A stretch of 64,000 bases of DNA from Sediminibacterium sp. Gen4 (GTDB lineage: Bacteria; Bacteroidota; Bacteroidia; Chitinophagales; Chitinophagaceae): NCBI GenBank assembly GCA_013391385.1, contig JACBFI010000011.1, positions 25,988 to 89,987 of the forward strand. Reading direction: 5' to 3'. The translations under genes and the position numbers were made by a program. Below the pieces are notes generated by a model, which saw only the letters and a list, made by a program, of their open reading frames with translations, was not told the DNA's origin and searched no databases. Within the stretch, counting starts at the first letter, position 1, and each line of letters starts with the position of its first letter. Shown one piece after another: positions 1-64,000 of this stretch.

Positions 1-431
1 CGATAATCGAATATGCCTTTGAGTTGTGTGCGTACCATGATAGTATTCGCAATATCACCCAAAAACCAAAGCGGTAATTTATAGTGAACAATATCTGTCA
101 TTTCAACTCCACCTTCAATTGCTCTAAAATGGTGTTGGTGATGCCATAAACTATAGGGACCAAATCGTTGCTCATCTACAAAAAATTTTTGGTCTTCCAC
201 ATGTGTAATTTCCGTCATCCAATACAAAGGGATACCAAGGATCGGACTCACTTTGTACTCAATGACTTGCCCCTGGTACATTCTGTCTCCATGGTGCTTA
301 CTTATGATATTGAAACCAAGATTAGAGGGAGTGATTTCTTTCAGGTTCTGTGGCCGACTAAAAAAATCCCACGCTTCTGCCAGCGAGATCGGAATTTTCT
401 GTACGGTTTTGAGTGAATAGACCTTCGACAT
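1..431 (-). CDS. SRPBCC-family (START/polyketide cyclase-like) protein, 3' end outside window
   Basis: The minus-strand frame is open from an ATG at 431 to the window edge (143 codons, no stop), so the C-terminus is missing. The protein begins MSKVYSLKTVQKIPISLAEA, followed by WDFFSRPQNLKEITPSNL and later YWMTEITHVEDQKFFVDEQ. This is the usual opening of SRPBCC proteins: an N-terminal beta strand, then a helix with a W-x-F-F..P..L motif, then a helix-grip sheet. The family binds hydrophobic ligands; no specific substrate can be read here. No signal peptide is seen, so it is probably cytoplasmic. It is transcribed away from the helicase gene at 661. The family call is firm and the function is unknown. 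Confidence 0.75.
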   Translation of the reverse strand, partial: MSKVYSLKTVQKIPISLAEAWDFFSRPQNLKEITPSNLGFNIISKHHGDRMYQGQVIEYKVSPILGIPLYWMTEITHVEDQKFFVDEQRFGPYSLWHHQHHFRAIEGGVEMTDIVHYKLPLWFLGDIANTIMVRTQLKGIFDY

Positions 432-478
432 GCGTTTGCTTTGTGTAATAACAGCTTCTGAGGCAAAAAGTTCGCCTT

Positions 479-630
479 GGTGCTGGGTACTAGGTACTAG
501 GCGCTAGTTTTTAGTAGCTAGAAAGTTCTTGCTTATCATAGAGTATTGGTTTCAAGATTTATTTTTGCATCCCCAACAACCTAGTACCTAGTACCTAGTA
601 CCTAGTACCTAGTACCCAGCACCCAGCACC
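479..630. repeat. Intergenic inverted repeat built on CTAGTAC heptamers
   Basis: The right arm holds five perfect tandem CTAGTAC heptamers (581-615) followed by CCCAGCACCCAGCACC. The left arm (about 479-505) is the reverse complement type: GGTGCTGGGTACTAGG, then TACTAGG and CGCTAG. About 75 nt of ordinary sequence separates the arms. It lies between the divergent genes at 431 and 661, immediately before the helicase start. Confidence 0.8.
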
Positions 631-660
631 CTACACCCAATATTCCTCTATCTTTATTCC

Positions 661-3600
661 ATGATTACCCGTGAACAACAACAGGCTCAATTCAAGAAGA
701 TTTATGAAGGACTAAATGAGCAACAAAAAAGTGCGGTGGATAAGACCGAAGGTCCGGTAATGGTGATTGCGGGTCCGGGTACCGGTAAAACACAAATATT
801 AGGAGCCCGTATCGGAAAACTGCGTTTGGAAACAGATACACAGCCTGATAATATTTTATGTCTGACCTATACTGATGCGGGTGTAGTAGCCATGCGAAAA
901 AGGTTATTGACTTTTATCGGACCGGATGCTTATAAAGTCAATATCTGCACTTTTCATGCTTTTTGCAATGATGTGATTCAGGATAATCTCTCCCTTTTTG
1001 AAAAAACCGCTCTTGACCCAATATCCGATCTGGAAAGAATTGATTTGCTCAAAACATTGATCGATGGTTTCCCTAAAAATCATCCATTAAAAAGGTATAG
1101 AGGAGATGTATATTTTGAAATCAAAAATCTCCAGCAGCTTTTCAGTAACATGAAAAGAGAGGGTTGGCAGCCGGAATATATCAACCAATGTATTGATAGT
1201 TACTTGAATGACTTACCCAACCGTGAAGAGTTTATCTACAAAAAAAATCAGGGAGCTTTTAAAAAAGGTGATCTGAAAGAAAATAAGATCGCAGAAGAAA
1301 AAGAAAAGATGGAAAAACTTCGCGCTGCCGTAAATGAGTTTACTCGTTTTCAGCAAATGATGCGAAGTAGAAACTTATATGATTTTGATGACATGATCAA
1401 CTGGGTGATCGATGTATTCAAAACATATCCAAATATACTGGCAAGGTATCAGGAACAATACCAATACATTTTAGTAGATGAATTTCAGGATACCAGCGGC
1501 ACCCAAAATATGCTGGTAAAATTATTGATCAGTTATTGGGATGAGCCGAATGTATTTGTAGTGGGGGATGACGATCAAAGTATTTATCGCTTCCAGGGAG
1601 CGAATGTGGAGAATATGCATGAGTTTGCAAAACAGTTCAGCGACTCGTTATATACAGTAGTACTGACCAATAACTATCGCTCAACACAACCTATTCTGGA
1701 TGTATCCAGAACACTCATCGAAAGAAACCAAGAAAGATTGGTGAATAAAATTGAGGGACTCAACAAAGTATTGACTGCTTCCAATACCAAGATCAATGAT
1801 AGTACAATACTTCCTACAATCAGGGAATATGAAAATCCACGTGAGGAAATGATCCATCTCACATTGCAAGTGGAGGAACTGATACAAAGTGGTGTAGCAC
1901 CCGGACAAATCTGCGTCATCTATCGAGAAAATAAACCAAATGAAGAGCTGGCGAAATATTTTCAACAGAAACAGATCCCTGTTTATAGCAAACGAGAAAT
2001 CAATATTCTTCATGAAACAATTACACAACAGTTATTACAACTGTTGAGATATCTCAAAGATGAACACCATATTGCTTTTAGTAGTGATCAGCTATTATTT
2101 GAAATACTACATTTTCAATGGTTCTCCATTCCATCTATTGAGATCGCAAAACTGAGTGCAGAAGCAGCTCAAAAAAAACCGAATGACCAAAAAATATCGC
2201 TACGTCAGTTGATCGCAGAGAAACTGCAAGCTCCATTACCTGATTTATTCAGCACAGAAATACCCGGACTGAGAAAAGCACAGACCATCTTAGAAAAATT
2301 GATCACGGATGTTTCGAATGTAACCGTTCAACAATTGTTTGAAAATTGTATTCGGGAAACAGGCTTGCTGGCATATGTGATGAACAGTCCGGATAAACAC
2401 TGGCTTTTACAATTGCTCACCGGATTATTTGACTTTATAAAAAAAGAAACGCATCGAAACCCCAATCTAACACTGGAAAAACTGCTGAATATTTTTGATT
2501 TGATGGAAGATGAGTCGCTGGCACTTCCATTGATTCGTGTATCGGGCACAGATCGAGCGGTGAATCTGCTCACCGCGCATGGTTCTAAAGGATTGGAATA
2601 TGATTACGTGTTCATAGCAGGATGTAACTCATCCAACTGGGAAAAGAAAAGAAAGCCTGCAGGTGGATACAGCATGCCGGATACCATCTTTGCATCTCAA
2701 CCTCTTCATAACGAAGAGGAAGAACTTCGAAGACTATTTTATGTGGCCATGACACGAGCAGCTCAACACTTGTATATCTCTTACACCAGCACCAACAAGG
2801 ATGGAAAAGCCATTGAACCTTCGATGTTCATCGCTGAAATCAGAGAAGAGCATGTATTACCTTATGAAAAAATCAGTCTGTCCGCAGAAACCATTACTGA
2901 TTTTGCCATTTTATCACTAAGCAAAGAACTAAAACCGGAGATAGAACAAACCGAGGCAGCATTTATTGATCAATTGCTGGATAAGTTTGTGATGAATGTA
3001 ACTGCACTGAATAATTACCTGAAATGTCCGTTACAGTTTTATTTCAATAACCTTGTACGTGTTCCTTCCGGAAAATCAGAAGCGACCGAGTTTGGATCGG
3101 CAGTTCACTATGCTTTACAGAAGTTATTCCAGCAAATGCAGCAGAATAATAACCAGTTCCCGGATCAAACAGTATTTCTGGGTGACTTTAAATGGTACAT
3201 GGACCGACACAAAGAACATTTTACCAAAGAACAATACGCTAGAAGAATAGAACAGGGCGAACAGGTTTTACCGGCTTACTATGAGCGCTACATTCATGAG
3301 TGGGAAAAGATTGTTGCTATAGAAACCAATATCAGTAAAGTTACTATTAAAGATATTCCTTTGAAAGGAAAGCTGGATAAGCTTGAATTTAATGGCAGAC
3401 AGGTGAATGTAGTAGACTATAAAACAGGAGATGCAGAAAAGGGCATCAAAAAATTAAATCCGCCAAGTGAAAAAGAACCAAATGGTGGTGACTATTGGCG
3501 ACAGGCGGTGTTTTATAAAATTTTGGTTGATAACTATCCATCCAAAAACTGGGAAGCAGTGAGTGCAGAATTTGATTTTATTGAGCCGGATAAAAAGAAA

Positions 3601-3807
3601 GGGTATTTAAAGGAAAAAAGGGTTATTACAGCTCAGGATATTACTACTGTAACCGCACAAATCGAAATGGTTTGGGGAAAAATCCAAAAAAGAGATTTTT
3701 ATACTGGATGTGGTAAAGAAGACTGTCGCTGGTGTCAGTTCGTAAAAACCAATGAGATGGCTGTTGCATTGCATGAACCGGATGAAAGCGAGGAAGAGAC
3801 AACATGA
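661..3807 (+). CDS. UvrD/Rep-type DNA helicase fused to a C-terminal Fe-S PD-(D/E)XK nuclease (AddAB-like)
   Basis: This 1048-residue protein combines a superfamily 1A helicase with a RecB/AddB-type nuclease. Visible helicase motifs are the Q motif LNEQQKSAV (about 18), Walker A AGPGTGKT (about 37-44), DEFQDT (about 272), GDDDQSIYRFQGA, NNYRST, the motif V region LLTAHGSKGLEYDYVF and motif VI YVAMTRA (about 694). The nuclease domain begins near KCPLQFYF (about 787), has GSAVH and the catalytic VVDYKT (about 917), and ends with CGKEDCRWC. With the cysteine near 787 these give the four cysteines expected for a 4Fe-4S nuclease. The family processes broken or stalled DNA; a separate AddA or AddB partner is not in the window. 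The gene stands alone, with its ATG following a repeat and a TATCTTTA box (649-656). Confidence 0.88.
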   Translation: MITREQQQAQFKKIYEGLNEQQKSAVDKTEGPVMVIAGPGTGKTQILGARIGKLRLETDTQPDNILCLTYTDAGVVAMRKRLLTFIGPDAYKVNICTFHAFCNDVIQDNLSLFEKTALDPISDLERIDLLKTLIDGFPKNHPLKRYRGDVYFEIKNLQQLFSNMKREGWQPEYINQCIDSYLNDLPNREEFIYKKNQGAFKKGDLKENKIAEEKEKMEKLRAAVNEFTRFQQMMRSRNLYDFDDMINWVIDVFKTYPNILARYQEQYQYILVDEFQDTSGTQNMLVKLLISYWDEPNVFVVGDDDQSIYRFQGANVENMHEFAKQFSDSLYTVVLTNNYRSTQPILDVSRTLIERNQERLVNKIEGLNKVLTASNTKINDSTILPTIREYENPREEMIHLTLQVEELIQSGVAPGQICVIYRENKPNEELAKYFQQKQIPVYSKREINILHETITQQLLQLLRYLKDEHHIAFSSDQLLFEILHFQWFSIPSIEIAKLSAEAAQKKPNDQKISLRQLIAEKLQAPLPDLFSTEIPGLRKAQTILEKLITDVSNVTVQQLFENCIRETGLLAYVMNSPDKHWLLQLLTGLFDFIKKETHRNPNLTLEKLLNIFDLMEDESLALPLIRVSGTDRAVNLLTAHGSKGLEYDYVFIAGCNSSNWEKKRKPAGGYSMPDTIFASQPLHNEEEELRRLFYVAMTRAAQHLYISYTSTNKDGKAIEPSMFIAEIREEHVLPYEKISLSAETITDFAILSLSKELKPEIEQTEAAFIDQLLDKFVMNVTALNNYLKCPLQFYFNNLVRVPSGKSEATEFGSAVHYALQKLFQQMQQNNNQFPDQTVFLGDFKWYMDRHKEHFTKEQYARRIEQGEQVLPAYYERYIHEWEKIVAIETNISKVTIKDIPLKGKLDKLEFNGRQVNVVDYKTGDAEKGIKKLNPPSEKEPNGGDYWRQAVFYKILVDNYPSKNWEAVSAEFDFIEPDKKKGYLKEKRVITAQDITTVTAQIEMVWGKIQKRDFYTGCGKEDCRWCQFVKTNEMAVALHEPDESEEETT

Positions 3808-3855
3808 TTAACATGATTTTTAGCTCAATGAGCATAACGCTCAGCAGAAAGCCTG

Positions 3856-3863
3856 TAAGTTTG
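3856..3863 (+). promoter_or_regulatory. Bacteroidota -7 promoter element TAAGTTTG
   Basis: This is a perfect match to TAnnTTTG, 8 nt before the ATG at 3872, so the transcript would have almost no 5' leader. No clear -33 TTTG is seen. Confidence 0.45.
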
Positions 3864-3871
3864 CACCACGC

Positions 3872-5287
3872 ATGAAAAATCTTTTGACATTTATTGCTCG
3901 CTTACATGGTATCGCGATTTGTTTTGTGATCATGACAATGGCTAATTCCTGTGCGAATATGATACCTCCCAGTGGAGGTCCAAAAGATAGTTTACCCCCA
4001 CGGTTGGTGATTGCCAATCCCAAAGACTCGGCTACCAATGTGAAGACCAAAAATATCCTTCTTACGTTTGATGAATTTGTGTCTTTACAGAATACAGAAA
4101 ACATCATTTATGCTCCTGTTCCCAAGAGTCTTCCGCAGGTTGATTATAAACTGAGAAATATAACCGTTCGCTTCAGAGACTCTCTCGAAGAAAACACCAC
4201 TTATTCTATTGATTTCGGAAACAGTATTATAGATGTGAATGAAAGCAACGTGGCGAAAAATTTTCGATATGTTTTTTCTACCGGACCTGCTATCGACTTC
4301 AATACCTATGAGGGTAAGGTATTGGTAGCTGAGACGGGTAAGGTAGATAGTACATTAATTGTTGTATTACACAAAAACACTTCAGATTCTGCGATCGAAA
4401 AACTAAGCCCCCGTTTTTTTACCAGAATTGATGGTAAAGGTGCTTTCAAATTCAACAACCTACCTGCGGGTACATTCGCAGCTTATGTTGTGAATGGAAA
4501 AAGCTATAACAAAGTTTTTGACAGCAGTTCACTTTTTGCTTTCAGGGATTCTTTGGTACAAATTGGCAGCAATAGTAACAGGATCGATACTTTTTATGCT
4601 TTTACACAATCCATTCCTACCGATAAGAAAGCGATGGACCCGTCCAGTAGCTTACCTCCTTCTTTGCGAGACGATAAACGATTACGCTATATCGCCATAT
4701 TAGACAATGGTATGCAAGATCTTCTCAGCGATTTTAAGATGGTATTCAATAGAAAAGTATTTTCATTGGATACCGGAAAACTGAGATTAACAGATAATGA
4801 TGATGTACTACAAAAAGGATATACAGTTACCTTGGATAGTCTCCGAAAAACATTCACCCTTCGCTACCCTTGGAAAGAAAACACTACTTATAAATTGATC
4901 ATTCAAAAAGATGCTGCATTAGATAGTAATGCCACTTCACTTTCCAAAACAGATACATTGCTCTTAAGTACGAGAAAGGAAACAGAATACGGCAGTGTGC
5001 GTTTTCGCTTTCTGAATGTTGATACCAGTCAGCATGCTGTATTACAACTCTTTCAAAATGATGAACTAGTAGCTTCTTATCCCATCAACCAAAATGATAT
5101 TCAGATCCGTCGCTTTAAACCGGGTAGTTATGAATTGAGAATTTTATATGATGAAAATAAAAACGGTAAATGGGATACCGGAAGTTTTACACCTGTCAAA
5201 AAGCAACCGGAAAAAGTATTTTATATCCCTCGACAGCTAAATATCCGAGCAAACTGGGATAATGAAACCACGATTGCGTTGCAATAG
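3872..5287 (+). CDS. Ig-like (Big_5) domain lipoprotein
   Basis: This 471-residue envelope protein has a signal peptide ending in a lipobox (MANSC, Cys about 27). The lipobox is followed by the segment PPSGGPKDSLPPRLV, which I recognise from a widespread Bacteroidota lipoprotein family. Next comes a Big_5/SbsA-like Ig domain (residues about 45-135) with NVKTKNILLTFDEFV and LEENTTYSIDFGNSI. The rest is beta-rich and includes a second segment typical of Ig-like folds, KENTTYKLIIQKDAALD, and a C-terminal DENKNGKWDTGSF motif resembling a calcium-binding loop. The role is unknown; a structural surface lipoprotein is the best guess. It follows the helicase gene by 64 nt and is followed by a large inverted repeat. 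Confidence 0.75.
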   Translation: MKNLLTFIARLHGIAICFVIMTMANSCANMIPPSGGPKDSLPPRLVIANPKDSATNVKTKNILLTFDEFVSLQNTENIIYAPVPKSLPQVDYKLRNITVRFRDSLEENTTYSIDFGNSIIDVNESNVAKNFRYVFSTGPAIDFNTYEGKVLVAETGKVDSTLIVVLHKNTSDSAIEKLSPRFFTRIDGKGAFKFNNLPAGTFAAYVVNGKSYNKVFDSSSLFAFRDSLVQIGSNSNRIDTFYAFTQSIPTDKKAMDPSSSLPPSLRDDKRLRYIAILDNGMQDLLSDFKMVFNRKVFSLDTGKLRLTDNDDVLQKGYTVTLDSLRKTFTLRYPWKENTTYKLIIQKDAALDSNATSLSKTDTLLLSTRKETEYGSVRFRFLNVDTSQHAVLQLFQNDELVASYPINQNDIQIRRFKPGSYELRILYDENKNGKWDTGSFTPVKKQPEKVFYIPRQLNIRANWDNETTIALQ

Positions 5288-5288
5288 G

Positions 5289-5413
5289 CTATAAGCTGCA
5301 AGCCACACGCTACAAGCTACAAGGAAGAGACAGGAGACAAGCTACAAGCTTTGTACACCTAGATTACTGATTACCTCACTTGTAGCTTGTAGCGTGTGGC
5401 TTGCAGCTTGTAG
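5289..5413. repeat. Intergenic inverted repeat of GCTACAAG/GCTGCAAG words
   Basis: The arms are 35 nt long (5289-5323 and 5379-5413) and differ at one position. Each is made of near-tandem words such as AAGCTGCAAG, CCACACGCTACAAG and CTACAAG. It starts 2 nt after the stop codon at 5287 and reaches nearly to the recR promoter, so it probably works as a terminator. Confidence 0.85.
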
Positions 5414-5435
5414 CTTTCTCACTTATCTTCGCACC

Positions 5436-6050
5436 ATGCAACTCCCCTCCTCACTTTTAGAAAATGCAGTAGCGCAGTTTTCCAAACTCCCGGGTATTGG
5501 GAAAAAAACGGCATTACGATTGGTGTTGCATTTGTTAAAGCAGGAAGTAAATGAAGTGCAGCATTTTGGTGAAACCATTGCACGTATGCGGAGGGATATC
5601 AAGTTTTGTCAACGTTGCCACAATATCAGCGATGGCGATATTTGTTCTATTTGCTCCAACTCCATGCGCAATCAGCAAATGATTTGCGTGGTAGAAAATA
5701 TAAGAGATGTGATTGCTATAGAAACCACCCAGCAATTCAATGGGTCTTACCATGTACTAGGCGGTATCATTTCTCCCCTTGATGGTGTTGGTCCTGAACA
5801 GTTAAGCATCGAATCACTTGTTCAGCGTATAGAGAAAGAAAAGACTGAGGAAATTGTTTTTGCTTTGAACCCAAATATCCAAGGAGATACTACTATCTAT
5901 TATATCCAGAAAAAAATTGCACATCTTCCTTGTCGCATTACCACCATTGCCCGAGGCATTGCTTTTGGGGGCGACCTAGAATATGCGGATGAAATGACCC
6001 TCGCAAAGAGCATTGCGAATCGACTTCCGGTGCAACAATATGTGAAATAG
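5436..6050 (+). CDS. recR: Recombination mediator protein RecR
   Basis: The 204-residue protein matches RecR in length and layout. An N-terminal helix-hairpin-helix (SKLPGIGKKTALRLVLHLL) is followed by a C4 zinc finger (CQRCHNISDGDICSIC) and a Toprim domain (ICVVENIRDVIAIE, then YHVLGGIISPLDGVGPEQL). The C-terminus is the family-typical RGIAFGGDLEYADEMTLAKS. RecR acts with RecF/RecO to load RecA on gapped DNA. I chose the ATG at 5436 because the homology begins MQLPSSLLENAV; the upstream in-frame extension is translated repeat DNA. A TATCTTCG box lies at 5424-5431. Confidence 0.96.
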   Translation: MQLPSSLLENAVAQFSKLPGIGKKTALRLVLHLLKQEVNEVQHFGETIARMRRDIKFCQRCHNISDGDICSICSNSMRNQQMICVVENIRDVIAIETTQQFNGSYHVLGGIISPLDGVGPEQLSIESLVQRIEKEKTEEIVFALNPNIQGDTTIYYIQKKIAHLPCRITTIARGIAFGGDLEYADEMTLAKSIANRLPVQQYVK

Positions 6051-6233
6051 GTGATTTTTGCCCAAAAGCAACCTTTCTTTCCCCTTTTCGTAATAGTTCA
6101 TATAAACAAGATCGACTAATTTGCCGTTTAAACATTGAATTTTTCTAGGAACAGCATTTGTTTTATCTTTTGATCTGTAATCGGTAATGAACTAAAACAA
6201 AAAATAACTGTTTCTTTCATTCAAATCAAGTGT

Positions 6234-6833
6234 ATGGAAATATCAGGTTTAATGGCAGGATTGATCAGCACAGGCATCATTTGGTTGATCTTGATGATCA
6301 TATCAGTGATTGCAGTATCGAAAAGAACAGATCTGGATAAGAACCAGCGACAAAAATGGATGATCATAGTAGCGATTCTTCCGTTTCTGGGTCTATTGAT
6401 ATATGTGATCACCAACTTCAGCAAAGCTAAGAAGTTGTTATGGTTAGGAATAGCGGGCGCTGTTTTATCTGTTGCGGCAACTGTATTTTTTGTTTACAAT
6501 CGCAAGCATGAAGATGTGAGTCAGAAAGAAGGGGTAAAAATGACTGCTCAGCAATTATTCGATGCTTTCAAAGCAGATGAAAACGCCGCCAACCTTTTGT
6601 ACCTGGATAAAGCAATAGAATTGTCGGGCGAGATATTAGCAGTAAATACAAACCAGGATGGTCAGGTTGTCGTAGATATAAAAACAAATGATCCATTTGT
6701 AGTGATCAATTGTACTTTTAAGACAGATCCGGGTGCATTGACTGTAGGACAAAACATTACATTCAAAGGCTTTTGCAGGGGATATATTCCCGATGCGAAT
6801 GTTGTTATCAACGATGGTATTTTAGTAAAATAA
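6234..6833 (+). CDS. Membrane protein with PLD-nuclease N-terminal-like hydrophobic region and OB-fold (tRNA_anti-like) domain
   Basis: The 199-residue protein has three hydrophobic segments (about 5-28, 43-62, 68-87). The second and third, with QRQKWMIIVAILPFLGLLIYVI, resemble the PLDc_N membrane hairpin. The C-terminal half (about 100-199) contains MTAQQLFDAFKADENAANLLYLDKAIELSGEI and FKGFCRGYIPDANVVINDGIL. That is the pattern of the tRNA_anti-like OB-fold family, which is common in Bacteroidota and mostly uncharacterised. The OB domain probably lies outside the inner membrane. It ends 13 nt before the yceI-like gene and may be co-transcribed with it. Confidence 0.7.
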   Translation: MEISGLMAGLISTGIIWLILMIISVIAVSKRTDLDKNQRQKWMIIVAILPFLGLLIYVITNFSKAKKLLWLGIAGAVLSVAATVFFVYNRKHEDVSQKEGVKMTAQQLFDAFKADENAANLLYLDKAIELSGEILAVNTNQDGQVVVDIKTNDPFVVINCTFKTDPGALTVGQNITFKGFCRGYIPDANVVINDGILVK

Positions 6834-6846
6834 GAAAGGAAAGATT

Positions 6847-7371
6847 ATGAAGAAAATTATCGGACTTTTATCATTAGTTCTTTTAATCGGAATACAAGCC
6901 GATGCACAGAAGATATTTGGAACACGGAATGGAAAGATCACTTTTGAATCACCGACAGATGGTGATGTGAAAGCTGTGAACAATGAAGTGACCAGCAGAA
7001 TAGCTGACAATGGACAGCTCACATTCAGTATGCTGATCAAAGGTTTTAAATTCAAATATGCAGAAATGCAAGAGCATTTCAATGATCAATATGCTGAGAG
7101 CAGCAAGTTTCCAAGAGCTGATTTTAAAGGCAATATTGTGAACCTGAAAGATGTGAATTTCACAAAAGATGGAAGCTATCCCGTAACGGTAAAAGGAGAT
7201 CTGACCTTGCATGGTGTTACTAAAAACATCACCGTAAAAGGGAATATTGAAATCAAAGCTGGAAAGCCAAGTGCCAAAGCTGGATTCGTGATCAATCTGA
7301 GCGATTTTAAAATCGATGCATCTTCTGTTACAGAAAAAGTAACAGTAGATATCAACTGTCAATACCAGTAA
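6847..7371 (+). CDS. YceI-family periplasmic protein
   Basis: This 174-residue protein has a signal peptide (MKKIIGLLSLVLLIGIQADA) and one YceI lipocalin-like domain. Recognisable parts are KITFESPTDGDVKAVNNEV, FPRADFKGNI and VKGDLTLHGVTKNITVKGNI; the last is the most conserved YceI motif. YceI proteins bind polyisoprenoid-type lipids in a beta barrel. It lies between the OB-fold gene and the DUF5777 gene (25 nt gap). In Bacteroidota, YceI and DUF5777 proteins often sit together near c-type cytochrome systems, which hints at a respiratory role; this is inference. Confidence 0.9.
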   Translation: MKKIIGLLSLVLLIGIQADAQKIFGTRNGKITFESPTDGDVKAVNNEVTSRIADNGQLTFSMLIKGFKFKYAEMQEHFNDQYAESSKFPRADFKGNIVNLKDVNFTKDGSYPVTVKGDLTLHGVTKNITVKGNIEIKAGKPSAKAGFVINLSDFKIDASSVTEKVTVDINCQYQ

Positions 7372-7396
7372 TCATTATCACCATAAAAACACCTGT

Positions 7397-8308
7397 ATGA
7401 AGATCTTATCTAAAAGGTCTATGGCTATTTTTTGCCTAACCCTTATCACATTTAGTGCTGTTGCACAAGAAACAGACCTGTTTAAGATGCAAGACAGCAC
7501 TGCTGCTGCTGAAGACAAAAACAGAACTGAAAAAACACTCAACACTTTTTATTCTACACGCTTGGTAACCACACAAACGGTAGAAATAACCGGCAAAGGG
7601 AGTATGGACTTTCGCATCAACCACCGTTTTGCTCCTTTAAACCAAGGCTTCTATAATTTATTCGGATTGGATTTTGTTGCCGCACGTATTGGTTTTGATT
7701 TTGGATTAGCAGAAAATCTGATGATCGGTATCGGTAGAACCGGAACCAATAAGGAAGCAGATGCTTTTATCAAATACAGACTTCTCAGACAAAGCAGTGG
7801 TGTGAAAAATGTACCGGTATCGGTTTCCCTCTTAGGTTCTGTGATGTATCGTGGTTTACGCTACGCTGATCCAACTTTGAATGTAAAAACCCAAGACAGA
7901 ACCTATTATACGGCACAATTAATGGTGGCGCGTAAGTTCAATGAAAACACTTCTTTACAAATCTCTCCTACCTATACCCGATATAATCGAATTCTGTTCC
8001 TGTCTGGGGGTGCAAAAGACCTTTTCTCTATAGGCTTTTTAGCCAGACAAAAAGTGAGCAAGCGTGTAAGTATCAATGCCGAGTATTTTGTGCAGACTGA
8101 GCGTTTCGACGGCACGTATAATCCATTATCCATTGGAGTAGATATACAAACAGGTGGGCATGTCTTCCAATTGCATTTCACCAATTCTATAGGTATGAAC
8201 GAACATACTTTTATTCATGAAACTTTTGGATCATGGGGCAAAGGGGATATACGCTGGGGTTTTAATATCTCCCGTATATTTAATATCGGTCGAAAGAAAA
8301 AAGCTTAA
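7397..8308 (+). CDS. DUF5777-family beta-barrel protein
   Basis: The 303-residue protein carries a signal peptide (cleavage near SAVAQ). Its amphipathic strands include TVEITGKGSMDFRINHRFAPLNQGFYNLFGLD and, at the end, GDIRWGFNISRIFNIG. This fits the DUF5777 family, predicted to be a small outer-membrane barrel or periplasmic beta protein. No enzymatic motif is present. It is the last gene of the run 6234-8308 and is followed 17 nt later by a strong intrinsic terminator. Confidence 0.75.
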   Translation: MKILSKRSMAIFCLTLITFSAVAQETDLFKMQDSTAAAEDKNRTEKTLNTFYSTRLVTTQTVEITGKGSMDFRINHRFAPLNQGFYNLFGLDFVAARIGFDFGLAENLMIGIGRTGTNKEADAFIKYRLLRQSSGVKNVPVSVSLLGSVMYRGLRYADPTLNVKTQDRTYYTAQLMVARKFNENTSLQISPTYTRYNRILFLSGGAKDLFSIGFLARQKVSKRVSINAEYFVQTERFDGTYNPLSIGVDIQTGGHVFQLHFTNSIGMNEHTFIHETFGSWGKGDIRWGFNISRIFNIGRKKKA

Positions 8309-8325
8309 AGAGACAAAACCACTTA

Positions 8326-8360
8326 AAAGCCCCTGTATTCGTGAATACAGGGGCTTTTTT
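8326..8360 (+). terminator. Rho-independent terminator after the DUF5777 gene
   Basis: A perfect 14-bp hairpin, AAGCCCCTGTATTC / GAATACAGGGGCTT with a 2-nt loop, is followed by a run of six T (8355-8360). Confidence 0.93.
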
Positions 8361-8373
8361 ATTGCATTTTACC

Positions 8374-8544
8374 TATCTTTGTATTCTACACAGGCGGATT
8401 TGTTTATTGTTCGGCCTGCACTCCTGCCTAAGGCAGGACAAATCGAACTAATAAACGTACAGAAAAGCACCCTCAAATTTTCTCCCTACGTTTTATTGGT
8501 TCACCCAAGTAAATGAACAATTATTGTTCTTAAAGAAGTGAATT
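8374..8544 (+). promoter_or_regulatory. metH promoter and structured leader
   Basis: TATCTTTG at 8374-8381 matches the Bacteroidota -7 element. The 160-nt leader that follows contains nested inverted repeats: TTTATTGTTCG pairing imperfectly with CGAACTAATAAA (about 8403-8456) around a perfect CCTGCC/GGCAGG hairpin (8423-8437). A methionine-cycle gene is a natural place for a riboswitch, but I cannot match this to the SAM or cobalamin classes I know. Confidence 0.4.
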
Positions 8545-9561
8545 ATGAGTATTCGTAAAGAATTGGAAAAAAGAATTCTGGTGATTGATGGTGCCATGGG
8601 TACCATGATACAGCGTCACAAATTAACAGAAGCCGACTATCGTGGTGAGCGATTCAAAGATTGGCATTGCGACGTAAAAGGAAACAATGACTTGTTATGC
8701 ATCACCCAACCGGATATCATCAAAGGCATTCATAAAGAATACCTTGCTGCCGGTGCTGATATCATTGAAACCAATACTTTCAGCAGTACTACCATTGCAA
8801 TGGCTGATTATGATATGCAAGCGTTTGCCTATGAGTTGAATGTAGCAGCAGCTAAATGTGCCAAGGATGCCGTTAAAGAGTTTATCGCTGAAAATCCAAC
8901 CACAACCGCTAAATATGTTGCCGGGGCGATTGGTCCATTGAATAAAACATTGAGTCTGTCGCCTGATGTCAATAATCCGGGTTTCAGAGCGGTTACATTT
9001 GATGAAGTGGTAGCAGCTTACAAAGAACAGATCAAAGGATTGGTAGATGGCGGTGTAGATATTTTATTGATCGAAACCATTTTTGATACCCTTAATGCGA
9101 AGGGGGCCATTTTTGCTGCCAAACAATTTTTCCGTGAAACAGGTATACCGGAATTGCCGATCATGATCAGTGGTACCATTACGGATGCATCGGGAAGAAC
9201 ATTGAGTGGACAAACACTCGAAGCCTTTTATACTTCTGTAATGCATGCAGAACCTTTAAGTGTGGGATTGAACTGTGCGTTAGGTGCTGCTGAAATGCGT
9301 TCACATATTGAAGAACTGAGTCAGATTGCAGCTTGTTATACTTCAGCTTATCCCAATGCCGGATTACCCAACGCGATGGGAGAATATGATGAAGCACCCC
9401 ATCAAACTGCTCATTTCATTGAAGAATGGGCACAACAAGGTTTTGTAAATATTGTAGGCGGTTGTTGCGGAACCACACCCGATCATATCAAGCATATCGC
9501 CGATCACGTTAAAAAGATTTCACCCAGACCAGTTCCTGTTATTGAAACAGCATTGGCTTAA
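8545..9561 (+). CDS. metH: Methionine synthase, homocysteine-binding module (split MetH, part 1)
   Basis: The 338-residue protein corresponds to the N-terminal homocysteine S-methyltransferase module of cobalamin-dependent methionine synthase. It starts with the typical [13 protein letters not shown] and has [29 protein letters not shown]. The zinc site is visible as GLNCALGA (Cys about 243) and [11 protein letters not shown] (Cys about 306-307). The pterin, cobalamin and activation modules are in the next gene, 16 nt downstream, so the two must work as a complex. The partition is seen in other Bacteroidota. The protein is cytoplasmic. Confidence 0.95.
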
Positions 9562-9577
9562 TTTTTAAGTTAACGAC

Positions 9578-12298
9578 ATGAGTTCAGCTACTATCATAAA
9601 ACCTTATCTCCGTTTATCAGGTCTTGAACCCTTGGTGGTTAGACCGGAAACCAACTTCGTAAATGTTGGAGAGAGAACGAATGTAACAGGTTCTAAAAAA
9701 TTTGCAAGACTGATTCGCGAGAACAAGTACGAAGAAGCATTGTCTGTTGCCCGACAACAAGTAGAAAATGGTGCACAGGTGTTGGATGTGAACATGGATG
9801 ACGCATTGTTGGATGGTGTAAAAGCCATGACTACATTCCTGAATCTTTTACAAAGTGAACCGGATATCGCTCGTATCCCAATCATGATCGATAGCTCCAA
9901 ATTTGAGATCATTGAAGCCGGATTAAAATGTGTACAGGGAAAATGCATTGTGAATTCCATCTCTATGAAAGAAGGAGAAGAGAAATTCATTGAACAGGCA
10001 TTCATTTGTAAAGCATTTGGTGCGGCCGTTATTGTAATGGCTTTTGATGAAGTAGGACAAGCCGATACCAAGGCCAGAAAAGTAGAGATCTGTCACCGCG
10101 CGTATAAAATTCTTACCGAAAAAGTAGGCTTCCCTCCACAGGATATTATTTTCGATCCCAACATTTTTGCAGTAGCTACCGGTATTGAAGAGCACAATAA
10201 TTATGCAGTTGATTTTATTGAAGCAACCAGAGAAATCAAACAGTTGATGCCACTCACCAAAGTAAGTGGTGGTGTATCAAACGTTTCGTTTTCATTCCGT
10301 GGTAATGACCATGTACGTGAAGCCATTCACTCTGTATTTCTGTTTCATGCCATTAAGGCCGGAATGGATATGGGTATTGTGAATGCCGGACAATTGGTGG
10401 TATACGATGAAATAGAACCCACACTTCGCGATCTATGCGAAGATGTACTGCTAAACAGAAATAACGAAAATAACGAAGCCACTGAAAAACTCATTGCGTT
10501 TGCAGAAACCGTGAAAGCAAAGGGTAAAGTGGAAGTGAAAGATGAAGCCTGGCGTAATGAGCCTGTTGAAAAAAGACTGGCACATTCTCTCATCAATGGT
10601 ATCACTGATTATATTGAAGCAGATACAGAAGAAGCCCGACAAAAATATCCCAAGCCACTGGATGTGATTGAAGGTCCATTGATGGATGGAATGAACATTG
10701 TAGGTGATTTATTTGGTGCTGGTAAAATGTTCTTACCACAAGTGGTGAAGAGTGCACGTGTGATGAAAAAAAGCGTAGCAGTCCTCACTCCCTTTATTGA
10801 AGCGGAGAAAGAAGAGAGAAAACAAGCACACCTCAAAGCCGGAACCGCCAACACAGAAGCAGCCGGTGCAGCAAAAATATTATTGGCCACGGTGAAAGGT
10901 GATGTACACGATATCGGAAAAAATATTGTAGGTGTGGTATTGGGTTGTAATGGATATGATATCATTGATCTGGGTGTAATGGTACCTGCGGATAAAATTT
11001 TGGATGCTGCACAAAAAGAAAATGCAGACATCATTGGTCTGAGCGGACTGATCACGCCTTCATTGGATGAAATGGTACATATTGCCAAAGAAATGAAACG
11101 TCGAGGCATGACGCAGCCTTTATTAATTGGAGGAGCCACTACTTCCAGAATGCATACTGCCGTTAAGATCGCTCCGGAATATGGCAATGGTGTGATTCAT
11201 GTATTAGATGCTTCCAGAAGTGTAACAGTCGCCGGTTCTTTATTGAACAAAGAACAGAAAGAGGTATTCCTGAAATCTACCACTGAGGAATATGTAAAAC
11301 TGAAAGAAGGATTTGATAATAAAAAAAGTATCAAACAATACTTGCCTTACAGTGAAGCATTACAGAACAAAGTCAATATCGATTGGGCTGGTTTCTCTCC
11401 TGTTACGCCGGGTTTTACAGGTATTCAAGTATTTGCAGATGCAGATTTGAATGAGATTCGTTCTTATATCGATTGGAAACCTTTCTTCATTGCTTGGGAA
11501 ATGCATGGCAATTTCCCTGAGATACTGACTGACACTGTGGTTGGAAAAGAAGCTACTAAATTGTACAATGATGCCAATGCTTTATTGGATACCATCATTG
11601 CAGAAAAATGGCTCACTGCCAAAGGAACCATTGGTTTCTGGGAAGCTGCCAGTGAAGATGATGATGTGGTTGTAATCGACAAAGACAAAAAAATCACGCT
11701 TTCCTTCCTGCGTCAACAAATCAAAAAAGCACCCGGACAACCGAATTTATCTTTAGCTGATTTTATTGCTCCTGCAAGTAGCGGAAAGAAAGATCATATC
11801 GGTGCTTTCGCTGTCACCATTCATGGTATTGATGAACACATCAAGAAATTTGAAGCGAATCATGATGATTATAACAAGATCATGCTACAAGCTTTAGCTG
11901 ATCGTTTAGCAGAAGCATTTGCAGAATTCCTGCATTTGAAAACCCGAAAAGAATATTGGGGCTATGATCAAAATGAGTCACTCAGCAATGAAGAGCTCAT
12001 CAAAGAAAAATATGTGGGTATTCGTCCCGCACCCGGTTATCCTGCTTGTCCTGATCATACTGAAAAATATAAATTATTCGATTTACTGAAAGTCACTCAA
12101 AACATCGGTATAGAACTTACAGAAAGTTTGGCCATGTATCCTGCATCGTCTGTATGTGGATGGTATTTTGCTCATCCGCAAAGTCAGTACTATGGAGTAG
12201 GCAAAATTCAGCAAGATCAGTTTGAAGACTATGCCAGAAGAAAAGGCATGACAAAAGAAGTTGCAGAAAAATGGCTGAGTCCGGTGTTGGAAGGCTAG
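9578..12298 (+). CDS. metH: Methionine synthase, pterin-, cobalamin- and activation-module protein (split MetH, part 2)
   Basis: The 906-residue protein carries the rest of MetH. It contains a pterin-binding domain ([18 protein letters not shown] near the start, [13 protein letters not shown]), the cap domain, and a B12-binding Rossmann domain with GDVHDIGKN (cobalt-ligand His near residue 443), [12 protein letters not shown] and [14 protein letters not shown]. The C-terminal SAM-dependent reactivation domain has [15 protein letters not shown] and [19 protein letters not shown]. It methylates homocysteine through methylcobalamin together with the partner encoded just upstream. All expected motifs are present and the length equals full MetH minus its first module. 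An inverted repeat follows immediately. Confidence 0.96.
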
Positions 12299-12299
12299 A

Positions 12300-12355
12300 G
12301 AATATTGAATGTAGAATGTCCAATTTCGAAATTTGACATTCTACGTTCTACATTC
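12300..12355. repeat. Intergenic inverted repeat of AATGTAGAATGTC words
   Basis: The left arm GAATGTAGAATGTC..AATTTC pairs with the right arm GAAATTTGACATTCTACGTT, then CTACATTC, around a tiny loop. It starts 2 nt after the metH stop and ends in a T-rich stretch. A terminator role is likely. Confidence 0.75.
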
Positions 12356-12476
12356 TTCTGTTTATTACCTTTTCTCAAATAACCACGTGAATATAATAGC
12401 GCTAATCATTTATATGCATCTAGAACACCCATCTCTTTGACCTTGTTGTTGACGAATGATGAAATTGTTCATATAT
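12356..12476. other. AT-rich gap with no recognisable gene
   Basis: This part of the 413-nt gap between metH and the HlyD gene shows no open frame of note, no GG-leader peptide and no clear promoter. It lies where the downstream part of the decayed VKOR copy would have been, and is probably degraded cluster DNA. Confidence 0.5.
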
Positions 12477-12539
12477 TCAATTAATATCGCTAATTTGATA
12501 TGCTTTGGGTAGTCTATAACTATTAAATCTCCAATTCAT
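12477..12539 (-). pseudogene. Relic of a VKOR-thioredoxin gene with its interior deleted
   Basis: Reading the minus strand from the ATG at 12539 gives MNWRFN followed directly by SYRLPKAYQISDIN and a stop. The intact gene at 20200-21837 starts MTWKFN and ends NGYQLPKTYQIKDISYFIS. So the relic joins the first six codons of a homologue to its last 15 or so, with about 520 codons missing in between. The similarity continues upstream of the ATG, where the promoter region of the intact gene is also duplicated (12540-12690). It is a decayed tandem copy, not a functional peptide, although transcription cannot be excluded. Confidence 0.75.
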
Positions 12540-12690
12540 TAATCAAATAAGCAAATTCAAGTAGGGGTATATTTATACCCTGCTAAATAAAATCATCTGC
12601 GAAATTTTAATCTAATGGGGAGAAAATCCGCTTACCTATTGCTTAATTTAACAAACCCCATGTTCTTATTTATGGAAATGGTAAGTTACT
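12517..12690. repeat. Direct repeat, left copy (partner 21817-21993)
   Basis: This diverged copy matches the region upstream of the intact VKOR gene. The best blocks are 12553-12584 against 21851-21882 (28 of 32 identical, containing GTAGGGG..ATATTT..TACCCT) and 12663-12682 against 21974-21993 (19 of 20 identical, TATTTATGGAAATGGT). TTAATTTAACA is also shared. Together the two copies bracket the whole peptide-export cluster. Confidence 0.8.
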
Positions 12691-12711
12691 ATTCAAAAGA
12701 CATATCAACTT

Positions 12712-14049
12712 TCACCTTCTAAACAAACCTCTCCATTGATAGAAAAGCCGATCTGCTAAAGTGGCTTCAGCAGTTATAACTTCAGCGGTACCCGTTAAAT
12801 TATTACTAAATTGAACCACCCTATTGTAATTAGTATTTAATCCTCTATTCAATTGAACTCTAATTAAAAATACAGAGTCTTTATATGGAACTGCTGGTAT
12901 ATTTTCGATAACTCCCTTTAATACACCATATTCATTTCTTTGATAACTATTCAAAGCAATATTTACTGATTGCCCTATTGTTAGCTTACCAAAATTTTGT
13001 TGCGAAGCAATGATTTCAGCAAAATATTCCGGCTGCTCAGGGATGATATAAAATAACTCCTGTCCTACTTTTACCCAGCTATTCTTTTGAAAATAATTAA
13101 TGTACTGCAATCTCCCAGTTTCACTGGCTATTAGCATATACCTGTTAGTCCATTCAGCTATTGAACTTTTGGCATTCAATAAAGCTGTAATAAAATTCTG
13201 GCGAATATCTGAACTATTCTTTTTAAGTTCAATCAATTCCTTTTCTTTGGAGAGCGCATTGGCTGTTTGATTAATCGTACTAGCATCCACCTGCACTAAT
13301 TGCTGCTGTTTGGCCAGCACTATGGTTTTGTCTTTATTCAACTCAAGAGGGGCAATTATTTTTTCTTTTGCTAGTTTTTCGTTTATCCCCAACAGGTTTC
13401 GCTGCATATCTAAATCCTGTACAATTAGCTTCTTTTGTTCTTCTCCATTCAATTGTAGTTGATTAATAATAGCAAGATCTTTAGCTATTGTTGCTTTTTT
13501 TTCCTCAAAATATCCGTTTGGTTGCGACCAACTTAACTGATATAGTTGTTGCTGTATCTCTAAGTAATTTTTTTGCAAATCTCCCAGATTATTCAGTACA
13601 ACTAAGGTTTCAATTGCTGTCCAATTATTATTTATAATTTTTTGCTCAACCCGTTCAATCCATTCTTTTAATACTAACACTTGTGTATAATCGGCATTGC
13701 TTTGTAAAATACCTAGTAAATCTCCCTGATGTACTCGGCTATTTTCTTTAGCAGCTAACAATACCAAACTTCCTTCGGTTTTACTAATCACTTGTTTAGG
13801 TAGGTTTTTGCCAACAATACGAACAGGAGCTTTTATCAAATCCGGATAACGAATAAAAAATGTGACTATAAATAATAATCCTATAATCAGAAAAAATAAT
13901 GCAATTCCATATCGAACAATCCATACAGGTTTACTGCTGATAATCTCTCGCACTTCGTGGCTATAAATACGATCCGCTTCATCTAAGCGTTCAATCTTAG
14001 CGGCCTTGAGCATATCATCCAAACTATATGATTTTTCTTTTTGTGGCAT
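12712..14049 (-). CDS. HlyD-family membrane fusion (adaptor) protein of the peptide exporter
   Basis: The 445-residue protein has a cytoplasmic N-terminus (about 1-45), one membrane segment (YGIALFFLIIGLLFIVTFFI, about 47-66) and a periplasmic part. The periplasmic part holds a biotinyl-lipoyl-like half-motif (ISKTEGSLVLLAAKENSRVHQGDLLGIL), a long coiled coil rich in Q/K/E (about 130-300) and a beta-barrel end with VGQELFYIIPEQPEYFAEI. This is the classic HlyD plan. Its gene begins 10 nt downstream of the ABC exporter gene, so the two form one unit that moves peptides across the envelope. No TolC-like outer-membrane gene is nearby; one is presumably encoded elsewhere. Confidence 0.9.
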   Translation of the reverse strand: MPQKEKSYSLDDMLKAAKIERLDEADRIYSHEVREIISSKPVWIVRYGIALFFLIIGLLFIVTFFIRYPDLIKAPVRIVGKNLPKQVISKTEGSLVLLAAKENSRVHQGDLLGILQSNADYTQVLVLKEWIERVEQKIINNNWTAIETLVVLNNLGDLQKNYLEIQQQLYQLSWSQPNGYFEEKKATIAKDLAIINQLQLNGEEQKKLIVQDLDMQRNLLGINEKLAKEKIIAPLELNKDKTIVLAKQQQLVQVDASTINQTANALSKEKELIELKKNSSDIRQNFITALLNAKSSIAEWTNRYMLIASETGRLQYINYFQKNSWVKVGQELFYIIPEQPEYFAEIIASQQNFGKLTIGQSVNIALNSYQRNEYGVLKGVIENIPAVPYKDSVFLIRVQLNRGLNTNYNRVVQFSNNLTGTAEVITAEATLADRLFYQWRGLFRR

Positions 14050-14058
14050 AGTATGTCT

Positions 14059-16323
14059 TTAATCACCTAGTTCTAATTGATTTTTTACTAAAGTAAAATA
14101 CTCTCCTTTCAAAGCCGTAAGTTCTGTATGTGTTCCTTGCTCTATAATAACTCCGTTGTGTAATACCACAATTTGATCGGCATGACGAACAGTGCTTAGC
14201 CGATGGGCTACTACTATTACTGTTTTACCTTCAAAAAAAAGGTTTAGATTCTTAAGAATGGTACTTTCATTATTAGCATCCAGCGCATTCGTTGCTTCAT
14301 CTAATAAAATGAGTTCAGGGTTTTTATAAACAGCTCTTGCTATGAGTATACGTTGTCGTTGCCCCGCACTTACGCCTGTACCCTCAGTGCCAATTTTTGT
14401 ATTATACCCTAATGGAAGACTTTCTATAAAAGAAGTAATGTTTGCGATTTTTGCGGCATAACGTAATCGTTCTTTATCAGGATAATCTTCTCCTACAGCA
14501 ATATTTTTGGCAATACTGTCAGAGAAAATAAAACTATCCTGCATTACCACACCACATTGTTTACGCCAAGCACGATGACTGATATTAGATAGGTTGAGTC
14601 CAGCAGACTGCGCTATATCACCTACATAGATTTCGCCTGATTTAGTATCATAAAATTTGAGTAAAATCTTAAGAAGAGTTGTTTTACCACTACCGCTGGA
14701 ACCCACTATTGCGGTTATTTTACCATGCGGAATTTGCATACTAATATTTTTAAGCACTGGCTCATTACCAGCACCGGGATAAGTAAAACTAATATTGTAT
14801 AAGTGTAACGATCTGTTTTGTGGTAGTTCACTTACGAGTGGATTGGCGTTGTTATTATTTAGGTTAACAGGCTCCTCATCGGGTAACTTGTGAATTTCAT
14901 TTAGCCTTTCAAGACTTATTTTAGCCAACTGCCAGTTCTGAACAAAACCGATCATTTGCTCAATGGGGGCATTTAATTGACCAATGATATATTGAATGGC
15001 CAGCATAGCACCAAGCGTAATTTGTCCTTGAATAACGGCACTAGCTGCTATAAAAGTGATAAAGATATTCTTGCCTTCATTAATAAAAAATGCACCAGCT
15101 TGTTGCCATTGGTTAAGAGACAAGTTCTTCATACCCAAGCGAAATAATGCAGCTTGTAAATGTTCCCATTGCCAGCGTTGTTGCTTTTCGCTACCATGCA
15201 GTTTAATTTCCTGCATACCTTGGACTAGTTGAATCGAACGGCTTTGCTCAGCTGCTGCTATATCAAATTGCTGATAATCTAGTTGCTTACGCTTTTTCAG
15301 GAATACTAAAATCCAGAATCCATATACAATACTAGCCCCCGAAAATACACCGAAAATAAGCATGTTGTAATTGAGAAGTACTACCGAAAATATCAACAAA
15401 TTAAACAAAGAGAATAGTGTATTCAGTGAGGTGCCGGTTAAAAAATTTTGAATACGTTTATGATCATTCATTCTTTGCAGAATATCGCCGGTTTTTTTAC
15501 TGTCGAAATAAGCCAAGGGTAATTTCATCAGTTTTATAAGAAAGCCGGTTAAAATAGAAATATTAATACGGCTGCTGATATGGTACAAAATCCAGCTACG
15601 AATGAATTCAACACTTAAACGACCAACAAACAATGCTAGCTGCGCCAAGAGAATAATATAAACAAACTGAATATTTTGGGTATTGATACCTACGTCTACC
15701 ACACTTTGAGTTAAGAAAGGAAATACCAGTTGTAATAAGCTACCCAGTATTACCCCTAAGAATAATTGAATCACTAGTTTTCTGTGTGGCCTAAGGTAGC
15801 CCCAAAGTTGGTTGGCATGGTTAGTAGCTACTTCTTTAAAATCTTCCCCATACTGCCTATTATAAAAATTTTGTCCGGGTTCTAATAAAAGAGCAATACC
15901 TGATGCTTCTCCATCTTCACTTTTATCGCTGATCCATTTTTTAAGAAATAAAGATTGATCAATACTGATAATACCAGTTGCAGGATCTGCAATCTTAACT
16001 TTTTGATATTTTTTATTATTAAAAAACCGTTTTTTTTGCGGCAGCAGAATAATAAAATGGTTTTGTCCCCAGTGCAAAATAGCAGGTTTAGGAGCTTCTT
16101 CAAGCAGTTTTGTAAAACTTAATTTGAGTGCTGTTGTTTGGAACCCAATTTTTTCAGCAGCATCGCTAATACCTAATAAGTTTACGCCTTCTTTACCAAT
16201 CTCTGTCAACTCGCGTAACTTTTCCAATGCAAAATAACGGCCATAATGTCTGCTAATCATATACAAACAGGTTGGACCGCAGTCCATCTGATTCTGTTGT
16301 TTTAGGAAAAAAAAAGAGTTCAT
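14059..16323 (-). CDS. Peptidase-C39 ABC exporter for GG-leader peptides
   Basis: The 754-residue protein is a complete bacteriocin-type ABC exporter. The N-terminal C39 protease has QNQMDCGPTC (catalytic Cys15), the catalytic His in GQNHFIILL (His89) and Asp in IADPATG (Asp113). It is followed by a six-helix ABC membrane domain (about 170-450) and an ATPase domain with Walker A GSSGSGKTT (about 540), signature SAGQRQR and Walker B LILLDEATNALD. Such proteins cleave a leader after a double glycine and export the rest. The two substrates are almost certainly the GG precursors at 18004-18204 and 19807-20031. It is followed by HlyD at a 10-nt distance. The 127 nt before it contain no clear promoter. 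Confidence 0.95.
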   Translation of the reverse strand: MNSFFFLKQQNQMDCGPTCLYMISRHYGRYFALEKLRELTEIGKEGVNLLGISDAAEKIGFQTTALKLSFTKLLEEAPKPAILHWGQNHFIILLPQKKRFFNNKKYQKVKIADPATGIISIDQSLFLKKWISDKSEDGEASGIALLLEPGQNFYNRQYGEDFKEVATNHANQLWGYLRPHRKLVIQLFLGVILGSLLQLVFPFLTQSVVDVGINTQNIQFVYIILLAQLALFVGRLSVEFIRSWILYHISSRINISILTGFLIKLMKLPLAYFDSKKTGDILQRMNDHKRIQNFLTGTSLNTLFSLFNLLIFSVVLLNYNMLIFGVFSGASIVYGFWILVFLKKRKQLDYQQFDIAAAEQSRSIQLVQGMQEIKLHGSEKQQRWQWEHLQAALFRLGMKNLSLNQWQQAGAFFINEGKNIFITFIAASAVIQGQITLGAMLAIQYIIGQLNAPIEQMIGFVQNWQLAKISLERLNEIHKLPDEEPVNLNNNNANPLVSELPQNRSLHLYNISFTYPGAGNEPVLKNISMQIPHGKITAIVGSSGSGKTTLLKILLKFYDTKSGEIYVGDIAQSAGLNLSNISHRAWRKQCGVVMQDSFIFSDSIAKNIAVGEDYPDKERLRYAAKIANITSFIESLPLGYNTKIGTEGTGVSAGQRQRILIARAVYKNPELILLDEATNALDANNESTILKNLNLFFEGKTVIVVAHRLSTVRHADQIVVLHNGVIIEQGTHTELTALKGEYFTLVKNQLELGD

Positions 16324-16450
16324 TAGTATTGAAAAACAAGATGATTAAACTATTAGAAGCTCCTAAGAATTGCTTAATTAGAATGCTTTAATATTTAGAC
16401 ATTGAAAAAACGCTTATTTGTTTACAGCTTTATCATTACTGAGGATATAT

Positions 16451-17953
16451 TTAGAATGATTTAAACCAAGAATTCAAATCAGTTAGTAGCTTACTTCCTG
16501 AAGAAGGTCTTGGAGCATCCTTATTCATTATCTTACCAGATTCATCAACTATCAAATATCTTGGTATAGAAAACACTTCAGAAGAGGGATAAAGTTTTTT
16601 TATATCATTAACTAACTTTTCAGACGCTAGTAAATGGATGCCCTCTAAATCATGTCGTTGAATTGTTGTTTTCCATTGTTCAGTATTTTGTGGCAGATCA
16701 ATTGAAAGAAACACCTTTTTTATATTATATGTTGATAAATAGCTGTCGATATTTGTATAGTTCTTAAATTCTTGAATACAAGGAATACACCAAGTTGCCC
16801 ATATATCTACATATAGCCTCTCTTTACCAAGATAATTTGTTAAATCAACAAGGGAAGAAATTGTGATACTACTATCAATAAAAGTGATTTTTTTATTGAT
16901 AGTTATACTATGATTCTTCAGAAAGTTTTTTTCTTTCTCTTTTAAATAGGCAGAATAAATATTTTCTGCTTTTTCAATTTCTTTATAAACAATAAAATCA
17001 TCTTTAGTTATTAATGTAGGCATAGCATTTAAAATATCTATCATAAATCTACCCAGCAAGTAAGATTGTAAATTTTTAGGGGCGTAAAGTATCGGGACAA
17101 AATATTTACTTAGTTTAAACACTTTCTCGTTAATTAGAAATGTCGAATCAGGCATTTGCTCGAGAGAGAGTATTTCGGATTTTTCGAAATATTCTAATTC
17201 AATCATGCCTGCAGTATAGGGAACAGCAAGAACACTTTTGAAAATATTTTCATCGAATGGATTTAAAGTTCTTCTTAGTTTCTCTAGAATTACTTTTTTT
17301 GTCGAGCTACTATTAATATAACTTATTTTATTTAGTGGTTTTAGAGAAATGTCTCTAGCGATTTCTCGCAGAAAAACAGCTTTGAAATTAATTAATACTA
17401 AGTTCCGAAATGAATCACTAATTAGCTTTTCATTATACAAGTCATTATATTTGGAGACATATAAATCAACAATTTGATGAAACTTATCTAATACCTCATC
17501 AATGCTTTGATAATTTTCTTCAATTAAATTCCAAATCGGAGTAAACTTCGCCGTAAAATTTGGGTAAACAAATTGTTCATTAAATAGTTTTATTCCAGCT
17601 GCATTAGATCCTGTAATTTTCATCCAATCAAGATTTACAGGTGCGGAATCACCAAATACTTTTGCATGCAGGTTTAATACTCCATTAGTTTCTGCATATA
17701 CAAAAAAAGGCATGCCATCAAATGATATTTTTATAAACCCATCTTCTTTAATAGGAAAATCAAATGAATGAATACCGGTAGTATCTAAAGTTACAACCCT
17801 TGTAGCCAAAGAATTATTATACCATTTGTTTTCATAAGGGTCAAAAATACTCAATGTAACAGGATGATCTGATTCTAAGCTAATGTTAAGTGTAAACTGA
17901 CAAAAAATTGTGTTTACATTAAACAGACATAATATCAACAATATTGTTTTCAT
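16451..17953 (-). CDS. TlpA-like thioredoxin-domain protein of the peptide cluster (500 aa)
   Basis: The protein has a signal peptide (MKTILLILCLFNVNTIFCQ), a long poorly conserved N-terminal region of about 350 residues and a C-terminal TlpA/thioredoxin domain with the active site WATWCIPC (about 386-389), then VFLSIDLPQNTEQWKTTI and the cis-Pro segment SIPRYLIVDESGKI. It should face the periplasm and reduce or shuffle disulfides. The thioredoxin part shares the SID..EQWK..I pattern with the protein at 18471-19625, so the two are paralogues. It lies downstream of the 66-residue precursor gene, separated from it by an 8-bp hairpin. A role in folding the cysteine-containing peptides, or in keeping them reduced for export, is inferred from context. 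Confidence 0.85.
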   Translation of the reverse strand: MKTILLILCLFNVNTIFCQFTLNISLESDHPVTLSIFDPYENKWYNNSLATRVVTLDTTGIHSFDFPIKEDGFIKISFDGMPFFVYAETNGVLNLHAKVFGDSAPVNLDWMKITGSNAAGIKLFNEQFVYPNFTAKFTPIWNLIEENYQSIDEVLDKFHQIVDLYVSKYNDLYNEKLISDSFRNLVLINFKAVFLREIARDISLKPLNKISYINSSSTKKVILEKLRRTLNPFDENIFKSVLAVPYTAGMIELEYFEKSEILSLEQMPDSTFLINEKVFKLSKYFVPILYAPKNLQSYLLGRFMIDILNAMPTLITKDDFIVYKEIEKAENIYSAYLKEKEKNFLKNHSITINKKITFIDSSITISSLVDLTNYLGKERLYVDIWATWCIPCIQEFKNYTNIDSYLSTYNIKKVFLSIDLPQNTEQWKTTIQRHDLEGIHLLASEKLVNDIKKLYPSSEVFSIPRYLIVDESGKIMNKDAPRPSSGSKLLTDLNSWFKSF

Positions 17954-17965
17954 AAAAGAAAATTA

Positions 17966-17985
17966 GGGCGGTATTACTACCGCCC
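17966..17985 (-). terminator. Hairpin between precursor 1 and its TlpA-like gene
   Basis: A perfect GGGCGGTA/TACCGCCC stem with a 4-nt loop is followed on the minus strand by TAATTTTCTTTT. It lies 18 nt after the precursor stop codon (stop at 18004-18006) and 13 nt before the TlpA start. It may act as an attenuator or partial terminator that limits read-through. Confidence 0.7.
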
Positions 17986-18003
17986 ATCGTTTATAAGTAT
18001 GCA

Positions 18004-18204
18004 CTAAGTTGTTACATCGTGGCAAGATCCTCCATTTGTACAATAGGTATTTATATCGTCCACCATTGTTTGTGGAGTAGGGGTACTTCTATATTCCCAA
18101 GTACCTGGCATGCCAGTACAAGAGCAGACCCATGTACCTCCTCCGATTTTTTTTTGCGCATCTCTATCTAACAATAAACCTAATTTTTCCATTTTTAGAT
18201 TCAT
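18004..18204 (-). CDS. GG-leader secreted peptide precursor 1 (four cysteines)
   Basis: The 66-residue precursor has a leader MNLKMEKLGLLLDRDAQKKI ending in a glycine run GGG (21-23), matching the L..L.R...KKI.GG pattern of Bacteroidota GG leaders. The predicted mature part of about 43-44 residues begins TWVCSC and has four cysteines (27, 29, 55, 61). It is otherwise polar, with no lanthipeptide-like Ser/Thr richness. The leader matches that of the second precursor, and a C39 exporter is encoded in the same run of genes. No modifying enzyme other than thiol-disulfide proteins is present, so disulfides are the likely modification. Activity (bacteriocin or signal) is unknown. Confidence 0.82.
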   Translation of the reverse strand: MNLKMEKLGLLLDRDAQKKIGGGTWVCSCTGMPGTWEYRSTPTPQTMVDDINTYCTNGGSCHDVTT

Positions 18205-18207
18205 AAG

Positions 18208-18365
18208 TATGATTTTTAGCTACTTTGGTTTTGAAAGTAGCGGTTAAAAATGATCCTGCAGCTTAAAGCATCAGCAGATGATTGGCTGGCTCAATCACTC
18301 GTTCGTCAACAAGTGTAGTACCATTGAGCTTCTCTTTCCGGGTACTATTCGAAAAGAAATCTGGT
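18208..18365 (-). ncRNA. Structured 5' leader of precursor 1 (copy of 20035-20190)
   Basis: In the minus-strand RNA three hairpins occur in the same order as in the other leader. H1 is AGUACC/GGUACU (18317-18346). H2 is CACUUGUU-GACG-AACGAGUG (18296-18315). H3 is GCUACUUU/AAAGUAGC (18219-18241), just before the start codon. Between H2 and H3 a linker with AUCUGCUGAUGCUU is conserved. Against copy 2, the H2 stem shows U-A to C-G and A-U to G-C exchanges and H3 shows U-A to C-G, so base pairing has been kept while sequence changed. No known riboswitch class is recognised. Confidence 0.65.
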
Positions 18366-18374
18366 TAATACTCC

Positions 18375-18468
18375 CTAAAGGAACAAAATAACTTACATCA
18401 TTCATTTGATATACTTTGGATATTTCATAGCCCTTAATAAAAATTGTAGGATATGGTTTTAGAAAAAC
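18375..18468 (-). pseudogene. 3'-end relic of a second VKOR-thioredoxin gene
   Basis: The minus strand just after the stop of the TlpA-like gene (18471) reads PYPTIFIKGYEISKVYQMND then VSYFVPLG. The intact VKOR fusion ends TPTIFINGYQLPKTYQIKDI then SYFIS. The homology begins abruptly and no start codon or upstream domain is present, so only the last 30 or so codons survive. It is followed by the same structured leader and precursor gene that follow the intact copy. This shows that the ancestral order was VKOR-leader-precursor-TlpA, duplicated in tandem, with one VKOR later lost. Confidence 0.8.
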
Positions 18469-18470
18469 TA

Positions 18471-19625
18471 TTACGATTTATTTATAAGTCGTTTTAATGC
18501 GACCTCAAGAGTTTCATCTGCTCCAGATTTCCAAACAATTTTACCATCTTGTCCAATAAGCATTCCTGAAGGAATCGGATTATTCACATTATCGTAATTA
18601 TCTTCGATCTCTTTATTTGCGAGTATATTATACCAGTTCCCTATATCATCTTTTACTATTGCAGCTTTCCATTGTTCAATATCTTTATCAATTGAAATTG
18701 TTAGTATTTCAAGTCCATAAGAATGATACTGATTAAATATTTTTTTTAGATTAGGAATTTGCTCTCTACAGGGTATGCACCAACTAGCCCAGAAGTCAAT
18801 ATATAAATATTTACCTCTAAAATCTAATAAAGCAACATTCTTACCCCTGATATCTTGCGCTTTAAAATTATAAGGAATATTCCCTATTACGTTTTGTTCA
18901 AGTTGCTTAAACAAATCTGCAATAAAAACACCATTTATACTCTTTTGTATCCTAGTTGTCAGTTTTTGAAATATTCTTTTGGCTGAATCAACAGGTAATT
19001 GTTTTACTTGAGTGTAAAAAAAATATGGACTAACATATGAATCAGGGTGAGTTAGAACAAATGAAATGACCGCTTGTCTCATCTCCTCTCTTTCTGGTTT
19101 TAACTGCTCTATAAATTCATTAGCTTTTTGCTGAGCCAACTCTTTATCTTCATTTGTGATTGCAATTTTATAAGCATCATTCGCAAGAGCTATTTGTTTG
19201 TACAAATTTTTGTACCTCGCTTTAATAGAGTTTAAACTGATTTTTAAATTATCATATTCATTTTGTGTTCTTGAACCATCGAGCTTCGCAAGTGCATAAT
19301 TGTTTTCGACAAGTTCAATTTTTTGAACTGTAGGTTCAAGAAATATTTCAGTGTAGTTAACATTTTCATAATCAATCATTCTAGTATATCCCTTAATTGT
19401 TGCGAAAACAGGCTCAGGTATTTCACCCTCAAACTGAAAATTTCCGTTTTTTAAAAAGGCAGTATCGCGTATAAATTTTCCGAAACTATTAGTGTATGCC
19501 AGTATAATATATCCAGTATCACGATTATTGACTATTCCCTTGAGTATAAATTTATTTACACTTAGGTTTTGAGAGTACGTCATTGCGACATGCATACAGC
19601 ATGCTGTTAAAATAAATGCTTTCAT
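18471..19625 (-). CDS. TlpA-like thioredoxin-domain protein with DUF4369-like N-terminus
   Basis: The 384-residue protein has a signal peptide (MKAFILTACCMHVAMTYSQ) and an N-terminal DUF4369-like region (FILKGIVNNRDTGYIILAY, then FLKNGNFQFEGEIPEP). A helical linker (about 120-240) leads to a C-terminal TlpA thioredoxin with WASWCIPC (about 282) and GMLIGQDGKIVWKS. This layout is common among Bacteroidota periplasmic oxidoreductases. It follows the eight-cysteine precursor and, with its paralogue at 16451-17953, suggests one thioredoxin per precursor. The dedicated role in peptide disulfide chemistry is inference. Its stop is directly followed by VKOR relic sequence, marking a deletion junction. 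Confidence 0.88.
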   Translation of the reverse strand: MKAFILTACCMHVAMTYSQNLSVNKFILKGIVNNRDTGYIILAYTNSFGKFIRDTAFLKNGNFQFEGEIPEPVFATIKGYTRMIDYENVNYTEIFLEPTVQKIELVENNYALAKLDGSRTQNEYDNLKISLNSIKARYKNLYKQIALANDAYKIAITNEDKELAQQKANEFIEQLKPEREEMRQAVISFVLTHPDSYVSPYFFYTQVKQLPVDSAKRIFQKLTTRIQKSINGVFIADLFKQLEQNVIGNIPYNFKAQDIRGKNVALLDFRGKYLYIDFWASWCIPCREQIPNLKKIFNQYHSYGLEILTISIDKDIEQWKAAIVKDDIGNWYNILANKEIEDNYDNVNNPIPSGMLIGQDGKIVWKSGADETLEVALKRLINKS

Positions 19626-19762
19626 TCTAAAAAATAAGGTTCATAATTTTAAGCACTTTGTTAGAATCAAATTTAAATAACCCCACATCAACTCTACAAA
19701 CTCGTGTAATAATTTTGAAAATAAGGTATAGTTTAACTCTTCATATCTTAAGTAATAAATAT

Positions 19763-19799
19763 AGTCAGAGCAAAATAGAATTTTTATTTTGCTCTGACT
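19763..19799 (-). terminator. 15-bp stem-loop right after precursor 2
   Basis: A perfect stem AGTCAGAGCAAAATA/TATTTTGCTCTGACT with a 7-nt loop begins 7 nt after the precursor stop codon. On the minus strand it is followed by an AT-rich stretch with no long T run. It may stabilise the short precursor mRNA or act as a partial terminator before the TlpA-like gene. Confidence 0.7.
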
Positions 19800-19806
19800 G
19801 CTACAT

Positions 19807-20031
19807 CTAAGGAGTTTGGCACATTTTATCTTGTCCTGGTTTACTTCCAGAGCCATTTCCTGCGTCATCGCAAGTTCCGCATGAACCAGAACAAGTGACA
19901 CCAGTTCCTGTTCCACAATAAACATTACAACAACCGCCAGAGGCACTAGACCCACAATTCGCGCCCCCAACGATTTTTTTCATAGCATTTCTGCTCAATT
20001 GGAGTCCAAAATTTTTCATTTTTTGTTTCAT
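19807..20031 (-). CDS. GG-leader secreted peptide precursor 2 (eight cysteines)
   Basis: The 74-residue precursor has a leader MKQKMKNFGLQLSRNAMKKI followed by VGG (21-23), nearly the same as in precursor 1. The 51-residue predicted mature part is rich in Gly, Ser and Cys, with cysteines at 26, 34, 35, 39, 47, 51, 54 and 71, including a CC pair. An even number of cysteines in a cluster with VKOR and thioredoxins fits a multiply disulfide-bonded product. The mature parts of the two precursors share no alignable sequence, whereas leader peptides and 5' RNA leaders are conserved, as expected when the cargo diversifies. The cleavage site is predicted, not proven. Confidence 0.84.
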   Translation of the reverse strand: MKQKMKNFGLQLSRNAMKKIVGGANCGSSASGGCCNVYCGTGTGVTCSGSCGTCDDAGNGSGSKPGQDKMCQTP

Positions 20032-20034
20032 AAA

Positions 20035-20190
20035 TAAAATTTTTCGCTATTCCTTTTTTAAAATAGCAATTAAGAAATTTTCTGTCAGCTTTAAGCATCA
20101 GCAGATAATTGGCTCACCCAACTACTTATTCGTCAATAAGTATAGTACCATCGGGCTTTTCTTGTCGGGTACTAAGCGAGAAGAAATATT
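20035..20190 (-). ncRNA. Structured 5' leader of precursor 2 (copy of 18208-18365)
   Basis: H1 is AGUACC/GGUACU (20144-20173), H2 is UACUUAUU-GACG-AAUAAGUA (20123-20142) and H3 is GCUAUU/AAUAGC (20046-20067). A linker with AUCUGCUGAUGCUU sits between H2 and H3. It fills the space between the VKOR stop (20200) and the precursor start (20031). Compared with the other copy, the loop GACG and the linker are conserved while stem bases co-vary. It could be a regulatory RNA, an RNA processing site separating VKOR and precursor messages, or an internal promoter region. Confidence 0.65.
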
Positions 20191-20199
20191 TTTCTTCTT

Positions 20200-21837
20200 C
20201 TAAGAGATAAAATAGCTTATATCTTTTATTTGATAAGTTTTAGGTAATTGGTAACCATTAATAAAAATGGTCGGTGTAAATTGAATATCAACCTCATCAC
20301 ACCATGCTTTCATTTTGCTAAGTTTTTCATTTTGTTTTATGAGTTCCCCATTCATAGGGTATTTAGCTGCAAAAGCATCATAGTCTTTTTGAGATGCTAA
20401 ATACCAGTCGTCCAATGCTTGATATGTAATATGTTCATCTCCTTTTTCAGCAATAGCTAATAAATGTTTTACCGGCTTTGCAGCCCTATCATTTTCATTA
20501 TTGGTGGCAGTAAAAATAATTTGGGCTTTTACTTCAGGATTTTGTTCTATAATTTTATCTAATTCTGGATGTGCTGTTGCGCAAGGTCCACAATAAGGGT
20601 TGCACACCTTAACAATGGTATGTTTGGCTTGGGGGTTGCCAATTGTTATGCCTAAGCCATCTGTTGAATTGTCAATGATAGATGGTTGTTTATACAGTAG
20701 TGACCAAAATACCTCATCATTATACTTTAATTGTAGGTAATTTCTTTTTTCGTATTTAGATGCTTGTACCCTTTTTAAAATAGGTTTCAATAAAAACCAA
20801 ATGGTAATGGGTATGACTATTGCTAAAGCGATTGAAATTATATTGGAAGCTAGTATAGCTTTTATAGCTGGTAATGATATTTCGGAATTAATGGCAACTA
20901 ACAATCCTTCTGAAAATAATACACCCTGCACCATTAAACAAAGTACACACCATTGTTTGGCTACCTTCGCTTGGTAATACAATGAGAAGATAATATAAGG
21001 CAGTGCCAGTAAAGAAAACAAACTCAATAAGGGTAATACTGTATTTATTCCCACAAAAGCTGCCACCAATAGAGACCCTGCAAAATAAATAAAGCCAACT
21101 TCACTCCATGTAATTAGCCCCCAAAGAGTTGCCGCTTTGGTATTTAATACTGCACTACAATTGGCTTTTTGTATACCCGAACAGATTTGTTTTAATAAGG
21201 GGTTACCCTTATCAATGTCGTACCAAAGAAGTAAAACTGAAGCTGCCAAACCTATTAATTTTGCTAATAAATACGTGGTAGCAACTAAAGTAACCGTACC
21301 ATTTATATAAGGTATCAATATGGCAGCTAAAAGTACGAGAGGGATTAGTGTATAAAAACACTTTTGTACTAATAAGCGATTTAATTTTTTATGATAGTCA
21401 GGTTCCCCCGAAAACTCATTGGCTTCTGCTACCAAAATAGTCTCTGTCCATAATTTCAGAAACTCATCCTTAGTAATAATTTTCTTCTTCCCATTTTGGT
21501 TAATGATAGTTAGTTTCTCACCCATCAACTTTACTACTGTTACAAAAACTCCATTTTTATAGGTAGTAATAAATGGGATAGGTATTTCGTGCAATTTGTC
21601 AGCTACTGTTTGAATTGCTATGCTTTCTACTTTCCATTTTTGTAATGAATCTGAAATAGATAAAAAACTGGGATAATCAGGATGAGCTTGCAAGGTATCA
21701 TTAATGGTATGCAGGTTAACTTTCACTTTCAGCTGCTTTAATAGAGCAGCTACCGCTAATACCTGGTTTTCATACAAGCTTTTAAATAATACACCCGATA
21801 GCATAATCTTAATTGAGTGATTAAACTTCCAAGTCAT
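20200..21837 (-). CDS. VKOR-thioredoxin fusion with C39-like N-terminal domain
   Basis: The 545-residue protein has three parts. Residues about 15-140 resemble a peptidase-C39 fold (AHPDYPSFLSISDSLQKW, then TIINQNGKKKIITKDEF) but lack the catalytic QxDC, so this part may only bind leaders. Residues about 160-360 hold the VKOR membrane domain with cysteine pairs ICSGIQKANC (about 220) and WCVLC (about 294). Residues about 385-545 form a DsbA-like thioredoxin with NPYCGPC (about 415) and cis-Pro TPTIFI. VKOR fusions oxidise the thioredoxin and pass electrons to quinone, so this is a periplasmic disulfide maker. The start at 21837 is supported by the relic at 12539; Met12 (21804) is an alternative. 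Confidence 0.88.
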   Translation of the reverse strand: MTWKFNHSIKIMLSGVLFKSLYENQVLAVAALLKQLKVKVNLHTINDTLQAHPDYPSFLSISDSLQKWKVESIAIQTVADKLHEIPIPFITTYKNGVFVTVVKLMGEKLTIINQNGKKKIITKDEFLKLWTETILVAEANEFSGEPDYHKKLNRLLVQKCFYTLIPLVLLAAILIPYINGTVTLVATTYLLAKLIGLAASVLLLWYDIDKGNPLLKQICSGIQKANCSAVLNTKAATLWGLITWSEVGFIYFAGSLLVAAFVGINTVLPLLSLFSLLALPYIIFSLYYQAKVAKQWCVLCLMVQGVLFSEGLLVAINSEISLPAIKAILASNIISIALAIVIPITIWFLLKPILKRVQASKYEKRNYLQLKYNDEVFWSLLYKQPSIIDNSTDGLGITIGNPQAKHTIVKVCNPYCGPCATAHPELDKIIEQNPEVKAQIIFTATNNENDRAAKPVKHLLAIAEKGDEHITYQALDDWYLASQKDYDAFAAKYPMNGELIKQNEKLSKMKAWCDEVDIQFTPTIFINGYQLPKTYQIKDISYFIS

Positions 21838-21993
21838 TCATGAAATGACCAAATTCATGTAGGGGCATATTTCTACCCTACTGAATGAATTACATAAAAT
21901 CACCTATAAAATTTTGATTAGGGGTAGAAAATACCCCCCCCCCTCTCTAATATTTAATTTAACATAATTCACATTCATATTTATGGAAATGGT
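21817..21993. promoter_or_regulatory. Shared VKOR/response-regulator promoter region (right copy of the direct repeat)
   Basis: This is the partner of 12517-12690. It contains a perfect inverted repeat GTAGGG-N11-CCCTAC (21859-21881), nearly kept in the left copy (12561-12583), and a second, GGGGTA-GAAAA-TACCCC (21921-21937), present only here. The region lies between the VKOR start (minus) and the response regulator (plus). The palindromes are candidate operators for a cluster regulator such as the adjacent LuxR-type protein. Confidence 0.55.
21934..21943. repeat. Poly-C tract of ten residues in a divergent promoter region
   Basis: A run of ten C overlaps the right half of the GGGGTA/TACCCC palindrome. 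The corresponding position of the left repeat copy has no such run. Homopolymers of this length can change length during replication and alter promoter spacing. Confidence 0.7.
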
Positions 21994-22056
21994 TATATTT
22001 TGCGTCTAGCTATCAACCCCCATTGATAGTAAAATCATAAGATAAAAGAATTCGTA

Positions 22057-22695
22057 ATGATATCGTTAATGATGTGCGATGATCATGTGATGCTACGCGA
22101 CATGATATTGGGGGTTTTAGAAAAAGAACATGGATTTTCTGTTTGTGGAAGAGTACAAAGCGGTGAGGATTGTATTCGTCAAATTGAACAAGGTAGTATA
22201 CCTGACCTTCTCATTTTAGACATTAGTTTACCCGAAATGCCGGGTTATGAAGTAGCCAGATACTTAAGAGAAAAGTTCCCGCAAATTAAAATACTGGTAT
22301 TCTCAATTATCACTGATTATGCCGCTGTAAAAGCAATGATACGTTTTGGAGTTGATGGGTTTGCATTTAAAGATATTACGCCATCGTCTATCGCATCCAT
22401 CATACATTCAATAATGGCTGGTGAAACATACTACCCTCCGGATTTTATGTTTACAGCCCAAGAAATTGAAGCCATAAAAACAACCGCGATTCCTTGGGCT
22501 GAACATATTACCCAAAGAGAAATGACGGCAGTAAAATTATTAGCGAAAGACTTGTCAAGAAAACAAGTTGCCTATCAAATGGGTATATCACCATCTGTTG
22601 TAAACAAAAAAATTGACAATATTTTCAAAAAAACTGGACATAGAACCACTCTTTCTGTTGTTGATTTTTTAAAAAGAGTAGGAATTTTATCCTGA
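22057..22695 (+). CDS. NarL/LuxR-type response regulator
   Basis: The 212-residue protein has an N-terminal receiver domain (MMCDDHVMLRDMI, phospho-acceptor Asp in LLILDISLPEMPG near residue 55, conserved Ser/Lys in FSIITDY and AFKDIT). The C-terminal HTH starts ITQREMTAVKLLAKDLSRKQ and continues VAYQMGISPSVVNKKIDNIF. The HTH is somewhat divergent from the canonical GxSxxTVxxH helix. No histidine kinase is adjacent, so its partner is unknown. It is transcribed divergently from the peptide cluster across a palindrome-rich region, which makes it the best candidate regulator of that cluster. A near-consensus TATATTTTG lies at 21994-22002. Confidence 0.9.
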   Translation: MISLMMCDDHVMLRDMILGVLEKEHGFSVCGRVQSGEDCIRQIEQGSIPDLLILDISLPEMPGYEVARYLREKFPQIKILVFSIITDYAAVKAMIRFGVDGFAFKDITPSSIASIIHSIMAGETYYPPDFMFTAQEIEAIKTTAIPWAEHITQREMTAVKLLAKDLSRKQVAYQMGISPSVVNKKIDNIFKKTGHRTTLSVVDFLKRVGILS

Positions 22696-22783
22696 TCGAA
22701 AAATACACTATAGTTTATTCCATAAGGCTTAACCACTTTCATATTCCTCCGTTCCATATTTCTTATTCTACATTTATATTCTC

Positions 22784-23515
22784 TCACCTTTTCTCAAACA
22801 ACCACCACAATCTTCTTCTCGGTTTCACGGTATAGTTTTTTCGGACATAGGTTTTGATATAGTCCATGGCTTCATTTACATCATCCGTGAGGAATAACAA
22901 CTTTTTATCTTCTGGTGAAATGGTGCCATGTTTCGCCATATCATCAATACTGTCTAGTAATGGCTGGAAATAGTCTTTACCCAATAATACAATCGGAAAA
23001 TCATTGATGACTTTGGTTTGCGCCAATGTGAGTGTTTCAAAAAATTCATCCATTGTACCAAATCCTCCCGGCATAATGATAAATGCGTAGGAATATTTTA
23101 CCAGCAACACTTTTCTGATAAAGAAGTAGTCAAAAGTGATCCATTTATGCATGTAAGGATTGGGATATTGTTCAAATGGAAGCTTAATATTACACCCTAC
23201 AGATTGTCCGCCACTCTCATAAGCTCCCTTATTGGCTGCTTCCATAATACCCGGACCACCACCGGTCATGGTAGTAAATCCAAGTTCTGCGATTTTTTTT
23301 CCAACCTCGACTGCCTGCTGATAATAAGGATGGTCTTCTTTAAAACGCGCAGATCCAAATACAGTAATACAAGGGCCTACAAAGTGAAGCGTACGAAAAC
23401 CTTTGATAAACTGTCGGAAAATTTGCCAAGCAAAAGCCAACTCATTGATCCTGGGCTTCGGTCCATCCAAATACACGGATTCTTTTGCGGGAATGATCCT
23501 TTCTGTTTTATTCAT
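22784..23515 (-). CDS. LOG-family protein (TIGR00730, cytokinin riboside 5'-monophosphate phosphoribohydrolase-like)
   Basis: The 243-residue protein contains a Rossmann-type LOG domain: VFGSARFKEDHPYY, TMTGGGPGIMEAANKGA, and the diagnostic PGGFGTMDEFFETLTLAQT. Its conserved Arg/Glu residues are those that in LOG enzymes hydrolyse nucleoside monophosphates to the base and ribose 5-phosphate. In bacteria most such proteins act in nucleotide salvage. The gene is monocistronic and ends 89 nt from the response-regulator stop, with which it converges. Confidence 0.9.
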   Translation of the reverse strand: MNKTERIIPAKESVYLDGPKPRINELAFAWQIFRQFIKGFRTLHFVGPCITVFGSARFKEDHPYYQQAVEVGKKIAELGFTTMTGGGPGIMEAANKGAYESGGQSVGCNIKLPFEQYPNPYMHKWITFDYFFIRKVLLVKYSYAFIIMPGGFGTMDEFFETLTLAQTKVINDFPIVLLGKDYFQPLLDSIDDMAKHGTISPEDKKLLFLTDDVNEAMDYIKTYVRKNYTVKPRRRLWWLFEKR

Positions 23516-23596
23516 ATCTATCCTTATATTGATGAAATTTCAAATTAGCACAAAATTTGCTGTAATAATAAACAGTTAAACATCCTTAACATTTTT

Positions 23597-25003
23597 ATGA
23601 GAAAATTTTACTACGTCATCATATGCATGGTTTGCTTACTATCGGTATCCGCACAAAAAAAAGTATTACTGGAACAATTCAGAACTTTCTCAATGATTGG
23701 TCCGGTCATGCAGTATTTAAACCAAGAAGAAACCAAAGCTGTATTGCTCAAACAATTGAACAATAGCTTACTGAAATATAAAAATGCACAGCTGATTGAT
23801 CAAGATTTTCGCATGACAGTCTTACCCGAATTGAAACCAACCAACCCTACTGATCTACCATTTACCATAGCAGATAGCAGTACATGGCACATGTACCTTG
23901 ATTTATATGAATTTGAAACAAACACTTTTTATTACGTACATCCAGAATACAAGGAAGATTCTGCATTATTCAAAAGAACAGCTTCCGTATTTGACTTAAC
24001 AGTTTTATTGACCGATTGGAAAAAAGATATCATACTAAAAGAGTTCATCACCATCTGTATCACCCGAGGTAGTAGTAATGGTTTTGGCATCCAAGCATCT
24101 AGCCCTTCACTAAGTAATAGAGGATTTACAGACATGCTGAATTACGCTCTTGAACGTGTCTTGGATCCGGAAAATAAAGTAGGATTGATGGAGATAAAAG
24201 CAGCACCGGTATTCTATGCTGATAACTTTCTACTCCCTATCATCAGTAATTATCCTGTCATACAAGTGAGCAACAAAAATAATATTGCCTCTTACAAAAG
24301 GGATCAAACTGACGAGATCATACGATTGGGTGAACCCTTTTATGAAGAACTCATTACGAAAGGGAAAAATAAAAACGTTGCAGATAAATCTATTATTAGT
24401 ACCGCTATCAATAGTACAGGTAGACAAAACAGTTCTGATTTTGTACATGCAAGACAAGAAACTAGAGATGTATTGAGGGATAAAAATTATACCTTAAAAA
24501 TGCTGATTGAGATCAACCCCATCTTTAATTATAAAAATGAAGACGAAGTATTTACCGGTTTTATGCCCGATTCTTTACATTTTTTATTGAAAGATCAAGA
24601 TACGATCGCCAAATTCAAGATTATCAAAAACACCGGTTTGGTAGTAGGGGATAAATTGGTTTTAAAAACAAAGAATATTGGTTTAGGAGCAGAAAATAGA
24701 ACGATCTATTTGAATAAACTCAGCAATGGCTATGATAGCACCAGTATTTATTTAATGGATCCTGCTGAAGTTTCAAGAAAAATTTTTTCAGAATACGTCA
24801 TTACCGGACTCATACACAATCAGCCTTTCACAATTATGTGTAGCAATAGGAATACCCTAAAGGAATTTTATCTGAACCAAGATAATATAGCTGTTGCCAT
24901 GGGTAAATTTTTACCGGAAAGAATTGCTGTTTTTGATGCATCTTTAGACAAGGAAATATTGAATCAGTTAATGATGATTGGGTTTTCCCGTCTCTTACGA
25001 TAA
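23597..25003 (+). CDS. Uncharacterised secreted protein (468 aa)
   Basis: The protein starts with a signal peptide (MRKFYYVIICMVCLLSVSAQ) and has no membrane helix after it. It has an N-terminal alpha/beta part (up to about 215, with IQASSPSLSNRGFTDML) and a Ser/Lys-rich linker (about 255-300). The C-terminal third is beta-rich and contains FKIIKNTGLVVGDKLVLKTK and ITGLIHNQPFTIMCSNRNTL. I do not recognise a family. It ends 10 nt before exonuclease III, so the two may be co-transcribed, but this says little about function. Periplasm or outer-membrane-associated location is predicted. Confidence 0.7.
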   Translation: MRKFYYVIICMVCLLSVSAQKKVLLEQFRTFSMIGPVMQYLNQEETKAVLLKQLNNSLLKYKNAQLIDQDFRMTVLPELKPTNPTDLPFTIADSSTWHMYLDLYEFETNTFYYVHPEYKEDSALFKRTASVFDLTVLLTDWKKDIILKEFITICITRGSSNGFGIQASSPSLSNRGFTDMLNYALERVLDPENKVGLMEIKAAPVFYADNFLLPIISNYPVIQVSNKNNIASYKRDQTDEIIRLGEPFYEELITKGKNKNVADKSIISTAINSTGRQNSSDFVHARQETRDVLRDKNYTLKMLIEINPIFNYKNEDEVFTGFMPDSLHFLLKDQDTIAKFKIIKNTGLVVGDKLVLKTKNIGLGAENRTIYLNKLSNGYDSTSIYLMDPAEVSRKIFSEYVITGLIHNQPFTIMCSNRNTLKEFYLNQDNIAVAMGKFLPERIAVFDASLDKEILNQLMMIGFSRLLR

Positions 25004-25013
25004 ACAGACAGCT

Positions 25014-25781
25014 ATGCGTATCATTTCATATAATGTCAATGGCATAAGAGCCGCAATGAAAAAAGGTTTTATAGATTGGTTAGCAACCAATCCGGCAGAT
25101 GTTATTTGTCTGCAAGAAACAAAAGCCAATCAGGAAGATGTTGATGTAAGTGCCATTGAGAAAATGGGCTATCAAACATTTTGGTATTCTGCTCAAAAAA
25201 AGGGCTATAGTGGTGTTGCCATTTTTACCAAAATAAAACCCGATCAAGTACTTTATGGAAATGGTATTGATCAAAGCGATGCTGAGGGAAGGATAATCAG
25301 GGCTGATTTTGGAGATATTACCCTCATCAATGCATATTTCCCTTCCGGTACCAGTGGAGAGGAAAGACAAACCTATAAATACCAGTGGCTGGATGAATTT
25401 TTTACGTACGTACAAGAGTTGAGAAAAAAAAGAAAGAAATTGATTGTAACCGGCGATTATAATATTGCGCATACGGAAATCGATATTCATGATCCGAAGG
25501 GGAATAAAAAATCATCCGGATTTTTACCGGAAGAACGTGCGTGGATGGATCAGTTTTTAGCCAATAAATGGGTGGATACTTTCCGTCACCTTCATCCGGA
25601 AGCTACCGGTGCTTATTCCTGGTGGAGTCAAAGATTTCCATCGGTAAGATTACAAAACAAGGGCTGGAGGATCGACTATATCAGCATTACAGATACATTA
25701 GCACCACAATTGAAAGCCGCTGCTATTTATCCGGATGTGAAACACAGCGATCATTGTCCGATTTACGCAGAGATCATCTAA
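25014..25781 (+). CDS. xth: Exodeoxyribonuclease III (AP endonuclease)
   Basis: The 255-residue EEP-fold nuclease shows all family motifs: YNVNGIRAA, ICLQETKA (metal-binding Glu), NAYFPSG, TGDYNIAHTEIDIHDP, GFLPEERAWMDQ, the RLQNKGWRIDYI segment and the catalytic KHSDHCPI at the end. It nicks DNA at abasic sites and removes damaged 3' ends in base excision repair. I set the start at 25014 because homology begins MRIISYNVNG; the longer in-frame extension overlaps the preceding gene. Confidence 0.95.
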   Translation: MRIISYNVNGIRAAMKKGFIDWLATNPADVICLQETKANQEDVDVSAIEKMGYQTFWYSAQKKGYSGVAIFTKIKPDQVLYGNGIDQSDAEGRIIRADFGDITLINAYFPSGTSGEERQTYKYQWLDEFFTYVQELRKKRKKLIVTGDYNIAHTEIDIHDPKGNKKSSGFLPEERAWMDQFLANKWVDTFRHLHPEATGAYSWWSQRFPSVRLQNKGWRIDYISITDTLAPQLKAAAIYPDVKHSDHCPIYAEII

Positions 25782-25808
25782 TACTGATACAAACTAAAAA
25801 AAATAATC

Positions 25809-26114
25809 GTGTATATCTATAATGTAACCATTCAATTAGTCTGGGGTATTCATGAAGACTGGCTGCAATGGATGAAAACCAAACATATTCCGGAAGTAAT
25901 GGCTACCGGCTGTTTTACTGATTTTCGTTTTGTGCGTGTACTTGAAATGGATGAAACTGAAGGACCTACTTATGCCACCCAATATTTTGCTGCAACCAAA
26001 GAAGACTATGATCGTTATATCGAGCACCATGCCGCTGCCTTACGAAAAGATGCGTTGGATGTTTGGGGTAATCAATTCGCAGGTTTTCGTTCTTTAATGC
26101 AGGTTGTGAATTGA
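25809..26114 (+). CDS. DUF4286-family protein
   Basis: The 101-residue cytoplasmic protein begins with a GTG codon (VYIYNVTIQLVWGIHEDWLQ, first residue read as Met) and has the DUF4286 hallmarks HIPEVMATGCFTDFRFVRVL and YATQYFAATKEDYDRYIEHH. The family forms a ferredoxin-like alpha/beta fold resembling dimeric alpha-beta barrels. Its function is unknown. It lies 27 nt after xth. Confidence 0.85.
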   Translation: MYIYNVTIQLVWGIHEDWLQWMKTKHIPEVMATGCFTDFRFVRVLEMDETEGPTYATQYFAATKEDYDRYIEHHAAALRKDALDVWGNQFAGFRSLMQVVN

Positions 26115-26412
26115 GTGTGGATAGTTTTGCAAATTCATTTTGTCAATCACAAAACTTCGCTATATTGCTCTGAAACCCGCTTCGGGACTGCTTTTCAGCA
26201 GAAATCTTCTGAAACCATTGATAATAAAGGGTTTCAAGAGATAATGGTGTTGAAACATGCAATGTACAATTGGTACACAATCGGCTGAAATGCTTGTTGG
26301 CGAAGGGTTTTAAGGAATCAGAAAAAGAAGATAAAGTTGTAAAAATATTTTGCTATTTGATAAAAGCGAATAAATTTGTTTCTCTTATTAAAATACATCT
26401 AAAAACACATCT
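26115..26412. other. 298-nt gap between DUF4286 and HU genes with a possible coding relic
   Basis: The gap holds a small CCCG-CTT-CGGG hairpin near 26178 and the HU promoter. In addition a 50-codon open frame without a start codon runs to the stop just before HU; it includes CNVQLVHNRLKCLLAKGFKE and SEKEDKVVKIFCYLIKANKF. Its composition looks protein-like, so it could be the tail of a decayed gene. I do not recognise the family. Confidence 0.3.
26349..26378 (+). promoter_or_regulatory. Promoter of the HU gene
   Basis: TTTG (26349-26352) and TAAATTTG (26371-26378) lie 18 nt apart, a good match to the Bacteroidota -33/-7 pattern, 34 nt before the HU start. Confidence 0.6.
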
Positions 26413-26682
26413 ATGAACAAAGCTGAATTAATCGCGCAACTCGCAGAAGATGCAGGTATCACCAAAACTCAAGCTAACGCTGCTTTAGATTCTTTTGTTG
26501 ATACTGTAACTAAAACCCTGAAAAAAGGTGATAAAGTTACTTTAGTAGGTTTCGGTACTTTCTCTGTATCTAAGCGTGCTGCTCGTACAGGTCGTAACCC
26601 TCAAACTGGTGAGACTATCAAGATCAAAGCTAAAAAAGTTGCCCGCTTCAAAGCCGGTAAAGAACTGAGCGCTAAGATCTAA
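26413..26682 (+). CDS. hup: HU-family DNA-binding protein
   Basis: The 89-residue protein is of typical HU length. It begins [20 protein letters not shown] and has [20 protein letters not shown], then [10 protein letters not shown] and the C-terminal [15 protein letters not shown]. The RTGRNPQTG segment is the DNA-bending arm with its intercalating proline. It compacts the nucleoid. It has its own promoter and a terminator 22 nt downstream. Its codon use looks strongly optimised, consistent with high expression. Confidence 0.96.
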
Positions 26683-26703
26683 TCTAAGCCTCCAAAAAGA
26701 ATT

Positions 26704-26727
26704 GAACCCCGCTTTCGCGGGGTTTTT
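26704..26727 (+). terminator. Rho-independent terminator after HU
   Basis: An AACCCCGC/GCGGGGTT hairpin with a 4-nt TTTC loop is followed by a T run. Confidence 0.92.
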
Positions 26728-26728
26728 C

Positions 26729-26736
26729 TATTTTTG
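26729..26736 (+). promoter_or_regulatory. -7 element of the THX gene (TATTTTTG)
   Basis: A perfect TAnnTTTG match lies directly after the HU terminator and 34 nt before the ATG at 26771. Confidence 0.55.
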
Positions 26737-26770
26737 CAGCTCACTATTTATCAATTTAAACATAATTACC

Positions 26771-26896
26771 ATGGGTAGAGGCGATAAAAAAACCGCTAAA
26801 GGAAAGAGATTCAAAGGTTCATTCGGCAAAAGCCGTCCGGCCAATGCAAAAGCTACTGCTGCAAAAGCAAAGAAAGCAGCTGCGAAAGCTTCTTAA
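26771..26896 (+). CDS. 30S ribosomal protein THX (bTHX)
   Basis: The 41-residue highly basic peptide reads MGRGDKKTAKGKRFKGSFGK followed by SRPANAKATAAKAKK and a lysine-alanine tail. The start GRGDKKTAKGKR..GSFGKSRP is the THX signature; the peptide stabilises the top of the 30S subunit head. The in-frame sequence upstream of 26771 contains the HU terminator and is not coding. Separate promoter and following inverted repeat mark it as a single-gene unit. Confidence 0.9.
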   Translation: MGRGDKKTAKGKRFKGSFGKSRPANAKATAAKAKKAAAKAS

Positions 26897-26904
26897 CAAT
26901 GTCT

Positions 26905-26964
26905 GATGTTGGATCGCTGATGTCGGATTTATTTTATCAAATCCGACATCAGCGATCCAACATC
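26905..26964. repeat. Perfect 26-bp inverted repeat between convergent genes
   Basis: The arms 26905-26930 and 26939-26964 are exact reverse complements with an 8-nt loop. The arm contains the near-repeated words GATGTTGGAT and GATGTCGGAT. It fills the gap between the THX stop (26896) and the stop of the converging aminotransferase gene (26965), so it is probably a bidirectional terminator. Confidence 0.9.
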
Positions 26965-28260
26965 CTATATTTTCTTCTTTGCTATTTCCTCCAACGCAAA
27001 TACCAGCTTGTCTAAATCTTGTAGTCGGGTGTATACGTGTGGTGTGACCCTTACACAACTAATGTTTTCCCAGACGATACCAACGGTATGAATTTTATAG
27101 GTATTGAACAATGCCTGATCCAATTGCGCGGGTGTCATGCCATCAATAGATACTCCACAAATTGCGCAAGCATATTCAGGTTTGAAGGAAGTATGTATTT
27201 TTACCTTTGGAATATTCCTTGCTTTCTCCGCCCAATAATTTTTCAAGTAACGAATTCGTTCTTCTTTTCTTTTCGCTCCAATCGCATTGTGAAAGTTCAA
27301 TGCCTCACCTATTCCCTGTTCTATCGGAAAGCTTCTGGTACCAAGGGTTTCAAACTTTCTGATATCATCACTCCTGGGTTTATCATTACAAACCAAGGGC
27401 CATATCTTTTCTATTTTTTCTTTCTTGATCCATAACATCCCACTCCCGATCGGAGCGCTGAGAAATTTATGTAAACTGGTGCCGAAATAATCACATTCCA
27501 AGTCGGGTATTTTAAAATCAAGTAACCCAAAAGAGTGAGCACCATCCACAATCACTTCCAATCCACGCCGATGCGCCATCTGTGCAATCTTTTTCACCGG
27601 AAGAATTTGTCCGATCCAGTTGATGATATGTGTCAGGTGTAAAATCTTTGTTTTTGGAGTGATGGCTTTTTCAAATGCTAATACAATGGCATCATCATTT
27701 TCGATCGGAAAATCAAAACTGATTTGTGTATAGACAATCCCATCACGCAGCGCTCTTTGCTTCCAAGCCTGGATCATATTCGGATAATCTTGCAGGGTGC
27801 CAATCACTTCATCCCCCGCTTTCAAATCCAATCCAAAAATCACCGTATTGAGCGCTTCAGTAGCATTTCTATTGACTGCAATTTCTTCGGGAGAACAACC
27901 TGCCAATGTTGCCAGCTTATAACGCAAAGGCTCGCGCCCCTGGTCTAAAATGCGCCACATGTAATAGGACGGACCTTCATTGGATATTTGATTGAACCTT
28001 TCTACTGCTTCCTGTACCACCCTGGGAGAAGGACTGACCCCTCCATTGTTGAGATTGATCAGATTGGGGTTCACCGTATAAGATTGTTGAATGACTGTCC
28101 AATAATCTTCGTCTGTAGCCGTTTGTTCCGGACTAAAACCAGCCACACGGTTTTGCTCAGACTCCCATTCAGCGGCATGTAATTGCTGAAACAGACTATT
28201 GGCAGAAAAAGCCCCGGCAAGGAGCCCGATCCTTTGTATAAAATCTCTTCGTTGGTTCAC
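26965..28260 (-). CDS. Class V aminotransferase-fold PLP enzyme with twin-arginine-type signal
   Basis: The 431-residue protein starts MNQRRDFIQRIGLLAGAFSA, a Tat-like signal with RRDF. The body is a class V (fold type I) PLP enzyme: NLNNGGVSPSPRVV near residue 70, NRNATEALNTVIFGL, VDGAHSFGLLDF, and the PLP lysine in TSLHKFLSAPIGSGM. It resembles isopenicillin-N-epimerase-like proteins and cysteine desulfurase relatives, but substrate specificity cannot be read. Exported PLP enzymes of this kind are frequent in Bacteroidota. It converges on the THX gene. Confidence 0.85.
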   Translation of the reverse strand: MNQRRDFIQRIGLLAGAFSANSLFQQLHAAEWESEQNRVAGFSPEQTATDEDYWTVIQQSYTVNPNLINLNNGGVSPSPRVVQEAVERFNQISNEGPSYYMWRILDQGREPLRYKLATLAGCSPEEIAVNRNATEALNTVIFGLDLKAGDEVIGTLQDYPNMIQAWKQRALRDGIVYTQISFDFPIENDDAIVLAFEKAITPKTKILHLTHIINWIGQILPVKKIAQMAHRRGLEVIVDGAHSFGLLDFKIPDLECDYFGTSLHKFLSAPIGSGMLWIKKEKIEKIWPLVCNDKPRSDDIRKFETLGTRSFPIEQGIGEALNFHNAIGAKRKEERIRYLKNYWAEKARNIPKVKIHTSFKPEYACAICGVSIDGMTPAQLDQALFNTYKIHTVGIVWENISCVRVTPHVYTRLQDLDKLVFALEEIAKKKI

Positions 28261-28293
28261 GGTAAAAGGTTGAACAAGAAAGATAATGAAGGG

Positions 28294-28425
28294 AATTCAA
28301 AAGTCAAAAGTGAAAAGTCAAAAGAAGATGATATATGTTATTTTACCACAAAGTTGTTCAGAGTTTGGCACAGAGGTTCACAGTATTTTTTTGACTTTTG
28401 ACTTTTCACTTTTGACTTTCAACTT
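28294..28425. repeat. Intergenic inverted repeat of AAAAGTCAAAAGTGAAAAG words
   Basis: The left arm (28299-28328) and right arm (about 28388-28420) pair over about 24 nt. Both consist of GTCAAAA and GTGAAAA words. About 60 nt of other sequence lies between. It separates divergent genes and ends right before the promoter of the small gene at 28454. Confidence 0.75.
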
Positions 28426-28430
28426 ATCCC

Positions 28431-28438
28431 TACCTTTG
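28431..28438 (+). promoter_or_regulatory. -7 element TACCTTTG
   Basis: A perfect TAnnTTTG match lies 15 nt before the ATG at 28454. Confidence 0.5.
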
Positions 28439-28453
28439 CATAAACTTTCCGGT

Positions 28454-28708
28454 ATGAAACAGCAGGGATGGAAGATGATGGTTTTTTTAGGTGTATTGGT
28501 GCTAATCAGTCAGTTGGCAGATGCACAATGCTCTATTTGTACCAAAACGGCTTCACAGTTAGGTGAAGGACCTGCTAAAGCATTGAATTCAGCTATCATT
28601 TATCTGGCAGGAGCCCCATTGGCTATTATGGGATATATTGGATGGAGATGGTGGAAAAGAGAACAGGATGTAATAAAAAGTGAGGAACAAACTTCTACTA
28701 AAGGTTAA
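28454..28708 (+). CDS. Small exported or membrane protein of unknown function
   Basis: The 84-residue protein has an N-terminal signal-like helix (MVFLGVLVLISQLADAQ), then CSICTKTASQLGEGPAKALN, a second helix (SAIIYLAGAPLAIMGYIGW) and a charged tail (WKREQDVIKSEEQ). The CxxC pair directly after the signal could bind metal or be a redox pair. I do not know its function. The start at 28454 is chosen because it follows a good promoter box and opens the signal peptide; longer in-frame sequence runs through repeat DNA. Its stop overlaps the stop of the converging FkbM gene in a TTAA. Confidence 0.65.
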   Translation: MKQQGWKMMVFLGVLVLISQLADAQCSICTKTASQLGEGPAKALNSAIIYLAGAPLAIMGYIGWRWWKREQDVIKSEEQTSTKG

Positions 28709-29454
28709 GGCGTCTCTACCAGATCTTCATTAATAAATACCAAGTTTTCATCGGAGATAGAAAAAGAAAAATTGTATTTGCTAATGGCCGCAAATACAGC
28801 TTTGGAGCATCCTTTTTTCATTTGATCATGCAACTCTATTACAATTGCCTTTGTTAAAGGCAACCAATACTCATAGTTGCTTTCAAATACTTCCTTTTCA
28901 GAACCCTCTATATCAATTTTTAATAGATCAATATGATTCCATCCTTGCTCACGCATGATAGTATCAATACAAATAGCAGAAATTGAATTGGGGTCATTAG
29001 GGGATGTTTCCTGAACCATAAAGGAGTTTTTTATTGCTCCATGATCCACTATAATTAAATGAACATCTTTATTCCACAAGCCTTTAAGTAAAGGCTTTAC
29101 ATTAGAATAAGATTCAATGTTCTTCGATAAAACTTCAAAATTTTCTTTACTTGGTTCAACTGCTACAATTGAGCAATTGGAATATTTTTGCGAAAAATAA
29201 ACAGAAGCCAAACCAATATTAGCGCCTGCATCTATTATATTTCGTACTTCAAAGGGGAAATTAATATTATACTGATTTCTTAAAAAGACTTGATCAAAAG
29301 TAAAATAGTCAGTTGTTTTGGGTCGCAAATAAAAAGGGCCTTTATATTTTGAAGCCCTTAATACTCCATAAGGCTTTAGTTTAACCTTTATATAAAGTTT
29401 GATTGCATCAATTAACCCGAATGCTTTAGTCATTTTTTTGAAACGAGATGACAT
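28705..29454 (-). CDS. FkbM-family methyltransferase
   Basis: The 249-residue protein contains a SAM-binding domain with IDAGANIGLASVYFSQKY, IVAVEPSKENFEVL and LLKIDIEGSEKEVF, the standard FkbM motifs. Such enzymes O-methylate sugars or other small groups. It sits at the edge of a run of glycosyltransferases, so a role in decorating a surface glycan is likely. It is transcribed divergently from the glycosyltransferase at 29582. Confidence 0.88.
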   Translation of the reverse strand: MSSRFKKMTKAFGLIDAIKLYIKVKLKPYGVLRASKYKGPFYLRPKTTDYFTFDQVFLRNQYNINFPFEVRNIIDAGANIGLASVYFSQKYSNCSIVAVEPSKENFEVLSKNIESYSNVKPLLKGLWNKDVHLIIVDHGAIKNSFMVQETSPNDPNSISAICIDTIMREQGWNHIDLLKIDIEGSEKEVFESNYEYWLPLTKAIVIELHDQMKKGCSKAVFAAISKYNFSFSISDENLVFINEDLVETP

Positions 29455-29581
29455 AGATACCTATTATAATGATTATACGATAATGCAAAGTACAACATAG
29501 CATCTTGATCTTTCAATATTTGGTTAAACTAAACATTATAGCTTATTTTGTTATTAATATTATAGCCGTTTGGCATCAGAA

Positions 29582-30460
29582 ATGACACAGCACCCCGCAT
29601 TAGTTAGTATTGTAATTCCTTGTTATAACCATGGAAAATATCTTCAAGAAGCATTGGATAGTATAGATTACAATAAAATCAACTACGGTGTTGAAATTAT
29701 TATAGTTGATGACGGATCTTCTGATCATGAAACACTTCAAAAATTAGAGAGTCTAAAGCAGCTCAATTATACGGTTATTCATCAAATCAATGGAGGGCCT
29801 GGCAAGGCTCGCAACACTGGAATAAATGTTGCGGCTGGGAAGTACATTCTACCATTAGATGCTGACAATAAAATAGATCCTAATTACATCAATAAAGCCA
29901 TTCCTATATTAGAAAAAAATCAGGCCGACATTGTATACGCTGCTCCAATTTTTTTTGGAGACACTTCAAATAAGAAGCGTCAATTTAAAGTTCGCCCATT
30001 TGATGATTTAGGGCTTGTTACAGGAAATTGTGCAGATGCCTGTGCAATATATAGAAAAGAAGTATGGATGAAAAATGGTGGCTATGATGAAGTCATGCCT
30101 TATTTTGGATTTGAAGATTGGGATTTTTGGATTACTGCATCAAAAAATAACTTCACTTTTCATTTCATCAATGAGAAGTTATTTTTCTATCGTATTGATA
30201 ATAACTCAATGATTACGCAATTCGACAACAAAGAAAGAAGTGTTTTAATTCATCGCTACTTAGCAAAAAAGCACTCTGATTTCTTTTTGGAGAAGCTAGT
30301 AAAAATTACTTATATCAGAGAACGATACTTTTATGATCTATTGCGCTTTCCAATAACACCTATTGTTTATTTACTATACTGGTTAGGTATACTTGAAAAC
30401 ACAACATTAAGGGCAAAAAAGAAATATTCACACTATGAAGTCAATAAAAAATTAGTTTGA
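29582..30460 (+). CDS. Family 2 glycosyltransferase
   Basis: The 292-residue GT-A enzyme opens with SIVIPCYNHGKYLQEALDSI, has VDDGSSD, the GGPGKARNTGINVAAGKYIL segment, the metal-binding LDADNKIDP, and a late GFEDWDFWI acceptor motif. It transfers a sugar from a nucleotide donor. I place the start at the ATG at 29582; a TTG four codons upstream is possible. It is followed 17 nt later by another glycosyltransferase, and the two likely form an operon for surface-glycan assembly. Confidence 0.9.
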   Translation: MTQHPALVSIVIPCYNHGKYLQEALDSIDYNKINYGVEIIIVDDGSSDHETLQKLESLKQLNYTVIHQINGGPGKARNTGINVAAGKYILPLDADNKIDPNYINKAIPILEKNQADIVYAAPIFFGDTSNKKRQFKVRPFDDLGLVTGNCADACAIYRKEVWMKNGGYDEVMPYFGFEDWDFWITASKNNFTFHFINEKLFFYRIDNNSMITQFDNKERSVLIHRYLAKKHSDFFLEKLVKITYIRERYFYDLLRFPITPIVYLLYWLGILENTTLRAKKKYSHYEVNKKLV

Positions 30461-30477
30461 TAAAATAGTAGCAGCAA

Positions 30478-31374
30478 ATGGTAATTGAAAAAAGACATTT
30501 GAATAAAAGTGATCATAAAGAAGAGTACATATTCTCTATTATGATACCTAGTTGGAATAATTTGAATTACCTGCAGCTTTGCATAAACAGCATTCGGAAA
30601 AACTCCTATTATCCACATCAACTTATTGTTCATATAAACGAGGGTTCTGATGGAACTTTAGAATGGATTCAATCACAACCCGATATCAGTTATTCATACA
30701 GTACTGTTAATGTAGGCGTTTGTTACGCACTCAATAGCTGTAGAACATTGGCCATAACAGATTATTTATTGTACATTAATGATGATATGTATGTTTGTCC
30801 CAACTGGGATAAACCCTTACTAGATGAAATAAAAAAAATTGGGCACAAATATTTTTTCCTTTCAGCAACAGCCATTGAAATCAAAGCCCAGAGCAGCTGT
30901 TCTATTCAGAAAAATTTTGGGACGTCCATTGATCAATTTCAAGAAGAAACACTCATTGAAGAATTCGCCACTATTCCATTTCACGACTGGCAGGGAGCTA
31001 CCTGGCCACCCAATGTTGTACATAAAGATATATGGGACCTGGTGGGCGGCTATAGCATCGAATTCAGTCCGGGCATGTATTCCGACCCCGATTTCTCCAT
31101 GAAACTCTGGCAGGTAGGTATCCGTCTGTTTAAAGGATTGGAAAAAAGTAGGGTGTATCACTTCGGATCTATTTCTGTAAAAAGGGTAAAACGTAATAAA
31201 GGCTATTACACATTTATTGCGAAATGGGGTATGACTTCCGGTACCTTATCGAAATATTATTTAAGAAGGGGCGCTAAATTTGACGGCCCGCTTTCAGAAC
31301 AACAGATTCCTAAACTTGTACATATCAAGAACTTCTTCAAACGCTGTTGGAATGCGGCTTTTCAAAATGGTTAA
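30478..31374 (+). CDS. Glycosyltransferase, family 2-like
   Basis: The 298-residue protein has a GT-A start (IFSIMIPSWNNLNYLQLCIN), VHINEGSDGTLEW, NVGVCYALNSC and the DxD-like LYINDDMYVCPNW. Later GMYSDPDFSMKLW marks the acceptor side. No membrane segment is seen. It follows the preceding glycosyltransferase by 17 nt. Its stop codon shares the TTAA at 31371-31374 with the stop of the converging gene. The specific sugar is unknown. Confidence 0.85.
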   Translation: MVIEKRHLNKSDHKEEYIFSIMIPSWNNLNYLQLCINSIRKNSYYPHQLIVHINEGSDGTLEWIQSQPDISYSYSTVNVGVCYALNSCRTLAITDYLLYINDDMYVCPNWDKPLLDEIKKIGHKYFFLSATAIEIKAQSSCSIQKNFGTSIDQFQEETLIEEFATIPFHDWQGATWPPNVVHKDIWDLVGGYSIEFSPGMYSDPDFSMKLWQVGIRLFKGLEKSRVYHFGSISVKRVKRNKGYYTFIAKWGMTSGTLSKYYLRRGAKFDGPLSEQQIPKLVHIKNFFKRCWNAAFQNG

Positions 31375-32294
31375 GCATCTATTTTAAAGAACATTTTGAT
31401 ACAAAATAAGATCTTCATAAATGCTGATTTCTTTTTATAAGCTAGTATAACGTACCTGTATTTGAAAAAAGTACTCATACGTTTCCACCGGCTCCAAACA
31501 TCTGTTTTTCGATAGGTTGTTGCGAGTATTTCAAACACCTTTTTTTGATCAGATAATGATGCAGGGCATTTCTCAAACAGCAATTGCATTCTTTTTCTGG
31601 CAATCTCTATTCTCGCGCGTTTTGTTGGCTTCTCTCTTCCATGCTGTCGGGTATTGGCTCCAATAGCATTGTGCGTGTGTTGTCTGTATTGAACCAATAC
31701 TTCATTTACATATTGGATACCACCATAACAGGATGCTACAAATCCAAGCCAAAAATCGTGGGTTACGATGGTTGGAAAGGGCGTACATTTTTCAATCAAC
31801 TCCTTTCTGAACAACATGGCATGTCCCGGAGCCCAAGCACCAATAGCATACATGAGACAATTATCGTACGTAAGTTGATTCTTAATATCAGACATTTTTT
31901 TGAGCAGCGACTCCCCTTTTTCATCTATCAGCATTGAATCACTATATACAGCGATATTATCTTGCAAGTGTGAAAGCAATGTTTCCAGTTTATGAGGCAG
32001 CCAAATATCATCTTGATCACTGAGAGCCACCAATGAACAAGTAGCATTCAGCATACCCCTTTCAAAGCTTTTGATATATCCGATATTCTCATCATTGATG
32101 AATAAACGAATTCGATCATCATGCGCATAGGTTTTGATGATGGCAACCGTATTATCAGTTGACCCATCATCAACGATGAGGATTTCTTTTGGAGCGTTGG
32201 TTTGTTGAAGTATACTATCTAACTGCTGCCTGAGATATTTTTCCCCGTTATAAGTAGCCATCACGACTGAAATATCAGATGCAGTAAAAGACAT
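31371..32294 (-). CDS. Family 2 glycosyltransferase (rhamnosyltransferase-like)
   Basis: The 307-residue protein has SVVMATYNGEKYLRQQLDSI, IVDDGSTDNTVAI and ALSDQDDIWLPHKLE, the motif set typical of the rhamnosyl/glucosyl GT2 group, followed by GHAMLFRKELIE and a basic C-terminus. Donor and acceptor cannot be read. It lies 9 nt downstream of meaB on the same strand, though the two are not obviously related in function. Confidence 0.9.
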   Translation of the reverse strand: MSFTASDISVVMATYNGEKYLRQQLDSILQQTNAPKEILIVDDGSTDNTVAIIKTYAHDDRIRLFINDENIGYIKSFERGMLNATCSLVALSDQDDIWLPHKLETLLSHLQDNIAVYSDSMLIDEKGESLLKKMSDIKNQLTYDNCLMYAIGAWAPGHAMLFRKELIEKCTPFPTIVTHDFWLGFVASCYGGIQYVNEVLVQYRQHTHNAIGANTRQHGREKPTKRARIEIARKRMQLLFEKCPASLSDQKKVFEILATTYRKTDVWSRWKRMSTFFKYRYVILAYKKKSAFMKILFCIKMFFKIDA

Positions 32295-32303
32295 AGGGTA
32301 GTA

Positions 32304-33209
32304 TTACTGTTGAGTATAAGAATGAATAAAACTAAAAAGGTTAAATGTTCCTTCTGAGCGTAATGATGCGATCTTATCTTTTAAAACCTGCTTATTGATA
32401 TCTTTCATACGATGTTGCTGAATTAATTTCCATGCTCTTTCTGTCAGCAACCAATCTTTTCTTTCAGAATGATGTACTTCCTGCTGGTGTTGCTCGATGG
32501 CAGTGGCGAGTTCTGCTAAGCCTGTTTTATCTGTTGCAATTGTTTTGATGACGGGTATCGCTGTAGTTGTCTGATGAAAAGCAGGGGCTAACATCATTCT
32601 TAAATTGCGTACAAAAGTATCTGCCTCGGGGCGGTCACTTTTATTCACAACAAAAATATCAGCGATCTCCATTAAGCCGGCTTTCATGGTTTGTACTTCA
32701 TCACCTGCCTCGGGAACCACTACCACAACAGTAGTATCTGCCAAACCTGCAATCTCAATCTCACTTTGTCCAACTCCTACTGTTTCAACAATGATATGAT
32801 CAAATCCAACTGCTTGCATCAATGCAGTAATTTCAATAATATGCGGATGCAACCCTCCCAAAGATCCTCTGGTAGCCAACGATCTGATAAATACATTGGG
32901 ATGATTGTACCAATCACTCATCCGTATCCGATCTCCTAAAACAGCTCCCAGATTGAAAGGAGAAGAAGGGTCTATACACAATACACCTACTTTTTTGTCC
33001 GCAAGCACCCACTGATGTATCAATGCATCCACCAATGTGCTCTTACCGGCTCCCGGTGGACCTGTAATGCCCGTAACAGCAGCATGTCCAACAGGTAACT
33101 TACCCAAAAATTGTTCATACCCCTCCACTTCATTCTCTACCAATGAAATACTTCTGGCTAGCGCTTTTGGTTCAGATAATGCTATTTGTTGTAATAATTG
33201 ATCCCACAT
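32304..33209 (-). CDS. meaB: Methylmalonyl-CoA mutase-associated GTPase MeaB
   Basis: The 301-residue G3E GTPase has Walker A GITGPPGAGKSTL, the switch-region IDPSSPFNLGAVLGDRIRMS, IVETVGVGQSEIEI, GDEVQTMKAGLMEIADIFVV and the guanine-specific NKSD. MeaB guards and reloads the cobalamin of methylmalonyl-CoA mutase. The mutase genes are not in the window. It fits with the presence of B12-dependent methionine synthase: this organism uses cobalamin. Location is cytoplasmic. Confidence 0.95.
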   Translation of the reverse strand: MWDQLLQQIALSEPKALARSISLVENEVEGYEQFLGKLPVGHAAVTGITGPPGAGKSTLVDALIHQWVLADKKVGVLCIDPSSPFNLGAVLGDRIRMSDWYNHPNVFIRSLATRGSLGGLHPHIIEITALMQAVGFDHIIVETVGVGQSEIEIAGLADTTVVVVVPEAGDEVQTMKAGLMEIADIFVVNKSDRPEADTFVRNLRMMLAPAFHQTTTAIPVIKTIATDKTGLAELATAIEQHQQEVHHSERKDWLLTERAWKLIQQHRMKDINKQVLKDKIASLRSEGTFNLFSFIHSYTQQ

Positions 33210-33293
33210 ATTGTGATCGGTAGCTTAAATTTAAGTTTACTATTGCAAAAGAAAGTATTTGCTTCGAGAGTATCACCCATTCGTTGATATATC

Positions 33294-34520
33294 ATGAAAA
33301 AAGCATGGCTACCCGTTCTACTGATGATTATCTCCCTTGCAGGGTTATTATGGAGCCGCGCTATCCTGTCTTTATCTGCAGCTTTATGGATTGTCTGGTT
33401 GTTTGCCCATTCAAGAAAAGATATTACTAAGAAAGAAAACAAGTCCTTACTCATCTGGGGAATAGCTCCTGTATTCATTGCGCTATTGGGCTGCTGGCAG
33501 AATGGTTTTGACAAAGAAGATCTTGATCATCTGCTTACGTTAAGTACTTATATCGTTGCTGCTCTTGCAGGTTCACTGATTGCAGTGAAACATCATCAAA
33601 GCGTGTTATTGAAATATTGGGTTTGGATGAGTGTGATCGCATTGAGTTATCCGCTTTTCTGGTACATTACTCATTATCAGGAAGCCTTGGTCAGGTATGG
33701 CTCAGGACAAACAGTACCGGTTTGGATGGATCATGATCATGTTCGTTTTGGAATATTTTTAGCGATCGCTTGCTTTATCAGCTTTGTAATATACACAGAG
33801 CAAAAAATAATGCGACTGATCAGTTTATTTTTACTGGCAGCTATTTTACTACTCGCTATCCGAACAGCGTGGATCATGATACTGATTATGATTTTTGTTG
33901 CTGCTCTGTTTATTTTGATAGAGGGTACCCGAGCACAAAAAAAACGATTGATCATAGGGATACTAGCCATACTCTTACTGGGCGCGATTACTTATCAGTT
34001 ATCACCGGGCATACAACAAAAACTTGCCTATACTTTATACGACTGGCAACAGTTTGAGGCCGGTAAAGCCAACCCAACTTTATCCGACGCCACCAGAAGG
34101 GTGATCAATGGTGAAGCTTGGCAGCTGATCCAATCCGGACAAAATAATATAGGCTGGTCTGCTATTGATGATGTGATTAGAAAAAGTGTTCAGGCAAGTT
34201 ATCCTGAACAAACATTCGACTTCGGATGGCCATTTAATCAATGGTTGTTTTGGTGGATGGGAAGTGGGATTACCGGCTTAGTGTTATTCAGTATCTGGCT
34301 TCTTTTTCCGTTGATTCGAGGTATTCAAAAAAGGAATATGGCATTGAGTGCTGTATCGGCAGCCATTATGGTGTCTTGTTTGGTAGAAACCAATCTTGCG
34401 TACCAATACAGTGTATGGATCCATGCATGGATTATCGCTTTATTGTGGAATTATCCAACTGGTTTTCTTCGAGAACCAACTACTTCAAAATCCGGTAATT
34501 ACGAAAATCAAAAGGTCTGA
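33294..34520 (+). CDS. O-antigen ligase/polymerase-like membrane protein
   Basis: The 408-residue protein has about eleven hydrophobic segments and a large hydrophilic loop (about 250-315) with LSDATRRVINGEAWQLIQSG and GQNNIGWSAIDD. This is the topology of the Wzy/WaaL O-antigen ligase superfamily, in which the loop carries the conserved Arg and His residues. A VWMDHDHVRFGIF segment precedes helix 5. It likely joins or polymerises glycan chains in the outer leaflet of the inner membrane. Its 3' end overlaps the converging glycosyltransferase by 41 nt. Confidence 0.75.
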   Translation: MKKAWLPVLLMIISLAGLLWSRAILSLSAALWIVWLFAHSRKDITKKENKSLLIWGIAPVFIALLGCWQNGFDKEDLDHLLTLSTYIVAALAGSLIAVKHHQSVLLKYWVWMSVIALSYPLFWYITHYQEALVRYGSGQTVPVWMDHDHVRFGIFLAIACFISFVIYTEQKIMRLISLFLLAAILLLAIRTAWIMILIMIFVAALFILIEGTRAQKKRLIIGILAILLLGAITYQLSPGIQQKLAYTLYDWQQFEAGKANPTLSDATRRVINGEAWQLIQSGQNNIGWSAIDDVIRKSVQASYPEQTFDFGWPFNQWLFWWMGSGITGLVLFSIWLLFPLIRGIQKRNMALSAVSAAIMVSCLVETNLAYQYSVWIHAWIIALLWNYPTGFLREPTTSKSGNYENQKV

Positions 34521-35352
34521 TACCAGTTAATTTTTCAAAGTAGTACAGCAAACTGTCTTTTAAAGAAAACTTCTTTTTAGTAATATCGAGTTCAACTTTC
34601 CAATTTTGCTTGGCAATTCTTTCATGCATAACAGCCGGGTGTGTGCCCGTAAATTTTTGTAATGAATCGAATTCATCATAGTTCCAGAAATCAGGCGACT
34701 TCATCATTTCCTCCAGCTTTTGATCAGAATGCCAGAGCTTACTAAAGTTTTTTATTTTTTTCATCATCTGCTCCGGACTCTTTACCCAACCATAGTGATA
34801 CACATAAGCATCTACGGGTTTTACCCATAGTTTTCTTTCACCAACTCTAAAGCCTTGCGCATCTTTATAAGAAGTAATTTTTTTATCATTTCGAATGATC
34901 CTTACTTCATGATCATACCATTTTCTACTGTCGCCTATATAATCATAGGTTCCATAAAAGTGTAGATATTTAAATACCAGCCCTTCTACTCGTTGATCAT
35001 CCTTGTATTGTAAACAGGTCTTACGAATAATATCATGGTATTGCTCATGTACCGCTTCATCACCCTGTATATAAAATGCCCAATCACTTTCCGGATCAAT
35101 CAATTGAAAAGCTTTATTGGTTTCAACAGCTAATACGGTACCACCTGTACGTAAATTTTTATCCCAAACAGAATGATGGATTTTAATCTTCGGGTCATTG
35201 ATGGACTGCATGAGTGCAAGGGTAGCATCATCAGAATCCCCGATCAGAATAATCATTTCATCTACCACCGGTAAAATAGAGCGGATCGCTTCTACGATCG
35301 GATAATCATTCAATACCGCATTCTTGATAATGGTAAACCCCGAAATCTTCAT
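34480..35352 (-). CDS. Glycosyltransferase, family 2-like
   Basis: The 290-residue protein starts MKISGFTIIKNAVLNDYPIV, then EAIRSILPVVDEMIILIGDSDD, typical of a subgroup of GT2 enzymes that keep the fold but have a shortened nucleotide-binding motif. FYIQGDEAVHEQYHDII holds the likely metal-binding acidic residue. The start at 35352 is preferred over upstream codons because it opens directly with the first beta strand. It converges on and overlaps (41 nt) the O-antigen ligase-like gene, which marks a compact glycan locus. Confidence 0.8.
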   Translation of the reverse strand: MKISGFTIIKNAVLNDYPIVEAIRSILPVVDEMIILIGDSDDATLALMQSINDPKIKIHHSVWDKNLRTGGTVLAVETNKAFQLIDPESDWAFYIQGDEAVHEQYHDIIRKTCLQYKDDQRVEGLVFKYLHFYGTYDYIGDSRKWYDHEVRIIRNDKKITSYKDAQGFRVGERKLWVKPVDAYVYHYGWVKSPEQMMKKIKNFSKLWHSDQKLEEMMKSPDFWNYDEFDSLQKFTGTHPAVMHERIAKQNWKVELDITKKKFSLKDSLLYYFEKLTGIRPFDFRNYRILK

Positions 35353-35485
35353 AACACAAAGTAAAGAGGAAATAGATGATACAAGAAACAAAACACAAGT
35401 ATTCAAGAAAACAGGGATATGAATCCTTAGACGCTATTTGTCGGATAAAGGCTATTTCCCTTATTTCGTATTGTATTGAAATACT

Positions 35486-36127
35486 ATGACCAATTTTATT
35501 CCCATTTTCCCATTAGGTGTTGTTGTTTTTCCGGGTGAGCAATTGAACCTGCATATTTTTGAACCTCGGTATAGACAATTGATCCAAGATTGTTTTGGTG
35601 AAAAACGATCCTTTGGTATTCCCATTGTATTGAAGAATAATGTTTCTGAGATGGGTACATTGGTTACCATTACTGAAATTGTTCAAGTGCACAAGGACGG
35701 AAAAATGGATATCCGAACACGTGGAGAAAAGGTGTTCAGGATGTTGGAACTCGTAAAAACCATTCCCGAAAAACTGTATAGTGGCGCTATCGTTCATTAT
35801 CCCGATAATGATGAAAGACAAAATAGTAAACTCACTGCTCAAGTGATTGCCGGTATCAGAGAGCTACATAAACTCATTCAGGTGAGTAAAGATTTTAAAA
35901 AATCAGATGATGAATTGTGCAGTTATGATCTGGCACATCATGCCGGACTTTCACTCGAGGAAGAATATGAATTATTGGGGTTGTTGCATGAATCACAACG
36001 ACTGGAATATCTGAAACAACATTTATCAAAAGTTTTGCCTGTTCTTGCCGGCATGGAATCTTTAAAAGAACGCATACAACTCAATGGTCATTTTAGAGAA
36101 CTGAAAGGCTTTAACTTTGACCTATAA
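35486..36127 (+). CDS. LON N-terminal substrate-binding domain protein
   Basis: The 213-residue protein consists of a single LON_substr_bdg domain: FIPIFPLGVVVFPGEQLNLH, IFEPRYRQLIQDC, then helical RLEYLKQHLSKVLPVLAGME. No AAA or protease domain follows. Stand-alone versions are common in bacteria, function unknown, possibly protein quality control. It is 8 nt upstream of coaX and probably heads that operon. Confidence 0.88.
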   Translation: MTNFIPIFPLGVVVFPGEQLNLHIFEPRYRQLIQDCFGEKRSFGIPIVLKNNVSEMGTLVTITEIVQVHKDGKMDIRTRGEKVFRMLELVKTIPEKLYSGAIVHYPDNDERQNSKLTAQVIAGIRELHKLIQVSKDFKKSDDELCSYDLAHHAGLSLEEEYELLGLLHESQRLEYLKQHLSKVLPVLAGMESLKERIQLNGHFRELKGFNFDL

Positions 36128-36135
36128 ACCCATCT

Positions 36136-36870
36136 ATGTATACCAGCTTATGTTTTGATTTTGGCAATACGCGTTTGAAGTGCGCTGTATTTGAGGGTAA
36201 AGAACTCAAAGAAGTACTTGTGCTGGAGAATGATGATACCGATACAGTAGCTGCTATTCTGGATCAGTATCAACCCAAAAAAGCCATTCTTTCTTCAGTC
36301 ATCAATCATCATTCCGGCTTAGAAACACTACTGTCTGAAAGAACAGGCTTTCATAAACTCGGACATACCAGCAAACTGCCTTTCACCACACCGGTAGGTA
36401 AGCCTGAAACAATTGGTGCAGACAGATTGGCCATTTGTGCTGCGGCAGTGGACCTATTCCCCAATGGGCATAACCTGGCTATCGGATTGGGTACCTGTAT
36501 TACGTATAATTACATCAATAAGTCACGCGAATTTTTGGGTGGCAGCATTTCACCGGGTATGACCATGCGTTTCAGGGCTATGCATGAACAAACCGCCTTA
36601 TTGCCTATGGTTGAGCCTGATCATCACTTCCCTTTGATCGGTTTTGACACCAAAACCAACCTCCAGAGCGGTGTAATCATGGGAATGGCTAAGGAAATTG
36701 ATGGAATTATTGATGCTTATGCATTGAAATTCAACAACTTTAACGTGCTATTAACCGGGGGGGATATGGCTTTTTTTGTACCACATCTAAAAAACAGGAT
36801 ATTTGCCGACCCTTATCTAATTTTTAAAGGCCTGTATGCGATTTGTGAGCACAACATTACTGAGATTTAG
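36136..36870 (+). CDS. coaX: Type III pantothenate kinase
   Basis: The 244-residue protein has the ASKHA-fold phosphate motif CFDFGNTRLKCAVFEG, the family motif GADRLAICAAAVDLFP, LAIGLGTCITYNYIN, GGSISPGMTMRFRAMHEQTA and LQSGVIMGMAKEIDG. It carries out the first step of coenzyme A synthesis. A run of seven G (about 36757-36763) lies inside the coding sequence near the C-terminus. The last 35 nt overlap the following outer-membrane-protein gene, indicating translational coupling. Confidence 0.93.
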   Translation: MYTSLCFDFGNTRLKCAVFEGKELKEVLVLENDDTDTVAAILDQYQPKKAILSSVINHHSGLETLLSERTGFHKLGHTSKLPFTTPVGKPETIGADRLAICAAAVDLFPNGHNLAIGLGTCITYNYINKSREFLGGSISPGMTMRFRAMHEQTALLPMVEPDHHFPLIGFDTKTNLQSGVIMGMAKEIDGIIDAYALKFNNFNVLLTGGDMAFFVPHLKNRIFADPYLIFKGLYAICEHNITEI

Positions 36871-38209
36871 TTTAACCATTCTGATCACCGGATTTACCCT
36901 GCTTCAAACGAACGCTCAGGAGAATTCACCCTTCACTCGTTATGGACTGGGTGAAACTTTCAACAGTTTACATGCGATCAATCGGGCTATGGGCGGACTC
37001 AGTGCTGCTTATTCTGATGGTATCAATAATAATGTGGGACAGGCGGTGAATTTTATGAATCCGGCTACGTATTCCAATTATTTCATGGTATCCTATGATA
37101 TCGGATTAACCATCGATACCAGGAATCTAAGAAGTGAAAATCCATCTGGCAAGTTTCGATCTAATTATTTCTATCCATCTTATCTGGCAGTAGGTATGCC
37201 ATTAAAAAGAACCAAAGGTCTGGGTATGGCATTTGGTATCAGACCTGTTACACGCATCAACTACTCAGTTGTGAACAGAGAAAGAGTAGCAGGTGATAGT
37301 CTTGCTACTATTTTTGAAGGATCAGGAGGATTGAATCAGGCATTTGTAGGAATTGGAAAAAAATGGAAAAACCTCAGTATTGGTTTTAATACCGGTTTCA
37401 ATTTTGGAAGAAGAGAAATCTCTACTAAAAAGATTTTCTTGAGTGATACAGCTTTCTTTTTCCAGTCGAATTCATCTACCATTACCACTTTCAATAAGGC
37501 TTTTTTGAATACAGGTTTCCAATATGAATTCTTGTTAAAGAAGCGAGTGGATCAGAAAACAAATGTTACCAATAATTATTTTTTAAGATTGGGAGGTACT
37601 TATAGTCTGAATCAAAATATGTCTGCTTCTCAGGATCAGAAAAGAGAAACTTATACTGAATCTGTAGCCGGTGATATTACGATTGATACAGTTTCAGTTA
37701 TTAATAATATTAAAGGCACTATTGTACTACCATCCACTTATGCGGCTGGTATTACTTTTCATAAAACATCCAGCAATAACCGCGGTACTTTTGAAATGTG
37801 GTCGATAGGTGCAGAATATACCAGCACACAATGGAGCCAGTATCGTTTTTACAATCAGCCTGATCAGTTAGTGAACAGCTGGCAATTAAAAGTAGGCGCT
37901 CAACTCGCACCAGATCCGTTGAATGGTAGAAATTACTGGAGTAATGTGAATTATCGCGTGGGGGCTTTTATTGGTAAAGACTATATCAATCCGGATGGTA
38001 ATGGTCTTAAAACATCAGGCTTTTCATTGGGTGCCGGATTCCCCATTAAGAAATGGAATAATTATGATCGTCAATTTACCATCCTGAATACTGCTTTACA
38101 ATTTGGGAAGCGTGGTACAGGCGTAAATAATATCACTGAAAGTTATGCTCAGTTTACTTTGGGTATGAGCTTAACTGATATCTGGTTCCAGAAACGCAGG
38201 TATGATTAA
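36836..38209 (+). CDS. Outer-membrane beta-barrel protein of unknown function
   Basis: The 457-residue protein has a signal peptide (about 1-27, ending LLQTNAQ) followed by ENSPFTRYGLGETFNSLHAI and NRAMGGLSAAYSDG. This is the start seen in a Bacteroidota family related to FadL/PorV-type barrels. Many amphipathic strands follow, ending in ESYAQFTLGMSLTDIWFQKR. It starts inside coaX and overlaps lptC by 8 nt. The arrangement coaX - barrel - lptC suggests a link to envelope lipid or LPS transport, which is inference. Confidence 0.75.
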   Translation: MRFVSTTLLRFSLTILITGFTLLQTNAQENSPFTRYGLGETFNSLHAINRAMGGLSAAYSDGINNNVGQAVNFMNPATYSNYFMVSYDIGLTIDTRNLRSENPSGKFRSNYFYPSYLAVGMPLKRTKGLGMAFGIRPVTRINYSVVNRERVAGDSLATIFEGSGGLNQAFVGIGKKWKNLSIGFNTGFNFGRREISTKKIFLSDTAFFFQSNSSTITTFNKAFLNTGFQYEFLLKKRVDQKTNVTNNYFLRLGGTYSLNQNMSASQDQKRETYTESVAGDITIDTVSVINNIKGTIVLPSTYAAGITFHKTSSNNRGTFEMWSIGAEYTSTQWSQYRFYNQPDQLVNSWQLKVGAQLAPDPLNGRNYWSNVNYRVGAFIGKDYINPDGNGLKTSGFSLGAGFPIKKWNNYDRQFTILNTALQFGKRGTGVNNITESYAQFTLGMSLTDIWFQKRRYD

Positions 38210-38792
38210 TCATCAGCAACATATTAAACACCTACTCACAGCCTGCTTGTTGGGCTGTGTTTTTTTATTGGCCTGTGAAAATGATGTCAATGATGTAAAA
38301 GCTTTAGGGAAAAAGTTACCAGCCATCGAGGAGGGAAAAAACATCGAAAGCTTTTTAAGTCAGAATGGAAAAATTGGAGCTAAATTAACAGCACCTTTAC
38401 TATTACGCTATCAAGGTGATAGCGCCAGAAAAACAGAATTCCCGAATTCTTTGTTTGTAGAGTTTTATGATGATAGCATGAAAGTAGAAAGCAAGCTATC
38501 TGCTAAATATGGCCGTTACTTACAAAATGAAAGCAAAGTATACCTGAGAGATCAGGTGGTCATTTATAATGTAAAAGGAGATACCCTGTATTGCGACGAG
38601 TTATATTGGGATCAAAATCTGGCACAGTTTTATACCTCTACACCTGTTACTTTAATTCAAAATTATCCTTATAAACAAAAGGGAAGATATGCGAATGGAT
38701 TTCGCTCCAATCAAGATCTAACCGACATCACCTTCTTCAACATTCAACCCGGCAGCTTTGCCATTGTTCCTGATAGCACTTTCAATCAATAA
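38202..38792 (+). CDS. lptC: LPS export lipoprotein LptC
   Basis: The 196-residue protein has a lipoprotein signal (GCVFLLAC, Cys about 25) and an LptC-type beta-jellyroll: LFVEFYDDSMKVESKLSAKY, GRYLQNESKVYLRDQVVIYN, GDTLYCDELYWDQNLAQFYT. LptC hands LPS from LptBFG to LptA. Unlike the proteobacterial form it is lipid-anchored, as usual in Bacteroidota. LptB, F, G and A are not in the window. Confidence 0.85.
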   Translation: MINHQQHIKHLLTACLLGCVFLLACENDVNDVKALGKKLPAIEEGKNIESFLSQNGKIGAKLTAPLLLRYQGDSARKTEFPNSLFVEFYDDSMKVESKLSAKYGRYLQNESKVYLRDQVVIYNVKGDTLYCDELYWDQNLAQFYTSTPVTLIQNYPYKQKGRYANGFRSNQDLTDITFFNIQPGSFAIVPDSTFNQ

Positions 38793-38905
38793 AAATTAAT
38801 TTTTATTTGATAGACAGGCAACGTTTTACGTTTTATATACATCATTAGTCCGTTGCATCATCAAACGATGAGCAACGATGCATTTTTTGATGTAAATATT
38901 CGTCT

Positions 38906-39349
38906 ATGCGACTCCGTAAAATCCAATTATCATTAGCGCTTATTTTTTTGCTGTCATGTAAAGCTTACCGACCTGTTACTTATGTAGTTTTTAACAATGA
39001 GAGTAAGGAAAAAATAGATTTCAGTATTGTTATGAACGATCGAGAGAAAAATAAAAATCTCTCCCCCAGGCAATACCAGGCTAAACCCGGGTTACAAGAA
39101 ATACCCGTAAGAGAATTTAGAAAAGGTATCTATGCCTTACAAATCAATACCCATAATGGCCAGCAATCCAAATCATTACCCTTGCGATTGGATAGCGATA
39201 GATGGGTAATGGTTACTTATATTCATGAAGATTCTTTAACCATACAGAAGAAGTTCGGAATTGTAGATACAGGTATGCTAAAGAAAGTTGCCGGGAAATA
39301 CTCAGGTATCGATATGTATATCGAAAACAGACGACCCCCTAATTTATAA
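38906..39349 (+). CDS. Small lipoprotein of unknown function
   Basis: The 147-residue protein has a signal with lipobox LLSC (Cys about 18) and a beta-rich body with VTYVVFNNESKEKIDFSIVM and GIYALQINTHNGQQSKSLPL, reminiscent of small transthyretin-like or DUF4369-like sandwich domains. I do not recognise a family. It lies alone, with a strong terminator 23 nt downstream. Confidence 0.65.
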   Translation: MRLRKIQLSLALIFLLSCKAYRPVTYVVFNNESKEKIDFSIVMNDREKNKNLSPRQYQAKPGLQEIPVREFRKGIYALQINTHNGQQSKSLPLRLDSDRWVMVTYIHEDSLTIQKKFGIVDTGMLKKVAGKYSGIDMYIENRRPPNL

Positions 39350-39371
39350 ACCTGCCGCATTACGATTGATC

Positions 39372-39421
39372 AAGCCGATCATTCAGGGTCTTTTATAAGA
39401 AAGACCCTGAATGATCGGCTT
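39372..39421. terminator. Perfect 22-bp hairpin terminator
   Basis: The arms AAGCCGATCATTCAGGGTCT.. and ..AGACCCTGAATGATCGGCTT are exact reverse complements (22 bp including TT/AA) with a 6-nt loop. It follows the lipoprotein gene on the plus strand. Confidence 0.88.
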
Positions 39422-39498
39422 AATCTTTTATACCTCTCAATCAAAATAATTAAATAAATTCATAGCTCGATTGCTTATCCAACCAACAACTGATTTTT

Positions 39499-40977
39499 AT
39501 GAAAAAAAACTCCAAAAAGAAACAGCAAGAAATTGTTTCACAGGATGATTCTAGAAGAAAATTTCTCAAAAATGGTTTAACTGCTTTAGCAGGCTTTTAC
39601 ATTGTTCCTCGCAGTGTACTAGGTCGCGGTTTTGTTGCGCCGAGTGACAAACTTCAAATTGCCGGTATTGGGGCAGGAGGTAAAGGTGAGAGTGATATCT
39701 ATAGTTTTTTCAAAAGCGGAAAAGCAGATATCGCCTTTCTCTGTGATGTAGACAGCAGACAAACCGGTAAAAGTCGAGAGCGGTATCCAAAAGCCAAAGT
39801 GTATGAAGACTACCGAGAAATGTTGGATAAGGAACATAAGAATATAGATGCGGTATCTGTTTCTACTCCAGATCATATGCATGCCGTACAAGCCATGGCT
39901 GCAATGCAACTGGGTAAACATGTATATGTTCAGAAACCATTGACACACGACATCTATGAAGCACGTATGCTTACCCAGGCAGCTCACCGTTATAAAGTGG
40001 TGACACAAATGGGCAACCAAGGTGCATCAGGCGATGGTGTTCGACAGTTGGTAGATTGGTACAATGCAGGTTTAATTGGTGATGTACATACGGTTTATTG
40101 TTACACAGACAGACCCGTATGGCCACAAGGTATCCAGTGGTCGAAAAATACGTTACCCGTACCTAAAGAATTGAACTGGGATCTTTGGTTGGGGACAGCG
40201 CCATATAAAGATTATGTAGACAATCTCGTTCCATTCAACTGGCGTGGTTGGTGGGATTATGGTACAGGCGCACTTGGAGATATGGCATGTCATATCATGG
40301 CACCAGCATTTGCGGTATTGGGGCTTGGTTATCCTGAATCTGCAGAATGTAGTGTAGCCAAACGTTATGAAAGAAACTGGAATGCAGTGTATGCACCTGA
40401 ATGCGGACCTCTTGCTTCTCATATCATCTTAAAGTTCAAAGGACAGAACGGCAAACCTGATCTAACCATGCATTGGATGGATGGTGGTATTCAACCCGAA
40501 CGTCCGGCAGAATTGGGACCCAATGAAATGATGGGCGATGGTGGTAATGGTACCATCTTTATCGGTACCAAAGGAAAGATGATGTGTGGCACTTATGGAG
40601 CGATTCCTAATTTATTACCAACCAGCTTAACCAAGACCACACAAGTACCTCAAACCATTGCCAGGGTTCCAAATGGCGATAATGGGCACTATGCAGCATG
40701 GGTAGAAGCTGCTATTGCCGGCTATGGTTCCGAAGCTGCTAAAAACCTCAGTTCTAATTTCGATGTAGCCGGACCACTTACTGAAAGTGTACTCATGGGT
40801 AACTTAGCGATTCGTAGTTATGACCTTCAGAAGAAAATGGAAAACGGACGTACCACATACCCAGGTCGTAATATTAGATTAGTATGGGATGGTCCGAACA
40901 TGAAGATCACCAACTTCGACGAAGCCAATCAGTTTGTGAGAAGACAGTATAGAGAGGGGTGGAGTTTAGGAGTTTAA
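39499..40977 (+). CDS. Tat-exported Gfo/Idh/MocA-family oxidoreductase
   Basis: The 492-residue protein has a twin-arginine signal (SRRKFLKNGLTALAGFYIVP) and a Rossmann domain (IAGIGAGGKGESDIYSF). The conserved lysine segment VQKPLTHDIYEARML and a long C-terminal alpha/beta domain with GWWDYGTGALGDMACHIM follow. Family members oxidise sugars with NAD(P), and exported forms carry their cofactor through Tat. It opens the redox sugar locus. Nearby GMC and DUF1080 genes suggest action on 3-keto-sugars or glycosides, which is inference. Confidence 0.9.
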   Translation: MKKNSKKKQQEIVSQDDSRRKFLKNGLTALAGFYIVPRSVLGRGFVAPSDKLQIAGIGAGGKGESDIYSFFKSGKADIAFLCDVDSRQTGKSRERYPKAKVYEDYREMLDKEHKNIDAVSVSTPDHMHAVQAMAAMQLGKHVYVQKPLTHDIYEARMLTQAAHRYKVVTQMGNQGASGDGVRQLVDWYNAGLIGDVHTVYCYTDRPVWPQGIQWSKNTLPVPKELNWDLWLGTAPYKDYVDNLVPFNWRGWWDYGTGALGDMACHIMAPAFAVLGLGYPESAECSVAKRYERNWNAVYAPECGPLASHIILKFKGQNGKPDLTMHWMDGGIQPERPAELGPNEMMGDGGNGTIFIGTKGKMMCGTYGAIPNLLPTSLTKTTQVPQTIARVPNGDNGHYAAWVEAAIAGYGSEAAKNLSSNFDVAGPLTESVLMGNLAIRSYDLQKKMENGRTTYPGRNIRLVWDGPNMKITNFDEANQFVRRQYREGWSLGV

Positions 40978-40979
40978 AA

Positions 40980-41085
40980 AACAGAAAAATAAGGAATAAG
41001 AAATAGGAAATAAAAAAGGAATGAGGAATTGTAAAAAGCTACACTTTCTCATTCCTTATTTTTTATTCCTTATTTCTCTGTTTCT
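40980..41085. repeat. Intergenic inverted repeat of GGAATAAG/AAATAAG words
   Basis: The left arm (ACAGAAAAATAAGGAATAAG.. to about 41025) pairs with the right arm (41048-41085, ..ATTCCTTATTTCTCTGTTTC). It fills the whole space between two convergent stop codons and probably terminates in both directions. Confidence 0.78.
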
Positions 41086-41958
41086 TCAGATTTCAAACTT
41101 GCTCATATACTCTGCATTCGCCTTTGCACTATCCATAGGATTGGTTCCGGTGAACGCTTCTTGTTCTACGATAAATGTTTTCATTCCGTATTTAGATCCT
41201 TCACTTAAGATCGATTTGAAATCAATGGTTCCTTTTCCAATTTGGCAAGATTCATTTCCTTTATCTGTTTTGGTCAGGTCTTTTACATGACACAAACGGA
41301 AACGATGCGGATATTTTTTGAACCATGCTTTAGGATCTTCTCCTGCAGCAACCACCCAGTAAATATCCATTTCAAAATCAACCAAATCTTTATCTGTTCC
41401 TTCCATCATCACTACTTGCGGAACTTGTCCGTCTAATACTTTAAAAGAATAATCATGATTATGATAAGCGAAACGAATACCATTCTTCTTAGCGATCTCA
41501 CCGCACTTATTGAATTCATCATTGAAGCGTTTGAAATCATCGATTGATTTTTGTGGACCTTTCCATGGACAAATCAAATATGACATACCAATCTCAGCAG
41601 CTTCAGCAGCTTTTCTTTCAAAATCTACTGTATTGTTACAATGAGAAGAAACGATCTTCATTCCCAGATCATCCATGTATTTTTTGAATTCAGTATTCTT
41701 CATTCCCCAAAAAAATCCTTTTGGACCTTCAAAGCTTTCAATCTGTTTATATCCATAAGAAGAAAGTTTGGCAAGCGTGTCTTTAGCATCAGCAAACAAT
41801 GCTTCTTTCACAGTCCATAACTGAATCCCAAAAGAGCCGATAGGTTTATAAGGAGCCAGCGAGCTTAAAAAAGAAGACGATTTACCTGCAAAAGGCAAAG
41901 ACGCAGCCAGTGCTGCAAATCCCGTATTGCGAAGAAATTCTCTACGATTGGTTGACAT
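41086..41958 (-). CDS. Tat-exported sugar phosphate isomerase/epimerase (TIM barrel)
   Basis: The 290-residue protein starts with a twin-arginine signal (NRREFLRNTGFAALAASLPF). The xylose-isomerase-like barrel has IGSFGIQLWTVKEALFADAK, VSSHCNNTVDFERKAA, RFAYHNHDYSFKVLDG, VDFEMDIYWVVAAGEDP and FIVEQEAFTGTNPMDSA, with His, Asp and Glu metal ligands at the strand ends. In this locus it probably rearranges or eliminates oxidised sugars. It is the last gene of the minus-strand run 45415 to 41086. Confidence 0.88.
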   Translation of the reverse strand: MSTNRREFLRNTGFAALAASLPFAGKSSSFLSSLAPYKPIGSFGIQLWTVKEALFADAKDTLAKLSSYGYKQIESFEGPKGFFWGMKNTEFKKYMDDLGMKIVSSHCNNTVDFERKAAEAAEIGMSYLICPWKGPQKSIDDFKRFNDEFNKCGEIAKKNGIRFAYHNHDYSFKVLDGQVPQVVMMEGTDKDLVDFEMDIYWVVAAGEDPKAWFKKYPHRFRLCHVKDLTKTDKGNESCQIGKGTIDFKSILSEGSKYGMKTFIVEQEAFTGTNPMDSAKANAEYMSKFEI

Positions 41959-41978
41959 GGTGAAAATTTTAATTATGG

Positions 41979-42071
41979 AAAAGAAAAGTCAAAAATCAAA
42001 AGTAAAAAGTCAAAAGTGAAAAGAAGCTTGCACTATCATTTCTAACTTTTGACTTTTGAATTTTTACTTTT
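41979..42071. repeat. Intergenic inverted repeat of AAAAGTCAAAAATCAAAAG words
   Basis: The left arm (41979-42025) and right arm (42044-42071) are reverse complements built of GTCAAAA and GTAAAAA words. It lies between two genes of the same minus-strand operon, directly after the stop of the upstream gene. Confidence 0.72.
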
Positions 42072-42077
42072 ATTTAA

Positions 42078-42644
42078 TTAAGTGGCCCAAGCTTTATCCC
42101 CCTTATTATAAGGAATACAGCCCTCATATTTACCCGGTACTGCTACATAACGCAAAGCTTTAGTAGCACCTACTTCTGAAGTAAAGAAACCTAACAGTGT
42201 AAGCTCTTTCATCATTCGGAAATAATGATTCGGGTCTTCTGGTTTTTTATTTTGTTGGTATTCTTTGGCTTCTTTATCCAAGGCTACCAATAATTCATGA
42301 CGTTGTTCGGGTGTACTCTCTATGAATGATTTGCCATTCTTTTGCTGGCTGGCTTCATTGAGTTTCTTGATTCCTTCTTTGAAGATGGTCTGGTCTTTTG
42401 CTTCATAACAATCAGCTACATACACAGACATAAATTCTCCAACCTTGGCTTCTTTAGCACCCGGGGTACTGGTAGCAGGTAAAATGGTTTCTCCTACTTC
42501 ATTGAGGAAACTGATATCGTCAGGCGAAAAGCTAATACCACTTTCGCTTCCACTGGATTTACAACCCATCAGGAAAGCACTGGAGCCAATAATGGTTCCA
42601 CCAAGCAGCAAGGCAACGCTGGAAAGGGCTTCTCTTCTATTCAT
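42078..42644 (-). CDS. Gluconate 2-dehydrogenase subunit 3-family protein (Tat small subunit of the GMC oxidoreductase)
   Basis: The 188-residue protein has a Tat-type leader with a possible lipobox (MNRREALSSVALLLGGTIIG, then FLMGC). The body matches subunit 3: FLNEVGETILPATSTPGAKE, VADCYEAKDQTIFKEGI and the C-terminal LTLLGFFTSEVGATKALRYV. Such subunits carry the catalytic GMC partner, which lacks its own signal, through the Tat system and stabilise it. The GMC gene directly upstream (42724-44403) indeed has no signal peptide. Confidence 0.92.
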   Translation of the reverse strand: MNRREALSSVALLLGGTIIGSSAFLMGCKSSGSESGISFSPDDISFLNEVGETILPATSTPGAKEAKVGEFMSVYVADCYEAKDQTIFKEGIKKLNEASQQKNGKSFIESTPEQRHELLVALDKEAKEYQQNKKPEDPNHYFRMMKELTLLGFFTSEVGATKALRYVAVPGKYEGCIPYNKGDKAWAT

Positions 42645-42657
42645 GGTCTTTGTTTTT

Positions 42658-42724
42658 AGTGAGAAGTCAGTAGTGAGAAGTGAGTAATACTTTTATTGAC
42701 TACTCACTATTCACTACTCACTAT
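42658..42724. repeat. Intergenic inverted repeat of AGTAGTGAGAAGTGAG words
   Basis: The arms 42658-42690 and 42695-42724 are made of GTGAGAAG and TCACTACTCA words with a 4-nt centre. It sits between the GMC and subunit-3 genes. Confidence 0.78.
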
Positions 42725-44403
42725 TATAAATTTTGTTTCTTTAATTCAGACACTGCATAATCGGCAGCTCTGGCTGTGAATGCCATGTATGTTAATGATG
42801 GATTTACACAGGCTCCGGATGTCATGAAAGCACCATCAGTAACAAATACGTTTGGTGCATCCCACACTTGGTTGTATTTGTTCACAACAGATGTTTTTGG
42901 ATCATGTCCCATACGCGCTGTTCCCATTTCATGGATACCCCGACCAAGTACGCCATTCCCTTCATATCCTCTTACATCTTTTACGCCGGCATTGGTTAAC
43001 ATTTCAATAGCATCTGCTTCCATGTCTTTTCTCATTTTGAGTTCATTTTCTTTCAATTCACAATCAAAAGAAAGAACAGGAAGTCCCCACTTATCTTTTA
43101 CATTTTTATCCAACGTAATCTTGTTGTTATGATCAGGTAATACTTCCCCAAACCCCATCATACCAAAAGACCAGCCTCCGGGTTCAGTCAATGCATCTTT
43201 AAAATCTGCACCAATACTTAATTCAGCCACATCACGACCCCAGCCCTGACGAGAAGCACTTCCCTGATATCCGAACCCACGCAGGTAATCACGCTTATCA
43301 CCAAACAGGTTTTGGTAACGGGGGATATAAATACCGTTGGCGCGGCGACCAAAATAGTATTTGTCTTCATAACCCTCTACTCGTCCACCTGCACCTACAC
43401 CTAAGTGGTGGTCCATTACATTGTGTCCAAGTTCACCACTGCTGCTTCCTAAACCGTCAGGCCATATATCTGTTGCTGAATTCATCAGGATCCATGCGGA
43501 GTTCAATGCAGAAGCATTTAGGAAAATGATCTTTGCATTGTAGGTATAAGTCTGATTTGTTTCCGCATCCAATACTTCAACCCCCGTTGCACGCTTTTTA
43601 TCTTTATCGTATAATACTTTAGTAACGATGGACCATGGACGCAACGTTAAGTTGCCCGTTTTCATAGCGGCGGGTAATGTTGAAGACTGTGTACTGAAAT
43701 AAGCACCAAATGGACAACCCAACCAGCATTTGTTGCGATATTGGCAACTGGTACGACCCTCATGCTCTTTAGTAAGGTTCGCTGTTCTGCCGATGATCAT
43801 GGTACGCTGATTCTTATAATATTCTTTCAGTCGTTTTGCAAGATCTTTTTCTACGCAGTTGAGTTCCATTGGAGGAAGAAAATCGCTATCAGGAAGTTGT
43901 GGCAAGTTTTCTTTACTGCCGCTAATACCTGCAAATCGTTCTACATAAGTATACCACTTCTCAATATCCTTATAACGAACCGGCCAATCAACGGCAATAC
44001 CGTCTTTGGCATTGGCTTCAAAATCAAAATCACTCCAACGATAACTCTGGCGCCCCCACATCAGTGAACGTCCGCCCACATGGTATCCTCGGAACCAGTC
44101 GAAACGTTTTACTTCGGTGTATGGACTTTCCTTTTCATTTACCCAATAATCAAGATTGGTTTCATTCAAAGGATAATCGCGTTTCAACACAGGATAATCA
44201 TTGATCATCTGTTGTGTTCTTCTTCCACGATGGGGGAAGTCCCATGCTTCTTTATTGGCGTTCACGTAATCTTTGATGTGCTCAATATTACGTCCACGCT
44301 CGAGCATCAGTACTTTAAGCCCCTTTTCAGTAAGCTCTTTGGCAGCCCAGCCACCACTAATACCTGAGCCCACTACAATTGCGTCATAATTTTGATCGGC
44401 CAT
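42724..44403 (-). CDS. GMC-family FAD oxidoreductase (glucoside 3-dehydrogenase-like)
   Basis: The 559-residue protein has the FAD-binding GSGISGGWAAKELTEKGLKV, the GMC segment GRSLMWGRQSYRW, a Cys-rich region CQYRNKCWLGCPFGAYFSTQ and the catalytic pair in GIHEMGTARMG (His) and ACVNPSLT (Asn). With a Tat small subunit and a cytochrome c gene in the locus, it matches the three-part FAD-dependent glycoside 3-dehydrogenases that oxidise the C3 hydroxyl of sugars in the periplasm. The cysteine group is of the kind that binds an iron-sulfur cluster in those enzymes. Substrate is inferred. Confidence 0.9.
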   Translation of the reverse strand: MADQNYDAIVVGSGISGGWAAKELTEKGLKVLMLERGRNIEHIKDYVNANKEAWDFPHRGRRTQQMINDYPVLKRDYPLNETNLDYWVNEKESPYTEVKRFDWFRGYHVGGRSLMWGRQSYRWSDFDFEANAKDGIAVDWPVRYKDIEKWYTYVERFAGISGSKENLPQLPDSDFLPPMELNCVEKDLAKRLKEYYKNQRTMIIGRTANLTKEHEGRTSCQYRNKCWLGCPFGAYFSTQSSTLPAAMKTGNLTLRPWSIVTKVLYDKDKKRATGVEVLDAETNQTYTYNAKIIFLNASALNSAWILMNSATDIWPDGLGSSSGELGHNVMDHHLGVGAGGRVEGYEDKYYFGRRANGIYIPRYQNLFGDKRDYLRGFGYQGSASRQGWGRDVAELSIGADFKDALTEPGGWSFGMMGFGEVLPDHNNKITLDKNVKDKWGLPVLSFDCELKENELKMRKDMEADAIEMLTNAGVKDVRGYEGNGVLGRGIHEMGTARMGHDPKTSVVNKYNQVWDAPNVFVTDGAFMTSGACVNPSLTYMAFTARAADYAVSELKKQNL

Positions 44404-44447
44404 GGTCTTTTGTTTATGAAGGTTTGTTGTTTGTTTGTTGGCTTATT

Positions 44448-44527
44448 GCCTATGGTTCATAGCTAATAGCAATACAAATGATATATTCTGTTATATGCCA
44501 TCACCTATATGCTATTAGCTATCTGCT
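44448..44527. repeat. Intergenic inverted repeat of TAGCTAATAGC words
   Basis: The left arm GGTTCATAGCTAATAGCA pairs imperfectly with the right arm TGCTATTAGCTATCTGC. About 40 nt lie between. It sits between the isomerase stop (44531) and the GMC start. Confidence 0.68.
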
Positions 44528-44530
44528 ACC

Positions 44531-45415
44531 TCACACATCACACAACTGCACTGCTTTTCTCAATGATCCTATCTTGTCATTTCCCGTTGGTATGAATTCC
44601 TGTGCTACATATTGTTTGAATCCCGTCTCTACAATGGCTTTCATGATGGCAGGATAATAGAGTTCCTGTGTTTCATCAATTTCATGTCTACCAGGAACCC
44701 CTGCTGTATGATAATGACCAAAGTATTGATGATCTCTTTTAATGGTACGAATGATATCTCCCTCATTGATCTGCATGTGATAGATATCATAGAGCAACTT
44801 AAAATTAGGTGAGCCCAAACGCTTACACAATTCAACACCCCAGGCAGAGCTATCACACATATAGTCTTTATGATCTACTTTACTGTTGAAGAGTTCCATC
44901 TGAATGATCACCCCTTTCTTTTCTGCCAGTGACATGATCTTTTTCAAGCCATCCACACAATTCTTCAACCCTGTCTCATCATCCATACCATTTCTATTCC
45001 CACTAAAGCAAATAAGATTGGTATAACCGGCCTTAGCTACCAGTTCAATATGTTCAGTATAATTTTTAATCAATACATCATGATACTGCGTATCGTTCCA
45101 GCCTTTTACCAAGCCAATCTCAGCGCCATTACACATGGTTGAGATGAGGTTATGTTTTTTGAGAATGTCCCACTCTTTAGGTCCAACCAGATCAATACCT
45201 ACCAATCCCATTTCTTTCACAATTACACACAACTGATCCAGTGGAATATCATTGTAGCACCAGCGACAAACTGAATGATTGATATTGCCTTTGAGTGCCA
45301 TAGGCGAAGACTTTTTTTCTGCTTCTAATGCAAAAGAAGGCACAGATGTAGCAAGAAGTGCAGATCCTGCAAGCAATTGTTTAATCGTTTTTCTTCTGTT
45401 CTGATCTGTTCCCAT
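44531..45415 (-). CDS. Hydroxypyruvate isomerase-like TIM-barrel protein, exported
   Basis: The 294-residue protein has a signal of twin-arginine-like type (NRRKTIKQLLAGSALLATSV, then PSFALEA). The barrel contains INHSVCRWCYNDIPLDQL, GLVGIDLVGPKEWDILKKHN, IQMELFNSKVDHKDYMCDSS, LYDIYHMQINEGDI and the catalytic-side GHYHTAGVPGRHEIDE. It closely follows the Hyi pattern, but export and neighbours point to a different sugar. It is the first gene of the minus-strand run and shares a 355-nt divergent promoter region with the Gfo/Idh gene at 45771. Confidence 0.85.
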   Translation of the reverse strand: MGTDQNRRKTIKQLLAGSALLATSVPSFALEAEKKSSPMALKGNINHSVCRWCYNDIPLDQLCVIVKEMGLVGIDLVGPKEWDILKKHNLISTMCNGAEIGLVKGWNDTQYHDVLIKNYTEHIELVAKAGYTNLICFSGNRNGMDDETGLKNCVDGLKKIMSLAEKKGVIIQMELFNSKVDHKDYMCDSSAWGVELCKRLGSPNFKLLYDIYHMQINEGDIIRTIKRDHQYFGHYHTAGVPGRHEIDETQELYYPAIMKAIVETGFKQYVAQEFIPTGNDKIGSLRKAVQLCDV

Positions 45416-45770
45416 GATCGTTTTTTCGCAGGTAATAAATATAGGAATTAGTGTTTAAACAATAGCTGTCGACAGAGAAAAAATGATTGTCGGTGGATAC
45501 CCCATGAATAGGGGCGAATGGATCTGACTATAATGGCTTGCATAATCGTTGGTGTTAAGAATGAAAAACCTTATAAATGTAATTTTAATTTTTTCAACCC
45601 CTACTAAAATGTTTAACGCATGACAAAGTCTTAGACGATAAAACGAACAACTGTTCACTTTTATCTTTCCGTTTTAGTCAGCAAAATTTCGTCCGCTTCT
45701 TTTTTTTTAATAACCTTACATTTCTAAAATACTTTCAGCGCTTAATAACCGAAACCAAAAACGAATTGAC
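45416..45770. promoter_or_regulatory. Divergent promoter region of the sugar-oxidation locus
   Basis: This 355-nt gap between divergently transcribed genes has no open frame worth calling. It contains the perfect palindrome CTGTCGACAG (45466-45475) and a CCCC-N7-GGGG element (about 45499-45513), both candidate operators. TATCTTTC (about 45661) resembles a -7 element for the plus strand but is far from the start. No regulator gene is encoded in the locus. Confidence 0.4.
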
Positions 45771-46937
45771 ATGAATCGTAAACTCAGGATGGGTATGGTA
45801 GGTGGTGGTAAAGATGCCTTTATTGGTGCCATTCACCGCCTTGCCGCTAACATGGATGGACTGATTGAACTTTGTTGTGGAGCCCTCAGCATCAATCCCG
45901 AGATCGCGAAAGACTCTGGTCGCTCTTTGTTTTTACCGGAAGACCGGATCTATCTGACTTATGATGAGATGATCACCAAGGAAAGTCAGTTACCCGCTGA
46001 TCAGCGCATGGATTTTGTAACCATTGTTACTCCCAATTTCGCGCACTTTGCCCCTGCAATGATGGCATTGGAACATGGATTCCATGTAGTGATCGAAAAA
46101 CCCATCGCATTTACCCTTGACGAGGCGAAACAATTACATCAAAAAGTACAGGAAACAGGATTGATTCTTTGTTTGACACATACATATTCAGGATACCCAA
46201 TGGTAAAACAAGCCCGCGCCATGGTAACGGGCGGTGCATTGGGTAAGATTAGAAAAGTGTGGGTAGAATATCCACAAGGCTGGCTGAGCAAATTATCGGA
46301 AAGAGAAGGCAATGCACAAGCTGCCTGGAGAACAGATCCAAAAAAATCTGGTAAAGCAGGAGCTATGGGCGATATCGGTACCCATGCCGCACATTTGGCA
46401 GAATATGTAACCGGCTCACAAATCACGCATCTTTGTGCTGATTTGAATGCGATGGTGGAAGGACGTATACTCGATGATGATGGAAATGTTTTACTACGCA
46501 TGAGCAATGGAGCCCGTGGTGTTCTCATGGCTTCACAAGTAGCCGCAGGCGAAGAAAATGCGTTGAAGATTCGCATCTACGGCGAAAAAGGTGGTATTGA
46601 ATGGGCACAACATGAACCCAATACCTTACTTGTAAAATGGCTGGATCAACCTACACAAATTTTAAGAGCCGGTGGTAATTATGGTGATCGACTCAGTTCT
46701 TTTGCAACGTCTAATTGCAGAACTCCCGGCGGACACCCCGAAGGTTATCTCGAAGCTTTCGCGAATATCTACCGAAATTTCGCACAAACACTGTCTGCAA
46801 GGATCGATGGTACCACTCCTACTCCCGAAATGCTGGACTTCCCCAACACACAAGACGGATTAAGAGGCATGGCATTCATCGACAATGTAGTAGCATCCGC
46901 CGCCTCAACAGAAAAATGGACGGAATATAAGATATGA
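45771..46937 (+). CDS. Gfo/Idh/MocA-family oxidoreductase (cytoplasmic)
   Basis: The 388-residue protein lacks a signal peptide and starts with a Rossmann motif (MGMVGGGKDAFIGAIHRLAA). VTIVTPNFAHFAPAMMALEH, VIEKPIAFTLDEAKQL (conserved Lys) and GAMGDIGTHAAHLAEYVTG follow. It is an NAD(P)-dependent sugar or inositol dehydrogenase-type enzyme. It is followed 91 nt later by a TIM-barrel isomerase, and the two probably process sugars after uptake. In 3-keto-glycoside pathways such dehydrogenases re-reduce the keto sugar, a role that fits here by inference. Confidence 0.9.
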   Translation: MNRKLRMGMVGGGKDAFIGAIHRLAANMDGLIELCCGALSINPEIAKDSGRSLFLPEDRIYLTYDEMITKESQLPADQRMDFVTIVTPNFAHFAPAMMALEHGFHVVIEKPIAFTLDEAKQLHQKVQETGLILCLTHTYSGYPMVKQARAMVTGGALGKIRKVWVEYPQGWLSKLSEREGNAQAAWRTDPKKSGKAGAMGDIGTHAAHLAEYVTGSQITHLCADLNAMVEGRILDDDGNVLLRMSNGARGVLMASQVAAGEENALKIRIYGEKGGIEWAQHEPNTLLVKWLDQPTQILRAGGNYGDRLSSFATSNCRTPGGHPEGYLEAFANIYRNFAQTLSARIDGTTPTPEMLDFPNTQDGLRGMAFIDNVVASAASTEKWTEYKI

Positions 46938-46938
46938 G

Positions 46939-47020
46939 GAAGTGAAAAGTGAAAGGTGAAAAGTCAAACGGTTTCACTTTTCACCTTTCACTTTTGACTT
47001 TTGACTTTTCACTTTTGACT
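46939..47020. repeat. Intergenic inverted repeat of AAAAGTGAAAGGTG words
   Basis: The left arm (46939-46969) and right arm (46972-47020) pair around a 2-nt centre. The right arm has an extra set of CTTTTGACTTTTCA words. It lies between two plus-strand genes of the same run. Confidence 0.8.
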
Positions 47021-47028
47021 TAATCATC

Positions 47029-48087
47029 ATGACAACAATCAAAGGACCCGGAATTTTTTTAGCTCAGTTCATGGGTGATCAGGCACCATTCAATTCTTTG
47101 GACAGCATTTGTAAATGGGCGGCATCATTGGGTTTTACGGGTGTGCAAATTCCTTCCTGGGATGCTCGTTGCATCGATTTGCAAAAAGCAGCAGAAAGTA
47201 AAACCTATGCTGATGAGATTAAAGGTATTGTACAATCTGCCGGATTAGAGATCACGGAATTATCAACCCACTTACAAGGTCAACTCGTTGCAGTGCATCC
47301 TGCTTATGATGTATTATTTGATGGCTTTGCTCCTGAATCTGTTCGCGGTAATGCCAAAGCCAGAACAGCATGGGCTGTTGAACAATTAAAATATGCAGCC
47401 AAAGCATCTGCTAATCTGGGATTGAATGCACATGCTACTTTTAGTGGTGCATTGTTATGGCATACCGTATATCCATGGCCACAACGTCCGGCCGGATTGG
47501 TTGAAACCGGATTTACAGAGCTTGCCAACAGATGGAAACCCATTTTGGATGTATTTGATGAGCAGGGTGTAGACCTCTGCTATGAAATACATCCGGGCGA
47601 GGACCTGCATGATGGTATCAGTTATGAAATGTTTTTGGAGAAAGTCAATCATCATCCAAGAGCCTGTTTATTGTTTGATCCATCCCATTTCGTGTTACAA
47701 TGTTTAGACTATCTCAGTTATATCGATCATTATCATGAACGGATTCGCATGTTTCATGTAAAAGATGCCGAATTTAATCCCAGTGGAAAACAAGGTGTGT
47801 ATGGCGGATACCAAAACTGGATCAATCGCGCAGGAAGATTTCGTTCACTGGGAGATGGACAAGTAGATTTCAGTTCCATCTTCAGCAAATTGGCTGCTTA
47901 TGACTATAAAGGCTGGGCAGTGATGGAATGGGAATGTGCCATCAAACATCCGGAGACAGGTGCTGCGGAAGGTGCACCCTTTATTAAAAAACACATCATC
48001 CGCGTAACCGACAAAGCCTTCGATGATTTTGCCGGCACCGGATCAGATGAAAACTTTAACCGAAGAATTCTGGGAATCAATGAATAA
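47029..48087 (+). CDS. Sugar phosphate isomerase/epimerase (cytoplasmic TIM barrel)
   Basis: The 352-residue protein lacks a signal and has GIFLAQFMGDQAPFNSLDSI, FTGVQIPSWDARCIDL, ITELSTHLQGQLVAVHPAYD, LCYEIHPGEDLHDGISYEMF, LLFDPSHFVLQ, RMFHVKDAEF and WAVMEWECAIKHPETGAAEG. This is the metal-binding Glu/Asp/His/Glu set of the xylose-isomerase-like AP2EC family. It pairs with the preceding Gfo/Idh enzyme in sugar processing. Substrate unknown. Confidence 0.9.
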   Translation: MTTIKGPGIFLAQFMGDQAPFNSLDSICKWAASLGFTGVQIPSWDARCIDLQKAAESKTYADEIKGIVQSAGLEITELSTHLQGQLVAVHPAYDVLFDGFAPESVRGNAKARTAWAVEQLKYAAKASANLGLNAHATFSGALLWHTVYPWPQRPAGLVETGFTELANRWKPILDVFDEQGVDLCYEIHPGEDLHDGISYEMFLEKVNHHPRACLLFDPSHFVLQCLDYLSYIDHYHERIRMFHVKDAEFNPSGKQGVYGGYQNWINRAGRFRSLGDGQVDFSSIFSKLAAYDYKGWAVMEWECAIKHPETGAAEGAPFIKKHIIRVTDKAFDDFAGTGSDENFNRRILGINE

Positions 48088-48090
48088 CTT

Positions 48091-48175
48091 AGCAGGATAG
48101 CAGATAGCTTATAGTTCATAGCGAATCGCAATAACTTTTTTCCATCTATACGCTATGAACTATAAGCTATCTGCT
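48091..48175. repeat. Intergenic inverted repeat of GCAGATAGCTTATAG words
   Basis: The arms 48099-48123 and 48151-48175 are exact reverse complements (25 bp), containing AGCAGATAGCTTATAGTTCA. The left arm is preceded by an extra AGCAGGAT. It starts 4 nt after the upstream stop codon. Confidence 0.85.
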
Positions 48176-48205
48176 AACCTCACTCATCACCAAAACAAAT
48201 ACACC

Positions 48206-48598
48206 GTGAAAAAGTACTTAGTATCCCTTTCCATGTTAGCGATTCTGGCTGCATGTGGAGGAAATGAAGAGAAAAAAGAAACAGCAACAACTGCTACAAC
48301 CGCAACTGCAGCTGCAGATGACCTGAGCAGTAATCCAGATTATGTAAAAGGATTGGAGCTGATCGGAAAATCAGATTGTTTGACTTGCCATAAAGTAAGT
48401 GATAACCTTATCGGTCCATCTTACAAGCAAGTAGCAGAGAAATATGAAAATACAGAAGAGAATGTGGCAATGCTTGCCGGAAAAATCATCAAAGGAGGAC
48501 AAGGTGTTTGGGGTCAAGTACCTATGACAGCACATCCTACCATTAGTGAAGACGATGCAAAAGCGATGGTGAAATATATTATGCTCTTAAAGAAATAA
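48206..48598 (+). CDS. Lipid-anchored c-type cytochrome
   Basis: The 130-residue protein begins at a GTG (48206). It has a lipoprotein signal (MKKYLVSLSMLAILAAC), an Ala/Thr-rich linker and a class I cytochrome c domain with the heme motif CLTCHK and axial Met in QVPMTAHPTISEDDAKAM. I chose the GTG because it opens the signal; upstream in-frame codons lie in a repeat arm. It is the likely electron acceptor for the GMC dehydrogenase of the locus, linking sugar oxidation to respiration. The next gene follows after 2 nt. Confidence 0.9.
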   Translation: MKKYLVSLSMLAILAACGGNEEKKETATTATTATAAADDLSSNPDYVKGLELIGKSDCLTCHKVSDNLIGPSYKQVAEKYENTEENVAMLAGKIIKGGQGVWGQVPMTAHPTISEDDAKAMVKYIMLLKK

Positions 48599-48600
48599 TT

Positions 48601-49329
48601 ATGATACAAACCTGGATCACCGCCGCATTGTTAAGTACCATGTTGTTTTGTGGTACAAGCTCCGAACATGATACCACCATGAATAGTGTTCAACAAAAAG
48701 AAGAATGGATATCCTTATTTGATGGAAAAACAACCAAGGGTTGGAAAACTTATGGTAAGGAATCTATCGGACAAGCATGGAAAGTGGTAGATGGAACGCT
48801 GCATTTAGATGCTTCTGATAAAACAGACTGGCAGTCGAAAAGAGGGGGTGATATTATTCATGAGATGGAACTGGAAAATTTTCACCTCAAGCTAGATTGG
48901 AAGATCGCTAAAAACGGGAATAGCGGTATTATCTTCTGGGTACAAAATGATCCTTCCAAATACAAATACGTTTGGTATACCGGACCGGAAATGCAGGTGC
49001 TAGACAATGATGGACATCCAGATGCAAAGATCGATAAACACCGTGCCGGTAATTTATATGATCTGATTGCTTCAACAGAAGGTGTTACCAAGCCTGTTGG
49101 AGAGTGGAATACTGCTGAGATCATTTGTAACAAAGGCAAACTAGAGTTCAAATTGAATGGCACTTCCATATTATCAACCACCTATGGTGATGAGCAATGG
49201 AATAACTTAATTGCGAACAGTAAATTCAGATCCATGCCTGCTTTTGGCAAAAACTTTAAAGGACATATCGCTTTGCAAGATCATGGAGATAATGTGTGGT
49301 TTAAGAATATTGTGGTGAGGAAGCTTTGA
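48601..49329 (+). CDS. DUF1080 protein (3-keto-glycoside hydrolase-like), exported
   Basis: The 242-residue protein has a signal-like N-terminus (MIQTWITAALLSTMLFCGTS) and a DUF1080 jelly-roll: WISLFDGKTTKGWKTYGKES, FHLKLDWKIAKNGNSGIIFW, GPEMQVLDNDGHPDAKIDKH, AGNLYDLIAS and GHIALQDHGDNVWFKNI. Members of this family have been shown to cleave 3-keto-glycosides. Position directly after cytochrome c and close to a glycoside 3-dehydrogenase-like GMC enzyme strongly supports that role. Its acidic residues in LDND and the His in KHRAG are the likely catalytic/metal ligands (inference). Confidence 0.9.
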   Translation: MIQTWITAALLSTMLFCGTSSEHDTTMNSVQQKEEWISLFDGKTTKGWKTYGKESIGQAWKVVDGTLHLDASDKTDWQSKRGGDIIHEMELENFHLKLDWKIAKNGNSGIIFWVQNDPSKYKYVWYTGPEMQVLDNDGHPDAKIDKHRAGNLYDLIASTEGVTKPVGEWNTAEIICNKGKLEFKLNGTSILSTTYGDEQWNNLIANSKFRSMPAFGKNFKGHIALQDHGDNVWFKNIVVRKL

Positions 49330-49366
49330 GCTACAGGCTGCAAGCTTCAGGCTACAAGGGTTTATA

Positions 49367-49400
49367 AAACATCCGCTTTCTTTAGAGCGGATGTTTTTTT
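49367..49400 (+). terminator. Rho-independent terminator after the DUF1080 gene
   Basis: An AACATCCGCT..AGAGCGGATGTT hairpin is followed by a T run. It is preceded by an unpaired GCTACAGGCTGCAAG word of the repeat class seen elsewhere (49331-49359). Confidence 0.9.
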
Positions 49401-49410
49401 ATATTAGCTA

Positions 49411-50016
49411 ATGACTAAGCAAGACCCTCGTATTGATGCATATATTGCAAAAGCTGCTCCTTTTGCGCAAGTTATTTTACAACATATCCGGAAGTTGGTG
49501 CATAAAGCTTGTCCGGATATCACCGAAACCATGAAATGGAGTTTCCCGCATTTTGAATACAAAGGAGTGGTATGCAGCATGGCAGCTTTCAAACAACATT
49601 GTGCTTTTGGCTTTTGGAAAGCATCCATCATGAAGGACCCGAATAAAATCATGCAGATCAAAGACCGTGGTGCGATGGGACATTTTGATAGAATTACAAC
49701 TGTTAAAGACCTTCCGGCAGATAAGATCATGATCGCATATATCAAAGAAGCGGTGCAGTTAAATGAAAAGGGTATTAAGCTCCCTGCTAAAACAAAAACT
49801 ACTCAAAAAGAGATTGTAGTTCCGTCAGATATCATTGCAGCATTGAAAAAAAATACCAAAGCCAAAAAAGTATTTGAAGCTTTCTCCCCATCGCATCAAA
49901 AAGAATACATCGAATGGATTACAGAAGCCAAAACAGAACCCACCCGCATCAAACGCCTCAACACCATGCTAGAGTGGTTGGAAGAAGGCAAGGACAGAAA
50001 CTGGAAATACAAGTGA
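49411..50016 (+). CDS. YdeI/OmpD-associated (DUF1801-like) family protein
   Basis: The 201-residue protein has an N-terminal DUF1801-type domain (VILQHIRKLVHKACPDITET, then MKWSFPHFEYKGVVCSMAAF and CAFGFWKAS). A C-terminal YdeI region follows: VVPSDIIAALKKNTKAKKVF, EAFSPSHQKEYIEWITEAKT. The family is cytoplasmic, with no firmly assigned biochemical activity. The start codon lies only 11 nt after a terminator hairpin, so its promoter must overlap it. Confidence 0.85.
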   Translation: MTKQDPRIDAYIAKAAPFAQVILQHIRKLVHKACPDITETMKWSFPHFEYKGVVCSMAAFKQHCAFGFWKASIMKDPNKIMQIKDRGAMGHFDRITTVKDLPADKIMIAYIKEAVQLNEKGIKLPAKTKTTQKEIVVPSDIIAALKKNTKAKKVFEAFSPSHQKEYIEWITEAKTEPTRIKRLNTMLEWLEEGKDRNWKYK

Positions 50017-50096
50017 AATAGTGGATAGCGAATGGCTGATCGCAGATAGCAGATATTAGATATGTTTCAGTTTATATAGTATTTTTACCCTAGTCG

Positions 50097-50134
50097 GTCA
50101 ATAGTCAATAGACCATGGTCTATTGACTATTGAC
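50097..50134. repeat. Perfect 38-nt palindrome of CAATAGTCAATAG words
   Basis: Two 19-nt arms, GTCAATAGTCAATAGACCA and its exact reverse complement, abut without a loop. It is flanked by further words of the intergenic class: GCAGATAGCAGATA (50042) and CTTTTCACCTTTCACTTTTC (50135-50157). It lies directly upstream of tadA. Confidence 0.85.
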
Positions 50135-50161
50135 TTTTCACCTTTCACTTTTCACCTCCCC

Positions 50162-50611
50162 ATGCTCCCCGAATCCCACGAATATTTCATGCAGCAAGCG
50201 CTTAAAGAAGCTCAATTGGCTTTTGATGCGGATGAAGTTCCGGTGGGTGCTGTTGTGGTGATGAATCATAAGATCATTGCGCGCGGACATAACCAGGTGG
50301 AACTACTCAACGATTCCACTGCTCATGCAGAGATCCTCGCACTCACTTCAGCATACAGCAGTATGGGTAGTAAATATTTACCGGATGCAACCCTGTACGT
50401 TACCCTAGAACCCTGTTTGATGTGTTGTGGTGCCTTGTATTGGGGCAAAATAGGGCGCATCGTATATGGCGCCAGTGATGAAAAAAATGGATTCCATAAA
50501 CACCTCATCGCCAACCACTCCCCTTTTCACCCCAAAACAGAAGTTATTAGTGGTATCCTGAAAGATGAATGTGCATGGTTGATGAAGAATTTTTTTCAGC
50601 AGAAACGATAG
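50162..50611 (+). CDS. tadA: tRNA adenosine(34) deaminase-type nucleoside deaminase
   Basis: The 149-residue protein has the cytidine/deoxycytidylate deaminase zinc site HAEIL and PCLMCCGALYW, preceded by ADEVPVGAVVVMNHKIIARG and followed by RIVYGASDEKNGF. This fits TadA, which converts adenosine 34 of tRNA-Arg to inosine; a closely related guanine deaminase cannot be fully excluded. The start at 50162 is chosen because it opens with the typical HEYFMQQALKEAQLA helix; the longer in-frame sequence is translated repeat DNA. Confidence 0.9.
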   Translation: MLPESHEYFMQQALKEAQLAFDADEVPVGAVVVMNHKIIARGHNQVELLNDSTAHAEILALTSAYSSMGSKYLPDATLYVTLEPCLMCCGALYWGKIGRIVYGASDEKNGFHKHLIANHSPFHPKTEVISGILKDECAWLMKNFFQQKR

Positions 50612-50613
50612 GA

Positions 50614-50697
50614 AAAGCTACAAGCTTCAAGCCGCAAGCTACAAGAGAGGGGGGTAATTATTTACTTGCAGCGTGTAGCTTGAAGCTTGCAGCGCAA
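50614..50697. repeat. Intergenic inverted repeat of GCTACAAGCTTCAAG words
   Basis: The left arm (50614-50645) and right arm (50667-50697) pair imperfectly; both are made of GCTACAAG, CTTCAAG and CCGCAAG words. It starts 3 nt after the tadA stop. Confidence 0.8.
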
Positions 50698-50747
50698 AAC
50701 AGCTTTCGATTTAAGAAACAATTCATCTCCATTCCCCCTAACAACAG

Positions 50748-50755
50748 TAAATTTG
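50748..50755 (+). promoter_or_regulatory. -7 element of the superoxide dismutase gene (TAAATTTG)
   Basis: A perfect TAnnTTTG match lies 34 nt before the ATG at 50790. Confidence 0.55.
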
Positions 50756-50789
50756 TACCTCCTATTTAATCATTTAAAAAATCATAGTT

Positions 50790-51395
50790 ATGGCATTTAC
50801 TTTAGCAGCATTACCGTATGCACACGAGGCGTTAGAGCCACATATTGATACTACTACCATGCAAATTCACCATGGAAAACATCACCAGGCATATGTAGAC
50901 AACCTGAATAAAGCAATCGCAGGAACTGAACATGAAGGCAAATCATTGGAGCAACTGGTTGCTGCTGCAGGATCTATTAGTCCGGCAGTAAGAAACAACG
51001 GTGGTGGACATTGGAACCATACTTTTTTCTGGGAAAGTTTAGCTCCTAATGCAGGTGGCGCTCCATCTGGCGCTTTGGCGGATGCCATCAATGCAGCTTT
51101 TGGTTCTTTCGATGCATTCAAAGAAAAGTTTGCCAATGCCGGTATGACTCGCTTTGGAAGTGGTTGGGCTTGGTTGATTGTAAAAGATGGTAAACTGGAA
51201 GTGAGCTCTACTCCTAATCAAGACAATCCGTTGATGGATGTTGCCGAAGTAAAAGGAACTCCCATTTTAGGTGCTGATGTTTGGGAACATGCTTACTACC
51301 TCAAATACCAAAACCGTCGCGCTGATTATCTTGCTGCATTTTGGAATGTAGTGAACTGGAATAAAGTGGCTGAACGTTTTGCAGCAGCTAAGTAA
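50790..51395 (+). CDS. sod: Superoxide dismutase (Mn/Fe family, Mn-type signature)
   Basis: The 201-residue cytoplasmic enzyme has the expected ligands: His27 in [13 protein letters not shown], His in [14 protein letters not shown], and Asp/His in [20 protein letters not shown]. The glycine in NNGGGHWNH and the glutamine in [10 protein letters not shown] are at positions typical of Mn-using enzymes, although metal choice in Bacteroidota is often flexible. It removes superoxide. The gene has its own promoter and is followed by an inverted repeat. Confidence 0.95.
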
Positions 51396-51401
51396 TTCTT
51401 T

Positions 51402-51481
51402 ATAAGCTGCAAGCTACAAGCTTCAAGCTGCACGAATATTTCTATCCCTTTCGTGCAGCTTGAAGCTTGTGGCTTGCAGCC
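51402..51481. repeat. Intergenic inverted repeat of AAGCTGCAAGCTACAAG words
   Basis: The arms 51402-51436 and 51450-51481 pair almost perfectly (CAAGCTTCAAGCTGCACGAA at the inner end). It starts 6 nt after the superoxide dismutase stop. Confidence 0.85.
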
Positions 51482-51504
51482 TTTTTCACACCAAATAATC
51501 AATC

Positions 51505-52110
51505 ATGAAATCACTCCTCACCATTCTCACTGCCATTGTATTCTTTACTGCCTGCTCTTCTGATCAAAAAAGAGTAGTGGTTTTTAGTAAAGGAACTGCT
51601 GAGATCAATACAGAAACCAAAACCATCAAAGCCACAGATGGTGCCGGACATGAAGACAAAGCGGTTGACTTTGTTGGAAAGAACATAGAACTCACATTGA
51701 ATACTCCTTCCGGAGAAGCGAAAGTGACTTTAACAGAAAATGGTTACTATGTGGTGAATGTAAAGAGTGATACCATCATTGGTAGTCAGGTGAACTATAC
51801 CGATCCACAATTGGCCAATCAACTGATCACACAAGAAGCACTCAAATTCAAGATCGACTCTTTAGAAAATCTAGTGGCCAATAAGAATGTAGGAAAAGCC
51901 AATCGCAATTTTTACATACTCCCTAATTCCGCTGTGCACATCACAGACAATTTTGACGCGATCATCATCGGGCCCTTCCATAAAATGCGATCTGCTGAAG
52001 GTAAAGATGGTAAAGCCCCTGAAGTATACCGCTTCTACAGCATTAAAGAGATCCGCGAAACCATTGCAAAGTTGCAAGGGATGACAGGAAGGGAGAAAAC
52101 AGTAGAATAA
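51505..52110 (+). CDS. Lipoprotein of unknown function (201 aa)
   Basis: The protein has a lipobox signal (AIVFFTAC, Cys about 17) and a beta-rich first half (VVVFSKGTAEINTETKTIKA, FVGKNIELTLNTPSGEAKVT). The second half is helical, with FYILPNSAVHITDNFDAIII and PEVYRFYSIKEIRETIAKLQ. I do not recognise a named family. It stands alone between two intergenic inverted repeats, so it is probably transcribed by itself. Confidence 0.65.
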   Translation: MKSLLTILTAIVFFTACSSDQKRVVVFSKGTAEINTETKTIKATDGAGHEDKAVDFVGKNIELTLNTPSGEAKVTLTENGYYVVNVKSDTIIGSQVNYTDPQLANQLITQEALKFKIDSLENLVANKNVGKANRNFYILPNSAVHITDNFDAIIIGPFHKMRSAEGKDGKAPEVYRFYSIKEIRETIAKLQGMTGREKTVE

Positions 52111-52187
52111 GAAACAGAGCAATCAGGAATAAGAAAGTATATGTTTTTTCACTTTCTTATTCCTGATTTCTTATTTCTCTGTTTCTT
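52109..52187. repeat. Intergenic inverted repeat of GGAATAAGAAA words
   Basis: The left arm (52109-52138) and right arm (52151-52187) pair through AATCAGGAATAAGAAAGT and its complement, with GAAACAGAG/CTCTGTTTC at the outer end. It fills the gap between the convergent stops at 52110 and 52193. Confidence 0.82.
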
Positions 52188-52192
52188 ATTTT

Positions 52193-52426
52193 CTATTCCG
52201 GCACCGGATCATATCCATGCCCACCGCCCGGTCTGCACTTGCTGATTCTTTTGATGGATAGCCATCCGCCTTTGATTAATCCATGTTTTTGCAAGGCTTC
52301 TACTGCATATTGAGAACAAGTAGGTGTAAACCTGCACTTGGGTCCAATATTCGGTGAGATGACATACTGATAAAACCTGATGAGTAGAATAAAAGGGTAG
52401 CTTAATATTTGAAGTAGAAGCTTCAT
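52193..52426 (-). CDS. yidD: Membrane protein insertion efficiency factor YidD
   Basis: The 77-residue protein has an amphipathic/hydrophobic start ([20 protein letters not shown]), then [20 protein letters not shown] and [20 protein letters not shown]. These are the YidD hallmarks, including the three cysteines. It helps YidC insert inner-membrane proteins. It follows rnpA by 31 nt on the same strand, the normal bacterial order rpmH-rnpA-yidD. Confidence 0.95.
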
Positions 52427-52457
52427 GGGTGTGAATGGTGAGTAGTGAGTGTGTTGT

Positions 52458-52847
52458 TTATGTGTTTATTTTTTTGATCAGCTTCTCTAGACCCTCTTTC
52501 ATTTTTACTCTGATCAGTGTATAGTCTGGTAATTCTTTATCGAGGTAAAGAAAGAAAACTGAGATGGTTTTTGATTGAGCTGATACTACTTCATGCAGGC
52601 TTTGTTTTTCTAATCGATACGCTTCGCGTAATAGTCTTTTGATCCGATTTCTGTCTACTGCTTTTTTGAAATGTTTGGAACCCACACCCACACCTGCATG
52701 AACGGGAACAGAAGTACCCATGGTATCTTTCTCAATAAAAAATACTTTGATGGGGAATACAGAAAAGCTTTTACCAGTAGTAAAAATGGCTTGCAGTTCT
52801 GTTCTACTCTTGAGCTTTTCTTTTTTATGATAACCGAATGCCTTCAT
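52458..52847 (-). CDS. rnpA: Ribonuclease P protein component
   Basis: The 129-residue basic protein contains the RNR motif region [20 protein letters not shown], preceded by [17 protein letters not shown]. It joins the RNase P RNA to mature tRNA 5' ends. It lies between rpmH and yidD, with a hairpin separating it from rpmH. Confidence 0.94.
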
Positions 52848-52866
52848 GTATTGGGTACTAAACTAA

Positions 52867-52893
52867 AAAAGTCCCGCCGTAAAGCGGGACTTT
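52867..52893 (-). terminator. Hairpin between rpmH and rnpA
   Basis: On the minus strand the AAGTCCCGC/GCGGGACTT stem is followed by TTTTTTAG. It comes 39 nt after the rpmH stop. A second perfect hairpin, ATTCCGAT-GG-ATCGGAAT (52910-52927), sits between. The pair may reduce read-through so that L34 is made in excess over RnpA. Confidence 0.82.
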
Positions 52894-52931
52894 ATATTTT
52901 CATCCTTTATTCCGATGGATCGGAATAAGAC

Positions 52932-53087
52932 TTATTTTAATCCTTTCTCGCTTGAAACTGTTAGCTTCTTGCGGCCTTTCGCTCTGCGGCTAGCCAATAC
53001 TTTACGGCCGTTAGCAGTTTGCATACGCTTGCGGAATCCGTGAACAGATTTACGGCGGCGCTTATGCGGTTGAAATGTACGTTTCAT
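52932..53087 (-). CDS. rpmH: 50S ribosomal protein L34
   Basis: The 51-residue basic protein reads [20 protein letters not shown], then [20 protein letters not shown] and [11 protein letters not shown]. The first 44 residues are the universal L34 sequence. It is part of the large ribosomal subunit and is the first gene of the rpmH-rnpA-yidD unit. Confidence 0.97.
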
Positions 53088-53168
53088 AATTACGTTTTTT
53101 TAACTAACCCTATAATTTTGTTTCATTTCATTACGGCAGTCACCATACTGCTGTCTGTGAAAGGACGG

Positions 53169-53176
53169 CAAAAGTA
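53169..53176 (-). promoter_or_regulatory. -7 element of the rpmH operon (TACTTTTG on the minus strand)
   Basis: A perfect TAnnTTTG match lies 81 nt upstream of the rpmH start, with a TTTTTG about 22 nt further upstream as a possible -33 element. The leader between contains a CAGCAGTATGGTGACTG hairpin near 53137-53153. Confidence 0.5.
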
Positions 53177-53254
53177 AGGAAAAGCGCTCAGAAATTGACA
53201 AAAATTCGCTTTATAAATTTTAAAGCATTGATTTTCAGCGATAAAAAAGCGTTG

Positions 53255-54085
53255 TTATAAAAGTTCCAGATGTGTAGACTGCAATTTTTCTCCAAAAAAT
53301 ATACTGGCATGGTTATCAAAATCCACTACAGAATCGGTGGTATAAAAAGTTTGGGTGCCCTGTTTCGAACAACGCTTTTCCATTTCCGGATGACGATGCA
53401 GGTATGCTTTCAAACTGGCTGCTACAATGGTTCCCTGGGATAGAACAGTGGTACCTGCCGGAGCAAAAGCCTGTATTTTTTCCATCAATAATGGATAATG
53501 CGTGCAAGCCAATAATAAAGTATCGATATCGGGCGCTTGCCGGAACAAACGATTTAAATGTTGTTGAATAAAATAATCAGCTCCCGGTTTATCATATTCA
53601 TGATTCTCGACCAATGGAACCCACATAGGACAAGCTTCCTGATACACTTTTAAAGAAGGAAAGAACTTAGCGATCTCAATAGGATAACTTTCACTGATGA
53701 CTGTTCCTGTAGTTCCTAAAATACCTACAGAACCAGATTTACTATAATGACCAATGACTTCCGTAGTAGGTCTGATAACACCCAATACACGTTTCCGTGG
53801 ATCGATCTTTGGTAGATCTTTTTGCTGAATGGTACGTAATGCTTTTGCAGAAGCCGTATTACAAGCCAGTACCACTAATTCACAACCCTGATCAAAAAAC
53901 CACTGCACACACTGCAATGTATACTGGTACACCGTATCAAAAGATCGTGGACCATAAGGCGCACGTGCATTGTCGCCCATATAGAGATAATCATATTCAG
54001 GTAAGGTCTTTACCAATTCTTTGAGAATGGTAAGTCCACCATAACCACTATCAAAAACACCAATGGGTTGCTGTGCGAAAGACAT
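53255..54085 (-). CDS. murI: Glutamate racemase
   Basis: The 276-residue enzyme has the aspartate/glutamate racemase motifs PIGVFDSGYGGLTILKEL, YMGDNARAPYGPRS, the first catalytic Cys in VLACNTASAKALR and the second in LLACTHYPLLMEKI. It supplies D-glutamate for peptidoglycan. It lies downstream of the Skp genes but beyond their terminator. Confidence 0.95.
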   Translation of the reverse strand: MSFAQQPIGVFDSGYGGLTILKELVKTLPEYDYLYMGDNARAPYGPRSFDTVYQYTLQCVQWFFDQGCELVVLACNTASAKALRTIQQKDLPKIDPRKRVLGVIRPTTEVIGHYSKSGSVGILGTTGTVISESYPIEIAKFFPSLKVYQEACPMWVPLVENHEYDKPGADYFIQQHLNRLFRQAPDIDTLLLACTHYPLLMEKIQAFAPAGTTVLSQGTIVAASLKAYLHRHPEMEKRCSKQGTQTFYTTDSVVDFDNHASIFFGEKLQSTHLELL

Positions 54086-54135
54086 GTTACGAAGTTAATA
54101 TCTATCGGCTCATGAATGGAATAAGATATCAGCAT

Positions 54136-54169
54136 AAAAAATCCCGTTCATCATCAGATGAACGGGATC
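54136..54169 (-). terminator. Rho-independent terminator of the envelope operon
   Basis: On the minus strand the ATCCCGTTCATC/GATGAACGGGAT hairpin is followed by TTTTTTATGC. It comes 22 nt after the stop of the last Skp gene. Confidence 0.92.
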
Positions 54170-54190
54170 CAATAGTATTCAAAAAATGAA

Positions 54191-54808
54191 TTAATTTTTC
54201 TTAGGTGCAGGAGTGGTTGGTTTTGCTCCTGTTGCAGGTGCAGGAACAGTTCCACCGGCTGCTTTCCAGGCATCCATGATCTCTTTGTTCAAAGGCAGGT
54301 TCAGTTTCAGGGCTACCCTAATGGTGAGGTTATCCAGAATACTGGGTTGCACATAAGGAGACAATGATTCTGATTTTAGAACCCAGGTATACTTCTGCTC
54401 AGCTACGATCTGCTGTAATGCATTGTACATTTGTTGTCTGTATGGTCCTAACAAACGTTCCATTTTATCACGCTGCATTTCCTCAGAATACTGTTGCCAG
54501 TTAGCGATTTTGTAATACAATCTGTTCAGATCGCTTTCTGCCATTTCTCTTGCTTTTGCAGGCATGGTAGCAGAATCTTTTTTGTAAAGACTGTCTCTGC
54601 GCTTGTAATCCTGCACGGAGTAAGCATATTCAACATTGAGCGAATCTCTAAGATAGGTATTCATTACAGAATCCATTGTTTGTTCTAAACCGGGAAACAG
54701 GCTCAGTAGACTTTGCTCATCAAAGTGACCGATTTTAACCTGAGACTGGGCATTGTTGGAGAACAGTAAGCTAGCCACCGTCACACACACAAGTAATAAT
54801 TGCTTCAT
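54191..54808 (-). CDS. OmpH/Skp-family periplasmic chaperone (second copy, Pro/Ala-rich tail)
   Basis: The 205-residue protein has a signal peptide (ending NNAQSQ), then KIGHFDEQSLLSLFPGLEQT, a long charged helical region and a C-terminal Pro/Ala/Thr-rich tail (GGTVPAPATGAKPTTPAPKK). Skp proteins hold unfolded outer-membrane proteins for BamA. It is more diverged than its neighbour at 54850; SLLSLFPGLEQTMDSV replaces the usual KVDYQYVLEKMPEY start. It is the last gene before the terminator. Confidence 0.85.
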   Translation of the reverse strand: MKQLLLVCVTVASLLFSNNAQSQVKIGHFDEQSLLSLFPGLEQTMDSVMNTYLRDSLNVEYAYSVQDYKRRDSLYKKDSATMPAKAREMAESDLNRLYYKIANWQQYSEEMQRDKMERLLGPYRQQMYNALQQIVAEQKYTWVLKSESLSPYVQPSILDNLTIRVALKLNLPLNKEIMDAWKAAGGTVPAPATGAKPTTPAPKKN

Positions 54809-54849
54809 TGTAGAGATGATTTTGAGATATTTGTTTTGTTTTAGGAGTT

Positions 54850-55365
54850 TTATTTGATCCCCAGTTCTTTTAGGATATCATCACTTTTATCCAGCTTGGG
54901 GTCGGCAAATATAACGGTAATTCCTTCACTTTTATCCAGTACGAAATCATAAGAACGGGCCAAAGCCATTTTCTGAACAGCAGAATATACCCTGTCCTGA
55001 ACCGGCTTAATCAGTCGCTGACGTTCCTTAAACAGATCGCCCTCATAGCCAAAACGCTTTTTCTGCAGGTCGCGAATCTCTTTTTCACGAACAAACAATT
55101 CATCTTCTCTTTTCTTTCTTAGATCTTCTGTCAGCATGAACTGTTCAGCCTCATAGTTCTTATACATTTTATCCAATACCGTTTGTTTATCATCTATTTC
55201 TTTCTGCCATTGTTCTCCGATCTCTTGTAGCTTTTTATCGGCGTTTTTGTATTCCGGTATCTTTTCGAGGATGTATTTGGTATCAATGATCGCATAACGT
55301 TGTTGCGATTGCGCCATAAAAGCGGTACCAATCAATAGAAGGGTGAAGAGTAAGGTTTTTTTCAT
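54850..55365 (-). CDS. skp: OmpH/Skp-family periplasmic chaperone
   Basis: The 171-residue protein has a signal peptide (MKKTLLFTLLLIGTAFMAQS). The canonical start QQRYAIIDTKYILEKIPEYK follows, then a coiled-coil hairpin (about 45-120, KEIRDLQKKRFGYEGDLFKE) and a C-terminal strand region (DFVLDKSEGITVIFADPKLD). It lies 23 nt downstream of bamA and 41 nt upstream of the second copy. It escorts outer-membrane proteins across the periplasm. Confidence 0.93.
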   Translation of the reverse strand: MKKTLLFTLLLIGTAFMAQSQQRYAIIDTKYILEKIPEYKNADKKLQEIGEQWQKEIDDKQTVLDKMYKNYEAEQFMLTEDLRKKREDELFVREKEIRDLQKKRFGYEGDLFKERQRLIKPVQDRVYSAVQKMALARSYDFVLDKSEGITVIFADPKLDKSDDILKELGIK

Positions 55366-55388
55366 AAACTATTTTTTTGTTCAGGTTT

Positions 55389-58130
55389 CTATTCCGGTTC
55401 GAAGCCTAGCATAAAGGTAAACCTTGCTGCATCTTTCAACGGACCGTTTGGTGTGAACCTATCCAATCCTATGCCATAATCAAATCCAAGCAATCCGAAC
55501 ATGGGTAGGAAGAAGCGCATACCCAATCCAACAGACCTTCTGAGCTTAAATGGATTGTAATCTTTCATGCTGAACCATCCATTAGCAGCCTCATAGAATG
55601 CAAGCCCATAAATGGTGCTGCTCGGATTCAAGCTCAATGGATAGCGCAGCTCCATGGTGTATTTGTTAAATATTGTAAAATATTGTCTGGCAGACTGTTG
55701 ATCGGGGTTCACTTTGGGGTTTGAGTTGTCATAAACCGGATATCCACGGTGTGCAATGATATCAAAACCCAATAATGCAAACTGATTACTTAACCCTGCA
55801 TCTCCCACCTGAAAACGTTCGAATGGAGAGATCTGAAGTTCTTTATTAAACCTGCCAAGGAAGCCAAATTTTGCTGAAGCCCTCAATACAAACTGTTTGT
55901 TTCTATCTTCTCCATGTGGGCGACCCAAGGGCACAAACCACTCACCATTGAAGCGCCATTTATGGTACTCCACCCAGCGATAAGGGTTGGCTTTATTAGA
56001 AATATTCGGATTGATGATTGAATAAGGCGGTGTGACTGCCAAACTCAACATAAAGTTGGATCCTGAACGTGGGAATAAAGGTTGGTCTACCGATGAACGC
56101 TGTAAAGCCACACGGAAGTTAAAATTGTGTACGTTACCATTATTGAATCCTGGTAAATTAATCGGGTCAATCGCATAATCGCTCAACTTGTAACGTGTAA
56201 AATTCAACCCTACAGACAAAGAGAAAAAGTCATCCGGCCATTTCAGTTGTTTTGCTAAACTGATGGTTGCACCGGTTGTAGAAATAAAACTTCTATTCGC
56301 AAAATTCGGGTCAAATAAACCTGTATTTGGATTGAAAGTCTGCCCAAATCGGGTATTGTAAATACTGAAAGTCAGCGCATTTCTTTTCTTTCCTCCTAGC
56401 CAAGGCTCAGTGAAGGAGAAATTATAAGATCGGAATGCTTTACCATTACTCTGTACACGTAAACTTAGTTTTTGTCCGTCACCCATTGGCAATGGATCCC
56501 AGGCAGATTTCTTCCAGATATTACGAATGGAGAAGTTATTGAATGATACGCCCAATGTACCTGTTAGACCAATGATACCCCCCCAACCCGCACTCAATTC
56601 TAGCTGATCACTTGATTTTTCTTCTACACTATAATTGATATCCACCGTTCCATCTTCAGGATTGGGAATGGGATTGATACCAATCTTTTCCTGGTTAAAA
56701 TAATTCAGCTGTGCGATCTCACGTTGAGAACGAATGAGATCCGATCGGCTGAATTTTTCTCCCGGGATGGTTCTCAATTCACGGCGAATAACATGTTCTT
56801 TGGTTCTGTCATTCCCACTGATGCGAATATTCTTGATGGTTGCCTGCGGACCTTCAATGATTCTGATCTCAAAATCGATGGTGTCATTGTACACCGCTGT
56901 TTCTACCGGATCTGTACGGAAGAAAAGATAACCATCATCCTGATACAATCCACTGATATCACCACCATCGGCTGAAGCAGCTTTACCTAATTTTTTATTC
57001 AACACATCGAGGTTATAAATATCTCCTTTACGAATACCGATGATGGCAGTTAGGATAGAATCAGAATACTTGGTATTACCTCTCCAGGTGATATTTCCGA
57101 AATAATATTTCCGACCCTCGTTCATTTTGATATCAATGTTGAGGTGACCGGCTTTGTTGTAATAAACCGTGTCTTTCTCAATCACCGCATCTCTATGTCC
57201 CAGTGAATTATAATAATCTAATAAACTTTCTTTGTCTTCTTCAAACTTGATGATATTGAATTTAGCAGACGACAATTTGAAACGTGCATAAGGATCCAAT
57301 ACTTTTTTGGTCTTACTTAACGTCAGGAATCCTTTTTCTTCTACGTATTGTTTGAAATCATAGCGTTGAACGGTAACGATCTGACCACTATCGAAAGATG
57401 GATTGAGTGTAAGTCTCGATTTCTCTTTGGTGCCTTTCAATTGTTTTTTCAACTTAGTAGCATCAACAGTATTACCTCCAAAGTTGATGTTGTTGATACG
57501 AACCTTAGGACCTTTGTTCACTACAAAATCCAGGATCAATGTATTATCGAAAGTTGAATCAGGTCTTTCATCAATACGCACTTTTGCATTCTGGTATCCT
57601 TTCTCACCATAAAATTTCTTAATGGCTTCGATCGCAGAAATCTTCATGTTTTCAGTGATCACACGATTGCGAACCAGTCCGGTTTTACCGGTAAGATCTT
57701 CTGATTCTCCTTTACGCACACCTTTAAAAAAGAAGTTGGATAAACGTGGACGCTCTGTAACAACAATTTCTATTTCAATCTCTTTATCTACCAGTTTCGT
57801 GATATAGATTTCAACATCACTAAAATATTTCTGATCCCATAATTTCATGATGGCTTTTGAGAACGCATCTCCACCGGGGATGGTTACTTCATCGCCAACA
57901 TTCATATTGGAAATAGAGATGAGCAGGTTCTCATCAAAGAATTTGTTACCGGTAACTTTAATGGCTGATATCTTGTATTTTCTGGGAGTACGCTGGTTGA
58001 AAATATTAATCAGATCCGCATCTACGGAAGTAATCACCGTATCCTGACCGGTAGTTTCCTGCGCATATGTTCCTACGCTAACCAGTGATGATACTAAAGC
58101 CAACACTAAAAATTTGTACACTTTCTGCAT
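55389..58130 (-). CDS. bamA: Outer membrane protein assembly factor BamA
   Basis: The 913-residue protein has a signal peptide (ending VGTYAQ), POTRA domains over about 50-450 (YKISAIKVTGNKFFDENLLI; ATIKNIRISGNDRTKEHVIR) and a C-terminal Omp85 barrel (about 490-913). The barrel begins ELSAGWGGIIGLTGTLGVSF and includes the conserved RFQVGDAGLSN region and FEAANGW-type strand (GLAFYEAANGWFSMKDYNPF). It inserts beta-barrel proteins in the outer membrane. It lies in the order uppS-bamA-skp-skp. The last residues are FMLGFEPE, so the usual C-terminal aromatic is not terminal. Confidence 0.96.
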   Translation of the reverse strand: MQKVYKFLVLALVSSLVSVGTYAQETTGQDTVITSVDADLINIFNQRTPRKYKISAIKVTGNKFFDENLLISISNMNVGDEVTIPGGDAFSKAIMKLWDQKYFSDVEIYITKLVDKEIEIEIVVTERPRLSNFFFKGVRKGESEDLTGKTGLVRNRVITENMKISAIEAIKKFYGEKGYQNAKVRIDERPDSTFDNTLILDFVVNKGPKVRINNINFGGNTVDATKLKKQLKGTKEKSRLTLNPSFDSGQIVTVQRYDFKQYVEEKGFLTLSKTKKVLDPYARFKLSSAKFNIIKFEEDKESLLDYYNSLGHRDAVIEKDTVYYNKAGHLNIDIKMNEGRKYYFGNITWRGNTKYSDSILTAIIGIRKGDIYNLDVLNKKLGKAASADGGDISGLYQDDGYLFFRTDPVETAVYNDTIDFEIRIIEGPQATIKNIRISGNDRTKEHVIRRELRTIPGEKFSRSDLIRSQREIAQLNYFNQEKIGINPIPNPEDGTVDINYSVEEKSSDQLELSAGWGGIIGLTGTLGVSFNNFSIRNIWKKSAWDPLPMGDGQKLSLRVQSNGKAFRSYNFSFTEPWLGGKKRNALTFSIYNTRFGQTFNPNTGLFDPNFANRSFISTTGATISLAKQLKWPDDFFSLSVGLNFTRYKLSDYAIDPINLPGFNNGNVHNFNFRVALQRSSVDQPLFPRSGSNFMLSLAVTPPYSIINPNISNKANPYRWVEYHKWRFNGEWFVPLGRPHGEDRNKQFVLRASAKFGFLGRFNKELQISPFERFQVGDAGLSNQFALLGFDIIAHRGYPVYDNSNPKVNPDQQSARQYFTIFNKYTMELRYPLSLNPSSTIYGLAFYEAANGWFSMKDYNPFKLRRSVGLGMRFFLPMFGLLGFDYGIGLDRFTPNGPLKDAARFTFMLGFEPE

Positions 58131-58266
58131 CCGGATTCTGTTTGTTCTTCAACTGGCTGGACTTGAAACAGCAGTCTTTTCAATGGTTTTGGGTTATATA
58201 AACGGGGCAAATTAACGGGAATTATTAAAAGTCTTTGTTAAATCAACCGCCATTCTGAGGGTATTA

Positions 58267-59031
58267 TTAGACCAATTGTTTTTCTTCCTGAATTTGTTGA
58301 CCGGTTTTACCGAAACGTCTTTCTCTGGATTGAAAATCAATAAGGGCTTCATATAAATGCTCTTTGCGGAAATCAGGCCAGCGGGTATTGGTAAAATACA
58401 ATTCCGCATAAGCCAACTGGTATAATAAAAAGTTACTGATACGATACTCTCCACTGGTACGGATCATCAATTCCGGATCGGGGAACTCACTGGTTGCCAG
58501 GTATTGTTGAATGGTATCCTGATTGATGTTTTCAGGATCAATTTTCCCTGCTTTTACATCCAATCCAATCTGTTTAACGGCATTGGTCAACTCCCAGCGA
58601 CTGCTGTAACTCAATGCCAGTATAAGATTCAGGCCTGTATTGGCAGCGGTCAGTTCCAGTGCTTCTTTCAGTTCATTTCTGGCAAAATCGGGGAGCATGC
58701 TCATATCACCGATCACATGCAAACGAATATTGTTCTTATTCAGTGTGGGTACTTCTTTTCGAATGGAATCCACCAATAAACCCATCAACCCTTCCACTTC
58801 CTGTACAGGTCTATCCCAATTTTCAGTACTGAATGCATATAAAGTCAAATAACCAATACCCAGTTCAGCACTACCTTCCACAATACTCCTAACACTTTCC
58901 ACGCCATGGAAATGGCCATAAAGTCTGTCCTGCCCCTTTTCCTTGGCCCAACGACCATTGCCATCCATGATAACGGCAATATGTTTGGGCAGACGTTCTT
59001 TATTGATTTGTGTCATTAAGGTTTCCTGCAT
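58267..59031 (-). CDS. uppS: Isoprenyl transferase (undecaprenyl diphosphate synthase)
   Basis: The 254-residue cis-prenyltransferase has HIAVIMDGNGRWAKEKGQDR (catalytic Asp and the diphosphate-binding Gly-Asn-Gly-Arg), GYLTLYAFSTENWDRP and the C-terminal LMIRTSGEYRISNFLLYQLA, then YAELYFTNTRWPDF. It makes the lipid carrier for peptidoglycan and glycans. Met6 (59016) is an equally plausible start. It lies 136 nt upstream of bamA. Confidence 0.95.
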   Translation of the reverse strand: MQETLMTQINKERLPKHIAVIMDGNGRWAKEKGQDRLYGHFHGVESVRSIVEGSAELGIGYLTLYAFSTENWDRPVQEVEGLMGLLVDSIRKEVPTLNKNNIRLHVIGDMSMLPDFARNELKEALELTAANTGLNLILALSYSSRWELTNAVKQIGLDVKAGKIDPENINQDTIQQYLATSEFPDPELMIRTSGEYRISNFLLYQLAYAELYFTNTRWPDFRKEHLYEALIDFQSRERRFGKTGQQIQEEKQLV

Positions 59032-59146
59032 GTTCGTCCCTACGGTATTAAGGCTGCGAAATTAACAAAATCAATGGGTTGCAGGGATTTAATTCCCATA
59101 AAAATCAGGAATAATCAAGTACAAGCTCAATGTCTAACCATTGAAT

Positions 59147-59995
59147 TTACTTGGGGGTAGGGCATTTGTAAGACTGTAAACTGAAGGAAATACCTACTTT
59201 GAAACTGGCAAAAGCATCTTTTTGCAGACTATTCCCCCTTTGGCGACCTTTAATACCGATAGAAGTACCCGTTTCGTAGCTTCTGTCTTGTAAGAGGAAA
59301 GCAGGGGAAGGAGACCCGTCCGGTAAAGGAGGGAAGGCATCCGGAGCATATTCTCCGCTCACATCGTCCAAATAGTCGGTATTCGTAAAGCGATAGGTCA
59401 ACTCACCAAATACATTCATTCGCTCATTCAATGCATATTTAAATCCGAGGGTAAAGGGAATACTAATGGCAATAGGGTTATAGGGTTGCAAATTGGGATA
59501 TAAGGAACTACCTTGACCTTCCGTTCCAAGAGGACGAAGCATGTATTTTTCTCCGTTCAGAAAGGCATAAGGATCATGAGAAAAAACACCCAACCCAATT
59601 CCTACATAAGGTGTGTAATGATATCCCTTAAACCCGGGTTGAAAACGGAAAAAGTTAAAATCACCGGATACAGCGAGCTCCCATACATTGCTGTTGAAAC
59701 TCAGGTTGCGTCTACGTTGCGCAGCATTATCACTGTAAATATCTGAATAGCCCAACATAGCATATTCTGCCGAAAGTCTGACCCCGATATAATTATTGAT
59801 CTGCTTACGAAAAAAAAGACCCGCAGCTAATTTTGGCCTGTTGATTTTAATATTTGGATTCAGATCACCGAAATAATGCGCAGCTCCAACAGATACACCT
59901 ACTTCTCCCTGATGAACAAAACTTTCCATCAATTGAGCATGCGTCTGTTGAAGACCCAAAACCAGTAACAGTGATACGATTGCTTTTTTGAACAT
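59147..59995 (-). CDS. DUF6089-family outer-membrane barrel protein
   Basis: The 282-residue protein has a signal peptide (ending LQQTHAQ). The conserved start VGVSVGAAHYFGDLNPNIKI is followed by LAAGLFFRKQINNYIGVRLS and an 8-strand-like barrel with FNFFRFQPGFKGYHYTPYVG. This is the DUF6089 family, generally encoded beside uppS and bamA in Bacteroidota. The function is unknown; gene order suggests a link to outer-membrane assembly. Confidence 0.88.
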   Translation of the reverse strand: MFKKAIVSLLLVLGLQQTHAQLMESFVHQGEVGVSVGAAHYFGDLNPNIKINRPKLAAGLFFRKQINNYIGVRLSAEYAMLGYSDIYSDNAAQRRRNLSFNSNVWELAVSGDFNFFRFQPGFKGYHYTPYVGIGLGVFSHDPYAFLNGEKYMLRPLGTEGQGSSLYPNLQPYNPIAISIPFTLGFKYALNERMNVFGELTYRFTNTDYLDDVSGEYAPDAFPPLPDGSPSPAFLLQDRSYETGTSIGIKGRQRGNSLQKDAFASFKVGISFSLQSYKCPTPK

Positions 59996-60187
59996 AGCGT
60001 TTATGTCTTTACCCTTTGTAAAATAGCACCAAATTTTGTTACGATAAAAGTTAATTTAACGGTATTTGGTATAGAACTATCACTACAAAACAGCGATTCT
60101 GCTGAATCAACAGCATAGTGGATAGATGAAAGTTTTTACAAAAATGATGCCTGCGTTTGCTTTTTAAGAGAAGATTGAGAGAAAGTG

Positions 60188-61066
60188 CTAGTTTCTTTTA
60201 TCCAAGCCCCAGGTGAGTTTGGTTCTCAGCGTAGATAAAAAGCTATTTTCATTCAAGCGAACGAGGTTCACGCAAAATTGCTCTTTGCGAACAGCCAACT
60301 GAACAGATTTACCGACAATCTCTCTCCGTGCATCCAATGCACAAATGAACATGTCTGCCCGGCCTTCTACCTCAAAAGAAATGACATTGTTATCAGGAAC
60401 AATAATGGAACGTACATTCAAATTATGTGGTGCTACCGGTGTAATTACAAAGCTTGCTGATTCTGGAAACAAGATTGGGCCATTGCAGCTCATGTTATAA
60501 CCGGTGGATCCGGTGGGAGTAGCTACGATCAACCCATCTGCCCAATAGGTATTCAGAAATTCACCATTTAGATAAGTATGGATCTTGATCATGGGTGAAG
60601 TATCGCGCTTGTGTATCGCGAATTCATTCAACGCAAATGGAGCATCCCCAAACAAAGGTTCATTGGAATCAAGATGCATCAACGTTCTTTTGTCGACTAC
60701 AAAAGTGCGGTTAATGAGTGCATCAACAGCACTGCTTAACTCATCGCGGCTAATGCTGGCGAGAAAACCTAATCGACCAAAGTTGATACCCAGTATAGGA
60801 ATTCCATAATCACGTACCATGGTTACGGCATCCAACATGGTACCATCACCCCCTAAACTGATCAAACAATCAATTTCTTCATTAAGATCTTGTGAGCCAT
60901 TAAACGGTATCATTTTTTCTGAAAGATGTCCGGGTATCTGCATGGTTTCAATCAACGGACGATAGATATATACCTGTGTTTCATAACGGGCCAATTCGTC
61001 TAACAATATCAAAATGGGATTCCCCATTTCAGCATCAAGTCCCCGGCTATAAATGGCAATTTTCAT
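60188..61066 (-). CDS. nadK: NAD kinase
   Basis: The 292-residue protein has the GGDGTMLDA motif, INFGRLGFLASISRDEL, LNEFAIHKRDTSPMIKIHTY and ATPTGSTGYNMSCNGPIL, all standard for NAD kinase, which makes NADP. The start at 61066 is preferred because it opens with MKIAIYSRG; the longer frame upstream adds 22 unrelated residues and overlaps almost to the next gene. It lies 72 nt downstream of the BamA-like gene. Confidence 0.95.
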   Translation of the reverse strand: MKIAIYSRGLDAEMGNPILILLDELARYETQVYIYRPLIETMQIPGHLSEKMIPFNGSQDLNEEIDCLISLGGDGTMLDAVTMVRDYGIPILGINFGRLGFLASISRDELSSAVDALINRTFVVDKRTLMHLDSNEPLFGDAPFALNEFAIHKRDTSPMIKIHTYLNGEFLNTYWADGLIVATPTGSTGYNMSCNGPILFPESASFVITPVAPHNLNVRSIIVPDNNVISFEVEGRADMFICALDARREIVGKSVQLAVRKEQFCVNLVRLNENSFLSTLRTKLTWGLDKRN

Positions 61067-61138
61067 TTTTTTGCTTTGAGTGTTTGGGTGACGGTAAGCT
61101 CCACCACCACTGTATACATCCAACCTTATCAATGGATC

Positions 61139-62566
61139 CTAAAACTCTCTTCTGGTCTGTAAATATAAGCCATTGCGACCCAGTTGGTTAAAGCTGTATT
61201 CAATTTTAAATAGAAAATCATAGATCGATACAATATCCAGCCCTAGTCCCCAGGTCCGTAACAATGTATTGTTCAAGGTATTAGAGGCAACGGGATTGAT
61301 ATGGTGTCCATAACCCAGGTCTCCATACGCTTTTAGAAAAAAGCGAATAGGTATTTTGTCATGTGTTTTACTGGGAAAAGGGTTACGCAGAATAAAACCG
61401 AATACCTGTTTGTGTAAAGTAGTTTTGAATATCCCCCCTGCGATACCATCAATTACATTGTACTCCAATCCACGCATTTGATTCAATCCATAACCCAATA
61501 ATCGCTGATTAAAAAACACATCATTTCTGGGAAGTTTTACAATGCCGATACCCTCTAAATGCAAAAAAGAATTCTTTGATAAAGGATGCGCATAAATGGC
61601 GCGAACACTGGTTTGCCAGAGATTAGATTCTTTTGTTAGACCACGTTTATACAAATTGGCTTCTAATTGAAATCCTTTAGAGGGATAGGGAATATAGTCT
61701 ACATTATAATACTTGTATTGATAATTGAAATCAATGTATCGGAATCTTGTAGTGTTGCCGGGAAAATAATTCGGATTGAGTTGAAGAATGGTGTCTGATA
61801 ACTGCTCATCATTATAAGAAACTTTGAAATAATGACGATTACGAACATCCGGGCGATAAGAATAAGTGAAGTCAACTTTCGTAAACTTTCTTGCTACAGA
61901 TTCTTGTCTGTTGAATAGTTGCTTATTATCTGCTGTTCCATAATTCAACTCTTTTTGAGTAGCACGTATAAACCCGATATTAAATCCTTTGGTTAGCTTT
62001 TTATCAATAAAAGGAATATCATATCGGATGGTAAATTGTTGTGTGTACCCATTGATCAACCAGATATTCAGGTTATCATTTCTACCGGTTGTATTATTCT
62101 GTATGAATTTAATTCCATAATTCACCCGGTCTAAACTTCGCTTTTGATCAACCCACCATTGGTTAAAGTTTCTGTCCACCAGCCTGAAGTAAGGAGTCGG
62201 AAAAAAATACCAGCGCTCTTTCAAATCAACATTGATGATGAGTACATTTCCTTTTTTTGCCGCCACATATACATTCACATCTACAAACAATAAAGTATTC
62301 ATGATTTGTTGACGTGCCAGTTCCAATAGTTTATCTAGCTCACTGTCTGCAATCCGTTCTCCTTTTTTGAAGGGTATTTCACGAAAAATAATAAAGTCGC
62401 GGGTCTTTTTATTGCCGTATAATTTGATATCCCCCACCAAATGATAGAGGTTTTTTGAAGCAACTAGCTCTGAAAGACTTCTTTCAGTTGAAACTGTCGT
62501 ATCCTGATTCTGAGCCAATAGCGAGCCTGTTAGCAGTACTAAAAAATAAAAGAAAAATATTCTCAT
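61139..62566 (-). CDS. BamA/TamA-like outer-membrane protein with short POTRA region
   Basis: The 475-residue protein has a signal peptide (ending GSLLAQ). One or two POTRA-like units follow (LVGDIKLYGNKKTRDFIIFR, then VNVYVAAKKGNVLIINVDLK, about 40-125), then an Omp85-type barrel (about 140-475) with LEANLYKRGLTKESNLWQTS and FLKAYGDLGYGHHINPVASN. It ends in REF with a terminal aromatic. It is a short relative of BamA; such proteins serve in secretion or lipid transport, but the client is unknown. It is the first gene of the minus-strand envelope run. Confidence 0.85.
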   Translation of the reverse strand: MRIFFFYFLVLLTGSLLAQNQDTTVSTERSLSELVASKNLYHLVGDIKLYGNKKTRDFIIFREIPFKKGERIADSELDKLLELARQQIMNTLLFVDVNVYVAAKKGNVLIINVDLKERWYFFPTPYFRLVDRNFNQWWVDQKRSLDRVNYGIKFIQNNTTGRNDNLNIWLINGYTQQFTIRYDIPFIDKKLTKGFNIGFIRATQKELNYGTADNKQLFNRQESVARKFTKVDFTYSYRPDVRNRHYFKVSYNDEQLSDTILQLNPNYFPGNTTRFRYIDFNYQYKYYNVDYIPYPSKGFQLEANLYKRGLTKESNLWQTSVRAIYAHPLSKNSFLHLEGIGIVKLPRNDVFFNQRLLGYGLNQMRGLEYNVIDGIAGGIFKTTLHKQVFGFILRNPFPSKTHDKIPIRFFLKAYGDLGYGHHINPVASNTLNNTLLRTWGLGLDIVSIYDFLFKIEYSFNQLGRNGLYLQTRREF

Positions 62567-62937
62567 GCGCTTTACCCAGTTATTACAATCAGAATTTGTA
62601 AAAATAGGGGGTTACAATGTGATACAGATAAATGCAAGAAAAGTCTATTACTACTATGTCTGTTTTGAGAGAATTTCCTCTAAATATTAAAAAAGCTATT
62701 ATTTTTTTTGTGAATATAAAATAGTTGATATATATAACCACAATGGTTATTCTCCCCCCCCAAAAAAAAATACAAAAAGCAATTAGGTATTTACTATTAG
62801 GATAGCACGACCTAAAGGATATTATGTATTACTAATCTTTTAGAAAAAGACATAGGATCTTAATTCTCATGTAAGAGAAAAGTTTTATTCAATACATGGA
62901 AAGAAATACTAACTATTCATAACCAAAACCAATCATT
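62567..62937. promoter_or_regulatory. 371-nt AT-rich divergent intergenic region with homopolymers
   Basis: There is no open frame of note. It contains the inverted repeat ATAACCA-CAA-TGGTTAT (62734-62750) directly followed by eight C and then nine A (62754-62770). Both flanking genes start facing away, so this is a promoter region. No clean TAnnTTTG is seen close to the starts. Confidence 0.45.
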
Positions 62938-63747
62938 ATGAAAAAGAAAAATTGTAGCGTTTTGCTAATGGTTTTTACTACGTTATTCACTGGTCTAATT
63001 ATCTCTGGTTGTAAGAAAACTCAGGAACTTAAAGACCCTGTTGAATTTTATACAAAAAAATTACTGAAAGACACCTCATTTGCAAATTTTTACTTTAAGG
63101 TTGGGATGCAATTGATTAAAGCTAATAAAGAGGGGATTTCTGAAAAATTAAAAAAAATTTCCTCACACCCATTAAGTATTCAAACAAATGAATTTTCATC
63201 ACTGCCAATCAGGAGAAATACAGACGAGGATTATACTACAGAATCAGAAATGGTATATGATTATACTGCTACATACCTCACTAATGGAGTTTTTTTCTAC
63301 GCAGAAAACCCAGATTTTTTTGACTTAACGCAAGAACAGCAAAATCAAGTACTCAATAACATAAATGACCATCTTTCAGATCCAACTTACTATGAAAATA
63401 ATCTTGATGATCCATTAGTAGCATACAGGTATATGCTGCTTAACGAAAGTGGAGGTGGAAGAAGTTTTGACCCAAACATGAAGTCTACCGATCCTTCAAT
63501 TATCATTAAAAGTAATTCTTTAACTTGGGGTGGTATAGCAGGCTGTATTACAATTGCAATAGGAGCAATTATATATGAATATGGTGGACTAATAAGAGAT
63601 ATTTATAACGCATTTGCTGGAACACAAACACTAATGTGGGGAATGGTATATCAGGTCGCAAAAAGTGTAGTGAGAAATGTTGTTCCATGGTATAAAGTAC
63701 TTGGTACAACTGTAGCTTTTGTTGGGTGTTTAGTCACGCTTGCTTAA
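62938..63747 (+). CDS. Lipoprotein of unknown function with hydrophobic C-terminal tail
   Basis: The 269-residue protein has a lipobox signal (GLIISGC, Cys about 25) and a polar helical body (about 30-190, with FDLTQEQQNQVLNNINDHLS). The C-terminal 75 residues are glycine-rich and hydrophobic: GGIAGCITIAIGAIIYEYGG, LIRDIYNAFAGTQTLMWG, VLGTTVAFVGCLVTLA. The tail looks like membrane-active or membrane-spanning hairpins and contains two cysteines. I do not recognise a named family. It is followed 13 nt later by a small membrane protein. The sequence is more AT-rich than the preceding envelope operon. Confidence 0.65.
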   Translation: MKKKNCSVLLMVFTTLFTGLIISGCKKTQELKDPVEFYTKKLLKDTSFANFYFKVGMQLIKANKEGISEKLKKISSHPLSIQTNEFSSLPIRRNTDEDYTTESEMVYDYTATYLTNGVFFYAENPDFFDLTQEQQNQVLNNINDHLSDPTYYENNLDDPLVAYRYMLLNESGGGRSFDPNMKSTDPSIIIKSNSLTWGGIAGCITIAIGAIIYEYGGLIRDIYNAFAGTQTLMWGMVYQVAKSVVRNVVPWYKVLGTTVAFVGCLVTLA

Positions 63748-63760
63748 ATAAAAGTAAATT

Positions 63761-63982
63761 ATGAAAAGAAAACATCTTGACGCAACACTTACTATAGGCA
63801 CTGTAATTGTGTTTCTTTTTTTTATTACAAGTGATAATGTATGGATTTTTTTATCTAGTTTTTTCATAATACTAATAAGAGCAGGATGGCTGCTTACAAA
63901 AATACCCGTACAAAATATCAATCCAGAAATAGCGAATGAGACTATGAGCCTGTTTAAAATTTATTCAATAAAAGTTTTATAG
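63761..63982 (+). CDS. Small membrane protein of unknown function (73 aa)
   Basis: The protein has two hydrophobic helices (about 9-23, TIGTVIVFLFFITS, and 27-46, VWIFLSSFFIILIRAGWLLT) and a short polar tail. It begins 13 nt after the lipoprotein gene and is probably translated from the same message. Pairing of a protein with a hydrophobic tail and a small membrane protein is compatible with an effector-immunity or channel pair, but nothing in the sequence proves it. The window ends 18 nt after its stop. Confidence 0.55.
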   Translation: MKRKHLDATLTIGTVIVFLFFITSDNVWIFLSSFFIILIRAGWLLTKIPVQNINPEIANETMSLFKIYSIKVL

Positions 63983-64000
63983 CAGAAAGTTTAGTCATTT

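Follow-up and report, generated by a model that had tools for sequence, protein, structure and literature searches.

A modular Sediminibacterium locus for putative disulfide-bonded exported peptides, with cassettes headed by a candidate pseudoknotted RNA

Results

Gene content of the locus

The window, that is, the whole 64,000-nucleotide stretch of DNA analysed here, comes from Sediminibacterium, a freshwater bacterium. At 12712-21837 it carries seven co-directional genes on one strand, each found where an earlier note on this DNA had placed it: a C39-like/VKOR/DsbA fusion, two GG-leader precursors, two TlpA-like proteins (Tlps), a C39 ABC exporter and a HlyD protein. The features are as follows.

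22057..22695 (+): LuxR/NarL-type response regulator, divergent, co-occurring with the array
20200..21804 (-): C39-like/VKOR/DsbA fusion oxidase, 534 aa from M12 of a 545-aa ORF, six predicted TM segments
20081..20189 (-): RNA element 1, pseudoknotted P1/PK/P2/P4/P5, 5' of precursor 1 (105.3 bits with R2)
19807..20031 (-): precursor 1, 23-aa GG leader and 51-aa core with 8 Cys
18471..19625 (-): Tlp1, DUF4369 and a TlpA-like thioredoxin domain (WASWCIPC), with a signal peptide recognised by eye
18379..18462 (-): remnant of about 25-28 codons, like the 3' end of a second VKOR-fusion gene
18255..18362 (-): RNA element 2, 5' of precursor 2 (114.6 bits with R2)
18004..18204 (-): precursor 2, GG(G) leader, 4 Cys in the core
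16451..17953 (-): Tlp2, TlpA-like thioredoxin (WATWCIPC) preceded by a region that Pfam does not match, with a signal peptide recognised by eye
14059..16323 (-): C39 peptidase ABC exporter, C15/H89/D113 present
12712..14049 (-): HlyD-type adaptor (Pfam HlyD_3)

The exporter contains the Pfam domains Peptidase_C39, ABC_membrane and ABC_tran, and the three catalytic residues claimed for it earlier are all in place. Both Tlps match Thioredoxin_8/Redoxin in Pfam, and DUF4369 occurs in Tlp1 alone. No dehydratase/cyclase or radical-SAM enzyme was detected among the seven operon genes with Pfam and NCBIfam. The suggestion of a disulfide-only system therefore stands for these genes, but it does not extend to the distant relatives of the fusion, which adjoin LanC and glycosyltransferases.

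The fusion oxidase and its predicted topology

The fusion probably begins at M12 (window position 21804), which is the start in most same-genus relatives. Its Pfam scores are 49.6 bits for Peptidase_C39, 53.2 for VKOR and 51.6 for Thioredoxin_4. In a structure model, the N-terminal domain matches 6mpz, a GG protease with leader, at a TM score of 0.77 on the target, and the nearest DsbA-type fold matches are ScsC, BdbD and DsbA. Exporter C39 and C39-like domains (6mpz, PCAT1, HlyB 3zua) have the same fold, and that of HlyB is catalytically dead; unlike these, the domain of the fusion sits on an oxidase and not on a transporter. It too looks dead, as had been proposed: in alignment with the exporter, all 25 homologues have a gap in place of C15, and none of them has His at the H89 position. 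A Cys lies beside the C15 gap in three of the 25, the window fusion not among them, and D113 is Asp in three.

The six predicted TM segments would place the leader-binding-type domain, the VKOR active sites and the DsbA domain on one side of the membrane. This prediction is based on hydropathy and the positive-inside rule, and the loops on the opposite side are short. Among 25 homologues, the mean numbers of Lys plus Arg on the active side are 3.2, 4.48, 2.0 and 5.36, compared to 0.2, 0.24 and 0.8 on the opposite side. Of 19 long VKOR fusions, 18 have more Lys plus Arg on the active side than in the opposite loop (L178 is the exception), versus 4 of 20 other VKORs, which served as controls and came from family and phylum searches; long fusions and controls were told apart by length only, and five of the 44 proteins in this comparison were excluded for missing landmarks. 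A sequence search for known VKOR structures as a topology control found none. The active-site loops thus lie on the Lys/Arg-rich side, as expected of a cytoplasm-facing (inverted) VKOR, and together with the TM count this predicts leader-guided disulfide formation in the cytoplasm, before export. The VKOR of Aeropyrum pernix, in work attributed to Hibender et al. 2017, is said to occur in two compartments and to be able to serve cytoplasmic disulfide formation, but here the VKOR is fused to leader-binding-type C39-like and DsbA domains and tied to a peptide exporter. The cytoplasm is a reducing compartment, which counts against oxidation there.

Alternatively, the fusion could be oriented as ordinary bacterial VKORs are, with periplasmic active sites that oxidize the peptides ahead of their transfer to the outer membrane or in the course of it, a possibility that we take seriously but find doubtful. 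Known bacterial DsbA-type enzymes act outside the cytoplasm, including the three closest fold matches, and the signal peptides recognised by eye in the Tlps agree with a periplasmic pathway. The stand-alone VKORs also show no clear charge bias of the opposite kind, with a group mean of 1.75 Lys plus Arg on the active side versus 1.12 on the other, a value raised by L174 and L183, which share the pattern of the fusions. However, in this orientation an N-terminal domain of about 130 aa, in which no signal peptide is evident, would have to cross the membrane before TM1, and Lys/Arg-rich loops would be left outside in all but one of the long fusions. ABC/HlyD exporters are, in addition, thought to bypass the periplasm. 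Periplasmic Tlps and one-step export past the periplasm fit poorly together, and this counts against the cytoplasmic model.

Precursors, cores and related systems

The leaders had been described as nearly identical. Both do share L.L.R...KKI.GG, but the pattern as first written, L..L.R...KKI.GG, matches none of the window's ATG ORFs of 45-110 aa. A tight pattern matches just the two precursors among 103 such ORFs; having been written from the two leaders themselves, it measures rarity and is not an independent discovery. Cys counts are even in 35 of 38 non-redundant cores associated with the RNA element (binomial p 3.3e-8), from a script that required at least four Cys and a count that took 43 of 44 precursors (L039:10203 was missed by its pattern). 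By comparison, nine other residues are even in 17-25 of the 38 cores. The even counts are compatible with disulfides in the cores. Within 700 nt downstream, 31 of the 43 precursors have an ORF with a thioredoxin-type CxxC; for eight the next ORF lacks this motif, and for four no ORF was detected.

The closest known system is that of the bacteroidetocins, class IIf bacteriocins of Bacteroidales, whose clusters as outlined in PMC6671954 have the order TM protein, peptide, oxidoreductase, transporter, and whose members A and B are small GG-leader precursors with four Cys each. Both systems combine a GG-leader precursor, a thiol oxidoreductase, a multi-TM protein and a C39-type ABC transporter. 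Here these include two GG-leader precursors with Cys pairs, as in bacteroidetocins and class II disulfide bacteriocins, a thiol oxidoreductase beside each peptide gene (Tlp1, Tlp2) and a C39-peptidase ABC transporter within the cluster (14059-16323). In contrast, the leaders of about 23 aa fall outside the 15-16 aa given for bacteroidetocins, and the TM protein of that system, with five TM segments, is described as unknown (PMC6671954); that of the window is a VKOR fusion with six predicted TM segments. HlyD, cassette exchange and the RNA element also set this putative bacteriocin locus apart from bacteroidetocin loci as outlined there. Similarly, pediocin-like clusters encode PedC/BrcD-type bacteriocin maturation disulfide isomerases (PMC13289728), dedicated thioredoxin-type proteins whose genes adjoin that of a disulfide bacteriocin; unlike these, the partner here is DUF4369/TlpA-like, diverges from cassette to cassette and is accompanied by a VKOR oxidase. 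GG precursors have already been linked with C39 transporters in Bacteroidales (PMC10352776), and a Sediminibacterium genome is noted as suggesting bacteriocin production (PMC9258536).

Cassette array and exchange between species

The cassettes form an array between the response regulator and the constant exporter. The proposed linkage of precursor, VKOR fusion, Tlp and C39 exporter was borne out in related genomes: the set recurs in Sediminibacterium, and it is carried by an Emticicia plasmid and by a P. distasonis plasmid, the Tlp of which is annotated as DUF4369. In a hand-picked panel, selected by the authors to include 11 of the 14 RNA-positive genomes of the genus and 14 of the 133 others, an exporter orthologue was found in 11/11 RNA-positive genomes and 0/14 others, and the response regulator in 10/11 and 0/14, respectively.

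The idea that each precursor has its own thioredoxin gains support from two species pairs in which dS for precursor and Tlp is far below that of the surrounding genes. For G011 and G037, dS is 0.085 for the precursor and 0.016 for the Tlp, versus 0.26 for VKOR, 0.41 for the exporter, 0.89 for HlyD and saturation for LOG. For G061 and G064 the values are 0.031 (precursor) and 0.070 (Tlp), versus 0.43, 0.19 and, for LOG, 1.54. These comparisons support the view that precursor and Tlp have been swapped between species as one unit, apparently by recombination, which would permit quick turnover of the product repertoire. Some cassettes are not recent arrivals, since the Tlp common to G011 and G067 has a dS of 0.32, similar to that of LOG (0.36). 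Separate movement of core and Tlp from the leader was considered for one unit (L037:14263), but its leader is incomplete as called (TTG start) and hence uninformative; the dS test was substituted.

Rather than acting in peptide maturation, each Tlp could be the immunity protein of its own cassette and reduce the disulfides of its own peptide, which we consider somewhat unlikely. Joint exchange of precursor and Tlp would suit such a role, although a folding enzyme would likewise travel with its substrate. Three genomes keep Tlps that directly follow an RNA element and have no precursor, and their dN/dS of 0.13-0.14 points to purifying selection, as for orphan immunity genes; however, two more Tlp comparisons, with few changes, gave 0.56 and 0.81, so selection is not uniformly strong. 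Moreover, the thiol oxidoreductase encoded beside the peptide in bacteroidetocin loci, in the account of PMC6671954, gave no protection and was needed for full activity.

It is unlikely, too, that the peptides act as signals or as extracellular products of another kind instead of bacteriocins. The response regulator that co-occurs with the locus would fit signalling, as would the lack of an evident known immunity gene among the operon genes. On the other hand, rapid turnover, hypervariable cores and orphan partner genes resemble antagonism more than a shared signal, and the closest relatives tested kill bacteria, according to PMC6671954.

A candidate RNA class upstream of the precursors

Both window precursors are preceded by a pseudoknotted RNA of about 108 nt. 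In an alignment of 42 members, 28 of 36 pairs have changed on both sides (shuffle mean 16.9, with 0 of 500 shuffles reaching this value), and 95.3% of cells pair, compared to at most 48% when the rows are slid. Four of the seven pseudoknot pairs have changed on both sides although the R1 model held no pseudoknot. G-U cells (95) outnumber A-C cells (21) in the pairs, which is the bias that RNA folding of the sense strand would produce. This alignment (A4) leaves out the duplicate sources L051 and L117 as well as L041 and L116, and the partial L035:6973 is below its cut-off; alignment A2 used 16 of 19 stretches. Including the 42 used to build R2, 53 elements score at least 46 bits, and 44 of these are followed, after 26-86 nt, by a GG/AG precursor that is in every case on the same strand. 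The genus match G081:C23:136218 falls outside the stretches analysed. Two matches outside the family (31.1 and 28.7 bits) and one in L116 (26.4 bits) have no precursor behind them and were rejected as false; they are not among the 53.

Against Rfam 15, the window RNA region gave only matches below the gathering cut-offs (E up to 1) and two distant members gave only sub-threshold matches (E up to 10), so that a known family was ruled out for these sequences. Among the literature matches listed, titles and abstract openings describe neither this RNA nor a C39-VKOR-DsbA fusion with GG precursors. As far as the listed Rfam and literature matches go, the RNA is thus a new candidate class, previously undescribed. 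Its topology, in which a hairpin loop pairs with a strand between two stacked helices, presumably resembles that of the pistol ribozyme; the likeness is one of topology alone, and cleavage is not claimed. The invariant GCCAA that follows P2 might form a simple switch by swapping into that helix, but this was discarded: P2 varies in distant genera while GCCAA is mostly kept, and its conservation is therefore not due to that pairing. Some same-genus precursors lack the element, and it was not found beside fusion relatives in Emticicia, Parabacteroides and Spirosoma, which suggests that systems of this kind can do without it.

It is highly improbable that the element acts as DNA, as a folded recombination site that moves the cassettes: it does lie at cassette joints, and cassettes do move, but the G-U excess is RNA-like, the precursor-linked elements all share the strand of the precursor and lie just 5' of it, no integrase was noticed in the arrays on unsystematic inspection, and conserved DNA recombines by homology without a special site.

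Discussion

Overall, the earlier interpretation of the locus is supported, and three things are added to it: an RNA element, the arrangement as a cassette array and a predicted topology. We consider it probable that this is a modular locus for small disulfide-bonded exported peptides, most likely bacteriocins, built from RNA-headed cassettes that share an exporter. A cassette comprises the structured RNA and a precursor whose leader is conserved and whose Cys-rich core is hypervariable, usually with a TlpA-like protein; copies of the VKOR fusion are shared or duplicated, and the single C39 ABC exporter and HlyD are constant. The RNA, as part of the 5' UTR, would set expression of the precursor. 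Going by its modelled fold, the dead C39-like domain of the fusion may hold the leader as exporter C39 domains do, and the VKOR and DsbA domains, predicted by charge and TM count to face the cytoplasm, would form the disulfides of the core. The exporter, whose active site is present, would then cleave after GG and export the folded core, and the periplasmic Tlp might proofread or reduce its own peptide.

More tentatively, and with less confidence than for the locus as a whole, we propose that Bacteroidota possess a membrane oxidase in which a dead C39 domain catches the leader and disulfides are made in the cytoplasm, before a C39 exporter releases the pre-folded peptide, and that many such precursors of Chitinophagaceae are also under the control of a new class of pseudoknotted RNA heading exchangeable cassettes. 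If this is true, it would represent a leader-guided, intracellular route to disulfide peptides and would make it less puzzling how peptides that leave the cell in a single step come to be oxidized. The RNA, a new candidate for regulator and riboswitch studies, would provide a sequence handle for finding short precursor genes, and the exchangeable cassettes would constitute a natural library of Cys-rich peptides and matched partner proteins.

Gene content of the locus and its relatives

The locus at 12712-21837 of the window had been described in the earlier note as a peptide-export operon of seven genes: two precursors of GG-leader peptides, two TlpA-like proteins (Tlps), a C39-like/VKOR/DsbA fusion protein (VKOR fusion), a C39 exporter and HlyD. 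All seven are present there, all on the minus strand and with the named domains, and the exporter carries C15, H89 and D113 as claimed. In the VKOR fusion, the C39-like domain looks dead, as had been proposed: aligned to the exporter, 25 of 25 homologues have a gap at C15 and a residue other than His at H89, and a Cys lies beside the gap in 3 of the 25, the window protein not among them. A structure model of the fusion (11 input sequences, mean pLDDT 77.6) resembles double-glycine protease domains, with matches to 6mpz, which was solved with a leader peptide (TM-score 0.77 on the target), and to the C39-like domain of HlyB (3zua), while its C-terminal domain matches ScsC, BdbD and DsbA. The domain arrangement in the model is not trustworthy because overall pTM is low (0.42). 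Far from the locus, at 49411-50016, lies an OmdA/YdeI-type gene (Pfam 'bacteriocin-protection'), with no link to the locus shown.

The VKOR fusion matched 19 of 150 relatives at E <= 0.001, namely 15 within the genus Sediminibacterium (Chitinophagaceae), counting the own genome, and four elsewhere that were weak and partial. Same-genus relatives with the whole locus share one gene order: a LOG-family gene, a divergent response regulator (RR), at least one unit of VKOR fusion, precursor and Tlp, the exporter, and HlyD. Several consecutive units occur in S. salmoneum, with exporter-gene fragments between them. Such C39 exporter-gene fragments lie between cassettes in loci L031 (S. salmoneum) and L032, which suggests that the exporter gene has repeatedly been a target of insertion or unequal exchange. 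Additionally, L031 encodes carboxypeptidase-regulatory-like (just below the Pfam cut-off) and outer-membrane beta-barrel proteins between the RR and the first VKOR fusion (5114-7985).

Related fusions were also found on plasmids, where a protein search returned eight records, and a peptidase-domain ABC transporter lay nearby in four of the four loci inspected. In Emticicia two genes follow the fusion, a small one with an AG leader and one for TlpA. On a P. distasonis plasmid (L160, 8926-16739), the fusion, a small AG-leader gene and a DUF4369/thioredoxin gene stand in a row that continues with LanC, two glycosyltransferase-type genes and a C39 ABC gene; going by these neighbours, the related oxidase in P. 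distasonis is also joined to other putative tailoring. A search of three loci (L159-L161) did not find the RNA element described below.

An association of GG precursors with C39 transporters is already known in Bacteroidales, according to PMC10352776. In bacteroidetocin loci, as described in PMC6671954, the gene for a five-TM protein is followed by that for a 4-Cys GG peptide, then by those for a thiol oxidoreductase and a C39-type transporter; deletion of the TM-protein or oxidoreductase gene attenuated activity, and neither product was protective. The window locus probably works like these loci. With a leader of different length and an activity that is putative, it is not classed as a bacteroidetocin locus.

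A candidate structured RNA heads many precursor cassettes

A conserved stretch lies upstream of both window precursors. A short-motif search gave 19 such stretches, 16 of which fold into helix P1, a loop-strand pseudoknot, and helices P2, P4 and P5. A pseudoknot-free covariance model (R1) gave 34 matches in 14 of 147 genus genomes, and in a family sample 7 of 294 genomes were positive, counting the own genome and one 27.9-bit match later judged false. In a 42-member alignment, standard pairs made up 95.3%, versus 82.2% in shuffles and at most 48.0% in slid versions, and 28 of 36 pairs had changes at both partners, a count reached by 0 of 500 shuffles (mean 16.9). Since this alignment was fitted to the R1 helices, it favours P1, P2, P4 and P5 but not the pseudoknot, in which four of seven pairs had changed on both sides. 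G-U cells outnumber A-C cells (95 to 21), which indicates that selection for folding acts on the sense strand. A second covariance model (R2), applied to mutually overlapping samples, was positive in 14 of 394 genomes (10 of 101 genera) of the family, in 6 of 248 of the order, every one within the family, and in 4 of 296 of the phylum, two of them judged false. Rfam gave no match for the window region or for two distant members. The structured RNA heading these precursors appears to be new.

Within a panel of 25 genus genomes of our own choosing, the RR (E <= 1e-40) was present in 10 of 11 RNA-positive genomes versus 0 of 14 others, and an orthologue of the exporter, 79-87% identical (100% in the own genome), in 11 of 11 versus 0 of 14; two of the 14 have exporter paralogues of 46-54% identity. 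A GG- or AG-leader precursor begins 26-86 nt downstream of 44 of the 53 elements with a score of 46 bits or more. Of the remaining nine, four stand right before genes of the Tlp-like type and two lie at contig ends. One precedes a DUF4372/DDE transposase gene that takes the precursor's place (L103, 4676-5791), another belongs to a decayed cassette whose precursor frame is broken by an in-frame stop (L111, 9832-10240), and one has nothing recognisable behind it. Precursor-like genes lacking the RNA also occur in the genus.

Among 38 cores less than 70% identical, 35 have an even number of Cys (p = 3.3e-8); nine other residues are even in only 17-25 of the 38. The ORF after the precursor has a thioredoxin-type CxxC in 31 of 43 script-scored cases and lacks it in eight, and none was detected in four. 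In L032 (14136-15932), L039 (16064-17899) and L110 (550-2370), proteins of ~600 aa follow a GG precursor in the expected Tlp position; they matched no Pfam family above cut-off and are possibly another partner type.

Precursor and Tlp genes exchange together

Across 465 pairs from 31 units, leaders had a median identity of 0.43, against medians of 0.26 (cores) and 0.25 (Tlps); core sequences diverge and leaders remain recognisable. Core identity is 0.77 or higher in five pairs, and Tlp identity is highest in these same five (0.80-0.97). Judged by synonymous divergence, recent exchange shows in two species pairs. Between G011 and G037, dS was 0.085 for the precursor and 0.016 for the Tlp, against 0.26 for the VKOR fusion, 0.41 for the exporter, 0.56 for the RR, 0.89 for HlyD and a LOG value beyond saturation. 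Similarly, G061 and G064 gave 0.031 and 0.070, against 0.19 for the exporter, 0.43 for the VKOR fusion and 1.54 for LOG; the precursor values are rough because the genes are short. The low values in both pairs argue that precursor and Tlp move jointly, and separately from the preceding VKOR gene. A third pair, G011/G067, has no sign of exchange (Tlp 0.32, LOG 0.36). In front of the second window unit lies a stretch that resembles the final ~25 codons of another VKOR fusion gene, likely a scar of cassette exchange. Tlp genes without a precursor stand immediately after the RNA element in L035 (17893-19086), L036 (4127-5320) and L037 (2836-4029), and are under purifying selection (dN/dS 0.13-0.14).

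Predicted orientation of the VKOR fusion

The VKOR fusion has six hydrophobic segments, matched by helices of the structure model, so that its N- and C-terminal domains would share one side with the CxxC and the Cys loop of VKOR. In a set of 25 homologues that includes 12 close relatives, mean Lys+Arg counts were 3.2, 4.48, 2.0 and 5.36 for the flanks on this active side and 0.2, 0.24 and 0.8 on the opposite side. When 39 VKORs were scored for Lys+Arg in groups by length, the count on the active side exceeded that of the opposite loop in 18 of 19 long proteins (>=500 aa; means 5.84 versus 0.42), in 2 of 12 mid-length ones (2.08 versus 2.42) and in 2 of 8 short ones (1.75 versus 1.12, raised by L174 and L183). 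L174 and L183 are stand-alone VKORs with a reversed charge pattern like that of the long fusions, and they too may face the cytoplasm. Given the positive-inside rule, the Lys/Arg-rich active side leads to the prediction that the long fusions face the cytoplasm. The ~130-residue N-terminal domain, which by eye has no evident signal peptide, points the same way. In work by Hibender in 2017, an archaeal VKOR was reportedly active in two compartments. A cytoplasm-facing model does not readily accommodate the periplasmic Tlps. If true, a cytoplasmic orientation would suit one-step ABC/HlyD export, and would place the leader-binding-type domain alongside the leaders.
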